Source: Siphonodentalium dalli (Eukaryota > Mollusca > Scaphopoda > Gadilida > Siphonodentaliidae). Taken from it: a stretch of 64,000 nucleotides of DNA. The notes under the pieces were generated by a model that was not told the DNA's origin, did not search any database, and worked only from the letters and a program-made list of their open reading frames with translations. Location of the stretch: contig CP136064.1 of the NCBI GenBank assembly GCA_032622095.1, forward strand, positions 127,831,605-127,895,604, given 5' to 3'. The translations under genes and the position numbers were made by a program. This document shows, one piece after another, positions 1 to 64,000 of the stretch (the first letter of the stretch is position 1; each line of letters begins with the position of its first letter).

Positions 1-1531
1 ATAAATTGCCAGACTGGAGTATAGCGGGTTAGACATTACATGCTCGATATGTCTGACCACAAGGAACAACGTGTTTCAAATTTGGTGGACTTACCACCAG
101 ACTTCACTTGATTGTTCTTCAATTTGACTGGTACTTCATTGAAATCGCGACAACAAGAATACAAGTACTTTAGTGAAGGCTACATACATTCAGTTTCAAT
201 GTTTATTTGCGGCGACAAACTGTTTATCAGGGCAAAATGCCACTGAAGCATGAGGAAAAATGAACCTGCACATGGTGTCGATTTTGAGATAAATTGTTCG
301 ATAATTTCGGATATTCACTGTTCTTGTCAAGCTGGATAAGTAACACATAATAAATATTCAATGTTATTATAATATATCTCTTCACAATAGACACACGATC
401 TATCAATTTATCGATGGTGTACCATACAATTTCCCTATTTCGATGAAAATTCGAGGCCTTGTATGTTTTCATCCTGTGTAGTCAGTTTTTGTACTTTTTC
501 TAAGATGCACCATACTGGTATCGAAAAGTGTTCCATGTTATAATAACAATTAATATTTTTTCATAATTGGCACAATACGTGTATAGAACAAACATGTTTC
601 AGTATATTGAGAAATTATTTTTCATATCACATTCCCTAGTATTCCATTGGTCTGTCATAATGTTTGTGTATGTAAGTCCACGTATAAATGCCATGAATAC
701 CATTTATTCACAAAATATACCAATAAATACTGTTTAATGTACCACATCTAACCATCACAAATTGATTGTGAATACGAAAGTTATCAGGAAGAGGCGCCCT
801 ATCAGCCTGTATTAATCGACAACAGGTGAGATTAACAGGTGTTGTCATATACTTTGGCCATTTTAGTGTCCCTCTTTCCCCAACAAATCATCCCTTGGAG
901 ATTATAACACATTATCTCAAATGTATGCATAGTTTGATTTGATAGTGTTAACTAATTAGCTTATCTAGCACTTCCTAATCCCCTCATCATATTTCCATTT
1001 GTCACCTCTCTGGCTCGATCAGCGTGACATTTCCAACCTTCAAATTAATTTACTAATCCCAAAAGCCCCTTAGGGCGAAGCTTTCGCATACTGTTACTGT
1101 TATAGTTTTTCTGAAATTTAATCATATGCGCACCCACTTCATGTTTTAATGACTCCCGCAGTGGCGTTTACTTGCCTGCAGCAGGGATTATAGGATGGCC
1201 AGTGTGATCACCTATTAAAAAGCCACATTATATCTAATGATCCAAGTATATGTAGGTCATGACCATCTCCTATTTCTGCAGTAAATATTCAAAGTCAGCC
1301 AAAGTCATGACCATGGTTATACTGTACCAGGTGTGAATCAATGAAGAGAGTATCATAGCAACCTTTTTAATAAGAAAACATTGTAAATGGGAGTATAAAC
1401 ACAGAGTATAAACACAGAGTATAAACACAGACAAAATGACCCAGGCATGCGCCCCTTTTAATATTTGCTGTCTTCCTTTCTTTTAATTATTTCCTTTTTT
1501 CGAGAAACACTATAAATAACGCAACTTAAAT
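1..1531. other. AT-rich intergenic DNA, no gene seen
   Basis: No frame shows coding character: the open stretches are short, rich in Ile, Tyr and Asn, and match no family I recognise. The only structure noted is a 13 bp triplet repeat near 1391. Confidence 0.6.
1391..1429. repeat. 13 bp tandem repeat, three copies
   Basis: The unit GAGTATAAACACA occurs at 1391, 1404 and 1417 with no spacer. It is a simple local tandem duplication. Confidence 0.9.
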
Positions 1532-1890
1532 CATGATGGGAGCTGCGGTGGCACAACATTAAATACCCTGTGCCAATTCATTATCTTATATATGCGAGTT
1601 ATATATGCATAGGTCGCCTCGCAAATATAAGAGAATGCATTGGTCTAACAATTTTTTCTCTTACATTCTTTAACAATTTTATCATTTTTTTATAATTTTT
1701 TCTTACATTCTTTATCAATTTTTAGAATTTGTTCTTACATTTTTAAACAATTATAAAAAATAATATTGAATTTGTTGGGCCAATGCATTCTCTTATATAT
1801 GCGAGGCGACCTATGGTCGACTCGCATACTGTATATAAGAGAATGCATTGGCACAGGGTTTTTGCAAAAATTCAGGAATCTCCCATCATG
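1532..1890. mobile_element. MITE-like element with ~110 bp terminal inverted repeats
   Basis: The left arm (about 1532-1644) and right arm (about 1779-1890) are imperfect reverse complements. They start CATGATGGGAG and end CTCCCATCATG, and share the inner blocks CCCTGTGCCAAT and GGTCGCCTCGCA. The AT-rich centre has no coding capacity. TTAA lies just outside both ends (1525 and 1896), and the right end read inward is TTAACCCTTT, which resembles piggyBac-type non-autonomous elements; that class is an inference. A fragment of the same family lies near 62552-62587. Confidence 0.75.
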
Positions 1891-1899
1891 AAAGGGTTA

Positions 1900-3160
1900 A
1901 ACAGAACTTCCACTCATGTTTCTTCATGTTTGTTCCTTTTAGAGTTTTTAAGAAAGCTTATGAAAAGCTAACATGGGTGTATAATTCAACATAAATATTG
2001 GTGCCACTGAAAGTCACGGAGGATAGGTGGATGATTTGCAAATATAATGCGGGTAAAATACATTTAATCTACTTGAGAATGCCCTCTAAAGTGGTAATAA
2101 TGGAATTTACTGAATTTGGTCAGCAGTATATTTTATGTATTTATAGTATGGCACAAAACAAATATTTTTTATATGTTTACATACATCAATGTTTGGTTTT
2201 GAACAGAATTGTACCAGTATAGGCCTACATTTGTGTTTACGGCAATGTGCACATGCAACCTCCGCTATCAAGAACTGTCAAGGGGTGCAGGCTTGTTGTC
2301 AGTCAAGGACTATTTTTTATACAGAAAAACGTATATAAATTATGTCTCATTTATCAAAAATATTCTGTATAAAAGTAATTCCTCCTTGTATATTTTAATT
2401 CCTTTTTTTAAGTCAGTTAGTTTCAGAAAATCCAGTTGCTTGTCCATTAACTTTTTCTGTGACTTTTCCAGGTCTCGATATATTATGTTAAAACCAGCTG
2501 CACCAAGGCATATTCCACTTAAGATTATAAGAAACCAAATATTTGTGCATGTATAAAAATCATAACTCTATACATCCCATCACAAATGATCACATACATC
2601 CATTATCATACCTACAAGTTTCAATTAGCTCAACCCATTTTCTCAAAGCATTTGGCAAATACGGACTTAACTATCCTGTCATTATTCTCTTTGCACAAAG
2701 CTACAAAAGAAACAAATGGGGTATGTTGGGATATCGCATATGATCAAGATAATAAACCAGAAATTCTCTCAAGATTTAATTTCCTTGAGGAAAATTAATT
2801 TCTTTGCTCACGGATAACAAATTGTTTCCGGCAACTTCTCAACGATTCACCAATAAATGTGCGATATATGCTGAGTTATCAGATCAATATACAATAGATT
2901 CGTGTGGTGCTGCATCTGTTATCAGATATTCAGGAAATGAAACCATTACTTACAACCCTGTAAAACATTTATCAAATATACTGAAGATTGAGTGCCTCTT
3001 CCCAGCAAAATTCAATGTTCAAAAAGATGACAAATCTGTGAAAACAAATGTTGCACGGAGTTATTCATGCAGAGTGAACTTCAATTCTCAGACATCTTTT
3101 TTGGCCTTGAAAGTATTTGTCAAATTTATTTGCAAGTACTTTGACCATTGAGGTACAGTA
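1900..3160. other. Intergenic DNA, no gene seen
   Basis: Several open frames of 60-115 codons exist on the plus strand, but they overlap one another in different frames, have AT-driven composition and show no recognisable motif. I do not call a gene here. Confidence 0.5.
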
Positions 3161-3163
3161 ATG

Positions 3164-3302
3164 CCAACTCCTTAACCACAGCAGAATTATGGGTAACTTT
3201 TCAGGATTAAGTCAGTGAGAGCTTTCCAATGAATGGAAACAAGCCATATTTCCGACTAAATCATGAAAAGTTACCCGTAATGCTGGTGTGGTTAAGGAGT
3301 CG
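3164..3302. mobile_element. Small fold-back element (about 139 bp)
   Basis: The two halves are imperfect reverse complements. The left end has ACTCCTTAACCACA and GGGTAACTTTTCA; the right end has the matching TGAAAAGTTACCCG and GTGTGGTTAAGGAGT. Arms are about 60 bp around a short centre near 3230. There is no coding content. It is probably a tiny MITE or another hairpin-forming repeat. Confidence 0.65.
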
Positions 3303-3501
3303 ATTATTTAGGGCATCACTTAATGTTGATATTGATATATAGTTCTTTCACTAGTTTTTATTGATACTGTACTACTGTATACAACCATCAGTTAGCCCGG
3401 GGGGGGGGGGGCCTGTGAAATTTGTACACAAAAACTGGGATTGGGCTTATCCTCGAAGACCCTCACATGAAAAATCGCAGTTTTATATCGTAAATGTCGT
3501 A

Positions 3502-3834
3502 TTAATTATTAATACGATAGGAATTCTCTTTCTGGTCAGAAAAACTCGCCCTTTTCATTGTGGTAAAATCCCGCAAAAGTTGGCCCCTTAGTATCCGCAC
3601 CAGGCCAGCTGATCTCATCACTTCCTTTTTCTGGCGAATCGAATTTACACGCCGTTTTTTCTCTCTCGCCATTTTGTAAAATTCACAAATAGTTTCTTCG
3701 AAGTCGTCTTCGTCGTCTTCAGAGTCTTCTTCTTCTCCAGTCAATCACAGGCGTTCACGGCGACGTTCATCGAGTTCGGGAGGAATGTAATTCCAAGATT
3801 TCGAACCTTGAGAATAAATTGGATCGACTGTTAG
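3502..3834 (-). pseudogene. Possible degenerate coding exon, acidic then basic
   Basis: On the minus strand a frame runs from 3834 to 3505 with a single in-frame TGA at 3747-3745. The part upstream of the stop contains WNYIPPELDERRRERL. The part after it has an acidic run (EEEDSEDDEDDFEE), then a lysine/arginine-rich stretch (MAREKKRRVNS). This composition differs from the AT-driven frames around it. There is no ATG at the head, and an AG precedes the open stretch, so a broken internal exon is possible. I do not recognise the family. It may equally be a transposon remnant or chance. Confidence 0.25.
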
Positions 3835-4161
3835 TCATGGCCGGACATAGTTCTGCAGTTACCGGTACTTCAGTCCTTCCCAGGAGACGGGAGGGATTGC
3901 ACTCGCACCCGTACGCACTGGTAATTTTCAAATAACGGGTGCTAAGATTCGCACCCGTCCCTCATCTCAAAATACAAATGGAGACTGTAATTGTTGGGTC
4001 AATAGTGAACTAGTTGAAGGTTTAGATCCTTTACCATCTCAGTTCAACTATCGCATATTAAAGTGTAACTGGACATAGGTCTATTCCACAATGACTTTTT
4101 GTTTTAGAAAAAACCCAACTTACAATTATAGAATGGGTGCAATATGACACCCGTCTTCTGA

Positions 4162-4593
4162 ATTACGGGAGCAAATAAATGCTCTCGCTGTGTTTTCCTC
4201 GTGGGAAGGACTGGTACTTCCATTCCAGTTGATTCACGTGTGCCGATCCGACAGAGGACGGCTTCACTACTGGATGGTACTGACCCGCAGAAGGCGGTAC
4301 CCATCCAGGACTGTGCAAGTCCAGAGAGACCTTGTGGTGAACAAGATGATGTTCTCTCCCTGAATGTTGGGGCACCTTCGAATCTCGATGATTTGGACAG
4401 GGACCCGATGGACTATGTCAAACAAATTCAGGACTCGCTGGCTGACAGAAGTCTTCGAGATATCTTTGGGGCTGGCAGTTTCAATTTTACTGCGAAGGAA
4501 AATGAAAGTGTCAATGACACTGTAGCTCAACTTGGAAAGGGAATAATTTCATGTTTTAAAGTCAATGGAGTGATTAGGAATGTGGAAAGTTGA
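4162..4593 (+). pseudogene. Hypothetical open frame, possibly gag-like 5' fragment of the DIRS relic
   Basis: The frame is open after a TGA at 4159 and encodes about 143 residues. Its middle is acidic and hydrophilic (LDDLDRDPMDYVKQIQDSLA) and it ends in a short stretch containing NDTVAQLGKG. There is no ATG near the start. The 3' part (from about 4499) is the same sequence that heads every unit of array 2, where it is not coding, so the end of this frame belongs to a repeat. Position and acidic composition upstream of the DIRS-like gag (from about 6484) suggest it could be the N-terminal part of that gag, cut off by the intervening ~160 bp repeats. This link is an inference. I recognise no domain. 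Confidence 0.3.
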
Positions 4594-6310
4594 AAGGCCT
4601 AGTTATGCAAAGAGTAAAATCTAAGATGGCTGCTGGCAGCCATGTTTTTAGATGGGAACGACTAATTTTGGGGTCATTCGGCAGCCATCTTATATTTACT
4701 CTTTGCATGACTAAATTCTTTGGTACGGCCTACAGGTCGTACCCTTGGTCGGATCATCATAAAATGTGTCTTAGCTGTTGACATTGAAATGTAGATGGGA
4801 ACAAGTCATTTTGGGTTCATTCGGGAAAAAAACATGGCCGCCAGTGGCCATCTTGGATTTCAATATTCAATCCATTAGCACGGGCTACAGGTTGTACTGT
4901 TTGTCTGATCATCATGAAATTTGTCATGGATATTAATATTGACATGTAGATGGGAACAAGTAATTTTGGGGTTGTTCGGCCAAAAAACATGGCCACCGGC
5001 AGCCATCTTAGATTTTACTCTTTGCATGACTAAATTCTTTGGCATGGCCTACAGGTCATACCTTTGGTCGGATCATCATAATATTTTTCATGGATGTTAA
5101 CAATGATATGTAGATGGGAACGAGTCATTTTGGGGTCATTCGTCCAAAAAACATGGCCGCCAGCAGCCATTTTGGATTTTACTCTTTGTATGACTAAATC
5201 CTTTAGCACGGGCTACAGGTCGTACCTTTAGTCTGATCATCATGAAATTTGTCATGACTGTTGAAATTGGAATGTAGATGGGAACAAGTCATTTTGGGGT
5301 CATTCGGACAAACAACATGGCCGCCAGCGGCCATCTTGGATTTCAAAATTCAATCCATTAGCACGGGCAACAGGTCGTACCTTTGGTCCGATCTTTATGA
5401 AATTTGTCATGAATGTTGACATTGTCATGTAGATGGGAACGAGTTATTTTGGTGTCATTCGGCAAAAAACATGGCCACCAGCCGCCATTTTGGATTTCAA
5501 AATTCAATCCATTGGCGCGGGCTACAGGTCATACTGCTCGTCTGATCATCATGAAATTTGTCATGGATGTTAATATTGACATGTATATGGGAACGAGTCA
5601 TTTTGGGGTCATTCGGCCAAAAAAAATGGCCACCAGAAGCCATCTTGGATTTAACTCTTTGTATGACTAAATCCTTTGGCCTACATGTCGTAGCTTTGGT
5701 CAAAAATCCAAAATGACCCCAAAACGACTCGTTCCCATCTACATTCCAATTTCAACAGCCATGACAAATTTCATGATGATAAGACTAAAGGTACTACATG
5801 TAGCCCGTGCTAAAGGATTTAGTCATACAAAGAGTAAAATCCAAAATGGCTGCTGGCGGCCATGTTTTTTTGCCAAATGACACCAAAATGACTCGTTCCC
5901 ATCTACATGTCACTGTTAACATCCATGAAAAAATTTATGATGATCCGACCAAAGGTACGACTTGTAGGCCGTGCCAAAGAATTTAGTCATGCAAAGAGTA
6001 AAATTTAAGATGGCTGCCGGTGGCCATGTTTTTTGGCCGAACAACCCCAAAATTACTCGTTCCTATCTACATGTCAATATTAACATCCATGACAAATTTC
6101 ATGATGATCAGACAAACAGTACGACCTGAAGCCCGTGCTAATGGATTGAATATTGAAATCCAAGATGGCCATTGGCGGCCATGTTTTTTTCCCGAATAAA
6201 CCCAAAATGACTCGTTCCCATCTACATGTCAATGTCACCAGCTATGACAAATTTCATAATGATCCGACCAAAGGTACGACCTGTAGCCCATGCTAAAGGA
6301 AATTGTTGAT
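4590..6310. repeat. ~160 bp interspersed repeat array arranged as a large inverted repeat
   Basis: The landmark GTAGATGGGAAC recurs at about 4649, 4790, 4945, 5109, 5273, 5428 and 5582 on the plus strand (spacing mostly 154-164 bp). From about 5705 the same unit appears on the minus strand (GTTCCCATCTACA at about 5731, 5895, 6060, 6214). Each unit carries an AAGATGGC/GCCATCTT block, a GTCATTCGGCC-type block and an ATCATGAAATTTGTCATG block. Two sub-types alternate: one with ACTCTTTGCATGACTAAA, one with AATTCAATCCATTAGCACGG. The same family fills much of array 2. The two orientations could pair over about 600 bp. Confidence 0.9.
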
Positions 6311-6366
6311 GCATCACGCACACACACACGCACACACGGACGACGGACGACAAAGCCATGGCAATA

Positions 6367-6398
6367 GCTCAAACTTTACAAAGTAACGTTGAGCTAAA
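6367..6398. repeat. Terminal hairpin of the ~160 bp repeat family
   Basis: TAGCTCAAACT and its near-complement ACGTTGAGCTA are separated by about 10 bp. They follow a CA-rich and CGGACGAC-rich tract (6315-6350). The same arrangement closes the repeat block in array 2 (32911-32942 and its equivalents), so it marks the end of a defined element. Confidence 0.65.
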
Positions 6399-6483
6399 AA
6401 GTGGGTCTTAAGTTGGACGAGGCGCAAAAAGTGCTCATTCAGTCATCATTCCATAGCGACAGCCCAGTCGTCCTACTGCTTTC

Positions 6484-7134
6484 AAAGAAGATACATTTGA
6501 CAAATTTCCGTTAGATGAAACAGCCGAGGAGTTTCTTAAGGTACCATCGATGGACGATCTTGTAAACAGTCTTCTGGTTCAGTGACATGGCGCTAAGGCT
6601 GCTTCGGGCCACCAGTCCCCTAGTCTATTCTCCCAGCCACACAAAAAAAAGGATCGCATATAAAGGCCATCAGGCAGCTAGGCTGGGGTTGGTGGTCCAC
6701 TGCTATGTACAGCAGGCATTAGCTACACTTCTCTCATCTTTGGATGAGGAGAATGCGGATGTGGAGACGTGTATGGCCCAAGTGAAGGACATATTTCAGA
6801 TATCCTCGCATGCTTTAGATCAGATGGGCCGTTCCGGCGCCTTTTTTTCATATCATTCGCCGTGCTCTCACATCCTCTGACACGGGGCTATATGAGTCTG
6901 AGGCTAGCAGTCAACTGACTAACTTGCCGCTCACTGGAGAAGGGGTCTTTGGCAAAGAACTGGAGCCCATGCTTAGAGCTCGAAAGGAGCGTAAAAAGCA
7001 GATAGATGACTTGTTAGCAGACACCAAAGCGGGGAAGCGGAAAGAGGCGCCCACAGGCTCTTCTCAATCTCAATTTAGAGGAAAGAACTCGACGTCATCA
7101 GTTGCAAATGCCGGTCAACCCGATCGTACATGCT
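6484..7134 (+). pseudogene. DIRS-like gag remnant
   Basis: Gag of DIRS-type elements packages the retrotransposon RNA. Three frames must be combined. 6484-6583 carries the acidic DETAEEFLKVPSMDDLV and ends at a TGA. 6587-6848 carries QAARLGLVVHCYVQQAL and ALDQMGRSGAFF. After a T tract near 6842-6848 the frame shifts, and 6849-7134 carries LPLTGEGVFGKELEP and the basic RARKERKKQIDDLLADTK. A second shift lies at an A tract near 6645-6652. The QAARLGLVV...QQAL and GVFGKELE blocks are what I recognise from DIRS-type gag proteins of marine invertebrates. Both homopolymer frameshifts look like decay rather than programmed shifting, but that was not tested. Confidence 0.7.
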
Positions 7135-7318
7135 AACGAGGATCGTTCCCGGAGTCAGCCTTCTGGAGCATATTTGGAAGCCGGGTACAGACAAAGATCT
7201 CCTCTTCAAGATCCTTCTTTTTGTGCCAAGCCACATTATGAGCGAGGGACACGGGGAAGAAAAAGTCGCGGGAGAAGCATGTGACTATGTAAGTATCCCA
7301 TCTCATTTGCCAAACGTA

Positions 7319-8552
7319 CCTGTAGGAGGGCATCTATCACATTTTTTGACATATTGGCAAACAATTACGAAAGATAGATGGGTATTGAAAGTATTGGAAC
7401 ACGGTTACCAATTCAAGTTTCACAGTCTACCAAAATTCTTGGGCATGAAGGAAACCACGGTCACGCATAGTCAATGTCAGTTGATTCAGAGCGAAATAAT
7501 AACAATTTTCATAAAAGTGACGTCACTGGTTGTGAATTCGGGTATGTCACTTTCTAGACGATTGTATGTTTCTCCACTCCTCTCGAAAGGGGCTCCTGGA
7601 AGCCAGGACATTGGTCCTAGATAAAATTGCCAGTCTGGGGTTTTTGGTCAATCTAGAAAAGTCAAATTTGGCACCAACACAGACAATAGTATACCTCGGA
7701 TGCCAATTCAATCACCAACAGGGTGTCGTTTACCCCACACTGGAGATTGTGTTGGGTCTCAGAAAGCTTGTTCTGGGGTTTCACCCTCCATCCAGAACAG
7801 CTCTGGATTTCCTATCATTACTCGGGACAATGGCATCCAGCACAGAGCTCATACCAAACGCACAGCTTTTTATGAGGCCAATTCAAACTTATCTACTCTC
7901 CCATTGGTCTCCCAGTCGGATGATTCTTTGTCATTCGATACCAGTAACTCCAGATTTAATGCGTCACCTCCAATGGTCCCATTATGGTGGGTATTCGATT
8001 GCAATGTCCTCAAGGGCAGATCGTTCACGCCCCCTCTCAATTGGTTCACGATAACTACAGACGCCAGCAACTCCAGAGGGTGGGGCGGAACCTTGGGCAG
8101 TCAGATGGTTCAGGGTGTGTGGTCCCCTTTACAAAGGTTACAACACATCAATTGTCTCGAAATGGAAGCTGTTATTCGGACATTAAACAGTTTTCTTCCA
8201 CAGTTGAAATGGCAAAATGTGCAGGTTCGGTCAGACAATACATAAACAAGATCTCAGACACAATTTCGACTAACGCACGAACTGTGGGGGGGTGGCCTTG
8301 GCAAACCACATCACATTGAAAGCTGCTTTCATTCGGGAGAAAGACAACTCCCTGGCAGATCATTTGAGTCGTCATCAGGTAGACCCACATGAATGGTCCC
8401 TTAATCACGTTGTCTTTCAAAGGCTATTCCAAAGGTGGGGTCATCCAGTGATAGATATATTTGCGACAGATCTGAACAAACAGGTGCAGCGGTTTTGCTC
8501 CTGGATCCCACAGGCACGGGCGAGACGCGTTCTCAATTCATTAGTTCATTAA
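7319..8552 (+). pseudogene. DIRS-like reverse transcriptase/RNase H remnant
   Basis: The start VGGHLSHFLTYWQTITKDRW (about 7325) matches the entry into DIRS reverse transcriptases. About 115 expected residues, holding the first palm motifs, are missing near 7497-7540. The frame then resumes at the catalytic FLDD (about 7554), followed by SLGFLVNLEKSNLAPTQ, the usual thumb-proximal block. A shift near 7985 leads to WWVFDCNVLKG and RNase H with TTDASNSRGWGG and VQVRSDNT, ending at a stop at 8243. A final frame holds EKDNSLADHLSRH, HEWSLN and HPVIDIFATDLN. This order is characteristic of DIRS elements and separates them from LTR retroelements. It cannot make a working enzyme. Confidence 0.85.
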
Positions 8553-8584
8553 AGATGGTCTATCTCTTTGTAAACATGCATTAT

Positions 8585-9057
8585 ATAGTTACAGGGTTAT
8601 AAAATAATAGATATGAATCGGAGACCCCTGTCCGGAAATGCTTCTATCGATTACTATTGATTATATCTTGAATATTTTCTGGTCTAAAAACGTGTGGTTG
8701 TGTAGCTAATGAACAATAGTGGTTACTGTTAATAGAGACCAGAAATTTTATTGTGTAATTTTTTTACAAATAAATGTCAATTAGACTCATTATCGCTTAT
8801 ATCTATGGAATAAAACAATACAAACAATCAATCTGGGACATTTGACGTTCAGCGAGTAGCAATGGGAACACCCTAATGATCGCTATCGCTATATTGTATC
8901 GCCTGAATGGTCTGTTAAAAAAATATAACAATAAAGTGTCCCATTTAATAATCTCATTTTATAATAAAATATTCGAAATATAATCAATATTAATTGATAG
9001 AAGCGTTTCGGGGCGGGTTTTCAAATCATATTTAATATTTTATAACCACGCAACTAT
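8585..9057. mobile_element. MITE-like element with ~95 bp terminal inverted repeats
   Basis: The left arm (about 8585-8680) and right arm (about 8965-9057) are imperfect reverse complements. They share the outer block GGTTATAAAATA and the inner block ACGCTTCTATCAATTA (variant ATGCTTCTATCGATTA on the left). The centre is AT-rich and non-coding. It abuts the end of the DIRS relic. No clear target duplication was found. Confidence 0.7.
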
Positions 9058-10253
9058 CTAAAAAAAATTATATGAAGAGATAATCCATCTTTTAAGTTTT
9101 AAACATCATATTTTTAAAATTAATTTGATAGCGTCATTATTTCATTTTGAAATTCATAATTTAACCCACTAGTTTTCCCCAATTGACTGGGCCCTGGACT
9201 ACCCCAAAAATAAGCAAGATTATCCTTGTCAGATCCCCTAGAGTTGGCATACTATGGTTCTTATTTTTGTGTCCAATGTGGGGAAGGTAGTGGTGTGGTG
9301 AAAGCTTCCCTAAGACAAAAGTTTCAAGACAGTCACTCCAATATGCAAGATTTGTACGAAGAGCGGATTCACTCCTGTTATTGCCAGGCCATATGCTAAA
9401 TAAGAACTTAAATAGAAGAATATAAAATACTGTGCCTTGTGAGTTCATTACAATGTTATATCCAGATAGACTATATATAGACATTATACCTGTATCACAA
9501 TAAATTAAAGGGCTGTCATTACCTTGTGCGTTATGAGAATTTTTTAAAAAAGAAAGAAAGAAGGTCTACCCCATCCCTACCCTAATTTGTTGCCCTCCTT
9601 TACCAGAAACGAAGGTATTATTTTATTTGGCCTTAGGAATCGCCATATATGGAAGTTTTAAACCACACTCGCTCACCTCCAAACTGCCAAGAAAAAACGT
9701 TATTGTAGGACTTTTACGGCAAATATGATATCTTGATTGGTATTGCTGTGAGTCTTTTAATATTGGTAATAAACTAATTTGGATAACTAAATTGGCATTT
9801 GGTGAAATTCTGTTGTTGTTGTTGTAACTGGATGATAAGGGGACCATCGAATCGGATTATATACCTTTAAATATAACATATACATACAGCGAAGTTGTGG
9901 AAATTAGGAAAGTATTTGTTTCAATGAATAGGTCAGTAGTGGTATAAGTAGGTGGGAGTATCTTACCTTCATTTAGATGTAACTCCATTAGGACAAATTC
10001 TGGATCCCATTCCATTGGGTATATTGTGAGTTAGCAGCTGAGCAATGAAAGAATCTAAAACCTGTACATAAAAAGTTGGTCTGTTTTAATTATTTTTTGT
10101 TGTATAAGTATAAGATTTTGAATGGCATGTTAACAACAGAGCTATACATCAAATCTCAGAATTTCAGAGTAATAATCATCTATTTATTACTGCAAGCCAT
10201 ATAATGATTGGGATTCTATTTTTTAAAACACTATTTCACATGTCAGTAAACAC
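9058..10253. other. Intergenic DNA, no gene seen
   Basis: A 107-codon minus-strand frame at 9161-9484 shows no domain or motif I recognise and nothing else coding-like surrounds it. There is a GTT microsatellite of a few units near 9812. Confidence 0.5.
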
Positions 10254-11440
10254 ATTAAGTTAAAATAATAAAATAACAGATTCCCATTGCAGGTGCACAA
10301 ACCTAACCCCTAACCCTAATCCTAAAGCTATTGACTGAAAAATGTAGGAATAAAAGCTCCCACAAATAATGCATGTTGCAAAATAACTCCACCAAAAAAA
10401 AGTTGGACAGAGGTCATCGCAGGTCCCAGGTTCCCATGGTACTAAATATCTGTGCCAAGTTTTAAAAAATTGACCTAAAAATGTAGAAATACCCACATAC
10501 CAAATTTTATTGGCATGAATGTAATATTATGAGCGAACATACCAAATGGCTATAATATAATATCGTGATGTGGTCTTATTTTTGGATTAAAACTAACTAT
10601 TATAAATTTTCCGCCATTTGTTGAGAATAATTCTAACTAGAGGTGTGACTGTCCCAATGGGACTATGGATACACCCCTGTTTTTAAAATACTAAGATGTT
10701 TCACATGCCAGTAAACATTTAGTTAAAATAATAAAATAACAGTCCCCATTGCAGGTGTACAACCATAACCCTAATCTTAAACCTATTGACCGAAAAATGT
10801 AGGAGTAAAAGCTTGGACAAAATTATGTATGTTGCGAACAAAATTCTAAGTCGAAAGAGGGGAATAACTCCACACACAAAATGTCGGACAGACGTCATAA
10901 TCGCAGGTGCACAGGTTCCCATAGTACTAAATATCAGTGCCAAGATTAAAAAACATTGACCGAAAAATGTAGGAATAAAAGCTCGGACAAAATTATGCAT
11001 GTTGCAAAAAAAGTTTCCAAGTCGAAAAAGGGGGATAACTCCACCAAAAAATGTCGGACAGATGTCATAATCGCAGGTGCACAAGTTCCCATGGTACTAA
11101 ATATCTGTGCCACGTTTTTTTTAAATTGACCGAAAAATGTAGGAATAAAAGCTCGGACAAAAGTATACATGTTGCAAAAAAATTCTAAGTGGAAAAAGGG
11201 GGATAACTCCACCAAAAAAAGTCATACAGACGTCATAATCGCAGGTGCACAGGTTCCCATGGTGTTTGATGTCTGTGCCAAGTTTCACGGAAATTGATCA
11301 AAAAACGACTGAGAAAAACTCCGGACAAATTTGTGTCCACGGACGGACGGACGACGGACGGACGGTACGACGGACAAGCTGACTCCAGTATACCCCCCCT
11401 AACTTCGTTGCGGGGGGGTATAATAATATACCCGACAATT
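10254..11440 (-). repeat. ~170 bp tandem repeat element with CGGA-rich tract and terminal hairpin
   Basis: The block GTTCCCATGGTACTAAATAT recurs, with variation, at about 10431, 10915, 11085 and 11253. Each is followed by AATTGACCGAAAAATGTAGG-like DNA and GGGGATAACTCCACC. The last copy runs into a CGGACGGACGAC tract (11338-11376), then a hairpin made of TATACCCCCC (about 11390) and GGGGGGTATA (about 11412). It reads like a mobile repeat whose copies end in a C/G hairpin. All frames through it are periodic and AT-driven, so no gene is called. Confidence 0.75.
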
Positions 11441-11770
11441 GCCGATACTTTGAATACATGTGACATCATTGTGTTCTGTCTATTTAAGTCGATTGAGATG
11501 CATTCATTTAGTTCCTTTTATTTTGCATCACATTGGACAAGACTTAATTAGAGTATAAATCACTTTCACATGGTTGGGAATATAGTGGAGGGGTGATTGG
11601 TGTATGGTTATTAAATTTCTAATAATCATTTCCCATGGAAAGTTACTGTTTTGACGCATTAAAAATCAAAATCAAAACATGGATCTGACGGTTTAAAGTT
11701 TCCGAAACGTGTTCTGCCCTGACAAAAAAAATACAATTGCAACCAAGAACGCCATTCCCAAAGAATTGTG
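11441..11770. other. Spacer before array 1, no gene seen
   Basis: Unique AT-rich sequence that ends abruptly where the first ~6.12 kb unit begins. The next base runs match later unit junctions. Confidence 0.6.
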
Positions 11771-12375
11771 CGAATCCTAAATGACTGACAGATGATGGGT
11801 TTCTCAGTAAAGCATTGTGCTTTACAATTTCTAAAGAATGGCTAGGTCTTTAGTTTAATATCACATTACATATTTCAAGTTGCCATTGCTTGCTGACCAC
11901 ATTTGACACAAATATGACACCAGTATGTTTATGAACAGAAACGCATTTCAATTGATATTAACAAAATATACAGAGATTTAATTCTTACCTCTGAAGCATT
12001 TAATGGCCAAATTATGCAATAATTTATCACACCCACAACATAATACGATCATGCACATAGAACTCGTCAGAGGGAAAAAACTGGTCTGAAATTCACCGTG
12101 AAATGCCTTAATTTCACTTTTCAAACTCCCGACAAAATTTCTCTACAGGGAGACGCAAATATTGTCACTGGAACCTCTTTGAAATTACTCCTATAATGAC
12201 CAACCTCTATACCAAATTTAACTGATATCCTCAGATATATACGCAGATGGTGGATCGGCAGACAAAACAGATGGATGGAGGATAAATGCAAACCTGCACA
12301 GCCAGCATTGTCTTCAGTATAAATGAAGATATTATTAAATTCTGACAAAAATCATTGGATTACTTACAGTACAGT

Positions 12376-12530
12376 GTGTTAGTCCGACAGTTTGGTAGCC
12401 CGAAGGTTCATTAATCAGAATGTTCCATTGTCCAAGGTTTCATTAGTAAGAGGGTTTATTGGTCTGTGGGTTTGATAGTCTGGCAGTTTGGTATTGTAAG
12501 GGTCTATCAGTCCGAGGTTTCAGTAGATCA
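12376..12530. repeat. Degenerate minisatellite, core AGTCCGAAGGTTCATTA
   Basis: Successive blocks read as GTCCGACAGTTTGGTAG, GCCCGAAGGTTCATTA, GTCCAAGGTTTCATTAG, and similar, about 17 bp apart. The core GAAGGTTC is the reverse complement of the core of the GAACCTTC minisatellites in segment B. It recurs in unit 2 (about 18500-18655) and unit 3 (about 24622-24777). Confidence 0.7.
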
Positions 12531-14990
12531 CATGTCCAGTTCAAAGAGACACAAGTATCACAGTGAACATCTATTAACACAATGAATAGTGGAGCAGCAG
12601 AGACCAGAAATAAATTGAATCAATCATTTCACTGAGGCCAAAGAAAATTAAATATCTGGTTTGGGTTACAAGCCGAAAATAAATAGGGTACATATGTATT
12701 AGGTCAACATGAATTTTTTTTTTTTTAATTAATTTTTTTATTTTTACATAGTCTTAATATGACTTTGCATGTGCGTATTTAACTCTGCAAGATTGACATA
12801 AAACTACTTTTGATTATTTTTGTAAAAAATTTAATATTACACTGAGAAATCAACCTATTCTGAGATGTTGAAATGTGTTTTTTGTGTTTTATGAATTTTT
12901 TGGAGAAAAAATTCAATAAATTTTCTTGAAAACCATGAAAAAAACTTCAGGGTAGGGCTGGGTCCGTAGGGAACCTAAACCACAAATATTTTTTTCTTTG
13001 GCCCGACCACTAATATTTATATGTCAAAATGTTCGCACAGATATGAGGAATATGAAAACTGAGTTAGCCAGAAACAAAGATCTGTGTGAACTGAGATTTT
13101 GGGGAAAAAACCTCTTTTTTGTAAATAAATCAGTAAAAACTGGAATTGAGCTCTAGGAATAATATTTCACCTTACTTTTTGCTGGAAACTCACATGAACT
13201 GTAGTGTATGGTCATGTTTACATGATGAAAATGGTTTGATGATTATTTCATTATCCTATGGTTAACTTTGGAGTAAAATTCAAAAATAATTATGAAAATG
13301 AGATAATTTTGGAATCCACCAAAACATAATATACATCGTTAACCCTTTGAACCCTGGCGCCCCACAGTGATCGACACCCTGACCCGGGGCTCCCAGTGGT
13401 ATGTCCGCCCTTAAATTAGACATGGTCTAGTAGCATGGTGTTGATTGTGTTCAAATTGCGACACCGGTCTGAAACTTTACAGGTTTGTCCCCCATGGATC
13501 ATCGATTATTATAAGATCGCGAGACTTTGCCTCGCGGCAACTCCTTGGTAACGGTTGCTAGGAATGTTGGAATGTTAAATATCATGACTGAACTAACTAG
13601 CATAAATTTGTGTCACTATTAATCCATATAATTTTATAACAACTCAACCGACAGAAATATTCAAACCCGTCTACACTAGCGAACACATACGAAAACGAAA
13701 GCACGCGCATGCGTAATAGATCAGAAATCTGGGAAAACACGCGAAATTAACATAATTTATTTGTATTTGAAAATGGTGATATGTTTTCCAATCCGGGATT
13801 AAACTAACAAATCTGTAATTCTGACAACTTTTATATCACAATCTATGTGTGAACACAAAGAATACAATCTCTGCTACAGGTAATTAAGACTAATGTATTT
13901 GTAGATAATTTAAGAGAAAATGGTATTTTGATGGGTCATATCGGTGGTCACTGATGTTGACCTGCTTCAAAATGTGTGCTAACTTTGCTTTCAGCTCTTT
14001 TATTTATAGACTAGAAGGATTAATACAATCGTAAATGTCCAAATATTAAAATATGTATTAATCCGAATAGTCTAATTTGTTGGACTATTCAGTCAGCTGC
14101 TGCAATGCAAAATTACACAGCAGTTATAAAAATTAGTGAATATTTTAATGCAAAACTCTGCAGTTGCAAATATTTATGGATGTGACTTTTTTATCAGGCG
14201 GGTTGGCTTCTAATTTGTTCCAATACAAGGTTGGTGTATTTATTTATTTATTTTATATTCCTTTTTCAAAACTAGGTCAAGCGTTGTGAGTCCACAAATT
14301 CTCAACTTAAGAAAAGTAAATTTATAAATATTGAGAGCTGTAGCTTACCTAGCCCCCGTCGTCAGTTAAATGTTACATGTCTGTTAAACGACACGGCCGC
14401 TTCAGTGAATAGTTCCATTTTTCCAATCCAGACCACTTACTGCTTCATCTATAAATCCCCATTCAATTATCAGATTATGTGACTGATTGGTCAGTGTTAA
14501 ATTGGTGTCACTTGAACTCCCCGGCATAAAGGATCATAAACATTTTGTCTACTGACACACAATCTAAATATGGATAGACAATATATCGACATTCGTGCCT
14601 TGGCTTCAGTTCTTCAAGTTTTATTCTGAAACTGCACCCATCCAAAAGGGGGAGAAAGAAAACAATATGTGCCCCTCCAACGACTCGACAGTGCCACGGA
14701 TGAGAAAAAGCGGGAACTAAATAGGTTTTGATAAAACGTGAGCCACACAGACCGATTTTCGCAAGCTGAGATCAGTCTCCAATCCAGGATTAACCGCTGC
14801 CCGCGCCCATACGTTGTCCGCGACCACTCGTATTGCCAAGAAATGTATCATTTATGTATTTGAGACGTTCGTAGGTTACAATTCATTCTGCATTATTCTG
14901 AGAAGCTGAACAGCCCAAATTCATTTGAAAATTGTCCAGATCAAGCTAGAATGACTCGGAATTGCAACTGACAAAAGACATCAATAAACA

Positions 14991-15121
14991 AGAAAACCAT
15001 AGTCAGAAATGGTAACGCCACCAAGATCGTATTATTAGCCATAAATATAAATAACAAGAAAACCATAGTCAGAAATGGTAACGCCACCAAGATCGTATTA
15101 TCAGCCATAAATATAAATAAT
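14991..15121. repeat. 66 bp direct tandem duplication
   Basis: The block beginning AGAAAACCATAGTCAGAAAT at 14991 is repeated at 15057 with one visible change (TATTAGCC against TATCAGCC). It sits exactly at the A/B boundary and is present in all three units. Confidence 0.9.
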
Positions 15122-15299
15122 AATACAATTATTCTATAAACTAGCTTTCAAATTTTATGCGGGAAATTTGCGTACTTCCATATTTCAAGTTTTCCCGTTT
15201 CTCGTGTCATACATTACTTTCATCAAACTGTCTTCTTTATTACACAAGCTGATAGGCCCGACTTCACCCGGGCTGTTTCCCATCTGCTTTCCGGTGAAA

Positions 15300-15830
15300 G
15301 GTGCGATTTGACCTTCAATTGACTATTTCGAAAGTCAAGGTCAGGTCAGGGTCATGATTTGTCCAGTCCAAAACACCCCCACCCGTAGAAAAGTACCCAT
15401 AGGTATCAAATTTCGTCGAAATCCGTCCGTTTTACCCAACTTGACCTTTAATGAACAATTTTGAAGGTCAAGGTAAGGTCAGAGTCATGATTTGACCCGT
15501 CCAAAACACCCCCCCCCCCCGACAAAAGTACCCATAGGTATCAAATTTCGTCGAAATCTATCCGTTTTATCCGAGTTGACCTTTGATTGGCCATGTTGAA
15601 GGTCAAGGTCAGGCCGAGGTCACGATTTGACCCGTTCAAAACTCTCCTCGGACCAAAGTATCCCTAGGTATCAAATTTCGCCGAAATTTGTCCGTTTTAC
15701 CCAAATTTACCTTGCATTGACAGTTTTAAAGGTCAAGGTCAGGTCGGGGTCACGATTTGACCCGTCCAAAACACTTCCCGGACACAAATACCCATAAGTA
15801 TCAAATTACGTTGAAATCTATGGAAAGCCG
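15300..15830. repeat. ~135 bp tandem repeats with DR5 AGGTCA motifs (B, unit 1)
   Basis: Four copies of a ~135 bp unit each contain ATAGGTATCAAATTTCG-like DNA and a half-site cluster. AGGTCA-N5-GGGTCA is at 15338-15354, AGGTCA-N5-AGGTCA at 15606-15622, AGGTCA-N5-GGGTCA at 15736-15752, and a degenerate version at 15471-15487. Most are preceded by TCA, giving TCAAGGTCA, and followed by TTTGACCC in inverse orientation. A C12 tract lies at 15509. Confidence 0.9.
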
Positions 15831-16431
15831 AGGAGGACATGTTGGTCGCTAATTGCTAGATATACGACGCGGTATTTTGAAGGTGTTTCAAACTAGGAGA
15901 TAGAAGTATTCTGCCTTTCAAATGGTGATGAATTATAGTAGTTTATTCAAATTTTATGGCATAAATTGTTATTAAAATCGTATATACTATAAAAAATTAA
16001 TGACTCGAAAATTAAGTGGGCCTTTAAACAAAGTCACAATTGCATTTAGGCTCATCTCATACTCGTCCATTCAGCGATATTCTACTGCGCAGTTTGTTAT
16101 AGCCTCCAGTATTTATTGAGCGTTATACCCCCAACTCTTATAATTCGCCTTTAGCAGGCGTACTCTTGCCTCAGATTATTGAGATATTAGGTCACACATA
16201 ATCACATTAAATCGCATCGTAACATAGCAATTGTGTGGGCTCCTTGGCGTGAATATGTAATGAGAAATAAGGTCATACGTAATGACATTAAACTCAAGAA
16301 AACCCTCGAAAACAAAACAAAATCACATTTAATGTTTTACGTTATTTCCTTCATAAAAAGAATCTTCGTGATAATGAACCCTCTCGTTACTTTAGAATAT
16401 AGAATTAACCTTAAAATAAAAAAAATCTTTG

Positions 16432-16545
16432 GAACACAGAACCTTCGGAATAACGAACCTTCGGATTGGTGAACCTTCGGAATAGCGAACATTCAGAGAA
16501 ATTTCGGAATAGTGGACCTTCGGGATAGTGAACCTTCGGAATAGA
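16432..16545. repeat. Minisatellite, unit AACCTTCGGAATAGCG
   Basis: Blocks of about 16-18 bp (GAACCTTCGGAATAACG, GAACCTTCGGATTGGTG, GGACCTTCGGGATAGTG and so on) follow one another. Equivalents lie near 22554, 28679 and 30797 in the other B copies. Confidence 0.85.
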
Positions 16546-16969
16546 GACATGCCGCCAATATTCATATTATATGCCCAGAGTTCAAAGGTATGGACCCATA
16601 AAATTCTAAACTTGGCCCTTAAAATATTGAACTCCAAATTGGAGCACACACAGAACACCACTTAAGTCAACTGAACCTATGTCATGTCCCAATGCGGGAG
16701 GGTCCATATATACCACAACATTCATAGTATATGCCAAGAATTCAAAGGTATGGGCCCACGTAATGACATAAAATCTCAAGAAAACCAGCGAAAACAAAAC
16801 AAAATCACATTTAATGTTCTAAGTTAAGTTATTTCCTCCTGTATCTGTATCGGTGTGCGCGCATGATCAGTTCGGATGTGAGCGCACACTCCATATAAAG
16901 AATCTTTGTGAAAATGAACCCTCTCAAATTAGTCTCAATACTTTAAAATATAGAATTAACCTAAAAATA

Positions 16970-17040
16970 ACAAAAACCTTCGGAATAGAGAACCTTCGGA
17001 ATAGCGGACCTTCGGGATAGCAAACCTTCATAATAGAAGC
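16970..17040. repeat. Second minisatellite block, unit AACCTTCGGAATAGAG
   Basis: Four units (AACCTTCGGAATAGAG, AACCTTCGGAATAGCG, GACCTTCGGGATAGCA and a decayed CTTCATAATAG). It belongs to the same family as the block at 16432 and recurs in every B copy. Confidence 0.85.
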
Positions 17041-17404
17041 ATGTCCCCACAATTACACCGGTGACGTAAACACATGTGCCAATCTTAGTTGTACTCTCGC
17101 AATTATCGGTACGATGAAACGGTGACGGAATTTGACGAGGTTTGCCGAATGTACAATCACCCAGTGAATTATCGATCGACCATGCGATATCAAAAAACCA
17201 AAAGCTAGAAACACCACACTAGGTGGCGTAATAATACAATTATTCTATAAACTAGCTTTCAAATTTTATGCGGGAAATTTGCGTACTTCCATATTTCAAG
17301 TTTTCCCGTTTCTCGTGGCATATATACATTACTTTCATCAAACTGTCTTCTTTATTACACAAGCTGATAGGCCCGACTTCACCCGGGCTGTTTCCCATCT
17401 GCTT

Positions 17405-17893
17405 TCCGGTGAAAGGTGCGATTTGACCTTCAATTGACTATTTCGAAAGTCAAGGTCAGGTCAGGGTCATGATTTGTCCAGTCCAAAACACCCCCACCCG
17501 TAGAAAACTACCCATAGGTATCAAATTTCGTCGAAATCCGTCCGTTTTACCCAACTTGACCTTTAATTAACAATTTTGAAGGTCAAGGTAAGGTCAGAGT
17601 CATGATTTGACCCGTCCAAAACAACCCCCCCCCCCCCGACAAAAGTACCCATAGGTATCAAATTTCGTCGAAATCTATCCGTTTTATCCGAGTTGACCTT
17701 TGATTGGCCATATTGAAGGTCAAGGTCAGGCCGAGGTCACGATTTGACCCGTTCAAAACTCTCCTCGGACCAAAGTATCCCTAGGTATCAAATTTCGCCG
17801 AAATTTGTCCGTTTTACCCAAATTGACCTTGCATTGACAGTTTTAATGGTCAAGGTCAGGTCGGGGTCACGATTTGACCCGTTCAAAACACTT
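17405..17893. repeat. DR5 half-site repeats (B', unit 1)
   Basis: Same organisation as the B copy: canonical DR5 clusters, the first at 17453-17469, and a C13 tract starting at 17625. It is truncated where it meets the next A segment. Confidence 0.9.
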
Positions 17894-20800
17894 CCCGAAT
17901 CCTAAATGACTGACAGATGATGGGTTTCTCAGTAAAGCATTGTGCTTTACAATTTCTAAAGAATGGCTAGGTCTTTAGTTTAATATCACATTACATATTT
18001 CAAGTTGCCATTGCTTGCTGACCACATTTGACACAAATATGACACCAGTATGTTTATGAACAGAAACGCATTTCAATTGATATTAACAAAATATACAGAG
18101 ATTTAATTCTTACCTCTGAAGCATTTAATGGCCAAATTATGCAATAATTTATCACACCCACAACATAATACGATCATGCACATAGAACTCGTCAGAGGGA
18201 AAAAACTGGTCTGAAATTCACCGTGAAATGCCTTAATTTCACTTTTCAAACTCCCGACAAAATTTCTCTACAGGGAGACGCAAATATTGTCACTGGAACC
18301 TCTTTGAAATTACTCCTATAATGACCAACCTCTATACCAAATTTAACTGATATCCTCAGATATATACGCAGATGGTGGATCGGCAGACAAAACAGATGGA
18401 TGGAGGATAAATGCAAACCTGCACAGCCAGCATTGTCTTCAGTATAAATGAAGATATTATTAAATTCTGACAAAAATCATTGGATTACTTACAGTACAGT
18501 GTGTTAGTCCGACAGTTTGGTAGCCCGAAGGTTCATTAATCAGAATGTTCCATTGTCCAAGGTTTCATTAGTAAGAGGGTTTATTGGTCTGTGGGTTTGA
18601 TAGTCTGGCAGTTTGGTATTGTAAGGGTCTATCAGTCCGAGGTTTCAGTAGATCACATGTCCAGTTCAAAGAGACACAAGTATCACAGTGAACATCTATT
18701 AACACAATGAATAGTGGAGCAGCAGAGACCAGAAATAAATTGAATCAATCATTTCACTGAGGCCAAAGAAAATTAAATATCTGGTTTGGGTTACAAGCCG
18801 AAAATAAATAGGGTACATATGTATTAGGTCAACATGAATTTTTTTTTTTTTAATTAATTTTTTTATTTTTACATAGTCTTAATATGACTTTGCATGTGCG
18901 TATTTAACTCTGCAAGATTGACATAAAACTACTTTTGATTATTTTTGTAAAAAATTTAATATTACACTGAGAAATCAACCTATTCTGAGATGTTGAAATG
19001 TGTTTTTTGTGTTTTATGAATTTTTTGGAGAAAAAATTCAATAAATTTTCTTGAAAACCATGAAAAAAACTTCAGGGTAGGGCTGGGTCCGTAGGGAACC
19101 TAAACCACAAATATTTTTTTCTTTGGCCCGACCACTAATATTTATATGTCAAAATGTTCGCACAGATATGAGGAATATGAAAACTGAGTTAGCCAGAAAC
19201 AAAGATCTGTGTGAACTGAGATTTTGGGGAAAAAACCTCTTTTTTGTAAATAAATCAGTAAAAACTGGAATTGAGCTCTAGGAATAATATTTCACCTTAC
19301 TTTTTGCTGGAAACTCACATGAACTGTAGTGTATGGTCATGTTTACATGATGAAAATGGTTTGATGATTATTTCATTATCCTATGGTTAACTTTGGAGTA
19401 AAATTCAAAAATAATTATGAAAATGAGATAATTTTGGAATCCACCAAAACATAATATACATCGTTAACCCTTTGAACCCTGGCGCCCCACAGTGATCGAC
19501 ACCCTGACCCGGGGCTCCCAGTGGTATGTCCGCCCTTAAATTAGACATGGTCTAGTAGCATGGTGTTGATTGTGTTCAAATTGCGACACCGGTCTGAAAC
19601 TTTACAGGTTTGTCCCCCATGGATCATCGATTATTATAAGATCGCGAGACTTTGCCTCGCGGCAACTCCTTGGTAACGGTTGCTAGGAATGTTGGAATGT
19701 TAAATATCATGACTGAACTAACTAGCATAAATTTGTGTCACTATTAATCCATATAATTTTATAACAACTCAACCGACAGAAATATTCAAACCCGTCTACA
19801 CTAGCGAACACATACGAAAACGAAAGCACGCGCATGCGTAATAGATCAGAAATCTGGGAAAACACGCGAAATTAACATAATTTATTTGTATTTGAAAATG
19901 GTGATATGTTTTCCAATCCGGGATTAAACTAACAAATCTGTAATTCTGACAACTTTTATATCACAATCTATGTGTGAACACAAAGAATACAATCTCTGCT
20001 ACAGGTAATTAAGACTAATGTATTTGTAGATAATTTAAGAGAAAATGGTATTTTGATGGGTCATATCGGTGGTCACTGATGTTGACCTGCTTCAAAATGT
20101 GTGCTAACTTTGCTTTCAGCTCTTTTATTTATAGACTAGAAGGATTAATACAATCGTAAATGTCCAAATATTAAAATATGTATTAATCCGAATAGTCTAA
20201 TTTGTTGGACTATTCAGTCAGCTGCTGCAATGCAAAATTACACAGCAGTTATAAAAATTAGTGAATATTTTAATGCAAAACTCTGCAGTTGCAAATATTT
20301 ATGGATGTGACTTTTTTATCAGGCGGGTTGGCTTCTAATTTGTTCCAATACAAGGTTGGTGTATTTATTTATTTATTTTATATTCCTTTTTCAAAACTAG
20401 GTCAAGCGTTGTGAGTCCACAAATTCTCAACTTAAGAAAAGTAAATTTATAAATATTGAGAGCTGTAGCTTACCTAGCCCCCGTCGTCAGTTAAATGTTA
20501 CATGTCTGTTAAACGACACGGCCGCTTCAGTGAATAGTTCCATTTTTCCAATCCAGACCACTTACTGCTTCATCTATAAATCCCCATTCAATTATCAGAT
20601 TATGTGACTGATTGGTCAGTGTTAAATTGGTGTCACTTGAACTCCCCGGCATAAAGGATCATAAACATTTTGTCTACTGACACACAATCTAAATATGGAT
20701 AGACAATATATCGACATTCGTGCCTTGGCTTCAGTTCTTCAAGTTTTATTCTGAAACTGCACCCATCCAAAAGGGGGAGAAAGAAAACAATATGTGCCCC

Positions 20801-21419
20801 TCCAACGACTCGACAGTGCCACGGATGAGAAAAAGCGGGAACTAAATAGGTTTTGATAAAACGTGAGCCACACAGACCGATTTTCGCAAGCTGAGATCAG
20901 TCTCCAATCCAGGATTAACCGCTGCCCGCGCCCATACGTTGTCCGCGACCACTCGTATTGCCAAGAAATGTATCATTTATGTATTTGAGACGTTCGTAGG
21001 TTACAATTCATTCTGCATTATTCTGAGAAGCTGAACAGCCCAAATTCATTTGAAAATTGTCCAGATCAAGCTAGAATGACTCGGAATTGCAACTGACAAA
21101 AGACATCAATAAACAAGAAAACCATAGTCAGAAATGGTAACGCCACCAAGATCGTATTATTAGCCATAAATATAAATAACAAGAAAACCATAGTCAGAAA
21201 TGGTAACGCCACCAAGATCGTATTATCAGCCATAAATATAAATAATAATACAATTATTCTATAAACTAGCTTTCAAATTTTATGCGGGAAATTTGCGTAC
21301 TTCCATATTTCAAGTTTTCCCGTTTCTCGTGTCATACATTACTTTCATCAAACTGTCTTCTTTATTACACAAGCTGATAGGCCCGACTTCACCCGGGCTG
21401 TTTCCCATCTGCTTTCCGG

Positions 21420-21910
21420 TGAAAGGTGCGATTTGACCTTCAATTGACTATTTCGAAAGTCAAGGTCAGGTCAGGGTCATGATTTGTCCAGTCCAAAACA
21501 CCCCCACCCGTAGAAAAGTACCCATAGGTATCAAATTTCGTCGAAATCCGTCCGTTTTACCCAACTTGACCTTTAATGAACAATTTTGAAGGTCAAGGTA
21601 AGGTCAGAGTCATGATTTGACCCGTCCAAAACACCCCCCCCCCGACAAAAGTACCCATAGGTATCAAATTTCGTCGAAATCTATCCGTTTTATCCGAGTT
21701 GACCTTGATTGGCCATGTTGAAGGTCAAGGTCAGGCCGAGGTCACGATTTGACCCGTTCAAAACTCTCCTCGGACCAAAGTATCCCTAGGTATCAAATTT
21801 CGCCGAAATTTGTCCGTTTTACCCAAATTTACCTTGCATTGACAGTTTTAAAGGTCAAGGTCAGGTCGGGGTCACGATTTGACCCGTCCAAAACACTTCC
21901 CGGACACAAA
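21420..21910. repeat. DR5 half-site repeats (B, unit 2)
   Basis: Same three canonical and one degenerate AGGTCA-N5-RGGTCA clusters as in unit 1, with a C10 tract near 21633. Confidence 0.9.
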
Positions 21911-23529
21911 TACCCATAAGTATCAAATTACGTTGAAATCTATGGAAAGCCGAGGAGGACATGTTGGTCGCTAATTGCTAGATATACGACGCGGTATTTT
22001 GAAGGTGTTTCAAACTAGGAGATAGAAGTATTCTGCCTTTCAAATGGTGATGAATTATAGTAGTTTATTCAAATTTTATGGCATAAATTGTTATTAAAAT
22101 CGTATATACTATAAAAAATTAATGACTCGAAAATTAAGTGGGCCTTTAAACAAAGTCACAATTGCATTTAGGCTCATCTCATACTCGTCCATTCAGCGAT
22201 ATTCTACTGCGCAGTTTGTTATAGCCTCCAGTATTTATTGAGCGTTATACCCCCAACTCTTATAATTCGCCTTTAGCAGGCGTACTCTTGCCTCAGATTA
22301 TTGAGATATTAGGTCACACATAATCACATTAAATCGCATCGTAACATAGCAATTGTGTGGGCTCCTTGGCGTGAATATGTAATGAGAAATAAGGTCATAC
22401 GTAATGACATTAAACTCAAGAAAACCCTCGAAAACAAAACAAAATCACATTTAATGTTTTACGTTATTTCCTTCATAAAAAGAATCTTCGTGATAATGAA
22501 CTCTCTCGTTACTTTAGAATATAGAATTAACCTTAAAATAAAAAAAATCTTTGGAACACAGAACCTTCGGAATAACGAACCTTCGGATTGGTGAACCTTC
22601 GGAATAGCGAACATTCAGAGAAATTTCGGAATAGTGGACCTTCGGGATAGTGAACCTTCGGAATAGAGACATGCCGCCAATATTCATATTATATGCCCAG
22701 AGTTCAAAGGTATGGACCCATAAAATTCTAAACTTGGCCCTTAAAATATTGAACTCCAAATTGGAGCACACACAGAACACCACTTAAGTCAACTGAACCT
22801 ATGTCATGTCCCAATGCGGGAGGGTCCATATATACCACAACATTCATAGTATATGCCAAGAATTCAAAGGTATGGGCCCACGTAATGACATAAAATCTCA
22901 AGAAAACCAGCGAAAACAAAACAAAATCACATTTAATGTTCTAAGTTAAGTTATTTCCTCCTGTATCTGTATCGGTGTGCGCGCATGATCAGTTCGGATG
23001 TGAGCGCACACTCCATATAAAGAATCTTTGTGAAAATGAACCCTCTCAAATTAGTCTCAATACTTTAAAATATAGAATTAACCTAAAAATAACAAAAACC
23101 TTCGGAATAGAGAACCTTCGGAATAGCGGACCTTCGGGATAGCAAACCTTCATAATAGAAGCATGTCCCCACAATTACACCGGTGACGTAAACACATGTG
23201 CCAATCTTAGTTGTACTCTCGCAATTATCGGTACGATGAAACGGTGACGGAATTTGACGAGGTTTGCCGAATGTACAATCACCCAGTGAATTATCGATCG
23301 ACCATGCGATATCAAAAAACCAAAAGCTAGAAACACCACACTAGGTGGCGTAATAATACAATTATTCTATAAACTAGCTTTCAAATTTTATGCGGGAAAT
23401 TTGCGTACTTCCATATTTCAAGTTTTCCCGTTTCTCGTGGCATATATACATTACTTTCATCAAACTGTCTTCTTTATTACACAAGCTGATAGGCCCGACT
23501 TCACCCGGGCTGTTTCCCATCTGCTTTCC

Positions 23530-24015
23530 GGTGAAAGGTGCGATTTGACCTTCAATTGACTATTTCGAAAGTCAAGGTCAGGTCAGGGTCATGATTTGTC
23601 CAGTCCAAAACACCCCCACCCGTAGAAAACTACCCATAGGTATCAAATTTCGTCGAAATCCGTCCGTTTTACCCAACTTGACCTTTAATTAACAATTTTG
23701 AAGGTCAAGGTAAGGTCAGAGTCATGATTTGACCCGTCCAAAACAACCCCCCCCCCCCCGACAAAAGTACCCATAGGTATCAAATTTCGTCGAAATCTAT
23801 CCGTTTTATCCGAGTTGACCTTTGATTGGCCATATTGAAGGTCAAGGTCAGGCCGAGGTCACGATTTGACCCGTTCAAAACTCTCCTCGGACCAAAGTAT
23901 CCCTAGGTATCAAATTTCGCCGAAATTTGTCCGTTTTACCCAAATTGACCTTGCATTGACAGTTTTAATGGTCAAGGTCAGGTCGGGGTCACGATTTGAC
24001 CCGTTCAAAACACTT
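23530..24015. repeat. DR5 half-site repeats (B', unit 2)
   Basis: Truncated copy ending at the unit 2/unit 3 junction, with a C13 tract near 23747. Confidence 0.9.
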
Positions 24016-24017
24016 CC

Positions 24018-27000
24018 CGAATCCTAAATGACTGACAGATGATGGGTTTCTCAGTAAAGCATTGTGCTTTACAATTTCTAAAGAATGGCTAGGTCTTTAG
24101 TTTAATATCACATTACATATTTCAAGTTGCCATTGCTTGCTGACCACATTTGACACAAATATGACACCAGTATGTTTATGAACAGAAACGCATTTCAATT
24201 GATATTAACAAAATATACAGAGATTTAATTCTTACCTCTGAAGCATTTAATGGCCAAATTATGCAATAATTTATCACACCCACAACATAATACGATCATG
24301 CACATAGAACTCGTCAGAGGGAAAAAACTGGTCTGAAATTCACCGTGAAATGCCTTAATTTCACTTTTCAAACTCCCGACAAAATTTCTCTACAGGGAGA
24401 CGCAAATATTGTCACTGGAACCTCTTTGAAATTACTCCTATAATGACCAACCTCTATACCAAATTTAACTGATATCCTCAGATATATACGCAGATGGTGG
24501 ATCGGCAGACAAAACAGATGGATGGAGGATAAATGCAAACCTGCACAGCCAGCATTGTCTTCAGTATAAATGAAGATATTATTAAATTCTGACAAAAATC
24601 ATTGGATTACTTACAGTACAGTGTGTTAGTCCGACAGTTTGGTAGCCCGAAGGTTCATTAATCAGAATGTTCCATTGTCCAAGGTTTCATTAGTAAGAGG
24701 GTTTATTGGTCTGTGGGTTTGATAGTCTGGCAGTTTGGTATTGTAAGGGTCTATCAGTCCGAGGTTTCAGTAGATCACATGTCCAGTTCAAAGAGACACA
24801 AGTATCACAGTGAACATCTATTAACACAATGAATAGTGGAGCAGCAGAGACCAGAAATAAATTGAATCAATCATTTCACTGAGGCCAAAGAAAATTAAAT
24901 ATCTGGTTTGGGTTACAAGCCGAAAATAAATAGGGTACATATGTATTAGGTCAACATGAATTTTTTTTTTTTTAATTAATTTTTTTATTTTTACATAGTC
25001 TTAATATGACTTTGCATGTGCGTATTTAACTCTGCAAGATTGACATAAAACTACTTTTGATTATTTTTGTAAAAAATTTAATATTACACTGAGAAATCAA
25101 CCTATTCTGAGATGTTGAAATGTGTTTTTTGTGTTTTATGAATTTTTTGGAGAAAAAATTCAATAAATTTTCTTGAAAACCATGAAAAAAACTTCAGGGT
25201 AGGGCTGGGTCCGTAGGGAACCTAAACCACAAATATTTTTTTCTTTGGCCCGACCACTAATATTTATATGTCAAAATGTTCGCACAGATATGAGGAATAT
25301 GAAAACTGAGTTAGCCAGAAACAAAGATCTGTGTGAACTGAGATTTTGGGGAAAAAACCTCTTTTTTGTAAATAAATCAGTAAAAACTGGAATTGAGCTC
25401 TAGGAATAATATTTCACCTTACTTTTTGCTGGAAACTCACATGAACTGTAGTGTATGGTCATGTTTACATGATGAAAATGGTTTGATGATTATTTCATTA
25501 TCCTATGGTTAACTTTGGAGTAAAATTCAAAAATAATTATGAAAATGAGATAATTTTGGAATCCACCAAAACATAATATACATCGTTAACCCTTTGAACC
25601 CTGGCGCCCCACAGTGATCGACACCCTGACCCGGGGCTCCCAGTGGTATGTCCGCCCTTAAATTAGACATGGTCTAGTAGCATGGTGTTGATTGTGTTCA
25701 AATTGCGACACCGGTCTGAAACTTTACAGGTTTGTCCCCCATGGATCATCGATTATTATAAGATCGCGAGACTTTGCCTCGCGGCAACTCCTTGGTAACG
25801 GTTGCTAGGAATGTTGGAATGTTAAATATCATGACTGAACTAACTAGCATAAATTTGTGTCACTATTAATCCATATAATTTTATAACAACTCAACCGACA
25901 GAAATATTCAAACCCGTCTACACTAGCGAACACATACGAAAACGAAAGCACGCGCATGCGTAATAGATCAGAAATCTGGGAAAACACGCGAAATTAACAT
26001 AATTTATTTGTATTTGAAAATGGTGATATGTTTTCCAATCCGGGATTAAACTAACAAATCTGTAATTCTGACAACTTTTATATCACAATCTATGTGTGAA
26101 CACAAAGAATACAATCTCTGCTACAGGTAATTAAGACTAATGTATTTGTAGATAATTTAAGAGAAAATGGTATTTTGATGGGTCATATCGGTGGTCACTG
26201 ATGTTGACCTGCTTCAAAATGTGTGCTAACTTTGCTTTCAGCTCTTTTATTTATAGACTAGAAGGATTAATACAATCGTAAATGTCCAAATATTAAAATA
26301 TGTATTAATCCGAATAGTCTAATTTGTTGGACTATTCAGTCAGCTGCTGCAATGCAAAATTACACAGCAGTTATAAAAATTAGTGAATATTTTAATGCAA
26401 AACTCTGCAGTTGCAAATATTTATGGATGTGACTTTTTTATCAGGCGGGTTGGCTTCTAATTTGTTCCAATACAAGGTTGGTGTATTTATTTATTTATTT
26501 TATATTCCTTTTTCAAAACTAGGTCAAGCGTTGTGAGTCCACAAATTCTCAACTTAAGAAAAGTAAATTTATAAATATTGAGAGCTGTAGCTTACCTAGC
26601 CCCCGTCGTCAGTTAAATGTTACATGTCTGTTAAACGACACGGCCGCTTCAGTGAATAGTTCCATTTTTCCAATCCAGACCACTTACTGCTTCATCTATA
26701 AATCCCCATTCAATTATCAGATTATGTGACTGATTGGTCAGTGTTAAATTGGTGTCACTTGAACTCCCCGGCATAAAGGATCATAAACATTTTGTCTACT
26801 GACACACAATCTAAATATGGATAGACAATATATCGACATTCGTGCCTTGGCTTCAGTTCTTCAAGTTTTATTCTGAAACTGCACCCATCCAAAAGGGGGA
26901 GAAAGAAAACAATATGTGCCCCTCCAACGACTCGACAGTGCCACGGATGAGAAAAAGCGGGAACTAAATAGGTTTTGATAAAACGTGAGCCACACAGACC

Positions 27001-29479
27001 GATTTTCGCAAGCTGAGATCAGTCTCCAATCCAGGATTAACCGCTGCCCGCGCCCATACGTTGTCCGCGACCACTCGTATTGCCAAGAAATGTATCATTT
27101 ATGTATTTGAGACGTTCGTAGGTTACAATTCATTCTGCATTATTCTGAGAAGCTGAACAGCCCAAATTCATTTGAAAATTGTCCAGATCAAGCTAGAATG
27201 ACTCGGAATTGCAACTGACAAAAGACATCAATAAACAAGAAAACCATAGTCAGAAATGGTAACGCCACCAAGATCGTATTATTAGCCATAAATATAAATA
27301 ACAAGAAAACCATAGTCAGAAATGGTAACGCCACCAAGATCGTATTATCAGCCATAAATATAAATAATAATACAATTATTCTATAAACTAGCTTTCAAAT
27401 TTTATGCGGGAAATTTGCGTACTTCCATATTTCAAGTTTTCCCGTTTCTCGTGTCATACATTACTTTCATCAAACTGTCTTCTTTATTACACAAGCTGAT
27501 AGGCCCGACTTCACCCGGGCTGTTTCCCATCTGCTTTCCGGTGAAAGGTGCGATTTGACCTTCAATTGACTATTTCGAAAGTCAAGGTCAGGTCAGGGTC
27601 ATGATTTGTCCAGTCCAAAACACCCCCACCCGTAGAAAAGTACCCATAGGTATCAAATTTCGTCGAAATCCGTCCGTTTTACCCAACTTGACCTTTAATG
27701 AACAATTTTGAAGGTCAAGGTAAGGTCAGAGTCATGATTTGACCCGTCCAAAACACCCCCCCCCCCCGACAAAAGTACCCATAGGTATCAAATTTCGTCG
27801 AAATCTATCCGTTTTATCCGAGTTGACCTTTGATTGGCCATGTTGAAGGTCAAGGTCAGGCCGAGGTCACGATTTGACCCGTTCAAAACTCTCCTCGGAC
27901 CAAAGTATCCCTAGGTATCAAATTTCGCCGAAATTTGTCCGTTTTACCCAAATTTACCTTGCATTGACAGTTTTAAAGGTCAAGGTCAGGTCGGGGTCAC
28001 GATTTGACCCGTCCAAAACACTTCCCGGACACAAATACCCATAAGTATCAAATTACGTTGAAATCTATGGAAAGCCGAGGAGGACATGTTGGTCGCTAAT
28101 TGCTAGATATACGACGCGGTATTTTGAAGGTGTTTCAAACTAGGAGATAGAAGTATTCTGCCTTTCAAATGGTGATGAATTATAGTAGTTTATTCAAATT
28201 TTATGGCATAAATTGTTATTAAAATCGTATATACTATAAAAAATTAATGACTCGAAAATTAAGTGGGCCTTTAAACAAAGTCACAATTGCATTTAGGCTC
28301 ATCTCATACTCGTCCATTCAGCGATATTCTACTGCGCAGTTTGTTATAGCCTCCAGTATTTATTGAGCGTTATACCCCCAACTCTTATAATTCGCCTTTA
28401 GCAGGCGTACTCTTGCCTCAGATTATTGAGATATTAGGTCACACATAATCACATTAAATCGCATCGTAACATAGCAATTGTGTGGGCTCCTTGGCGTGAA
28501 TATGTAATGAGAAATAAGGTCATACGTAATGACATTAAACTCAAGAAAACCCTCGAAAACAAAACAAAATCACATTTAATGTTTTACGTTATTTCCTTCA
28601 TAAAAAGAATCTTCGTGATAATGAACCCTCTCGTTACTTTAGAATATAGAATTAACCTTAAAATAAAAAAAATCTTTGGAACACAGAACCTTCGGAATAA
28701 CGAACCTTCGGATTGGTGAACCTTCGGAATAGCGAACATTCAGAGAAATTTCGGAATAGTGGACCTTCGGGATAGTGAACCTTCGGAATAGAGACATGCC
28801 GCCAATATTCATATTATATGCCCAGAGTTCAAAGGTATGGACCCATAAAATTCTAAACTTGGCCCTTAAAATATTGAACTCCAAATTGGAGCACACACAG
28901 AACACCACTTAAGTCAACTGAACCTATGTCATGTCCCAATGCGGGAGGGTCCATATATACCACAACATTCATAGTATATGCCAAGAATTCAAAGGTATGG
29001 GCCCACGTAATGACATAAAATCTCAAGAAAACCAGCGAAAACAAAACAAAATCACATTTAATGTTCTAAGTTAAGTTATTTCCTCCTGTATCTGTATCGG
29101 TGTGCGCGCATGATCAGTTCGGATGTGAGCGCACACTCCATATAAAGAATCTTTGTGAAAATGAACCCTCTCAAATTAGTCTCAATACTTTAAAATATAG
29201 AATTAACCTAAAAATAACAAAAACCTTCGGAATAGAGAACCTTCGGAATAGCGGACCTTCGGGATAGCAAACCTTCATAATAGAAGCATGTCCCCACAAT
29301 TACACCGGTGACGTAAACACATGTGCCAATCTTAGTTGTACTCTCGCAATTATCGGTACGATGAAACGGTGACGGAATTTGACGAGGTTTGCCGAATGTA
29401 CAATCACCCAGTGAATTATCGATCGACCATGCGATATCAAAAAACCAAAAGCTAGAAACACCACACTAGGTGGCGTAAT
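24018..29479. repeat. Array 1, unit 3, segments A and B
   Basis: A starts at 24018 and B at 27369. The sequence follows units 1 and 2 almost base for base. It has no recognisable gene and runs into a second B that is complete rather than truncated. Confidence 0.95.
27545..28025. repeat. DR5 half-site repeats (B, unit 3)
   Basis: Same half-site arrangement as the other B copies; C12 tract near 27756. Confidence 0.9.
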
Positions 29480-31599
29480 AATACAATTATTCTATAAACT
29501 AGCTTTCAAATTTTATGCGGGAAATTTGCGTACTTCCATATTTCAAGTTTTCCCGTTTCTCGTGGCATATATACATTACTTTCATCAAACTGTCTTCTTT
29601 ATTACACAAGCTGATAGGCCCGACTTCACCCGGGCTGTTTCCCATCTGCTTTCCGGTGAAAGGTGCGATTTGACCTTCAATTGACTATTTCGAAAGTCAA
29701 GGTCAGGTCAGGGTCATGATTTGTCCAGTCCAAAACACCCCCACCCGTAGAAAACTACCCATAGGTATCAAATTTCGTCGAAATCCGTCCGTTTTACCCA
29801 ACTTGACCTTTAATTAACAATTTTGAAGGTCAAGGTAAGGTCAGAGTCATGATTTGACCCGTCCAAAACAACCCCCCCCCCCCCCGACAAAAGTACCCAT
29901 AGGTATCAAATTTCGTCGAAATCTATCCGTTTTATCCGAGTTGACCTTTGATTGGCCATATTGAAGGTCAAGGTCAGGCCGAGGTCACGATTTGACCCGT
30001 TCAAAACTCTCCTCGGACCAAAGTATCCCTAGGTATCAAATTTCGCCGAAATTTGTCCGTTTTACCCAAATTGACCTTGCATTGACAGTTTTAATGGTCA
30101 AGGTCAGGTCGGGGTCACGATTTGACCCGTTCAAAACACTTCCCGGACACAAATACCCATAAGTATCAAATTACGTTGAATTCTATGGAAAGCCGAGGAG
30201 GACATATTGGTTGCTAATTGCTAGACATACGACGCGGTATTTTGAAGGTGTTTCAAACTAGGAGATAGAAGTATTCTGCCTTTCAAATGGTGATGAATTA
30301 TAGTAGTTTATTCAAATTTTATGGCATAAATTGTTATTAAAACCGTATATACTATAAAAAATTAATGACTCGAAAATTAAGTGGGCCTTTAAACAAAGTC
30401 ACAATTGCATTTAGGCTCATCTCATACTCGTCCATTCAGCGATATTCTACTGCGCAGTTTGTTATAGCCTCCAGTATTTATTGAGCGTTATAACCCCAAC
30501 TGTTATAATTCGCCTTTAGCAGGCGTACTCTTGCCTCAGATTATTGAGATATTAGGTCACACATAATCACATTAAATCGCATCGTAACATAGCAATTGTG
30601 TGGGCTCCTTGGCGTGAATATGTAATGAGAAATAAGGTCATACGTAATGACATTAAACTCAAGAAAACCCTCGAAAACAAAACAAAATCACATTTAATGT
30701 TTTACGTTATTTCCTTCATAAAAAGAATCTTCGTGATAATGAACCCTCTCGTTACTTTAGAATATAGAATTAACCTTAAAATAAAAAAAATCTTTGGAAC
30801 ACAGAACCTTCGGAATAACGAACCTTCGGATTGGTGAACCTTCGGAATAGCGAACATTCAGAGAAATTTCGGAATAGTGGACCTTCGGGATAGTGAACCT
30901 TCGGAATAGAGACATGCCCCCCAATATTCATATTATATGCCCAGAGTTCAAAGGTATGGACCCATAAAATTCTAAACTTGGCCCTTAAAATATTGAACTC
31001 CAAATTGGAGCACACACAGAACACCACTTAAGTCAACTGAACCTATGTCATGTCCCAATGCGGGAGGGTCCATATATACCACAACATTCATAGTATATGC
31101 CAAGAATTCAAAGGTATGGGCCCACGTAATGACATAAAATCTCAAGAAAACCAGCGAAAACAAAACAAAATCACATTTAATGTTCTAAGTTAAGTTATTT
31201 CCTCCTGTATCTGTATCGGTGTGCGCGCATGATCAGTTCGGATGTGAGCGCACACTCCATATAAAGAATCTTTGTGAAAATGAACCCTCTCAAATTAGTC
31301 TCAATACTTTAAAATATAGAATTAACCTAAAAATAACAAAAACCTTCGGAATAGAGAACCTTCGGAATAGCGGACCTTCGGGATAGCAAACCTTCATAAT
31401 AGAAGCATGTCCCCACAATTACACCGGTGACGTAAACACATGTGCCAATCTTAGTTGTACTCTCGTAATTATCGGTACGATGAAACGGTGACGGAATCTG
31501 ACGAGGTTTGCCGAATGTACAATCACCCAGTGAATTATCGATCGACCATGCGATATCAAAAAACCAAAAGCTAGAAACACCACACTACGGTGGCGTAAT
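29480..31599. repeat. Array 1, terminal complete second B copy
   Basis: This copy begins like B' but continues past the point where B' is cut in units 1 and 2 (about 30144), and reaches the end of B at GGTGGCGTAAT. It carries more private differences from the other B copies (for example AACCCCAACTGTTATAATT near 30493), as expected for an array-edge copy. It then abuts the first nanos unit. Confidence 0.9.
29660..30180. repeat. DR5 half-site repeats (terminal B)
   Basis: Same arrangement of half-sites, here followed by the full B sequence; C14 tract near 29872. Confidence 0.9.
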
Positions 31600-31734
31600 G
31601 AAAGTGTCAATGACACTGTAGCTCAACTTGGAAAGGGACTAATTTCACGTGTTACAGTCAATGGAGCGATAGAAATGCGGAAATTTGAAATGTCTAAGCA
31701 ATACCAGATTATCAACATGAAGATATATACATGT

Positions 31735-32910
31735 ATATATATAAAGTAAAATCCAAGATGGTTGCTGACAGCCGTATGTTTTTGAATGCAACTAAAAAAC
31801 ATTTGATAGCTTCCATCTAGTAAATCAATATCAAGATTAATATGAAGTTTGATGATGATCGGCTGAGGGCCGGAGTGGACTGTAGGGTGTGCGAAAGGAT
31901 TTAGTCATGCAGAGAGTAAAATCCAAGATGGCTGCCAGCTGACATGTTTTATGGTCGAATGACCCCAAAATGACTCGTTTCCCATTTACGTGTCAATGTT
32001 AACATCCATGATGATCAGACGAAAACTCCGGCCTGTAGCCCGTGCTAATGGATTGAATTTTGAAATCCAAGATGCCGCTGGCGGTCATATTTTTTTGCCG
32101 AATGATCCCAAATTGACTCGTTCCCATCTACATGTCAAGAGCCATGACAAATTTCATAATGATCAGACCAAAGGTACGACTCACTTGTAGCCTGTGCCAA
32201 ATGATTTAGTCGTGCAAAGAGAAAATCCAAGATTGCTGCCAGCGGCCATATTTTATGGCCGAATGACCCCAACATGACTCGTTCCCATTTACATGTCAAT
32301 GTCAACGCCCATGACAAATTTCATAATGATCCGACCAAAGGTATGACCTGGAGCCCGTGCCAAAGGATTTAGTCAGGCGAAGAGTAAAATCCAAGATGGC
32401 TGTGAGCGGCCATGTTTTGTGGCCGAATGACCCCAAAATGACTTGTTCCCATCTACATGTCATTGTTAACATCCATGACACATTTCATTATTATCAGACC
32501 AAAGGTATGACCTGCAGCCCATGCCAAACAATTTAGTCATGCAAAGAGTAAAATACAAGATGGCTGCCGGCGGCCATATTTTATGGCTGATCGACCCCAA
32601 AATTACTCGTTCCCATCTACATGTCAATATTAACATCCATGACAAATTTCATGATGGTCAGACAAACAGTAGGACCTGTATCCCGTGCTAATCGATTGAA
32701 TTTTGAAATCCAAGATGGCCGCTGGCAGCCATTTTTTTTTTCTCGAATGACCCCGAAATGACTCGTTCCCATCTACATGTCAATGTCAACAGCTATGACA
32801 AATTTTATAATGATCCGACCAAAGGTACGACCTGTAGCCCGTGCTAAAGGAAATTGTTGACGAATCACACTCGCACAGATACACGCACGACGGATACCAA
32901 GCCATGACAA
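31735..32910. repeat. ~160 bp repeats, left block of nanos unit 1
   Basis: GTTCCCATCTACATG recurs about every 155-170 bp with CCAAGATGGCTGCC and ATGACCCCAAAATGACTC blocks, all in the orientation of the right arm of the 4.6-6.3 kb array. Equivalents: 39178-40360, 46620-47800, 54050-54670 and 55800-56370. Confidence 0.9.
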
Positions 32911-32942
32911 TAGCTCAAACTCTACAAAGTAAAGTTGAGCTA
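32911..32942. repeat. Terminal hairpin of the ~160 bp repeat family, unit 1
   Basis: TAGCTCAAACT pairs with AGTTGAGCTA across about 10 bp. The element head has TAGCTCAACTT at 31619-31629, complementary to this end, so the whole block 31619-32942 is bounded by an 11 bp inverted repeat. Confidence 0.6.
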
Positions 32943-34080
32943 AAAATGTTATATTTAATTAAGAAAAGACACACACCGGCAGCGTTCAGACATCGCGTTG
33001 CGAGGGGACTGCACTCTGTTTTGCCGCAGCTTGCGATTTTCGCTGGCGTCATGCCCAGCTTGTTGACCATTGAACACGGGGGAGTAGAGTCTGAGCTGCA
33101 TATAGACCCCTCCCATATGTGGATTTTGTGTGTGATTATGATATATGTGTAGAACTGTATCAGTGCTTCATTTGCCGGTTGTTTGCCATCTGGCTATTGG
33201 GGCTTTCTAGAGTTGTCGGTCATTGAATCCAAGATGGCCGCCGAAACTGAATATCTGACTTGGTAAATTTTAATCAGCAAGTAATCAGGAAGATTGTGAG
33301 GTTATAGCTATTAAGTCGTGCGATATGTCATTATATTACTAATTGAATACACCATATTTATTGGTATGAATAAATTTCATATATTCAAAATGGCCGCCAA
33401 AATGGTCACCGGAAGTGTACAATGACGCTTTTTCAGTAATATTTTCTAGATCACTTTTTGTTGTTTGAAACTGGTTAAGAATTGTTACTTTGTTTTGCAT
33501 TGTTTATATTTTCTGGTCATTGGGGCAATGAAATAAGACATTATTGGTGTCCCTTACGATCCGTCAATAATTTGATTTTTACAGAACGCCAAAATAGCCG
33601 CCAAAATATGGAAAATTGTGAAGATTTCCCCGGTGTACCCTGAAAATCGCTTTGTTGTGGTTGATGAATAAAATTGCCTATTCTACATTACCAACATGTC
33701 TGTTGCACATTGGTTAATTGTTAGTATTGTAACTACTGGCATTGCCATAAATATTGGATTTTACTCTCACAAACTTGACAATCGGCAAAAATTCACTTTC
33801 ATGTTTGGACTATTAAAATGTAACTAACTTTGGTATGAAATGCGTTTATTGTTTTAAACTATTTTAAATGTGTCAAACCAAATTACTCAAGATGGCTTCC
33901 AAAATGTCAACCAACTTGGGTAAAATGTTCATTTTTCACATATATCCGGAACATAATATTATTCTCTGCTGTTCCGAAAAGTTAGCAAACTGTGACTCAC
34001 TTGGTTACTATGCATGTTAGGTCATCAACTGACAACTAAATATTCTACCTGATTGTCTCAGTTCCTTATGAGGGTGACGA

Positions 34081-34175
34081 CCCCCCCCCCCCCTACCTCC
34101 GGAATCCGGCTTAAAACTTACCCCGGCATCCGGAATACTCCATAAAAGAGAGACGGCATCCGGCATACACTTTCT
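34081..34175. repeat. C tract followed by ATCCGGAAT repeats
   Basis: C13, then CTCCGGAATCCGG, GGCATCCGGAATACTCC and GGCATCCGGCATACAC. The C tract is 15, 10 and 9 long in the equivalent positions near 41520, 48959 and 63140. Confidence 0.8.
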
Positions 34176-35142
34176 TCTCAAATGATACGAGGAATTAAAT
34201 CGTGCGTGTTAAAACGCAACATGTGGTGCCTAGCTATATTTACCATTTCTAACCGATTCTATTCAATCAATGTAACTTTTCCACTATTCTAGTGTGGTGC
34301 ACTCGGCGTTATACAAACTAACGTAGATTATCAACGTTTTAACCCGTCAAGCAGATGCCAGGTGGAAGTCAACTCTATCGGGGAATATAGCAAACCACAG
34401 GTCACCATTACGATCTATTTGAACACTAATATTATTAGTCACGCTCCCTCATATGGGGCATGACAAATTCATTTTAAAATTGCAATATGGAATTTGACTG
34501 AAAACCTCTTTTGGGATTATGGCCATATTTTGAAAGGAAATTGGCAGACTCGAAACTGAGATGAACCACAATATGTGGCTATTTTGGCCCATTTGGATCA
34601 AAATGGATCAACTTGATACAAAAGCTATGGAGGCCATGGTGGCAGCCAGGTAGTTACTGTATGGTCATAGGTGGTGTGAATAGGAATACAAGGAGTTATT
34701 TTATGGTCACGAATGATGTTAATAGATATACAAGGGGTGGTCATGATTGGGGTGTCCATTGTGAGATGCATGAGATACACGTAGTTGCTGGATGGTCACG
34801 TGTGAGGTGAAGATGTGGTGTGACTGTATGCATGGTTGCATGGTTATGTGTGGATGCACGGGTATACACGATGTGACTGTACATGGTCATCTATATGTTG
34901 TTTATGTATATATGTAGTGATGGCAAACAACCGGCAAATTGAGGGACTGATATAGTTATACAAAGATATCATAACCACAAAAACAATCCGCAAATGGTGG
35001 AGGGGGGGGGGGGGCTATATATGCAGCTAAATCGCACCCAATCAACTATAGCCAATTCCCAAAACTGCTGCTTCAGAACAAGTTAGTGGTTTTTTTTTTA
35101 TTTGCAATAAAACGAGAGATATATAATAAGAGAACGATCACA

Positions 35143-35148
35143 TTTATT
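35143..35148 (-). terminator. Candidate poly(A) signal of nanos copy 1
   Basis: AATAAA on the minus strand about 210 bp after the stop codon; a second AATAAA lies at 35103-35098. The sequence is the same in the other copies. Confidence 0.5.
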
Positions 35149-35357
35149 ACTGAAAATATAAACATCATTCATTCATATAACATTGACATAATATATAACA
35201 TTGGTTCCATGCAAGGAATCAGTTCAATCACATGTAGTAAGCACTATACATATATGCACACTGGCAAGCACGGGAACGGATTTGCACTATATTGAATACA
35301 TTTTTGGTGTACGGTTGAGACGTACAAGTACGAGTCACTTCAGTCTCAGTAATAGAA

Positions 35358-35939
35358 TCACATGAAGGATCGGGTATTTCCGCCGTAGTTTTGAGGACAG
35401 TACTTGATTGTGTGAGAATCGTCGCCTGTCTTCCTGCAGATAGGACAAACGTACCGTCTCAGAATGGGACACGTGGTTTTGCCGGCCGAGTTCTTCAGCA
35501 CGTGGCTGGAGTACACTTCTACGTCTTCGCCGTTGTTTCTGCAGAACACGCACAGAGGCTTTCTTGTCTTCTTGTTCTTAGACGCCACATATTCCTGGAG
35601 AACGTCACCGGAACACTGAACGTCACTTTCGTCGAGCGAGAGAAGTGTTGCGTCGAGGGTTTTGTAACTTCGTGCGGCTGACTGATACACGTCGAAATCA
35701 TCGAGGTCGGTTTCAATGCCGTTGCGACGAAATTCGTCGTATGCGTTGCATCTTGCGTTGTCGAGCTCCAGCAGATCGTTGGTGTGGTCGATGGTAGTAG
35801 GCATCGTTGCTGATATGTCCTTGAGAATTGTGAACGGACTGTCAATGACGGTTGTCTTGCTTTCAGCTCTTGGAACGTAATTTCCGAATGGGTTCAAACT
35901 AACGAACATTTCTTCGGTATCACCAAGGAAGAATTCCAT
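35358..35939 (-). CDS. nanos: Nanos homologue, copy 1 (193 aa)
   Basis: Nanos is an RNA-associated translational repressor that works with Pumilio-type proteins and the CCR4-NOT deadenylase in germ cells and multipotent cells. Residues 130-181 form the diagnostic double zinc finger: C130-x2-C133-x12-H146-x10-C157, then C165-x2-C168-x7-H176-x4-C181, with the family blocks [19 protein letters not shown] and [10 protein letters not shown]. The tail after the finger is only 12 residues. Residues 1-129 are acidic and low in known motifs; [11 protein letters not shown] near the N-terminus is a possible but weak match to the NOT1-binding motif. I start at the ATG at 35939 because the TATA and initiator matches lie about 85-115 bp upstream; the frame stays open for 84 more codons through that promoter. 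It is intronless, as nanos often is. Relative to copies 2 and 3 it has G6 and V118. Confidence 0.96.
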
Positions 35940-36017
35940 TGTAAAAACTGTTGAGTAAAACTGAGTCTGGATACTGAGTGTGATGGTACTAGTTATTGTA
36001 TGGTAATGGTTGTGAGA

Positions 36018-36106
36018 GCGAATGACATTTGCAGCCTGTACCGGTCTATTTATTACACTCTGGGCGTCCCCCAGTTGGTGCATGGGGGTTGACACCTGGT
36101 CAACTC
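36018..36106 (-). promoter_or_regulatory. Predicted core promoter and palindrome of nanos copy 1
   Basis: On the minus strand ATAAATAG (36053-36046) lies 30 bp upstream of the A of TCATTC (36025-36020), a match to the metazoan initiator. Further upstream, GTTGAC-N5-GTCAAC (36088-36104) is a perfect palindrome whose centre gives the E-box CAGGTG. All three copies keep these elements. The predicted 5' leader is about 84 bases. Confidence 0.5.
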
Positions 36107-36248
36107 CATTGGGCTTCGTTGAAAACCTTTCAGGATATTCTAGCCAATCGCGTTTCAGCGTTGTGAAAACATATAGTAAGCTAGTTACCACCGCAATTGA
36201 CTAATTTGAATGTTGTTTTATCGTCGCTGAACATCACAGGAACCAAAA

Positions 36249-36317
36249 ATGTCTCCATCGACGCCGAAAGTCGGTAAGAACATTATCAACGGATGGTACA
36301 ATGGATGGTACATCTAA
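36249..36317 (+). other. Small open frame or first-exon candidate divergent from nanos
   Basis: ATG preceded by CCAAAA opens a 22-codon frame (MSPSTPKVGKNIINGWYNGW, then YI and stop). A good splice-donor match, CG|GTAAGAA, lies at 36274, so ATG to 36273 could instead be a short first exon. It is identical in all three units, but so is most of the unit, so conservation proves nothing. It points away from nanos, about 310 bp from its start. Confidence 0.2.
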
Positions 36318-37137
36318 TTATACACAGTTGCACACACATATCTAATATTGTTGCAATATAAAATATAAAAAAGACGTGATTATGAATATATTATTCGAAA
36401 AAACATATTTAACAAATAAAAAAAAATAAAAAAACCTCATTGTGTATGAGCAGTTTGATAACAAAGCACATGACACTGAGATGATATATATATATGTCTC
36501 TCATAATTATGCATGTACGTCTTTGCTGTTCCATTTGATTTATTACACTTTTGTGAATTTTTCCAACTGTGAACTTCAAATTAGTGGAGTAGATTAAGTC
36601 CAAATTTCAAAGCAATTGTTCAATTTGTAACTAAAGCATGAAAATTTGCACATATGTACATGTTCACATACTAATTGATATTGGATATGGAGCCACGCTG
36701 AAATATAACGTTAACACCTCTTTTAAGGGGTTTTCCGAATTTAAAGAGCGTTTCGTGATTATATAATTTAATAAATGTCGCAATTAATCGTACCATGAAA
36801 TACGTGATTTAAAATTCGGCATATACATTAAGTATGATTATGCGATATATAATGTCACATTTTTGGGGTAAAATTGTAACTCCCATCAAGATGGCCGTAA
36901 AAATGGTAGCCGTAAGTGGATTTATTTTTTCACTAATATCTTAATGTAAACATATTTTATTCCAATCATAATAACATATATACATTTGACAAAGTGTTGA
37001 CAATAAAAACAGAATAGGATAAATGATTGTTGGATTGGAAAAGGGATTAAACAACAAGCCTAAGTTTGCTCCCTTTTTTTTTCGCGCCCACTCTTCATTA
37101 AGTGTAGAGGGGGGTCAGACGGGAAGGAATGGAAATA

Positions 37138-37189
37138 TTATAATAATAATAATAATAATAGTAATGATGATGTTATGATAGTCAGGAAG

Positions 37190-37230
<41 letters not shown>

Positions 37231-37275
37231 GAGAGAGACAGAAGGAGTGAAAGAAGACGGAAAGAGAGAGAGAGA
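37138..37275. repeat. TAA, AT and GA microsatellites, unit 1
   Basis: Consecutive (TAA)n, (AT)n and (GA)n tracts, followed by a CT-rich stretch at 37340-37420. Tract lengths vary in the equivalents at about 44578-44710 and 51996-52133. Confidence 0.9.
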
Positions 37276-37759
37276 AAAGAACATTAAATTTAACAGTGAA
37301 AAAAATGCGTTAAATTTCCATGAACACACGGCAGTTGTAGCACTCCTCCTCTCCCTTTCTCCCTCTCTTTCTCCCCCTCACTCACTCTGTATCTCGCTCT
37401 GTCTCTCTGACCTCAGCAGATTCATAAATTTTCTACGATTATTAAAATCATCATTATCATGTTATACATATCCTGTCATTCATATCATGTACTCTTCAAC
37501 TTGGCCTCTTACCCTCTGCTCTTCTTATATAGTCAATGTCTCTTTCTTTTCTGATGAGATAACTCAACATAAGTGATGACTCGATTGTTGTTAAATCCTC
37601 TTCAACCTCATCTATTCTAAATTATGTCATAAATAAACATTTGTAAAAAAAATATTATATATGTTCTTTGAGGGTAGAATTAAATATTGTTTAAACCAGA
37701 CCTGTGCAAACTAAGTGAGGCATACCATGACTAATTAATATTTCAACTCAATGGAACCA

Positions 37760-38435
37760 AAATTGTCACTTGGTCTGAAAATGGCTGCCAAGATGGCGAC
37801 CAAACATGGGAAATGGTAAATATTGACTCAGCATGCCATGTAATCGCTTACAAGTTGTGGTCGATGAATAAAATTGGCTATTCTGTCTTATATACTTTAA
37901 ATTCTAACATTTCTGATGCACACTGGTTAAGTGTTAACAATGTGACCACTGAAATTACCAGAATTATTGGATTTTTCTATCACAAACTTAACATAAAAAT
38001 TGGCAAAAATTTACTTTTCAGGTTTTGGCCATTTATTCAAGTAAATGGAAGTATCTTTGGTATCAGAGATGTTTATTGTTTTAATCTGTCTTAAATGCGT
38101 CACACTAATGTGTTTTTAGACAAAATTACTCAAGGTGGCTTCCAAAATGGCAACCAATTTGGTAAAACAAAAAAAGATGATTTTTTTTACATATATCCCG
38201 AACATTATTCTGTTCCCAAGAGTTAGAAAATTATAACTCACTTGTTTATTACCATGTTATGCTTAATCCAATGACTACTACATGTTTCATTCTCTGAGGC
38301 ATGACAAATTCCTTTTAAATGATATACTGCAGTATGGAATTTTGCCAAAAATGTCTTCTGGGACTCTGGCCATATTTTTTAACGGAAATAGGCAGAACGT
38401 CTAAACGAAATTGAGTGAAACCATATTATGTGGCT
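37760..38435. repeat. Diverged second copy of the block left of nanos, unit 1
   Basis: It matches 33590-34000 and 34440-34590 in order and orientation: AAAATGGCNGCC, TCGATGAATAAAATTGGCTA, GCACACTGGTTAAGTGTTA, ATTACTCAAGGTGGCTTCC, CATATATCCCGAACAT, GGCATGACAAATTC and ATTATGTGGCTA all have counterparts on the other side of nanos. Divergence is clearly greater than between whole units. Confidence 0.8.
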
Positions 38436-38823
38436 ACTCTCGACAATTAGCATGAACATCAACTTAATATATGGTGTATGTTTTTTTGCCGAATAACCCT
38501 AAAATGTCAAGATCCATGACGAATTTCATAATGATCCTATCAAAGGTACGTCTTGTAGCCTTTGCCAAAGGATTTAGTCATGCAAAGAGTAAAATCCAAG
38601 ATTGCTGCCATACTTTATGGCCGAATGACCCCAACATGACTCGTTTCCATCTACATGTCAATGTCAACGCCCATGACAAATTTCATAATGATCCAACCAA
38701 AGGTATGACCTGTAGCCCGTGCCAAAGGATTTAGTCAGGCAAAGAGTAAAATCCAAGATGGCTGCCAGCGGCCATGTTTTATGGCCGAATGACCCCAAAA
38801 TGAATTGTTCCCATCTGAGATCA

Positions 38824-39042
38824 GCTGAGATCAGTCTCCTACCCAGGATTAACCGCTGCTCGCGCCCATATGTTGCCCGCGCCCACACGTATTGCGAAGA
38901 AATGTCTCATTTATGTATTTGAGACGTTTGTAGGTTACAATTCATTCTGCATTATTCTGAGAAGCTGAACAGCCCAAATTCATTTGAAAATTGTCTAGAT
39001 CAAGTTAGAATGAATTACAACTGACAAAACGCATCAATAAAC
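38824..39042. repeat. ~220 bp piece of array 1 segment A at the nanos unit junction
   Basis: It aligns with 14765-14989 (GCTGAGATCAGTCTCC through CATCAATAAAC) with roughly one change in ten bases, and ends exactly where the next nanos unit begins. It is repeated at the ends of units 2 (to 46481) and 3 (to 53906). Confidence 0.85.
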
Positions 39043-42000
39043 GAAAGTGTCAATGACACTGTAGCTCAACGTGGAAAGGGACTAATTTCATGTGTTACAG
39101 TCAATGAAGCGATAGAAATGCGGAAAGTTGAAATGTCTAAGTAATATCAGATTATCAACATGAAGATATATACATGTATATATATAAAGTAAAATCCAAG
39201 ATGGTTGCTGACAGCCGTATGTTTTTGAATTCAACTAAAAAACATTTGATAGCTTCCATCTAGTAAATCAATATCAAGATTAATATGAAGTTTGATGATG
39301 ATCGGCTGAGGGGAGTGGACTGTAGGGTGTGCAAAAGGATTTAGTCATGCAGAGAGTAAAATCCAAGAGGGCTGCCAGCTGACATGTTTTATGGTCGAAT
39401 GACCCCAAAATGACTCGTTTCACATTTACGTGTCAATGTTAACATCCATGATGATCAGACGAAAACTCCGGCCTGTAGCCCGTGCTAATGGATTGAATTT
39501 TGAAATCCAAGATGCCGCTGCCGGCCAAATTTTTTTGCCGAATGATCCCAAATTGACTCGTTCCCATCTACATGTCAAGAGCCATGACAAATTTCATAAT
39601 GATCAGACCAAAGGTACGACTCACTTGTAGCCTGTGCCAAATGATTTAGTCGTGCAAAGAGAAAATCCAAGATTGCTGCCAGCGGCCATATTTTATGGCC
39701 GAATGACCCCAACATGACTCGTTCCCATTTACATGTCAATATCAACGCCCATGACAAATTTCATAATGATCCGACCAAAGGTATGACCTGGAGCCCGTGC
39801 CAAAGGATTTAGTCAGGCGAAGAGTAAAATCCAAGATGGCTGTGAGCGGCCATGTTTTGTGGCCGAATGACCCCAAAATGACTTGTTCCCATCTACATGT
39901 CATTGTTAACATCCATGACACATTTCATTATTATCAGACCAAAGGTATGACCTGCAGCCCATGCCAAACAATTTAGTCATGCAAAGAGTAAAATACAAGA
40001 TGGCTGCCGGCGGCCATATTTTATGGCTGATCGACCCCAAAATTACTCGTTCCCATCTACATGTCAATATTAACATCCATGACAAATTTCATGATGGTCA
40101 GACAAACAGTAGGACCTGTATCCCGTGCTAATCGATTGAATTTTGAAATCCAAGATGGCCGCTGGCAGCCATTTTTTTTTCTCGAATGACCCCAAAATGA
40201 CTCGTTCCCATCTACATGTCAATGTCAACAGCTATGACAAATTTTATAATGATCCGACCAAAGGTACGACCTGTAGCCCGTGCTAAAGGAAATTGTTGAC
40301 GAATCACACTCGCACAGATACACGCACGACGGATACCAAGCCATGACAATAGCTCAAACTCTACAAAGTAAAGTTGAGCTAAAAATGTTATATTTAATTA
40401 AGAAAAGACACACACCGGCAGCGTTCAGACATCGCGTTGCGAGGGGACTGCACTCTGGTTTGCCGCAGCTTGCGATTTTCGCTGGCGTCATGCCCAGCTT
40501 GTTGACCATTGAGCACGGGGGAGTAGAGTCTGAGCTGCATATAGACCCCTCCCATATGTGGATTTTGTGTGTGATTATGATATATGTGTAGAACTGTATC
40601 AGTGCTTCATTTGCCGGTTGTTTGCCATCTGGCTATTGGGGCTTTCTAGAATTGTCGGTCATTGAATCCAAGATGGCCGCCGAAACTGAATATCTGACTT
40701 GGTAAATTTTAATCAGCAAGTAATCAGGAAGATTGTGAGGTTATAGCTATTAAGTCGTGCGATATGTCATTATATTACTAATTGAATACACCATATTTAT
40801 TGGTATGAATAAATTTCATATATTCAAAATGGCCGCCAAAATGGTCACCGGAAGTGTACAATGACGCTTTTTCAGTAATATTTTCTAGATCACTTTTTGT
40901 TGTTTGAAACTGGTTAAGAATTGTTACTTTGTTTTGCATTGTTTATATTTTCTGGTCATTGGGGCAATGAAATAAGACATTCTTGGTGTCCCTTACGATC
41001 CGTCAATAATTTGATTTTTACAGAACGCCAAAATAGCCGCCAAAATATGGAAAATTGTGAAGATTTCCCCGGTGTACCCTGCAAATCGCTTTGTTGTGGT
41101 TGATGAATAAAATTGGCTATTCTACATTACCAACATGTCTGTTGCACATTGGTTAATTGTTAGTATTGTAACTACTGGCATTGCCATAAATATTGGATTT
41201 TACTCTCACAAACTTGACAATCGGCAAAAATTCACTTTCATGTTTGGACTATTAAAATGTAACTAACTTTGGTATGAAATGTGTTTATTGTTTTGAACTA
41301 TTTTAAATGTGTCAAATCAAATTACTCAAGATGGCTTCCAAAATGTCAACCAACTTGGGTAAAATGTTCATTTTTTACATATATCCGGAACATAATATTA
41401 TTCTCTGCTGTTCCGAAAAGTTAGCAAACTGTGACTCACTTGGTTACTTTGCATGTTAGGTCATCAACTGACAACTAAATATTCTACCTAATTGTCTCAG
41501 TTCCTTATGAGTGTGACGACCCCCCCCCCCCCCCACCTCCGGAATCCGGCTTAAAACTTACCCCGGTATCCGGAATACTCCATAAAAGAGAGACGGCATC
41601 CGGCATACACTTTCTTCTCAAATGATACGAGGAATTAAATCGTGCGTGTTAAAACGCAACATGTGGTGCCTAGCTATATTTACCATTTCTAACCGATTCT
41701 ATTCAATCAATGTAACTTTTCCACTATTCTAGTGTGGTGCACTCGGCGTTATACAAACTAACGTAGATTATCAACGTTTTAACCCGTCAAGCAGATGCCA
41801 GGTGGAAGTCAACTCAATCGGGGAATATAGCAAACCACAGGTCACCATTACGATCTATTTGAACACTAATATTATTAGTCACCCTCCCTCATATGGGGCA
41901 TGACAAATTCATTTTAAAATTGCAATATGGAATTTGACTGAAAACCTCTTTTGGGATTATGGCCATATTTTGAAAGTAAATTGGCAGACTCGAAACTGAG

Positions 42001-42570
42001 ATGAACCACAATATGTGGCTATTTTGGCCCATTTGGATCAAAATGGATCAACTTGATACAAGAGCTATGGAGGCCATGGTGGCAGCCATGTAGTTACTGT
42101 ATGGTCATAGGTGGTGTGAATAGGAATACAAGGAGTTATTTTATGGTCACGAATGATGTTAATAGATATACAAGGGGTGGTCATGATTGGGGTGTCCATT
42201 GTGAGATGCATGAGATACACGTAGTTGCTGGATGGTCATGTGTGAGGTGAAGATGTGGTGTGACTGTATGCATGGTTGCATGGTTATGTGTGGATGCACG
42301 GGTATACACGATGTGACTGTACATGGTCATCTATATGTTGTTTATGTATATATGTAGTGATGGCAAACAACCGGCAAATTGAGGGACTGATATAGTTATA
42401 CAAGGATATCATAACCACAAAAAAAATCCGCAAATGGTGGAGGGGGGCTATATATGCAGCTAAATCGCACCCAATCAACTATAGCCAATTCCCAAAACTG
42501 CTGCTTCAGAACAAGTTTTTTTTTTGGATTTGCAATAAAACGAGAGATATATAATAAGAGAAGGATCACA

Positions 42571-42576
42571 TTTATT
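42571..42576 (-). terminator. Candidate poly(A) signal of nanos copy 2
   Basis: AATAAA on the minus strand about 210 bp after the stop codon, in the same place as in copy 1. Confidence 0.5.
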
Positions 42577-42785
42577 ACTGAAAATATAAACATCATTCAT
42601 TCATATAACATTGACATAATATATAACATTGGTTCCATGCAAGGAATCAGTTCAATCACATGTAGTAAGCACTATACATATATGCACACTGGCAAGCACG
42701 GGAACGGATTTGCACTATATTGAATACATTTTTGGTGTACGATTGAGACGTACAAGTACGAGTCACTTCAGTCTCAGTAATAGAA

Positions 42786-43370
42786 TCACATGAAGGATCG
42801 GGTATTTCCGCCGTAGTTTTGAGGACAGTACTTGATTGTGTGAGAATCGTCGCCTGTCTTCCTGCAGATAGGACAAACGTACCGTCTCAGAATGGGACAC
42901 GTGGTTTTGCCGGCCGAGTTCTTCAGCACGTGGCTGGAGTACACTTCTACGTCTTCGCCGTTGTTTCTGCAGAACACGCACAGAGGCTTTCTTGTCTTCT
43001 TGTTCTTAGACGCCGCATATTCCTGGAGAACGTCACCGGAACACTGAACGTCACTTTCGTCGAGCGAGAGAAGTGTTGCGTCGAGGGTTTTGTAACTTCG
43101 TGCGGCTGACTGATACATGTCGAAATCATCGAGGTCGGTTTCAATGCCGTTGCGACGAAATTCGTCGTATGCGTTGCATCTTGCGTTGTCGAGCTCCAGC
43201 AGATCGTTGGTGTGGTCGATGGTAGTAGGCATCGTTGCTGATATGTCCTTGAGAATTGTGAACGGACTGTCAATGACGGTTATTGTCTTGCTTTCAGCTC
43301 TTGGAACGTAATTTCCGAATGGGTTCAAACTAACGAACATTTCTTGGGTATCATCAAGGAAGAATTCCAT
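42786..43370 (-). CDS. nanos: Nanos homologue, copy 2 (194 aa)
   Basis: Second intact copy, with the same predicted role as copy 1 (translational repression in germline or stem-like cells). Both zinc fingers and the C-terminal tail are identical to copy 1, shifted by one residue because an extra codon lies near residue 30 (KTITV against KTTV). Other differences from copies 1 and 3 are Q9 (E in both others) and M at position 85 (V84 in both others). It shares D6 and the alanine after the EY motif with copy 3. No stop, frameshift or loss of a zinc ligand is seen, so nothing in the sequence says it is dead. The start at 43370 is chosen by equivalence with copy 1. Confidence 0.95.
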
Positions 43371-43448
43371 TGTAAAAACTGTTGAGTAAAACTGAGTCTG
43401 GATACTGAATGTGATGGTACTGGTTATCGTATGGTAATGGTTGTGAGA

Positions 43449-43537
43449 GCGAATGACATTTGCAGCATGTACCGGTCTATTTATTACACTCTGGGCGTCC
43501 CCCAGTTGGTGCATGGGGGTTGACACCTGGTCAACTC
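43449..43537 (-). promoter_or_regulatory. Predicted core promoter and palindrome of nanos copy 2
   Basis: ATAAATAG (43484-43477) lies 30 bp from the A of TCATTC (43456-43451); the GTTGAC-N5-GTCAAC palindrome is at 43519-43535. Confidence 0.5.
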
Positions 43538-43679
43538 CATTGGGCTTCGTTGAAAACCTTTCAGGATATTCTAGACAATCGCGTATCAGCGTTGTGAAAA
43601 CATATAGTAAGCTAGTTACCACCGCAATTGACTAATTTGAATGTTGTTTTATCGTCGCTGAACATCACAGGAACCAAAA

Positions 43680-43748
43680 ATGTCTCCATCGACGCCGAAA
43701 GTCGGTAAGAACATTATCAACGGATGGTACAATGGATGGTACATCTAA
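43680..43748 (+). other. Small open frame divergent from nanos copy 2
   Basis: Identical to the 22-codon frame of unit 1, including the GTAAGAA donor match. Function unknown. Confidence 0.2.
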
Positions 43749-44630
43749 TTATACACAGTTGCACACACATATCTAATATTGTTGCAATATAAAATATAAA
43801 AAAGACGTGATTATGAATATATTATTCGAAAAAACATATTTAACAAATAAAAAAAAATAAAAAAACCTCATTGTGTATGAGCAGTTTGATAACAAAGCAC
43901 ATGACACTGAGATGATATATATATGTCTCTCATAATTATGCATGTACGTCTTTGCTGTTCCATTTGATTTATTACACTTTTGTGATTTTTTCCAACTGTG
44001 AACTTCAAATTAGTGGAGTAGATTAAGTCCAAATTTCAAAGCAATTGTTCAATTTGTAACTAAAGCATGAAAATTTGCACATATGTACATGTTCACATAC
44101 TAATTGATATTGGATATGGAGCCACGCTGAAATATAACGTTAACACCTCTTTTAAGGGGTTTTCCGAATTTAAAGAGCGTTTCGTGATTATATAATTTAT
44201 TAAATGTCGCAATTAATCGTACCATGAAATACGTGATTTAAAATTCGGCATATACATTAAGTATGATTATGCGATATATAATGTCACATTTTTGGGGTAA
44301 AATTGTAACTCCCATCAAGATGGCCGTAAAAATGGTAGCCGTAAGTGGATTTTTTTTCCCACTAATATCTTAATGTAAACATATTTTATTCCAATCATAA
44401 TAACATATATACATTTGACAAAGTGTTGACAATAAAAACAGAATAGGATAAATGATTGTTGGATTGGAAAAGGGATTACACAACAAGCCCAAGGGCTTTT
44501 GTTAAGTTTGCTCCCTTTTTTTTCGCGCCCACTCTTCATTAAGTGTAGAGGGGGGTCAGACGGGAAGGAATGGAAATATTATAATAATAATAATAATAAT
44601 ACTAATGATGATGTTATGATAGACAGGAAG

Positions 44631-44673
<43 letters not shown>

Positions 44674-47600
44674 AGGAGTGAAAGAAGACGGAAAGAGAGA
44701 GAGAGAGATAAAAGAACATTAAATTTAACAGTGAAAAAAATGCGTTAAATTTTCATGAACACACGGCAGTTGTAGCACTCCTCCTCTCCCTTTCTCCCTC
44801 TCTTTCTCCCCCTCACCCACTCTGTATCTCGCTCTGTCTCTCTGACCTCAGCAGATTCATAAATTTTCTACGATTATTAAAATCATCATTATCATGTTAT
44901 ACATATCCTGTCATTCATATCACGTACTCTTCAACTTGGCCTCTTACCCTCTGCTCTTCTTATATAGTCAATGTCTTTTTCTTTTCTGATGAGATAACTC
45001 AACATAAGTGATGACTCGATTGTTGTTAAATCCTCTTCAACCTCATCTATTCTAAATTATGTCATAAATAAACATTTGTAAAAAAAATATTATATATGTT
45101 CTTTGAGGGTAGAATTAAACCAGACCTGTGCAAACTAAGTGAGGCATACCATGACTAATTAATATTTCAACTCAATGGAACCAAAATTGTCACTTGGTCT
45201 GAAAATGGCTGCCAAGATGGCGACCAAACATGGGAAATGGTAAATATTGACTCAGCATGCCATGTAATCGCTTACAAGTTGTGGTCGATGAATAAAATTG
45301 GCTATTCTGTCTTATATACTTTAAATTATAACATTTCTGATGCACACTGGTTAAGTGTTAACAATGTGACCACTGAAATTACCAGAATTATTGGATTTTT
45401 CTATCACAAACTTAACATAAAAATTGGCAAAAATTAACTTTTCAGGTTTTGGCCATTTATTCAAGTAAATGGAAGTATCTTTGGTATCAGAGATGTTTAT
45501 TGTTTTAATCTGTCTTAAATGCGTCACACGAATGTGTTTTTAGACAAAATTACTCAAGGTGGCTTCCAAAATGGCAACCAATTTGGTAAAACAAAAAAAA
45601 GATGATTTTTTTTACATATATCCCGAACATTATTCTGTTCCCAAGAGTTAGAAAATTATAACTCACTTGTTTATTACCATGTTATGCTTAATCCAATGAC
45701 TACTACATGTTTCATTCTCTGAGGCATGACAAAATTCCTTTTAAATGATATACTGCAGTATGGAATTTTGCCAAAAATGTCTTCTGGGACTCTTGCCATA
45801 TTTTTGAACGGAAATAGGCAGAACGTCTAAACGAAATTGAGTGAAACCATATTATGTGGCTACTCTCGACAATTAGCATGAACATCAACTTAATATATGG
45901 TGTATTGTTTTTGCCGAATAACCCTAAAATGTCAATGTCAAGATCCATGACGAATTTCATAATGATCCTATCAAAGGTACGTCTTGTAGCCTTTGCCAAA
46001 GGATTTAGTCATGCAAAGAGTAAAATCCAAGATTGCTGCCATGCTTTATGGCCGAATGACCCCAACATGACTCGTTTCCATCTACATGTCAATGTCAACG
46101 CCCATGACAAATTTCATAATGATCCAACCAAAGGTATGACCTGTAGCCCGTGCCAAAGGATTTAGTCAGGCAAAGAGTAAAATCCAAGATGGCTGCCAGC
46201 CTGCCAGCGGCCATGTTTTTTGGCCGAATGACCCCAAAATGAATTGTTCCCATCTGAGATCAGCTGAGATCAGTCTCCTACCCAGGATTAACCGCTGCCC
46301 GCGCCCATATGTTGCCCGCGCCCACACGTATTGCGAAGAAATGTCTCATTTATGTATTTGATACGTTTGTAGGTTACAATTCATTCTGCATTATTCTGAG
46401 AAGCTGAACAGCCCAAATTCATTTGAAAATTGTCTAGATCAAGTTAGAATGAATTACAACTGACAAAACGCATCAATAAACGAAAGTGTCAATGACACTG
46501 TAGCTCAACTTGGAAAGGGACTAATTTCATGTGTTACAGTCAATGGAGCGATAGAAATGCGGAAAGTTGAAATGTCTAAGTAATATCAGATTATCAACAT
46601 GAAGATATATACATGTATAAATATAAAGTAAAATCCAAGATGGTTGCTGACAGCCGTATGTTTTTGAATGCAACTAAAAAACATTTGGTAGCTTCCATCT
46701 AGTAAATCAATATCAAGATTAATATGAAGTTTGATGATGATCGGCTGAGGGGAGTGGACTGTAGGGTGTGCGAAAGGATTTAGTCATGCAGAGAGTAAAA
46801 TCCAAGATGGCTGCCAGCTGACATGTTTTATGGTCGAATGACCCCAAAATGACTCGTTTCCAATTTACGTGTCAATGTTAACATCCATGATGATCAGACG
46901 AAAACTCCGGCCTGTAGCCCGTGCTAATGGATTGAATTTTGAAATCCAAGATGCCGCTGGCGGCCATATTTTTTTGCCGAATGATCCCAAATTGACTCGT
47001 TCCCATCTACATGTCAAGAGCCATGACAAATTTCATAATGATCAGACCAAAGGTACGACTCACTTGTAGCCTGTGCCAAATGATTTAGTCGTGCAAAGAG
47101 AAAATCCAAGATTGCTGCCAGCGGCCATATTTTATGGCCGAATGACCCCAACGTGACTAGTTCCCATTTACATGTCAATGTCAACGCCCATGACAAATTT
47201 CATAATGATCCGACCAAAGGTATGACCTGGAGCCCGTGCCAAAGGATTTAGTCAGGCGAAGAGTAAAATCCAAGATGGCTGTGAGCGGCCATGTTTTGTG
47301 GCCGAATGACCCCAAAATGACTTGTTCCCATCTACATGTCATTGTTAACATCCATGACACATTTCATTATTATCAGACCAAAGGTATGACCTGCAGCCCA
47401 TGCCAAACAATTTAGTCATGCAAAGAGTAAAATACAAGATGGCTGCCGGCGGCCATATTTTATGGCTGATCGACCCCAAAATTACTCGTTCCCATCTACA
47501 TGTCAATATTAACATCCATGACAAATTTCATGATGGTCAGACAAACAGTAGGACCTGTATCCCGTGCTAATCGATTGAATTTTGAAATCCATGATGGCAG

Positions 47601-50012
47601 CTGGCAGCCATTTTTTTTTCTCGAATGACCCCAAAATGACTCGTTCCCATCTACATGTCAATGTCAACAGCTATGACAAATTTTATAATGATCCGACCAA
47701 AGGTACGACCTGTAGCCCGTGCTAAAGGAAATTGTTGACGAATCACACTCGCACAGATACACGCACGACGGATACCAAGCCATGACAATAGCTCAAACTC
47801 TACAAAGTAAAGTTGAGCTAAAAATGTTATATTTAATTAAGAAAAGACACACACCGGCAGCGTTCAGACATCGCGTTGCGAGGGGACTGCACTCTGTTTT
47901 GCCGCAGCTTGCGATTTTCGCTGGCGTCATGCCCAGCTTGTTGACCATTGAACACGGGGGAGTAGAGTCTGAGCTGCATATAGACCCCTCCCATATGTGG
48001 ATTTTGTGTGTGATTATGATATATGTGTAGAACTGTATCAGTGCTTCATTTGCCGGTTGTTTGCCATCTGGCTATTGGGGCTTTCTAGAGTTGTCGGTCA
48101 TTGAATCCAAGATGGCCGCCGAAACTGAATATCTGACTTGGTAAATTTTAATCAGCAAGTAATCAGGAAGATTGTGAGGTTATAGCTATTAAGTCGTGCG
48201 ATATGTCATTATATTACTAATTGGATACACCATATTTATTGGTATGAATAAATTTCATATATTCAAAATGGCCGCCAAAATGGTCACCGGAAGTGTACAA
48301 TGACGCTTTTTCAGTAATATTTTCTAGATCATTTTTTGTTGTTTGAAACTGGTTAAGAATTGTTACTTTGTTTTGCATTGTTTATATTTTCTGGTCATTG
48401 GGGCAATGAAATAAGACATTCTTGGTGTCCCTTACGATCCGTCAATAATTTGATGTTTACAGAACGCCAAAATAGCCGCCAAAATATGGAAAATTGTGAA
48501 GATTTCCCCGGTGTACCCTGCAAATCGCTTTGTTGTGGTTGATGAATAACATTGGCTATTCTACATTACCAACATGTCTGTTGCACATTGGTTAATTGTT
48601 AGTATTGTAACTACTGGCATTGCCATAAATATTGGATTTTACTCTCACAAACTTGACAATCGGCAAAAATTCACTTTCATGTTTGGACTATTAAAATGTA
48701 ACTAACTTTGGTATGAAATGTGTTTATTGTTTTGAACTATTTTAAATGTGTCAAACCAAATTACTCAAGATGGCTTCCAAAATGTCAACCAACTTGGGTA
48801 AAATGTTCATTTTTCACATATATCCGGAACATAATATTATTCTCTGCTGTTCCGAAAAGTTAGCAAACTGTGACTCACTTGGTTACTATACATGTTAGGT
48901 CATCAACTGACAACTAAATATTCTACCTGATTGTCTCAGTTCCTTATGAGGGTGACGACCCCCCCCCCTACCTCCGGAATCCGGCTTAAAACTTACCCCG
49001 GCATCCGGAATACTCCATAAAAGAGAGACGGCATCCGGCATACACTTTCTTCTCAAATGATACGAGGAATTAAATCGTGCGTGTTAAAACGCAACATGTG
49101 GTGCCTAGCTATATTTACCATTTCTAACCGATTCTATTCAATCAATGTAACTTTTCCACTATTCTAGTGTGGTGCACTCGGCGTTATACAAACTAACGTA
49201 GATTATCAACGTTTTAACCCGTCAAGCAGATGCCAGGTGGAAGTCAACTCTATCGGGGAATATAGCAAACCACAGGTCATCATTACGATCTATTTGAACA
49301 CTAATATTATTAGTCACCCTCCCTCATATGGGGCATGACAAATTCATTTTAAAATTGCAATATGGAATTTGGCTGAAAACCTCTTTTGGGATTATGGCCA
49401 TATTTTGAAAGGAAATTGGCAGACTCGAAACTGAGATGAACCACAATATGTGGCTATTTTGGCCCATTTGGATCAAAATGGATCAACTTGATACAAGAGC
49501 TATGGAGGCCATGGTGGCAGCCAGGTAGTTACTGTATGGTCATAGGTGGTGTGAATAGGAATACAAGGAGTTATTTTATGGTCACGAATGATGTTAATAG
49601 ATATACAAGGGGTGGTCATGATTGGGGTGTCCATTGTGAGATGCATGAGATACACGTAGTTGCTGGATGGTCATGTGTGAGGTGAAGATGTGGTGTGACT
49701 GTATGCATGGTTGCATGGTTATGTGTGGATGCACGGGTATACACGATGTGACTGTACATGGTCATCTATATGTTGTTTATGTATATATGTAGTGATGGCA
49801 AACAACCGGCAAATTGAGGGACTGATATAGTTATACAAGGATATCATAACCACACAAAAAAATCCGCAAATGGTGGAGGGGGGCTATATATGCAGCTAAA
49901 TCGCACCCAATCAACTATAGCCAATTCCCAAAACTGCTGCTTCAGAACAAGTTAGTGTTTTTTTTTTGGATTTGCAATAAAACGAGAGATATATAATAAG
50001 AGAACGATCACA

Positions 50013-50018
50013 TTTATT
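50013..50018 (-). terminator. Candidate poly(A) signal of nanos copy 3
   Basis: AATAAA on the minus strand about 197 bp after the stop, slightly closer than in the other copies because of the 13 bp deletion. Confidence 0.5.
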
Positions 50019-50214
50019 ACTGAAAATATAAACATCATTCATTCATATAACATTGACATAATATATAACATTGGTTCCATGCAAGGAATCAGTTCAATCA
50101 CATGTAGTAAGCACTATACATATATGCACACTGGCAAGCACGGGAACGGATTTGCACTATATTGAATACATTTTTGGTGTACAAGTACGAGTCACTTCAG
50201 TCTCAGTAATAGAA

Positions 50215-50796
50215 TCACATGAAGGATCGGGTATTTCCGCCGTAGTTTTGAGGACAGTACTTGATTGTGTGAGAATCGTCGCCTGTCTTCCTGCAGATAG
50301 GACAAACGTACCGTCTCAGAATGGGACACGTGGTTTTGCCGGCCGAGTTCTTCAGCACGTGGCTGGAGTACACTTCTACGTCTTCGCCGTTGTTTCTGCA
50401 GAACACGCACAGAGGCTTTCTTGTCTTCTTGTTCTTAGACGCCGCATATTCCTGGAGAACGTCACCGGAACACTGAACGTCACTTTCGTCGAGCGAGAGA
50501 AGTGTTGCGTCGAGGGTTTTGTAACTTCGTGCGGCTGACTGATACACGTCGAAATCATCGAGGTCGGTTTCAATGCCGTTGCGACGAAATTCGTCGTATG
50601 CGTTGCATCTTGCGTTGTCGAGCTCCAGCAGATCGTTGGTGTGGTCGATGGTAGTAGGCATCGTTGCTGATATGTCCTTGAGAATTGTGAACGGACTGTC
50701 AATGACGGTTGTCTTGCTTTCAGCTCTTGGAACGTAATTTCCGAATGGGTTCAAACTAACGAACATTTCTTCGGTATCATCAAGGAAGAATTCCAT
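50215..50796 (-). CDS. nanos: Nanos homologue, copy 3 (193 aa)
   Basis: Third intact copy, with the same predicted role. It differs from copy 1 at only two residues in my reading (D6 instead of G6, A118 instead of V118); the zinc finger region 130-181 is identical. It looks like the least derived of the three: at each variable site it agrees with at least one other copy. The promoter elements, small divergent frame and poly(A) signal are all kept. No disabling change is seen. The ATG at 50796 matches the start chosen for the other copies. Confidence 0.96.
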
Positions 50797-50874
50797 TGTA
50801 AAAACTGTTGAGTAAAACTGAGTCTGGATACTGAATGTGATGGTACTAGTTATCGTATGGTAATGGTTGTGAGA

Positions 50875-50963
50875 GCGAATGACATTTGCAGCATGTACCG
50901 GTCTATTTATTACACTCTGGGCGTCCCCCAGTTGGTGCATGGGGGTTGACACCTGGTCAACTC
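50875..50963 (-). promoter_or_regulatory. Predicted core promoter and palindrome of nanos copy 3
   Basis: ATAAATAG (50910-50903) lies 30 bp from the A of TCATTC (50882-50877); the GTTGAC-N5-GTCAAC palindrome is at 50945-50961. Confidence 0.5.
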
Positions 50964-51105
50964 CATTGGGCTTCGTTGAAAACCTTTCAGGATATTCTAG
51001 CCAATCGCGTATCAGCGTTGTGAAAACATATAGTAAGCTAGTTACCACCGCAATTGACTAGTTTGAATGTTGTTTTATCGTCGCTGAACATCACAGGAAC
51101 CAAAA

Positions 51106-51174
51106 ATGTCTCCATCGACGCCGAAAGTCGGTAAGAACATTATCAACGGATGGTACAATGGATGGTACATCTAA
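51106..51174 (+). other. Small open frame divergent from nanos copy 3
   Basis: Same 22-codon frame and donor match as in the other units; function unknown. Confidence 0.2.
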
Positions 51175-52050
51175 TTATACACAGTTGCACACACATATCT
51201 AATATTGTTGCAATATAAAATATAAAAAAGACGTGATTATGAATATATTATTCGAAAAAACATATTTAACAAATACAAAAAAATAAAAAACCTCATTGTG
51301 TATGCGCAGTTTGATAACAAAGCACATGACACTGAGATGATATATATATGTCTCTCATAATTATGCATGTACGTCTTTGCTGTTCCATTTGATTTATTAC
51401 ACTTTTGTGAATTTTTCCAACTGTGAACTTCAAATTAGTGGAGTAGATTAAGTCCAAATTTCAAAGCAATTGTTCAATTTGTAACTAAAGCATGAAAATT
51501 TGCACATATGTACATGTTCACATACTAATTGATATTGGATATGGAGCCACGCTTAAATATAACACCTCTTTTAAGGGGTTTTCCGAATTTAAAGAGCGTT
51601 TCGTGATTATATAATTTATTAAATGTCGCAATTAATCGTACCATGAAATACGTGATTTAAAATTCGGCATATACATTAAGAATGATTATGCGATATATAA
51701 TGTCACATTTTTGGGGTAAAATTGTAACTCCCATCAAGATGGCCGTAAAAATGGTAGCCGTAAGTGGATTTTTTTTTTCACTAATATCTTAATGTAAACA
51801 TATTTTATTCCAATCATAATAACATATATACATTTGACAAAGTGTTGACAATAAAAACAGAATAGGATAAATGATTGTTGGATTGGAAAAGGGATTACAC
51901 AACAAGCCCAAGGGCTTTTGTTAAGTTTGCTCCCTTTTTTTTTCGCGCCCACTCTTCATTAAGTGTAGAGGGGGGTCAGACGGGAAGGAATGGAAATATA
52001 ATAATAATAATAATAATAATAGTAATGATGATGTTATGATAGACAGGAAG

Positions 52051-52085
<35 letters not shown>

Positions 52086-54678
52086 GAGAGAGAGAGAAGG
52101 AGTGAAAGAAGACGGAAAGAGAGAGAGAGAGAAAAGAACATTAAATTTAACAGTGAAAAAAATGCGTTAAATTTTCATGAACACACGGCAGTTGTAGCAC
52201 TCCTCCTCTCCCTTTCTCCCTCTCTTCCCCCCTCACCCACTCTGTCTCTCGCTCTGTCTCTCTAACCTCAGCAGATTCATAAATTTTCTACGATTATTAA
52301 AATCATCATTATCATGTTATACATATCCTGTCATTCATATCATGTACTCTTCAACTTGGCCTCTTACCCTCTGCTCTTCTTATATAGTCAATGTCTTTTT
52401 CTTTTCTGATGAGATAACTCAACATAAGTGATGACTCGATTGTTGTTAAATCCTCTTCAACCTCATCTATTCTAAATTATGTCATAAATAAACATTTGTA
52501 AAAAAAATATTATATATGTTCTTTGAGGGTAGAATTAAATATTGTTTAAACCAGACCTGTGCAAACTAAGTGAGGCATACCATGACTAATTAATATTTCA
52601 ACTCAATGGAACCAAAATTGTCACTTGGTCTGAAAATGGCTGCCAAGATGGCGACCAAACATGGGAAATGGTAAATATTGACTCAGCATGCCATGTAATC
52701 GCTTACAAGTTGTGGTCGATGAATAAAATTGGCTATTCTGTCTTATATACTTTAAATTCTAACATTTCTGATGCACACTGGTTAAGTGTTAACAATGTGA
52801 CCACTGAAATTACCAGAATTATTGGATTTTTCTATCACAAACTTAACATAAAAATTGGCAAAAATTAACTTTTCAGGTTTTGGCCATTTATTCAAGTAAA
52901 TGGAAGTATCTTTGGTATCAGAGATGTTTATTGTTTTAATCTGTCTTAAATGCGTCACACGAATGTGTTTTTAGACAAAATTACTCAAGGTGGCTTCCAA
53001 AATGGCAACCAATTTGGTAAAACCAAAAAAGATGATTTTTTTTACATATATCCCGAACATTATTCTGTTCCCAAGAGTTAGAAAATTATAACTCACTTGT
53101 TTATTACCATGTTATGCTTAATCCAATAACTACTACATGTTTCATTCTCTGAGGCATGACAAATTCCTTTTAAATGATATACTGCAGTATGGAATTTTGC
53201 CAAAAATGTCTTCTGGGACTCTGGCCATATTTTTGAACGGAAATAGGCAGAACGTCTAAACGAAATTGAGTGAAACCATATTATGTGGCTACTCTCGACA
53301 ATTAGCATGAACATCAACTTAATATATGGTGTATGTTTTTTTGCCGAATAACCCTAAAATGTCAATGTCAAGATCCATGACGAATTTCATAATGATCCTA
53401 TCAAAGGTACGTCTTGTAGCCTTTGCCAAAGGATTTAGTCATGCAAAGAGTAAAATCCAAGATTGCTGCCATGCTTTATGGCCGAATGACCCCAACATGA
53501 CTCGTTTCCATCTACATGTCAATGTCAACGCCCATGACAAATTTCATAATGATCCAACCAAAGGTATGACCTGTAGCCCGTGCCAAAGGATTTAGTCAGG
53601 CAAAGAGTAAAATCCAAGATGGCTGCCAGCGGCCATGTTTTATGGCCGAATGACCCCATGCAAAATGAATTGTTCCCATCTGAGATCAGCTGAGATCAGT
53701 CTCCTACCCAGGATTAACCGCTGCCCGCGCCCATATGTTGCCCGCGCCCACACGTATTGCGAAGAAATGTCTCATTTATGTATTTGAGACGTTTGTAGGT
53801 TACAATTCATTCTGCATTATTCTGAGAAGCTGAACAGACAAATTCCTTTGAAAATTGTCTAGATCAAGTTAGAATGAATTACAACTGACAAAACGCATCA
53901 ATAAACGAAAGTGTCAATGACACTGTAGCTCAACTTGGAAAGGGACTAATTTCATGTGTTACAGTCAATGGAGCGATAGAAATGCGGAAAGTTGAAATGT
54001 CTAAGTAATATCAGATTATCAACATGAAGATATATACATGTATATATATAAAGTAAAATCCAAGATGGTTGCTGACAGCTATGTTTTCGAATGCAATTAA
54101 AAAAACATTTGATAGCTTCCATCTAGTAGATAAATATCAAGATTAATATGAAGTTTGGTGATGATCGGCTGAGGGGAGTGGACTGTAGGGTGTGCGAAAG
54201 GATTTAGTCATGCAAAGAGTAAAATCAAAGATGGCTGCCAGCTGACATGTTTTATGGTCGAATGACCCCAAAATGACTCATTTCCAATTTACGTGTCAAT
54301 GTTAACATCCATGATGATCAGACGAAAACTCCGGCCTGTAACCCGTGCTAATGGATTGGTGTAAACAATATTTTGGATTGAATTTTGAAATCCAAGATGC
54401 CGCTGCCGGCCATATTTTTTTGCCGAATGATCCCAAAATGACTCGTTCCCATCTACATGTCAAGAGCCATGACAAATTTCATAATGATCCGATCAAAGGT
54501 ACGACTTATAGCCTGTGCCAAAGGATTTAGTCATGCAAAGAGAAAATCCAAGATTGCTGCCAGCGGCCATGTTTTATGGCCGAATGACACCAACATGAAT
54601 CGTTCCCATCTACATGTCAATGTCAACGCCCATGACAAATTTCATAATGATCCGACCAAAGGTATGACCTGTAGCCCG

Positions 54679-55802
54679 GGGTCCGTGACTACCCGCCCCC
54701 GAGACAACCCGCCCCCTTTCACTCTGAGACAATCCGCCCCCGGACAACCCGCCCCCAAAAATCAATTAGCGGTAATCAGTGGCTAATTAGGAGGTGTGGT
54801 GGGATTATGAGATGTTTGTTTAACGAAACTGGGTTGTTTTTTTTATAGATTTTTATTTGATTTAACAACATGGACAACAATACATACACATGTAATATAA
54901 TATAACTTGTGAACACAAAAATGCATCAACGATAATATGTTTATTTATTAATGAACGAAATTTAAAAACGGAATGAGCGAAGATTAATAACAAAATTTAA
55001 TAAGTTTAACAAACGAACAATGATTAATTTGGGGCTGGTGCCTCCTTCTGCAGAAGTGGGACCATGGTATAGAAATCTAAGCCGGTCCCATTGTATTCTT
55101 TCGTCTATGCCATGCTTCGATGTCGTTGTTGGTGCGGACGTCATATGAGTATATGCTCCAACTCTATTGGGGGGGGGGGATGATGAGCTCATGATCCACT
55201 GGCGCTGCATGTAGTCTAGGACCTTCAGACGTTCTGTCATAGTACTCCTGGAACGTTTCTCTTATTTGTGGAGCCGGGAGGAAGGGAAGAGCCAGCAACT
55301 GACGGATGAAGTTGTGCAATGGACCCTTCTGGCCATATGCCGTCTTAAGGCCGACGGTTGATGTGTGTCTATTCACGGCCTGCGTCCAGTTCCGTCGGCA
55401 TCGTTCAAAGGCTGTTTGTGTATACTCACCTCCAGTTAACATCAGTGAGATGAATCCCGACCACTAAGTGTTGTGATAACACACCGTGATAATGAACCAT
55501 TTGCATCAAATGTTTGTTTTGAAAGCACCCATTTTAATTAGTCTTCACTTAGGCCTACCTTAAGTGCCGTTCAGTTGTCAAAACATTGTGTCATTCTTTA
55601 TCCCAGTCCACGCATTGACATAATTAATGAATAAACACATGTTTTGTTGATCAAAATCTTTAATAATATATCATCAAAGAACATAAAAGAACATAATCAC
55701 TATTAACTATTTCTGGACAACCCGCCCTCATTTATCGGGACAACCCGGCCCCAAAATAGCATAGGGGCGGGTTGTCTCGGGGGCGGGTATAGTCCCGTTC
55801 CC
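54679..55802 (-). mobile_element. MULE-like DNA transposon, 1124 bp, with TIRs and 8 bp target duplication
   Basis: Both ends carry the inverted block ACCCGCCCCCGAGACAACCC (left from 54691; the right end, near 55760-55790, is the complement), with further GACAACCCGCCC repeats just inside. GTAGCCCG flanks the element on both sides (54671-54678 and 55803-55810) and is present once in the uninterrupted sister units, so the empty site is visible in the window. Inside is a minus-strand transposase remnant. An 8-9 bp target duplication fits Mutator-like elements; hAT elements also make 8 bp. Confidence 0.85.
54962..55442 (-). pseudogene. MULE-like transposase C-terminal remnant
   Basis: Two overlapping minus-strand frames (55442-55164 and 55240-54962) carry NWTQAVNRHTSTVGLKTAYG, then FIRQLLALPFLPAPQI, then, after a frame change, DYMQRQWI. 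The WTQAV...VGLKTAY...LLALPFLP order is what I recognise from the region following the catalytic core of Mutator-like transposases, which cut and paste the element. The N-terminal catalytic part is absent, so the element is internally deleted and could move only with help. A GTGAGTAT donor match near 55428 hints at a former intron. Confidence 0.6.
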
Positions 55803-56630
55803 GTAGCCCGTGCCAAAGGATTTAATCAGGCAAAGAGTAAAATCCAAGATGGCTGCCAGCGGCCATGTTTTGTGGCCGAATGACCCCAAAATTACTTGTT
55901 CCCATCTACATCTCAGTGTTAACATCCATGACACATATCATTATTATCAGACCAAAGGTATGACCTGCAGCCCATGCCAAACAATTTAGTCATGCAAAGA
56001 GTAAAATCCAAGATGGCTGCCGGCGGCCATGTTTTATAGCTGATCGACCCCAAAATTACTCGTTCCCATCTACATGTCAATATTAACATCCATGACAAAT
56101 TTCATGATGATCAGGCAAACTGTAGGACCTGTATCCCGTGCTAATGGATTGGAATTTGAAATACAAGATGGTCGCTGGCAGCCATGTTTTTTTTCTTCGA
56201 ATGACCCCAAAATGACTCGTTCCCATTTATATGTCAATGTCAACAGCTATGACAAATTTTATAATGATCCGACCAAGGGTACGACCTGTAGCCCGTGATA
56301 AAGGAAATTGTTGACGAATCACACACGCACACGCACGACGGATACCAAGCCATGGCAATAGCTCAAACTCTACAAAGTAAAGTTGAGCTAAAAATGTTAT
56401 ATTTAATTAAGAAAAGACACACACCGGCAGCGTTTCTGGCAGGGAGTGGAGCGAGGCAGTCATCATTTGCTTTGTCTGTATTAGTTCCTCTCTGTCAGAC
56501 GTTAACACGAGTGAGTTGTGTGGTCGCGACTTCGGTTGCAGCTGCCCTCGTATTAATGCCGACCGGAGTGAGACGGTTTTGGATTAGGCTCAGGACGGAT
56601 TATGGAGCTAATCCCCGACGCCGCGTTAGC

Positions 56631-56712
56631 TGCAATGCAAAGAAGCCAAATTGTGGACACTGTTAGTTGGAATCTCCAAGCTAACATGGGCTATTTGGTT
56701 CTTTGCATTGCA
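56631..56712 (+). repeat. 82 nt imperfect hairpin inside the gag-like frame
   Basis: TGCAATGCAAAGAAGCCAAA (56631) pairs with TTTGGTTCTTTGCATTGCA (to 56712), and the inner GTTAGTTGGA pairs with TCCAAGCTAAC, around a very short loop. It resembles a small-RNA precursor or a fold-back repeat; no evidence decides between them. Confidence 0.5.
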
Positions 56713-56947
56713 TTCCGGACAGAGGATGCTGGTATCCAGAGGTCTTCTGCCCGGGACAGGAACGCCGAGACCAGCCGTAACATGAAGAAGAAGATGAAGA
56801 CAGCGCCTCTGAAGAGAAAGACACCAGCTCGATGGAGAAGGGACGCCGCCAGACGGGCGAAGTGGAAGAAGGAGTGACCGTTGATCTGCCGGTAACCCCT
56901 CCCCGTGTGGTTCAGCCGTCCAGCGTCACAGCCGGCAGGTCGGAGTT

Positions 56948-57338
56948 AGTTTAAACATATTTATTAGCAAAAATAGCTAATTGGATTGGGGCACAAGTTA
57001 TTGCTAACTTAATGACGCCCCATTCCAACAAACAATTGGCAATTAACAAAAGGAGTTAGGCTTCCTGCCTGCAATACATATAATATATAGGTATAAAAAG
57101 AACACTTGTATGATATATTAATTAAGATAAAATCGGGGATACACATTAGGATGTCAAAGGATATGTGTATTGTTTGCGTCAGTATGGGAGGGTATGAGAT
57201 GTGAACCGTCGATCGATGATGTGATATTTGTCTTATAAGTATATGTTCAATCTTTCGCTCGGTTTGATATATTATTAATCATTAAATCGGTGTGTTTCCA
57301 TAATGTACTTTTGAGCAACAACGAATAGCTTGTAATTT
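56948..57338 (-). mobile_element. 391 bp retroposon-like insertion with 11 bp target duplication
   Basis: AGGTCGGAGTT flanks it exactly (56937-56947 and 57339-57349), and removing it restores the surrounding frame. Read on the minus strand it ends in GCTAATAAATATGTTTAAAC, a plausible 3' tail. It is therefore most likely a 5'-truncated non-LTR element or a SINE. It has no coding content. Confidence 0.7.
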
Positions 57339-57572
57339 AGGTCGGAGTTGTCTGAGAGACGCCCAGACGACCCGACCTGCATGGAGACGGGCCACACCAG
57401 ACCAGCTAGCATGGACTCCGTTGATCTGCCGGAAGTCCCTGCTGTCGTCACGGAGGCAGGTGGAGACAGGGACGCGGACACCACCCCGATGTTCCTGCCG
57501 CCAGCTTTGACGTGGAGATGGAAACACCACCCAGCCATTCCCCACAAGGGACGGAAACCACCACCTCCGTGA

Positions 57573-57875
57573 GGCTCCGTCCCTCCGAGGCCGAAGTGTG
57601 ACGAGGAGCCGGCGTCACTAACACAGCACCAAATAGAACAAGAAAACTAAGATGCATGCATCAGGTCGGCCGTGAACTATCTACCATAGAATTGTTGTAG
57701 CTATCGATTATACATTTTGGAACACCTGTCTGTATGTATGTGTGTATGCATGAATGCATGTGTGTATGTGTTATAGACTGTAACACTGCTCGACTGATCC
57801 GACTCGGATTTGGTATTTAACGTGTCAACTTGACCTCGCTCATAGGCATGTTTCTGGACCTTGACCGATCCGACT
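57573..57875. other. Spacer with TG-rich microsatellite, no gene seen
   Basis: It contains a TGTATGTATGTGTGTATG-like tract at about 57730-57770. Nothing coding is recognised. Confidence 0.5.
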
Positions 57876-58345
57876 AAAAATTTGTGTGTAGGACTACTTC
57901 GATCCGGGAGCAATATTGACGGGTCCAATTTCACGTGGGACCATGTTCTCGAACGTCCTGATGTAGGCATGTTTCTGGACTATTTGGACGGGTCAAATCT
58001 TGATCCCGACCTGACTTTGACATTCAAAAAGATCAATTCAAGGTCAAATCTGGTAAAACGAAGTATTTCAACGAAATATAATACCTACTGTTACTTTTGT
58101 CCCAGGAGTGTTTCGGTGGGTCAAATTATGACCCTGACCTGATCTTGACATTCAAAATTGTCAATTCAAGGTCAAATCGGGTAAAGCCGGGCGGATTTCG
58201 ACGGGTACTTTTGTCGTGACTTTTGTCCGGGGAGTATTTTGGGCGGGTCAAATCGTGACCCGACATGACGTTCACCTTTAAAATGGTCAATTCAAGGTTA
58301 AATCGCGCAATTCTCCGAAAATCAGAGGGGAACATCCCGGACGAA
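57876..58345 (-). repeat. Old, inverted copies of the DR5-type ~135 bp repeat
   Basis: GGGTCAAAT recurs near 58003, 58108 and 58244, followed by GACCTGA-type and TTCAAGGTCAAAT blocks. Read on the minus strand it is the repeat of array 1 segment B (for example GATCAGGTCAGGGTCATAAT), but most half-site pairs have decayed. Confidence 0.7.
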
Positions 58346-58540
58346 GTAGGGTCCACCAGCTACTATTATATATTTCTAGATTTAGTTACAAACTAAATAC
58401 CTGTATATTGTACAAAGAAATGTTTGACAAATATATCTGTATCAATATTACCATACGGGTCATTAAAATAGATACGACGAAACAAATTTTGAAGGGTGCA
58501 TGGTATCAGGTAAATTTTTATATTTCAAATGATGACAGGA
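58346..58540. other. AT-rich spacer, nothing seen
   Basis: No repeat or frame of note. Confidence 0.5.
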
Positions 58541-59854
58541 ATGCGGAAAGTTGAAGTACCTACGTAATACTGGCTATCCGAATGAAGAGATATACATGTA
58601 TATAAAAACCAAAATAGAAGATGACTGCTGGCGACAATGTTTTCCAAAAAAATTCAAAGCATTCGATAGCTCCCATCTAGTTGTCAGCCCGAAGATCAAT
58701 ATAAAGTGTGGTGACTATCAGATGAGGGATATGACTGTACAGTTGCTAAACAATTCAGTCACGCAAAAGAGGATCAAACAGTAAGATACCAAATTGCTGC
58801 CTGTGGTAATGTTTTTTAACGAAATTCGGGAAAATTAGATTACTCTCCCCCTGGTTATCCAGAAGATCATTGTGGAATCTGGTGACGATCGGACAAGGGG
58901 TGTCGTCTGTAGGATCAACCAAATTATTTAGCCATAAAAATAGTAAAATTCAAGATCACCGCTGGCAGTGATGTCTTCACAAGGACAGCTTGAGAACAAA
59001 ACATGGCTCACATCTAGCGGTGACCCAAACTATCCACATGAGAACAAGTTCTCCAATAAAAGCTGGCTGCAGGGTGCGCCAATTGATTCAAATTCGAAAT
59101 TTAACAGGGTGTACTGCTTGTGGCCATGTTTTCCCCGCAAATTTGATAGAGTGATGGACAAAACCACTGAATCCGTTGAATCAATATACATGTATACATG
59201 GATTAATGTATATGCATTGTTATACACAGTACTGGTATATAAAGGTACTGAAAATAACAATATTACTAGTATACACAAAATATATCATGGCTATGGGTTC
59301 TAATATCCGAATATGACAGCTGATAACTTGGTGTGAATTGAAGAGTGGTGGTGTCTCACGCATATCTAACCCTCCATGTTAGAAACATGCCATTAAATGT
59401 CATAAGTATAATCTAGCTTGAGGACAGAAGTTATCCATAAAAAAAACCCTTAATTCAACCAGGTCCTCGCGCGATGTATGGTCGATCACATGATGATCTA
59501 GGGGGGATTAGAATTGTTGTATAAAAACAGCACTGCATGTAAATATAAAATAAAAGACAGTCTGACAAAATAAAGTTTCAGTGACACTCTATCCGAAGAG
59601 GGGAATAATTCCATCTGTTACAGTCAATGGAGCAATTATGAATCTGGAAAGGTGAAATTTCTAAGTAATACTAGATATCGACATGACGCGATAACATATA
59701 ACGTAAATGCAATATGGCCGCTGGCGACCATTTTTTCCTATAAAATTAAAAAAATATTTGATAGCTCTCATCTGATAGATCAATATCAAGATAAATATTA
59801 AGTTTAGTGATGATCGGATGAGTGAAGTGGACTGTGCTAAACGGTTTAGTAATG
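58541..59854. repeat. Strongly diverged copies of the array 2 unit head
   Basis: GAATGCGGAAAGTTGAAGTA (58541) and CTCTATCCGAAGAGGGGAAT (about 59587) correspond to the head of the nanos unit (GAAATGCGGAAAGTTGAAAT and neighbours), followed by ACATGTATATA, GATAGCTCCCATCTAG and GATCGGATGAG counterparts. They show that the repeat family is older than the nanos array. Confidence 0.65.
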
Positions 59855-60150
59855 CTTAAAAAGATTTTTACCTTAATATTTTTATGTTCACTTTATAAAC
59901 TTCACTGAGTCATCTTTGTCATGTATTGAGTTTGATATCTGTTGTTAACAGTTTATAAATCATGTATGTCTCATGTTTGTTATTTTAATTTATGTGTTTA
60001 TTATCATTAAATAAAGTTGAATTCCTTAAAAAGATTCTTACCTCAATGTTTTTATGTTCACTTTATAAACTCCACTGAGTCATCTTTGTCATGTATTGAA
60101 TTTGATATCTTTTGTTAACAGTTCATAAATTATGTATGTCTCGTGTTCGT
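59855..60150. repeat. Tandem duplication, period 170 bp
   Basis: CTTAAAAAGATTTTTACCTT at 59855 and CTTAAAAAGATTCTTACCTC at 60025 each begin a ~126 bp block with TTCACTTTATAAACT and GAGTCATCTTTGTCATGTAT. The first copy is followed by ATTAAATAAAGTTGAATT, which looks like a retroelement or transcript 3' end. Confidence 0.85.
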
Positions 60151-60598
60151 TTTTATAACAATAACATGATTTCAGAGGGCCGTTAATAAACCATAATGCC
60201 CGATGAAATCATGTTATTACTATTATTACTACAGTTTTGGACATTTTACCCATTTGAGGATTCAGTGGAATAATGAAGTAGATTAAGAGAGAAATATTTT
60301 CAAGAACATTTAAATTTAATATCATTTGACTTGTCAGCCGACACGGAGTCCCGAAAATAGGAGAGGGGAAAACCAGCATTGAAGATGAGTAACAAACAAT
60401 GAGAGGTTGACAGCTAAAATTATTAATGCATACGTACGCTCGGTACAATAATTCAATCATATAGCGTGAATTCCAATCATAAAACCACCATAGTGTCGGG
60501 AAAATCTGATACATCTTCCCATTATTTTCTTGAAATAAACACGCCAGAACGGAAGTTGAAGGGACGTAACTCGCGCGATAATAAACGCGATCTTGTTT
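60151..60598. other. Spacer, no gene seen
   Basis: A minus-strand frame of 141 codons spans 60209-60634 but has no recognisable motif and runs into the hairpin at 60599. Confidence 0.45.
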
Positions 60599-60652
60599 GC
60601 GGGCGGCGGGCCGATAATGAACTAGGCTTCTCATTATCGGCCCGCGGCCCGC
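60599..60652. repeat. Very stable GC-rich hairpin
   Basis: Arms 60599-60620 and 60631-60652 pair at 21 of 22 positions (CGGGCCGATAATGA against TCATTATCGGCCCG plus GC-rich flanks), with the 10-base loop ACTAGGCTTC. It stands out sharply from the AT-rich surroundings. Confidence 0.8.
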
Positions 60653-61650
60653 TGTTTTGGTAACAATACGCTATTTGGAACGCCCCGAAAAACATTATCA
60701 ATGGCCTAGAGAACGCCCTATAAAGTGGTAATAATATATTATATACACTTTATAGTGTGTTTCAGAACGAAAACAAAATGAATAAAATCAACAAATTTGT
60801 AAATTTAAAAACAATTCAAACGTTGTTGTATTCCATGTCCCAGCCCGGACATATACACCAAATTTCAATAATATTCATTGAGAAACAACGGACCAAACGC
60901 CATATAACACCCCGTATGCATCTTTTATTCCGAGTTGGCCTTTTATTCCGAGTTGGCACGCGCCGATTGGGCGAGTTAGCCCATGGGGCGAGTACGCCGA
61001 TTCCGACACCTTTTCTATTTGCAGCAGTTTAAGTTTACGCGTAATTTAATTTACAAAGTTCCCCAATTGGTATCGTAAATAGAGCGACCTTATTTGACAG
61101 AGAATGCCTCTGTTATTGATTATAAAGTTGCTATACATTAAAAACGACAATTCACATGCTCGTTCAAGCGCAGTAGTCTATTTTCCCCATGTTAAAGGAC
61201 ATCCACAAATACTAAATAACGCTAACTTACTGCCGAATGTTTTACACGACAACTGTTAACATATTTGGGCTGAATTCATCTGACGCGGTATTATTCCTCA
61301 AAATAAACAACAAAACCATCGTTACTTGGAAATGTAGTTTGGGCTAACATTTACATAAATCCTCCATATCATTATTCCGACACACACGTCAGATGAAAAA
61401 CTCACATGAAGTAACCGGCCAAATTGGCCGAAACAAGAACGTGATGCCATCAAAGAAGCGATTTATCACCACCACGCAGCAGGAAAGTCGTATCCATTCA
61501 CCATACAAGAACTCTTCATGTGTATTGGGATCGACTGGATTACAGAGGACCTGACAAGCAGGACCCTGCACATATGACGGCCTCTGTAACACCAGCAAAC
61601 CGAATTATTTTAACCAGCACACTGCCTGCGGCCAGTAGCTCCGATTCAGA
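60653..61650. other. Spacer, no supported gene
   Basis: An 18 bp direct duplication (CTTTTATTCCGAGTTGGC) sits at 60922 and 60940. At about 61420-61560 two plus-strand frames look mildly coding (one with AIYHHHAAGKSYPFTIQELF), perhaps a transposon scrap, but I cannot assign it. Confidence 0.35.
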
Positions 61651-61691
61651 CACCACCACCACCACCACAACAACAACAACAACAACAACAG
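61651..61691. repeat. ACC/ACA microsatellite
   Basis: Six ACC-type triplets followed by about eight ACA triplets. Confidence 0.9.
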
Positions 61692-61822
61692 CATCAAATC
61701 GAAGGAAAATTAAGGAAGGCAAAGAAAAAAAAATAGATCATTTCCATTTCATCTTCACAACTTCATGCTTATGTAATACCATGCATAACATGTATTTATT
61801 AAAATTCAACAGTGGGTTGTAG

Positions 61823-61843
61823 GGAAGGGGTGCCGCCCCTTCC
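61823..61843. repeat. Perfect 8 bp hairpin near the end of the inserted block
   Basis: GGAAGGGG and CCCCTTCC are separated by TGCCG. It lies about 40 bp before the right-hand 13 bp duplication, so it may belong to the 3' end of the inserted element. Confidence 0.6.
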
Positions 61844-61881
61844 AAATCTTCCCGGGTCAAATCCCAAACCCCATATCAGAG

Positions 61882-64000
61882 CACCGGCAGCGTTCAGACA
61901 TCGCGTAGCGAGGGGACTGCACTCTTTTTTGCAGCTTGCGATTTTCGCTGGCGTCATGCCCAGCTTGTTGACCCTTGAACACGGGGGGGTAGAGTATGGG
62001 CTGCAAATAGACGGTATAGACCCCTCCCATATGCGGATTTTGTGTGTCGTTATGATTATGTGTAGAACTGTATCAGTGCTTCATTTGCCGGTTGTTTAAT
62101 TGCCATCTGGCTATTGGGGCTTTCTAGAGTTGTCGGTCATTGAATCCAAAATGGCCACCGAAACTGAATATCTGACCTAGTAAATTTTAATTAGTAAGTA
62201 ATCAGGAAGATTGTGAGGTTATAGGTACTATATAAGTCGTGCGATATGTCATTATATTACTAATTGAATACACCATATTTATTGGTATGAATAAATTTCA
62301 TATATTCAAAATGGCCGCCAAAATGGTCACCGGAAGTGGACAATGACGCTTTTTCAGTAATATCTTCTAGATCACATTCTGTTGTTTGAAACTGGTTAAG
62401 AATTGTTACTTTGTTTTGCATTGATTATATTTTCTGGTCATTGGGGCATTGAAATAAGAAATTCTTGATGTCCAAGACCCTTACGATCCGTCAATAATTT
62501 GATTGTTACAGAACGCGGAATAAAATGTTCACCAAAAATCACAATTGGGAGTCTATTCGCCTCGCATATATAAGAGAATGCATTTTTCAAGGTATACCCA
62601 TGAATATTCGGAGTCATTGGAACCAAAATTGTTACTTTGTCTCAAAATGGCCGCCAAAATATGGAAAATTGTAAAGATTTCCCCGGTGTACCCTGCAAAT
62701 CGCTTACAAGAAGTTGTGGTTGATGAATAAAATTGGCTATTCTACATTACTAACATGTCTGGTGCACATTGGTTAATTGTTAGTATTGTAACCACTGACA
62801 TTGCCATAAATATTGGATTTTACTCTCACAAACTTGACAATCGGCAAAAATTCACTTTCATATTTGGACTATTAAAATGTAACTAACTTTGGTATGAAAT
62901 GTGTTTATTGTTTTGATCTATTTTAAATGTCTCAAACCAAATTACTCAAGATGGCTTCCAAAATGTCAACCAACTTGGGTAAAATATTCATATTTCACAT
63001 ATATCCGGAACATAATATTATTCTCTGCTGTTACGAAAAGTTAGCAAATTGTGACTTACTTGGTTATTATGCATGTTATGTAATCAACTGACAACTAAAT
63101 ATTCTACCTGGTTGTCTCAGTTCCTTATAAGGGTGACGACCCCCCCCCTACTTCCGGAATCCGGCTTAATTAAACTGACCCCGGCATCCGGAATACTCCA
63201 TAAAAGAGAGACGGCATCCGGAATACATTTTTAGTGTAAATTATCATCAAATGCACACACTTTCTTATCAAAATTTAATGATACGAGGAATTAAATCGTG
63301 CGTGTTAAAACGCAACATGTGGTGCCTAGATATATTTCCAATTCTAACAGATTCTATTCAATAAATGTAACTTCATGTTTTCCACTATTCTAGTGTGGTG
63401 CACTCGACATTATACAAACTAACGTAGATTATCAACGTTTTAACCCGTCAAGCAGATGCCAGGTGGAAGTCAACTCTATCGGGGAATATAGCAAATCACA
63501 GGTGATCATTACGATCTATTTGGACACTAATATTATTAGCCACCCTCCCTTATGGGGCATGACAAATTCATTTCAAAATTAAAATATGGAATTTGGCCGA
63601 AAACCTCTTTTGGGATTCTGGCCATATTTTGAAAGGAAATTGGCAGAACTTTGACTCGAAACTGAGATGAACCACAATATGTGGCTATTTTGGCCCATTT
63701 GGATCAAAATGGATCAACTTGATACAAGAGCTATGGAGGCTATGGTGGCAGCCAGGTAGTTACTGTATGGTCATAGGTGGTGTGAATAGGAATACAAGGA
63801 GTTATTTTATGGTCACGAATGATGTTAATAGATATACAAGGGGTGATCATGATTGGGGTGTCCATTGTGAGATGCATGATATGAGGTATACACGTAATGG
63901 CTGTATGGTCATGTGTGAGATGAAGATGTGGTGTGACTGTATGGTTGCATGGTTATGTGTGGATGCACGGGTATACACGATGTGACTGTACATGGTCATA
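61882..64000. repeat. Array 2, unit 4, second part (up to ~470 bp before nanos)
   Basis: It resumes the unit at CACCGGCAGCGTT and is collinear with 32980-34890 of unit 1, with more substitutions and indels. It keeps about 120 bp near 62520-62645 that units 1-3 lack. The ATCCGGAAT repeats (63150-63230) and the ACACGATGTGACTGTA block at the very end are in place. Confidence 0.9.

Follow-up and report, generated by a model that had tools for sequence, protein, structure and literature searches.

Three tandem arrays of nanos genes in the genome of the scaphopod Siphonodentalium dalli

Results

The genome of Siphonodentalium dalli (2.23 Gb in nine contigs, labelled here C1, C2, C4, C5, C6 and so on) contains three arrays of nanos genes and 29 scattered nanos matches, so that the finding extends well past the window, the 64,000-nucleotide stretch of C4 that was analysed. 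At least 251 matches to the nanos zinc finger, some of them short or damaged, were retrieved from six contigs. At least 150 copies lie in an array at C1:129.370-129.916 Mb (all 150 of the 150 matches listed fall there), 54 in an array at C1:103.256-103.394 Mb and 18, spread over ~285 kb, in the C4 array that includes the window; the remaining matches (25 plus four more) lie beyond the three arrays. An earlier note on the window had described a cluster of three genes, a number that reflects the window boundaries, and had proposed the genome-wide search that gave these counts. Its suggestion of satellite-like copy-number change is supported and was understated, given the number of matches and the presence of three repeat units that are unrelated to one another and contain different nanos paralogues. 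A single true copy, the outcome that it held would overturn its reading, is contradicted by the assembly; neither the window nor 200 kb taken from C1 contains any Ns.

Each of the three window copies is one open frame on the minus strand, intronless and intact: W1 at 35358..35939 (193 aa plus stop), W2 at 42786..43370 (194 aa plus stop) and W3 at 50215..50796 (193 aa plus stop). The longest frame of W1 reaches 36083, and judging from related copies its Met49 is likely to be the start codon in the window copies; the 48-aa N-terminal extension, whose frame is not maintained in the related C6 copies, was for that reason considered spurious. Against the zf-nanos profile PF05741 (cut-off 27 bits) all three scored 88.2 bits, and five copies of other classes scored 82.7-88.4 bits. 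The spacing C-X2-C-X12-H-X10-C-X7-C-X2-C-X7-H-X4-C, which forms two CCHC fingers, is present in all three window copies, and W3, the sole query in a comparison with solved structures, matched the Nanos structures 5kl1, 5kl8 and 3alr (E ~6e-16). Residues 6, 9, 84 and 118 and an insertion near residue 30 distinguish the three proteins, which are identical from residue 119 onwards. These data agree with the earlier description of three intact, intronless nanos genes with canonical CCHC-CCHC fingers, a common zinc finger part and exactly these copy-specific sites, and its outer coordinates, 35358 and 50796, coincide with coding regions read from Met49. Protein identity to the window copy is 27-49% for other classes and 92% for a C6 copy.

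The copies sit in direct repeats with a unit of 7.44 kb, close to the ~7.43 kb noted earlier. Self-alignment matched 31597-47236 to 39040-54678 at 97.8%, delimiting units at 31597..39039, 39040..46478 and 46479..53904, with similarity beyond the third unit, as far as 54678, marking a broken fourth unit. A displaced unit piece (55805..56434, 94-95% to units 1-3) and pieces of the next unit (61882..63999, 90-92%) follow, and the near end of the next nanos copy lies at C4:127896061, ~460 bases past the window end. Every unit also includes a tandem run of about five 164-bp repeats, located on the plus strand at 32063..32848 in the first unit and, likewise, at 39503-40287 and 46942-47726 in the second and third. 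A neighbouring array with a 6.12-kb unit has no nanos gene.

Putative promoter elements were recognised by consensus match. A TATA-like AATAAATA lies on the minus strand at 36047..36054, 115 bases 5' of the W1 start codon; an ATTGG box and a CCAAT box lie farther upstream. All three elements are present in W3, and both C6 copies have the ATTGG box and AATAAATA. The claim that the upstream region is kept across the window copies stands, the TATA-like and CCAAT boxes having been checked in W1 and W3. An AATAAA at 35143..35148 on the minus strand is the likely polyadenylation signal of W1. The earlier statement that all three copies could be expressed is not supported in that form; the two lines that point towards expression are this common upstream sequence and the selection on the protein in most between-locus comparisons, described below.

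When one unit per array was compared, blastn matches between units were confined to the coding region. Because the units compared share no DNA outside the gene, amplification happened at least three times; the arrays arose from different nanos paralogues, on two contigs. A 1.4-kb block on the minus strand (35028..36425), comprising the upstream region, the coding region and the 3' flank, is 86-87% identical to two C6 copies. In the copy sampled at C1:97, the common 3' flank reaches far past the AATAAA signal and no A-tail was seen. On these alignments, the copies are DNA-level duplications in which flanking sequence was carried along with the gene. A retrocopy origin of the C6 copies and of the sampled C1:97 copy was ruled out, their common flanks extending past the transcript. 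Each nanos class has its own flanks. Poly-C tracts adjoin two of the homology breakpoints.

Between loci, dN/dS was 0.09-0.39 in 14 out of 15 pairs, which overlap in their members, and the fifteenth pair was saturated. Equal rates were rejected in all seven pairs tested (p 1.3e-6 to 0.007), two of which compare the window array with C6. As judged from these substitution rates, purifying selection has acted on the Nanos protein in most between-locus comparisons. Near-neutral or higher ratios were obtained inside the window array and for the C6 pair: 11 window-array copies gave three synonymous to 15 non-synonymous changes over 125 and 454 sites (pooled dN/dS 1.84, near neutral), and the C6 pair gave 2.73 from very few changes. 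No class showed clear positive selection in the dN/dS comparisons. The arrays therefore depart, by their between-locus dN/dS, from a non-coding satellite with no selected coding content, although variation inside the window array and between the paired C6 copies is near neutral. Of the 18 copies in the C4 array, 13 were read; 11 of these are whole; of the other two, one carries a frameshift and one a His-to-Tyr change that removes a zinc ligand. Conservation in this array is not clearly higher in the coding region than in the remainder of the unit.

Of the 58 full-length copies in an uninterrupted 200-kb stretch of the C1:129 array, 57 are intact, and an in-frame TGA was found in six of the 150 copies among the matches listed. 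We compared 45 evenly spaced units of this array; only copies with a long open frame were eligible, a choice that excludes one of the 58 full-length copies. Their coding region holds two distinct indels, both of three bases, against 11.1 expected, and the flanks hold 36 (P = 0.001). Nucleotide diversity was 0.0045 in the coding region versus ~0.011 in the outer flanks, a ~2.5-fold contrast that is modest when expressed in segregating sites (Fisher p = 0.024, or 0.059 without singletons). A 5- to 10-fold drop in diversity over the coding region was rejected as largely an effect of misalignment, the evenly spaced units giving the ~2.5-fold value. For the C1:129 array, pN/pS was 0.84 with distinct variants counted once.

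One study defines the NOT1-interacting motif as F1 W4 D6 Y7 L10 and describes the Nanos proteins of insects, flatworms, annelids and rotifers as lacking it, so that family membership does not depend on it (PMC4003280). It was not recognisable in the window class, the tested copy W3 having two of the five positions, which is chance level. Sampled copies from C2, C1:97 and C1:103 have four of the five (0-2 of 2,000 shuffles), and those at C5:23.7 and C5:249 have three of five near the N-terminus (101-209 of 2,000 shuffles). Genome searches located one Pumilio, one CNOT1 and four Piwi/Argonaute loci; these three families are therefore not amplified like nanos.

Other searches concerned the genome at large. 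The sequences that we take to be miR-1992 and miR-1985, presumably lophotrochozoan and molluscan marks, each have one exact genome match inside hairpin-folding sequence. The hairpin at the miR-1992 locus has a z of -5.1 against shuffles, and Rfam gave nothing above its gathering score at this locus or in the window. Neither the molluscan hemocyanin domain nor the arthropod cuticle domain was found in genome searches run without a positive control. The two microRNA matches would point to a mollusc, and the missing hemocyanin domain mildly away from one or towards a group that has none.

Discussion

We give an even chance to a recurrent amplification of a germline repressor that was retained by selection, probably for dosage. 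The arrays would expand and contract by unequal crossing-over and would be homogenised by the same process or by gene conversion. Each copy may have a short promoter of its own that drives transcription in the germ line or the early embryo, and the resulting Nanos zinc-finger proteins may repress target mRNAs together with the single Pumilio. The amplification would have been retained since it raised Nanos dosage, as in histone and rRNA gene arrays, a benefit that is purely hypothetical here. The copies sampled from the 103-Mb array, with their near-complete NOT1-interacting motif, could recruit CCR4-NOT directly. Drosophila Nanos reaches CCR4-NOT by another contact. The window class would need such a contact, or would have a specialised role, because it has no recognisable NOT1-interacting motif.

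Nanos may instead have been caught in unstable tandem DNA that grew passively, with a few source copies functional and under selection and most array copies dispensable passengers homogenised by recombination. The near-neutral variation of the window array, the damaged copies in the C4 and C1:129 arrays, the 164-bp and other tandem repeats inside the unit and the adjoining 6.12-kb array without nanos, which suggests that the region forms arrays anyway, would all fit this reading. We nevertheless hold it to be somewhat unlikely: three arrays of unrelated units have only the nanos coding region in common, each from a different paralogue, and the C1:129 coding region is less diverse and has frame-preserving indels, although that diversity contrast is modest. 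That a single germline gene was repeatedly amplified on several chromosomes could also reflect an arms race over transmission, in which amplified nanos genes act as drivers, suppressors or decoys and the classes without the motif might compete for Pumilio. Classes diverge fast, several have no motif above chance, and protein change in the window array is near neutral or faster; moreover, one review interprets the co-amplification of spermatogenesis-related families on sex chromosomes as a sign of such conflict (PMC10618873). Between-locus dN/dS far below 1 in 14 of the 15 pairs, with no clear positive selection, makes this improbable. A fuller version, in which nanos is the currency of germline conflict, its paralogues were amplified independently, motif-less classes oppose full Nanos for Pumilio as decoys or antagonists and class copy number tunes germ-cell fate or transmission, is more doubtful still.

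Two other explanations have little to commend them. Assemblies do not easily resolve the copy number of long arrays, and haplotypes or misassembled repeats might have been counted repeatedly; yet the copies are distinguished by substitutions, indels and insertions, strongly differing classes occur on six contigs, and the stretches inspected have no Ns, which makes an artefact very improbable. Dispersal over six contigs and poly-C tracts by two breakpoints might recall a mobile element that captured nanos and spread its copies. This is hardly credible, as the common blocks consist of gene and flank with no common ends seen among the blocks compared, the C1:97 flank continues far past AATAAA with no A-tail seen, and the flanks are particular to each class.

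With at least 251 matches, three amplification sites and single Pumilio and CNOT1 loci, this genome would allow tests of dosage selection or conflict acting on a core germline repressor. The arrays would also let tolerance of copy-number swings in such a repressor be studied, and the genome, in which some nanos classes have the NOT1-interacting motif and others do not, would offer a natural experiment on mRNA silencing by Nanos.

The gene nanos is among the few used for germ-cell formation across animals, and it is mostly reported at low copy number, which makes its repeated amplification here unusual. Published accounts give two nanos genes for Echinococcus (PMC4015340), two for Nematostella (PMC11328910) and four for grouper (PMC5412271). 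Word searches of the open PMC literature, with subscription papers and preprints outside their scope, listed no paper that describes arrays or large expansions of nanos. The genes described here resemble the Nanos family (Drosophila nos, vertebrate NANOS1-3) in their CCHC-CCHC RNA-binding domain, a coding region in one open frame and, in some classes, the NOT1-interacting motif, but differ in their number within one genome and in a window class without a recognisable motif. Tandem repetition and homogenised units recall histone and rRNA gene arrays, whereas nanos encodes a regulatory RNA-binding protein rather than a bulk product, and the need for dosage is here hypothetical.

Stellate is a tandemly amplified germline gene family. 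The nanos arrays consist of many near-identical, mostly intact tandem copies of a gametogenesis-related gene, as do Stellate and the X/Y ampliconic genes (PMC10618873); unlike these, nanos encodes a conserved translational repressor, and its arrays have at least three origins from different paralogues on two contigs. Salmon buc is likewise a germ-cell determinant in extra copies, but the tetraploid genome there is reported to contain seven genes, buc-like ones included (PMC5080839), against ~250 matches here, mostly in tandem arrays.

Structure of the nanos genes in the window

The minus strand carries three copies of nanos (W1, W2 and W3), at 35358-35939, 42786-43370 and 50215-50796, each as a single open frame, uninterrupted over 193-194 codons. 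Their longest frames open 48 codons upstream of Met49. Because this upstream frame is lost in both copies on contig C6, the nearest relatives of the window genes, Met49 is the likely start codon. Each copy scored 88.2 bits against the zf-nanos profile (cut-off 27), and the fingers of W3 match solved Nanos structures. The earlier note had described three intact, nearly identical genes in a satellite-like array, and the proteins indeed differ at only five places, none of them at or after residue 119. The genes are carried by 7.44-kb direct repeats (31597-54678; mutual identity 97.8%), with a run of 164-bp repeats inside every unit. A TATA-like AATAAATA is located 115 bases 5' of the start codon, together with ATTGG and CCAAT boxes (W1 and W3); the ATTGG box and AATAAATA are also present in both C6 copies. 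An AATAAA signal follows downstream of the window gene.

A second tandem array abuts the first (11771-31599), with about three copies, 99.9% alike, of a 6.12-kb unit that has 223 bases (91%) in common with the 7.4-kb unit; the 6.12-kb unit tested contained no open frame of at least 120 aa. Tandem repeats of 130 bp (TTGACCTTTAATTGACAATTTTGAAGG...) and 16/32 bp (GAACCTTCGGAATAGC) are common to this array (15308-15821) and to the nanos array at 129 Mb on contig C1 (joined stretches L017-L036, C1:129.36-129.56 Mb), where some of them sit in stretches splitting two nanos copies. Elsewhere in the window two reading frames occur, one of 103 aa at 2245-2556 (+) and one of 141 aa at 60209-60634 (-). 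Overlapping frames at 7130-8245 resemble, by eye, retroelement reverse transcriptase/RNase H; none of the three overlapping frames searched had a Pfam match at 1e-3.

Nanos copies across the genome

We searched the 2.23 Gb assembly (9 contigs), in which the window occupies C4:127831605-127895604, with the zf-nanos profile. The best 150 of 349 candidates all scored above the cut-off, and none had a stop within the domain. Further genome searches with single proteins told the classes apart, counts being those among the matches listed. The largest array (array 1), with units of about 3.0 kb at C1:129.370-129.916 Mb, holds at least 150 copies, with an in-frame TGA in 6 of the 150 listed. Array 2 (C1:103.256-103.394 Mb) has 54 copies among the matches listed, at a median spacing of 2521 bases, and the window's own array (array 3) has 18, in blocks at C4:127.867-127.939 and 128.088-128.151 Mb. 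Another 25 listed copies are dispersed or paired on C1, C2, C3, C4, C5 and C6. Four shorter zinc-finger matches (C4:124834149, C5:18576677, C2:141673464 and C2:141686918) lie in frames that span just 89-122 aa and could represent exons, fragments or copies in decay. The total is at least 251, spread over six of the nine contigs.

Exon-by-exon searches, which short exons may therefore escape, retrieved one locus for Pumilio repeats (6 matches; best 150 of 221 candidates scored), one for the CNOT1 NOT1 domain (4 matches) and four for the Piwi domain (16 matches). Two sequences that we take to be those of microRNAs had one exact match each in the genome, each within a hairpin. Together with the NOT1-interacting motif kept in some nanos copies, these matches point to a probable lophotrochozoan, likely a mollusc. 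A genome search for the molluscan hemocyanin domain, run without a positive control, gave no match, which speaks mildly to the contrary.

Separate origin of the arrays

One unit per array was compared using blastn. It gave two matches in all, one of 175 bases between the 103-Mb and 129-Mb units and one of 80 bases between the 129-Mb and window units, both within the coding region. This confinement to the coding region shows that the three arrays expanded separately, each out of another nanos paralogue. In a protein tree (33 rows, LG+C20), the copy at C1:97 Mb falls with the 103-Mb array (support 93/81), the group at C5:18 Mb falls with the 129-Mb array (100/99), and the C6 pair joins the window array (97/94). 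Firm support is limited to 9 of the tree's 27 inner branches and several long branches come together, leaving the deep branching order unsure.

The C6 and window copies have 1.4 kb in common (86-87%), spanning the upstream region and the 3' flank. The sampled C1:97 copy shares only 49 bases of upstream sequence with the 103-Mb array, along with a 3' flank reaching far past the AATAAA signal. Both look like DNA duplications; origin as retrocopies is contradicted by the shared flanking sequence. At two independent breakpoints, where homology between duplicated nanos copies ends, long poly-C tracts lie nearby (window ~35002-35014; extracted stretch L055 ~251-263).

Selection between and within loci

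Coding sequences indicate purifying selection in most between-locus comparisons. Nei-Gojobori dN/dS was 0.09-0.39 in 14 of 15 locus pairs, which share members and are not independent; the fifteenth was saturated. All seven pairs tested departed from equal rates (p between 1.3e-6 and 0.007). Two of the seven compared the window array with C6, for which dN/dS pooled across 22 pairs was 0.22. By contrast, the C6 pair itself gave 2.73, from few changes.

Also at odds with purifying selection, 11 copies within the window array showed 15 non-synonymous vs 3 synonymous variants (pooled dN/dS 1.84), numbers with which near-neutral protein variation is consistent. Eleven of the 13 copies read (of 18) were whole; in the two damaged ones, C4:127918392-127919114 (L015) and C4:128120151-128120875 (L007), one has a zinc-binding histidine changed to tyrosine and the other a frameshift. 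When the three units of the window were compared, conservation was not clearly higher in the coding region than elsewhere in the unit. A contiguous 200 kb of the C1:129 array contained 58 full-length copies, of which 57 were intact, besides two insertion-split copies and one 42-base fragment. Pairwise pN/pS among the 57 was 0.40, rising to 0.84 when distinct variants were counted once. In 45 evenly spaced units of this array, nucleotide diversity (pi) rose from 0.0045 in the coding region (0.0018 over the bulk of its finger part) to 0.0075 within 600 bases upstream, and reached about 0.011 in the more distant flanks on either side. Distinct indels numbered 2 in the coding region (each of 3 bases), 11 upstream and 25 downstream; the scarcity of coding indels has P = 0.001. 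As the copies are related, such p-values are approximate.

The NOT1-interacting motif

According to Bhandari et al. (PMC4003280), the motif has near-invariant positions F1, W4, D6, Y7 and L10 and is reported from molluscs, not from annelids, flatworms, rotifers or insects. We judged each copy against 2000 shuffles. The C2 copy (FQAMRDYFGL) and the sampled C1:97 (FSMFGDYLGL) and C1:103 (FSLFGDYLGL) copies keep four of the five positions near the N-terminus, equalled by 0-2 shuffles. The copies at C5:23.7 (YSPWDDYFGF) and C5:249 (YSPWNNYFDL) keep three there; as 101-209 shuffles reach this score, a motif in them is only suggested. C5:18 copies also reach three (248-312 shuffles). Chance-level scores were obtained for the copies tested from the window and from the C1:129 array (one each), for one C6 copy, for those at C4:249 and for six of seven copies from C4:88-92 and C3, the seventh having three positions at residue 59 (310 shuffles). 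This one genome thus holds both nanos classes that keep the motif behind the CCR4-NOT contact of vertebrate Nanos and classes that lack a recognisable one.

Growth of the arrays and comparison with known systems

The nanos arrays have coding capacity, a tandem structure, unrelated units and shared upstream sequence. They may have grown through unequal crossing-over, with homogenisation of their units; their copies would be transcribed in the germline, the encoded Nanos proteins would act in Pumilio-dependent repression, and amplified nanos would be retained for dosage. One main rival is the passive growth of unstable tandem DNA, favoured by the neighbouring 6.12-kb array, which carries no gene and shows that the region forms arrays. 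Germline conflict is the other main rival to retention for dosage.

The gene family and the kind of amplification are already known: gametogenesis genes are amplified chiefly on sex chromosomes (PMC10618873). We found no description of nanos arrays in the open-access literature. Out of the ordinary are the gene concerned, the scale and the presence of at least three separate arrays within one genome. Published counts of nanos genes are small, with two each in Echinococcus (PMC4015340) and Nematostella (PMC11328910) and four in a grouper (PMC5412271), whereas the S. dalli genome has at least 251 matches.
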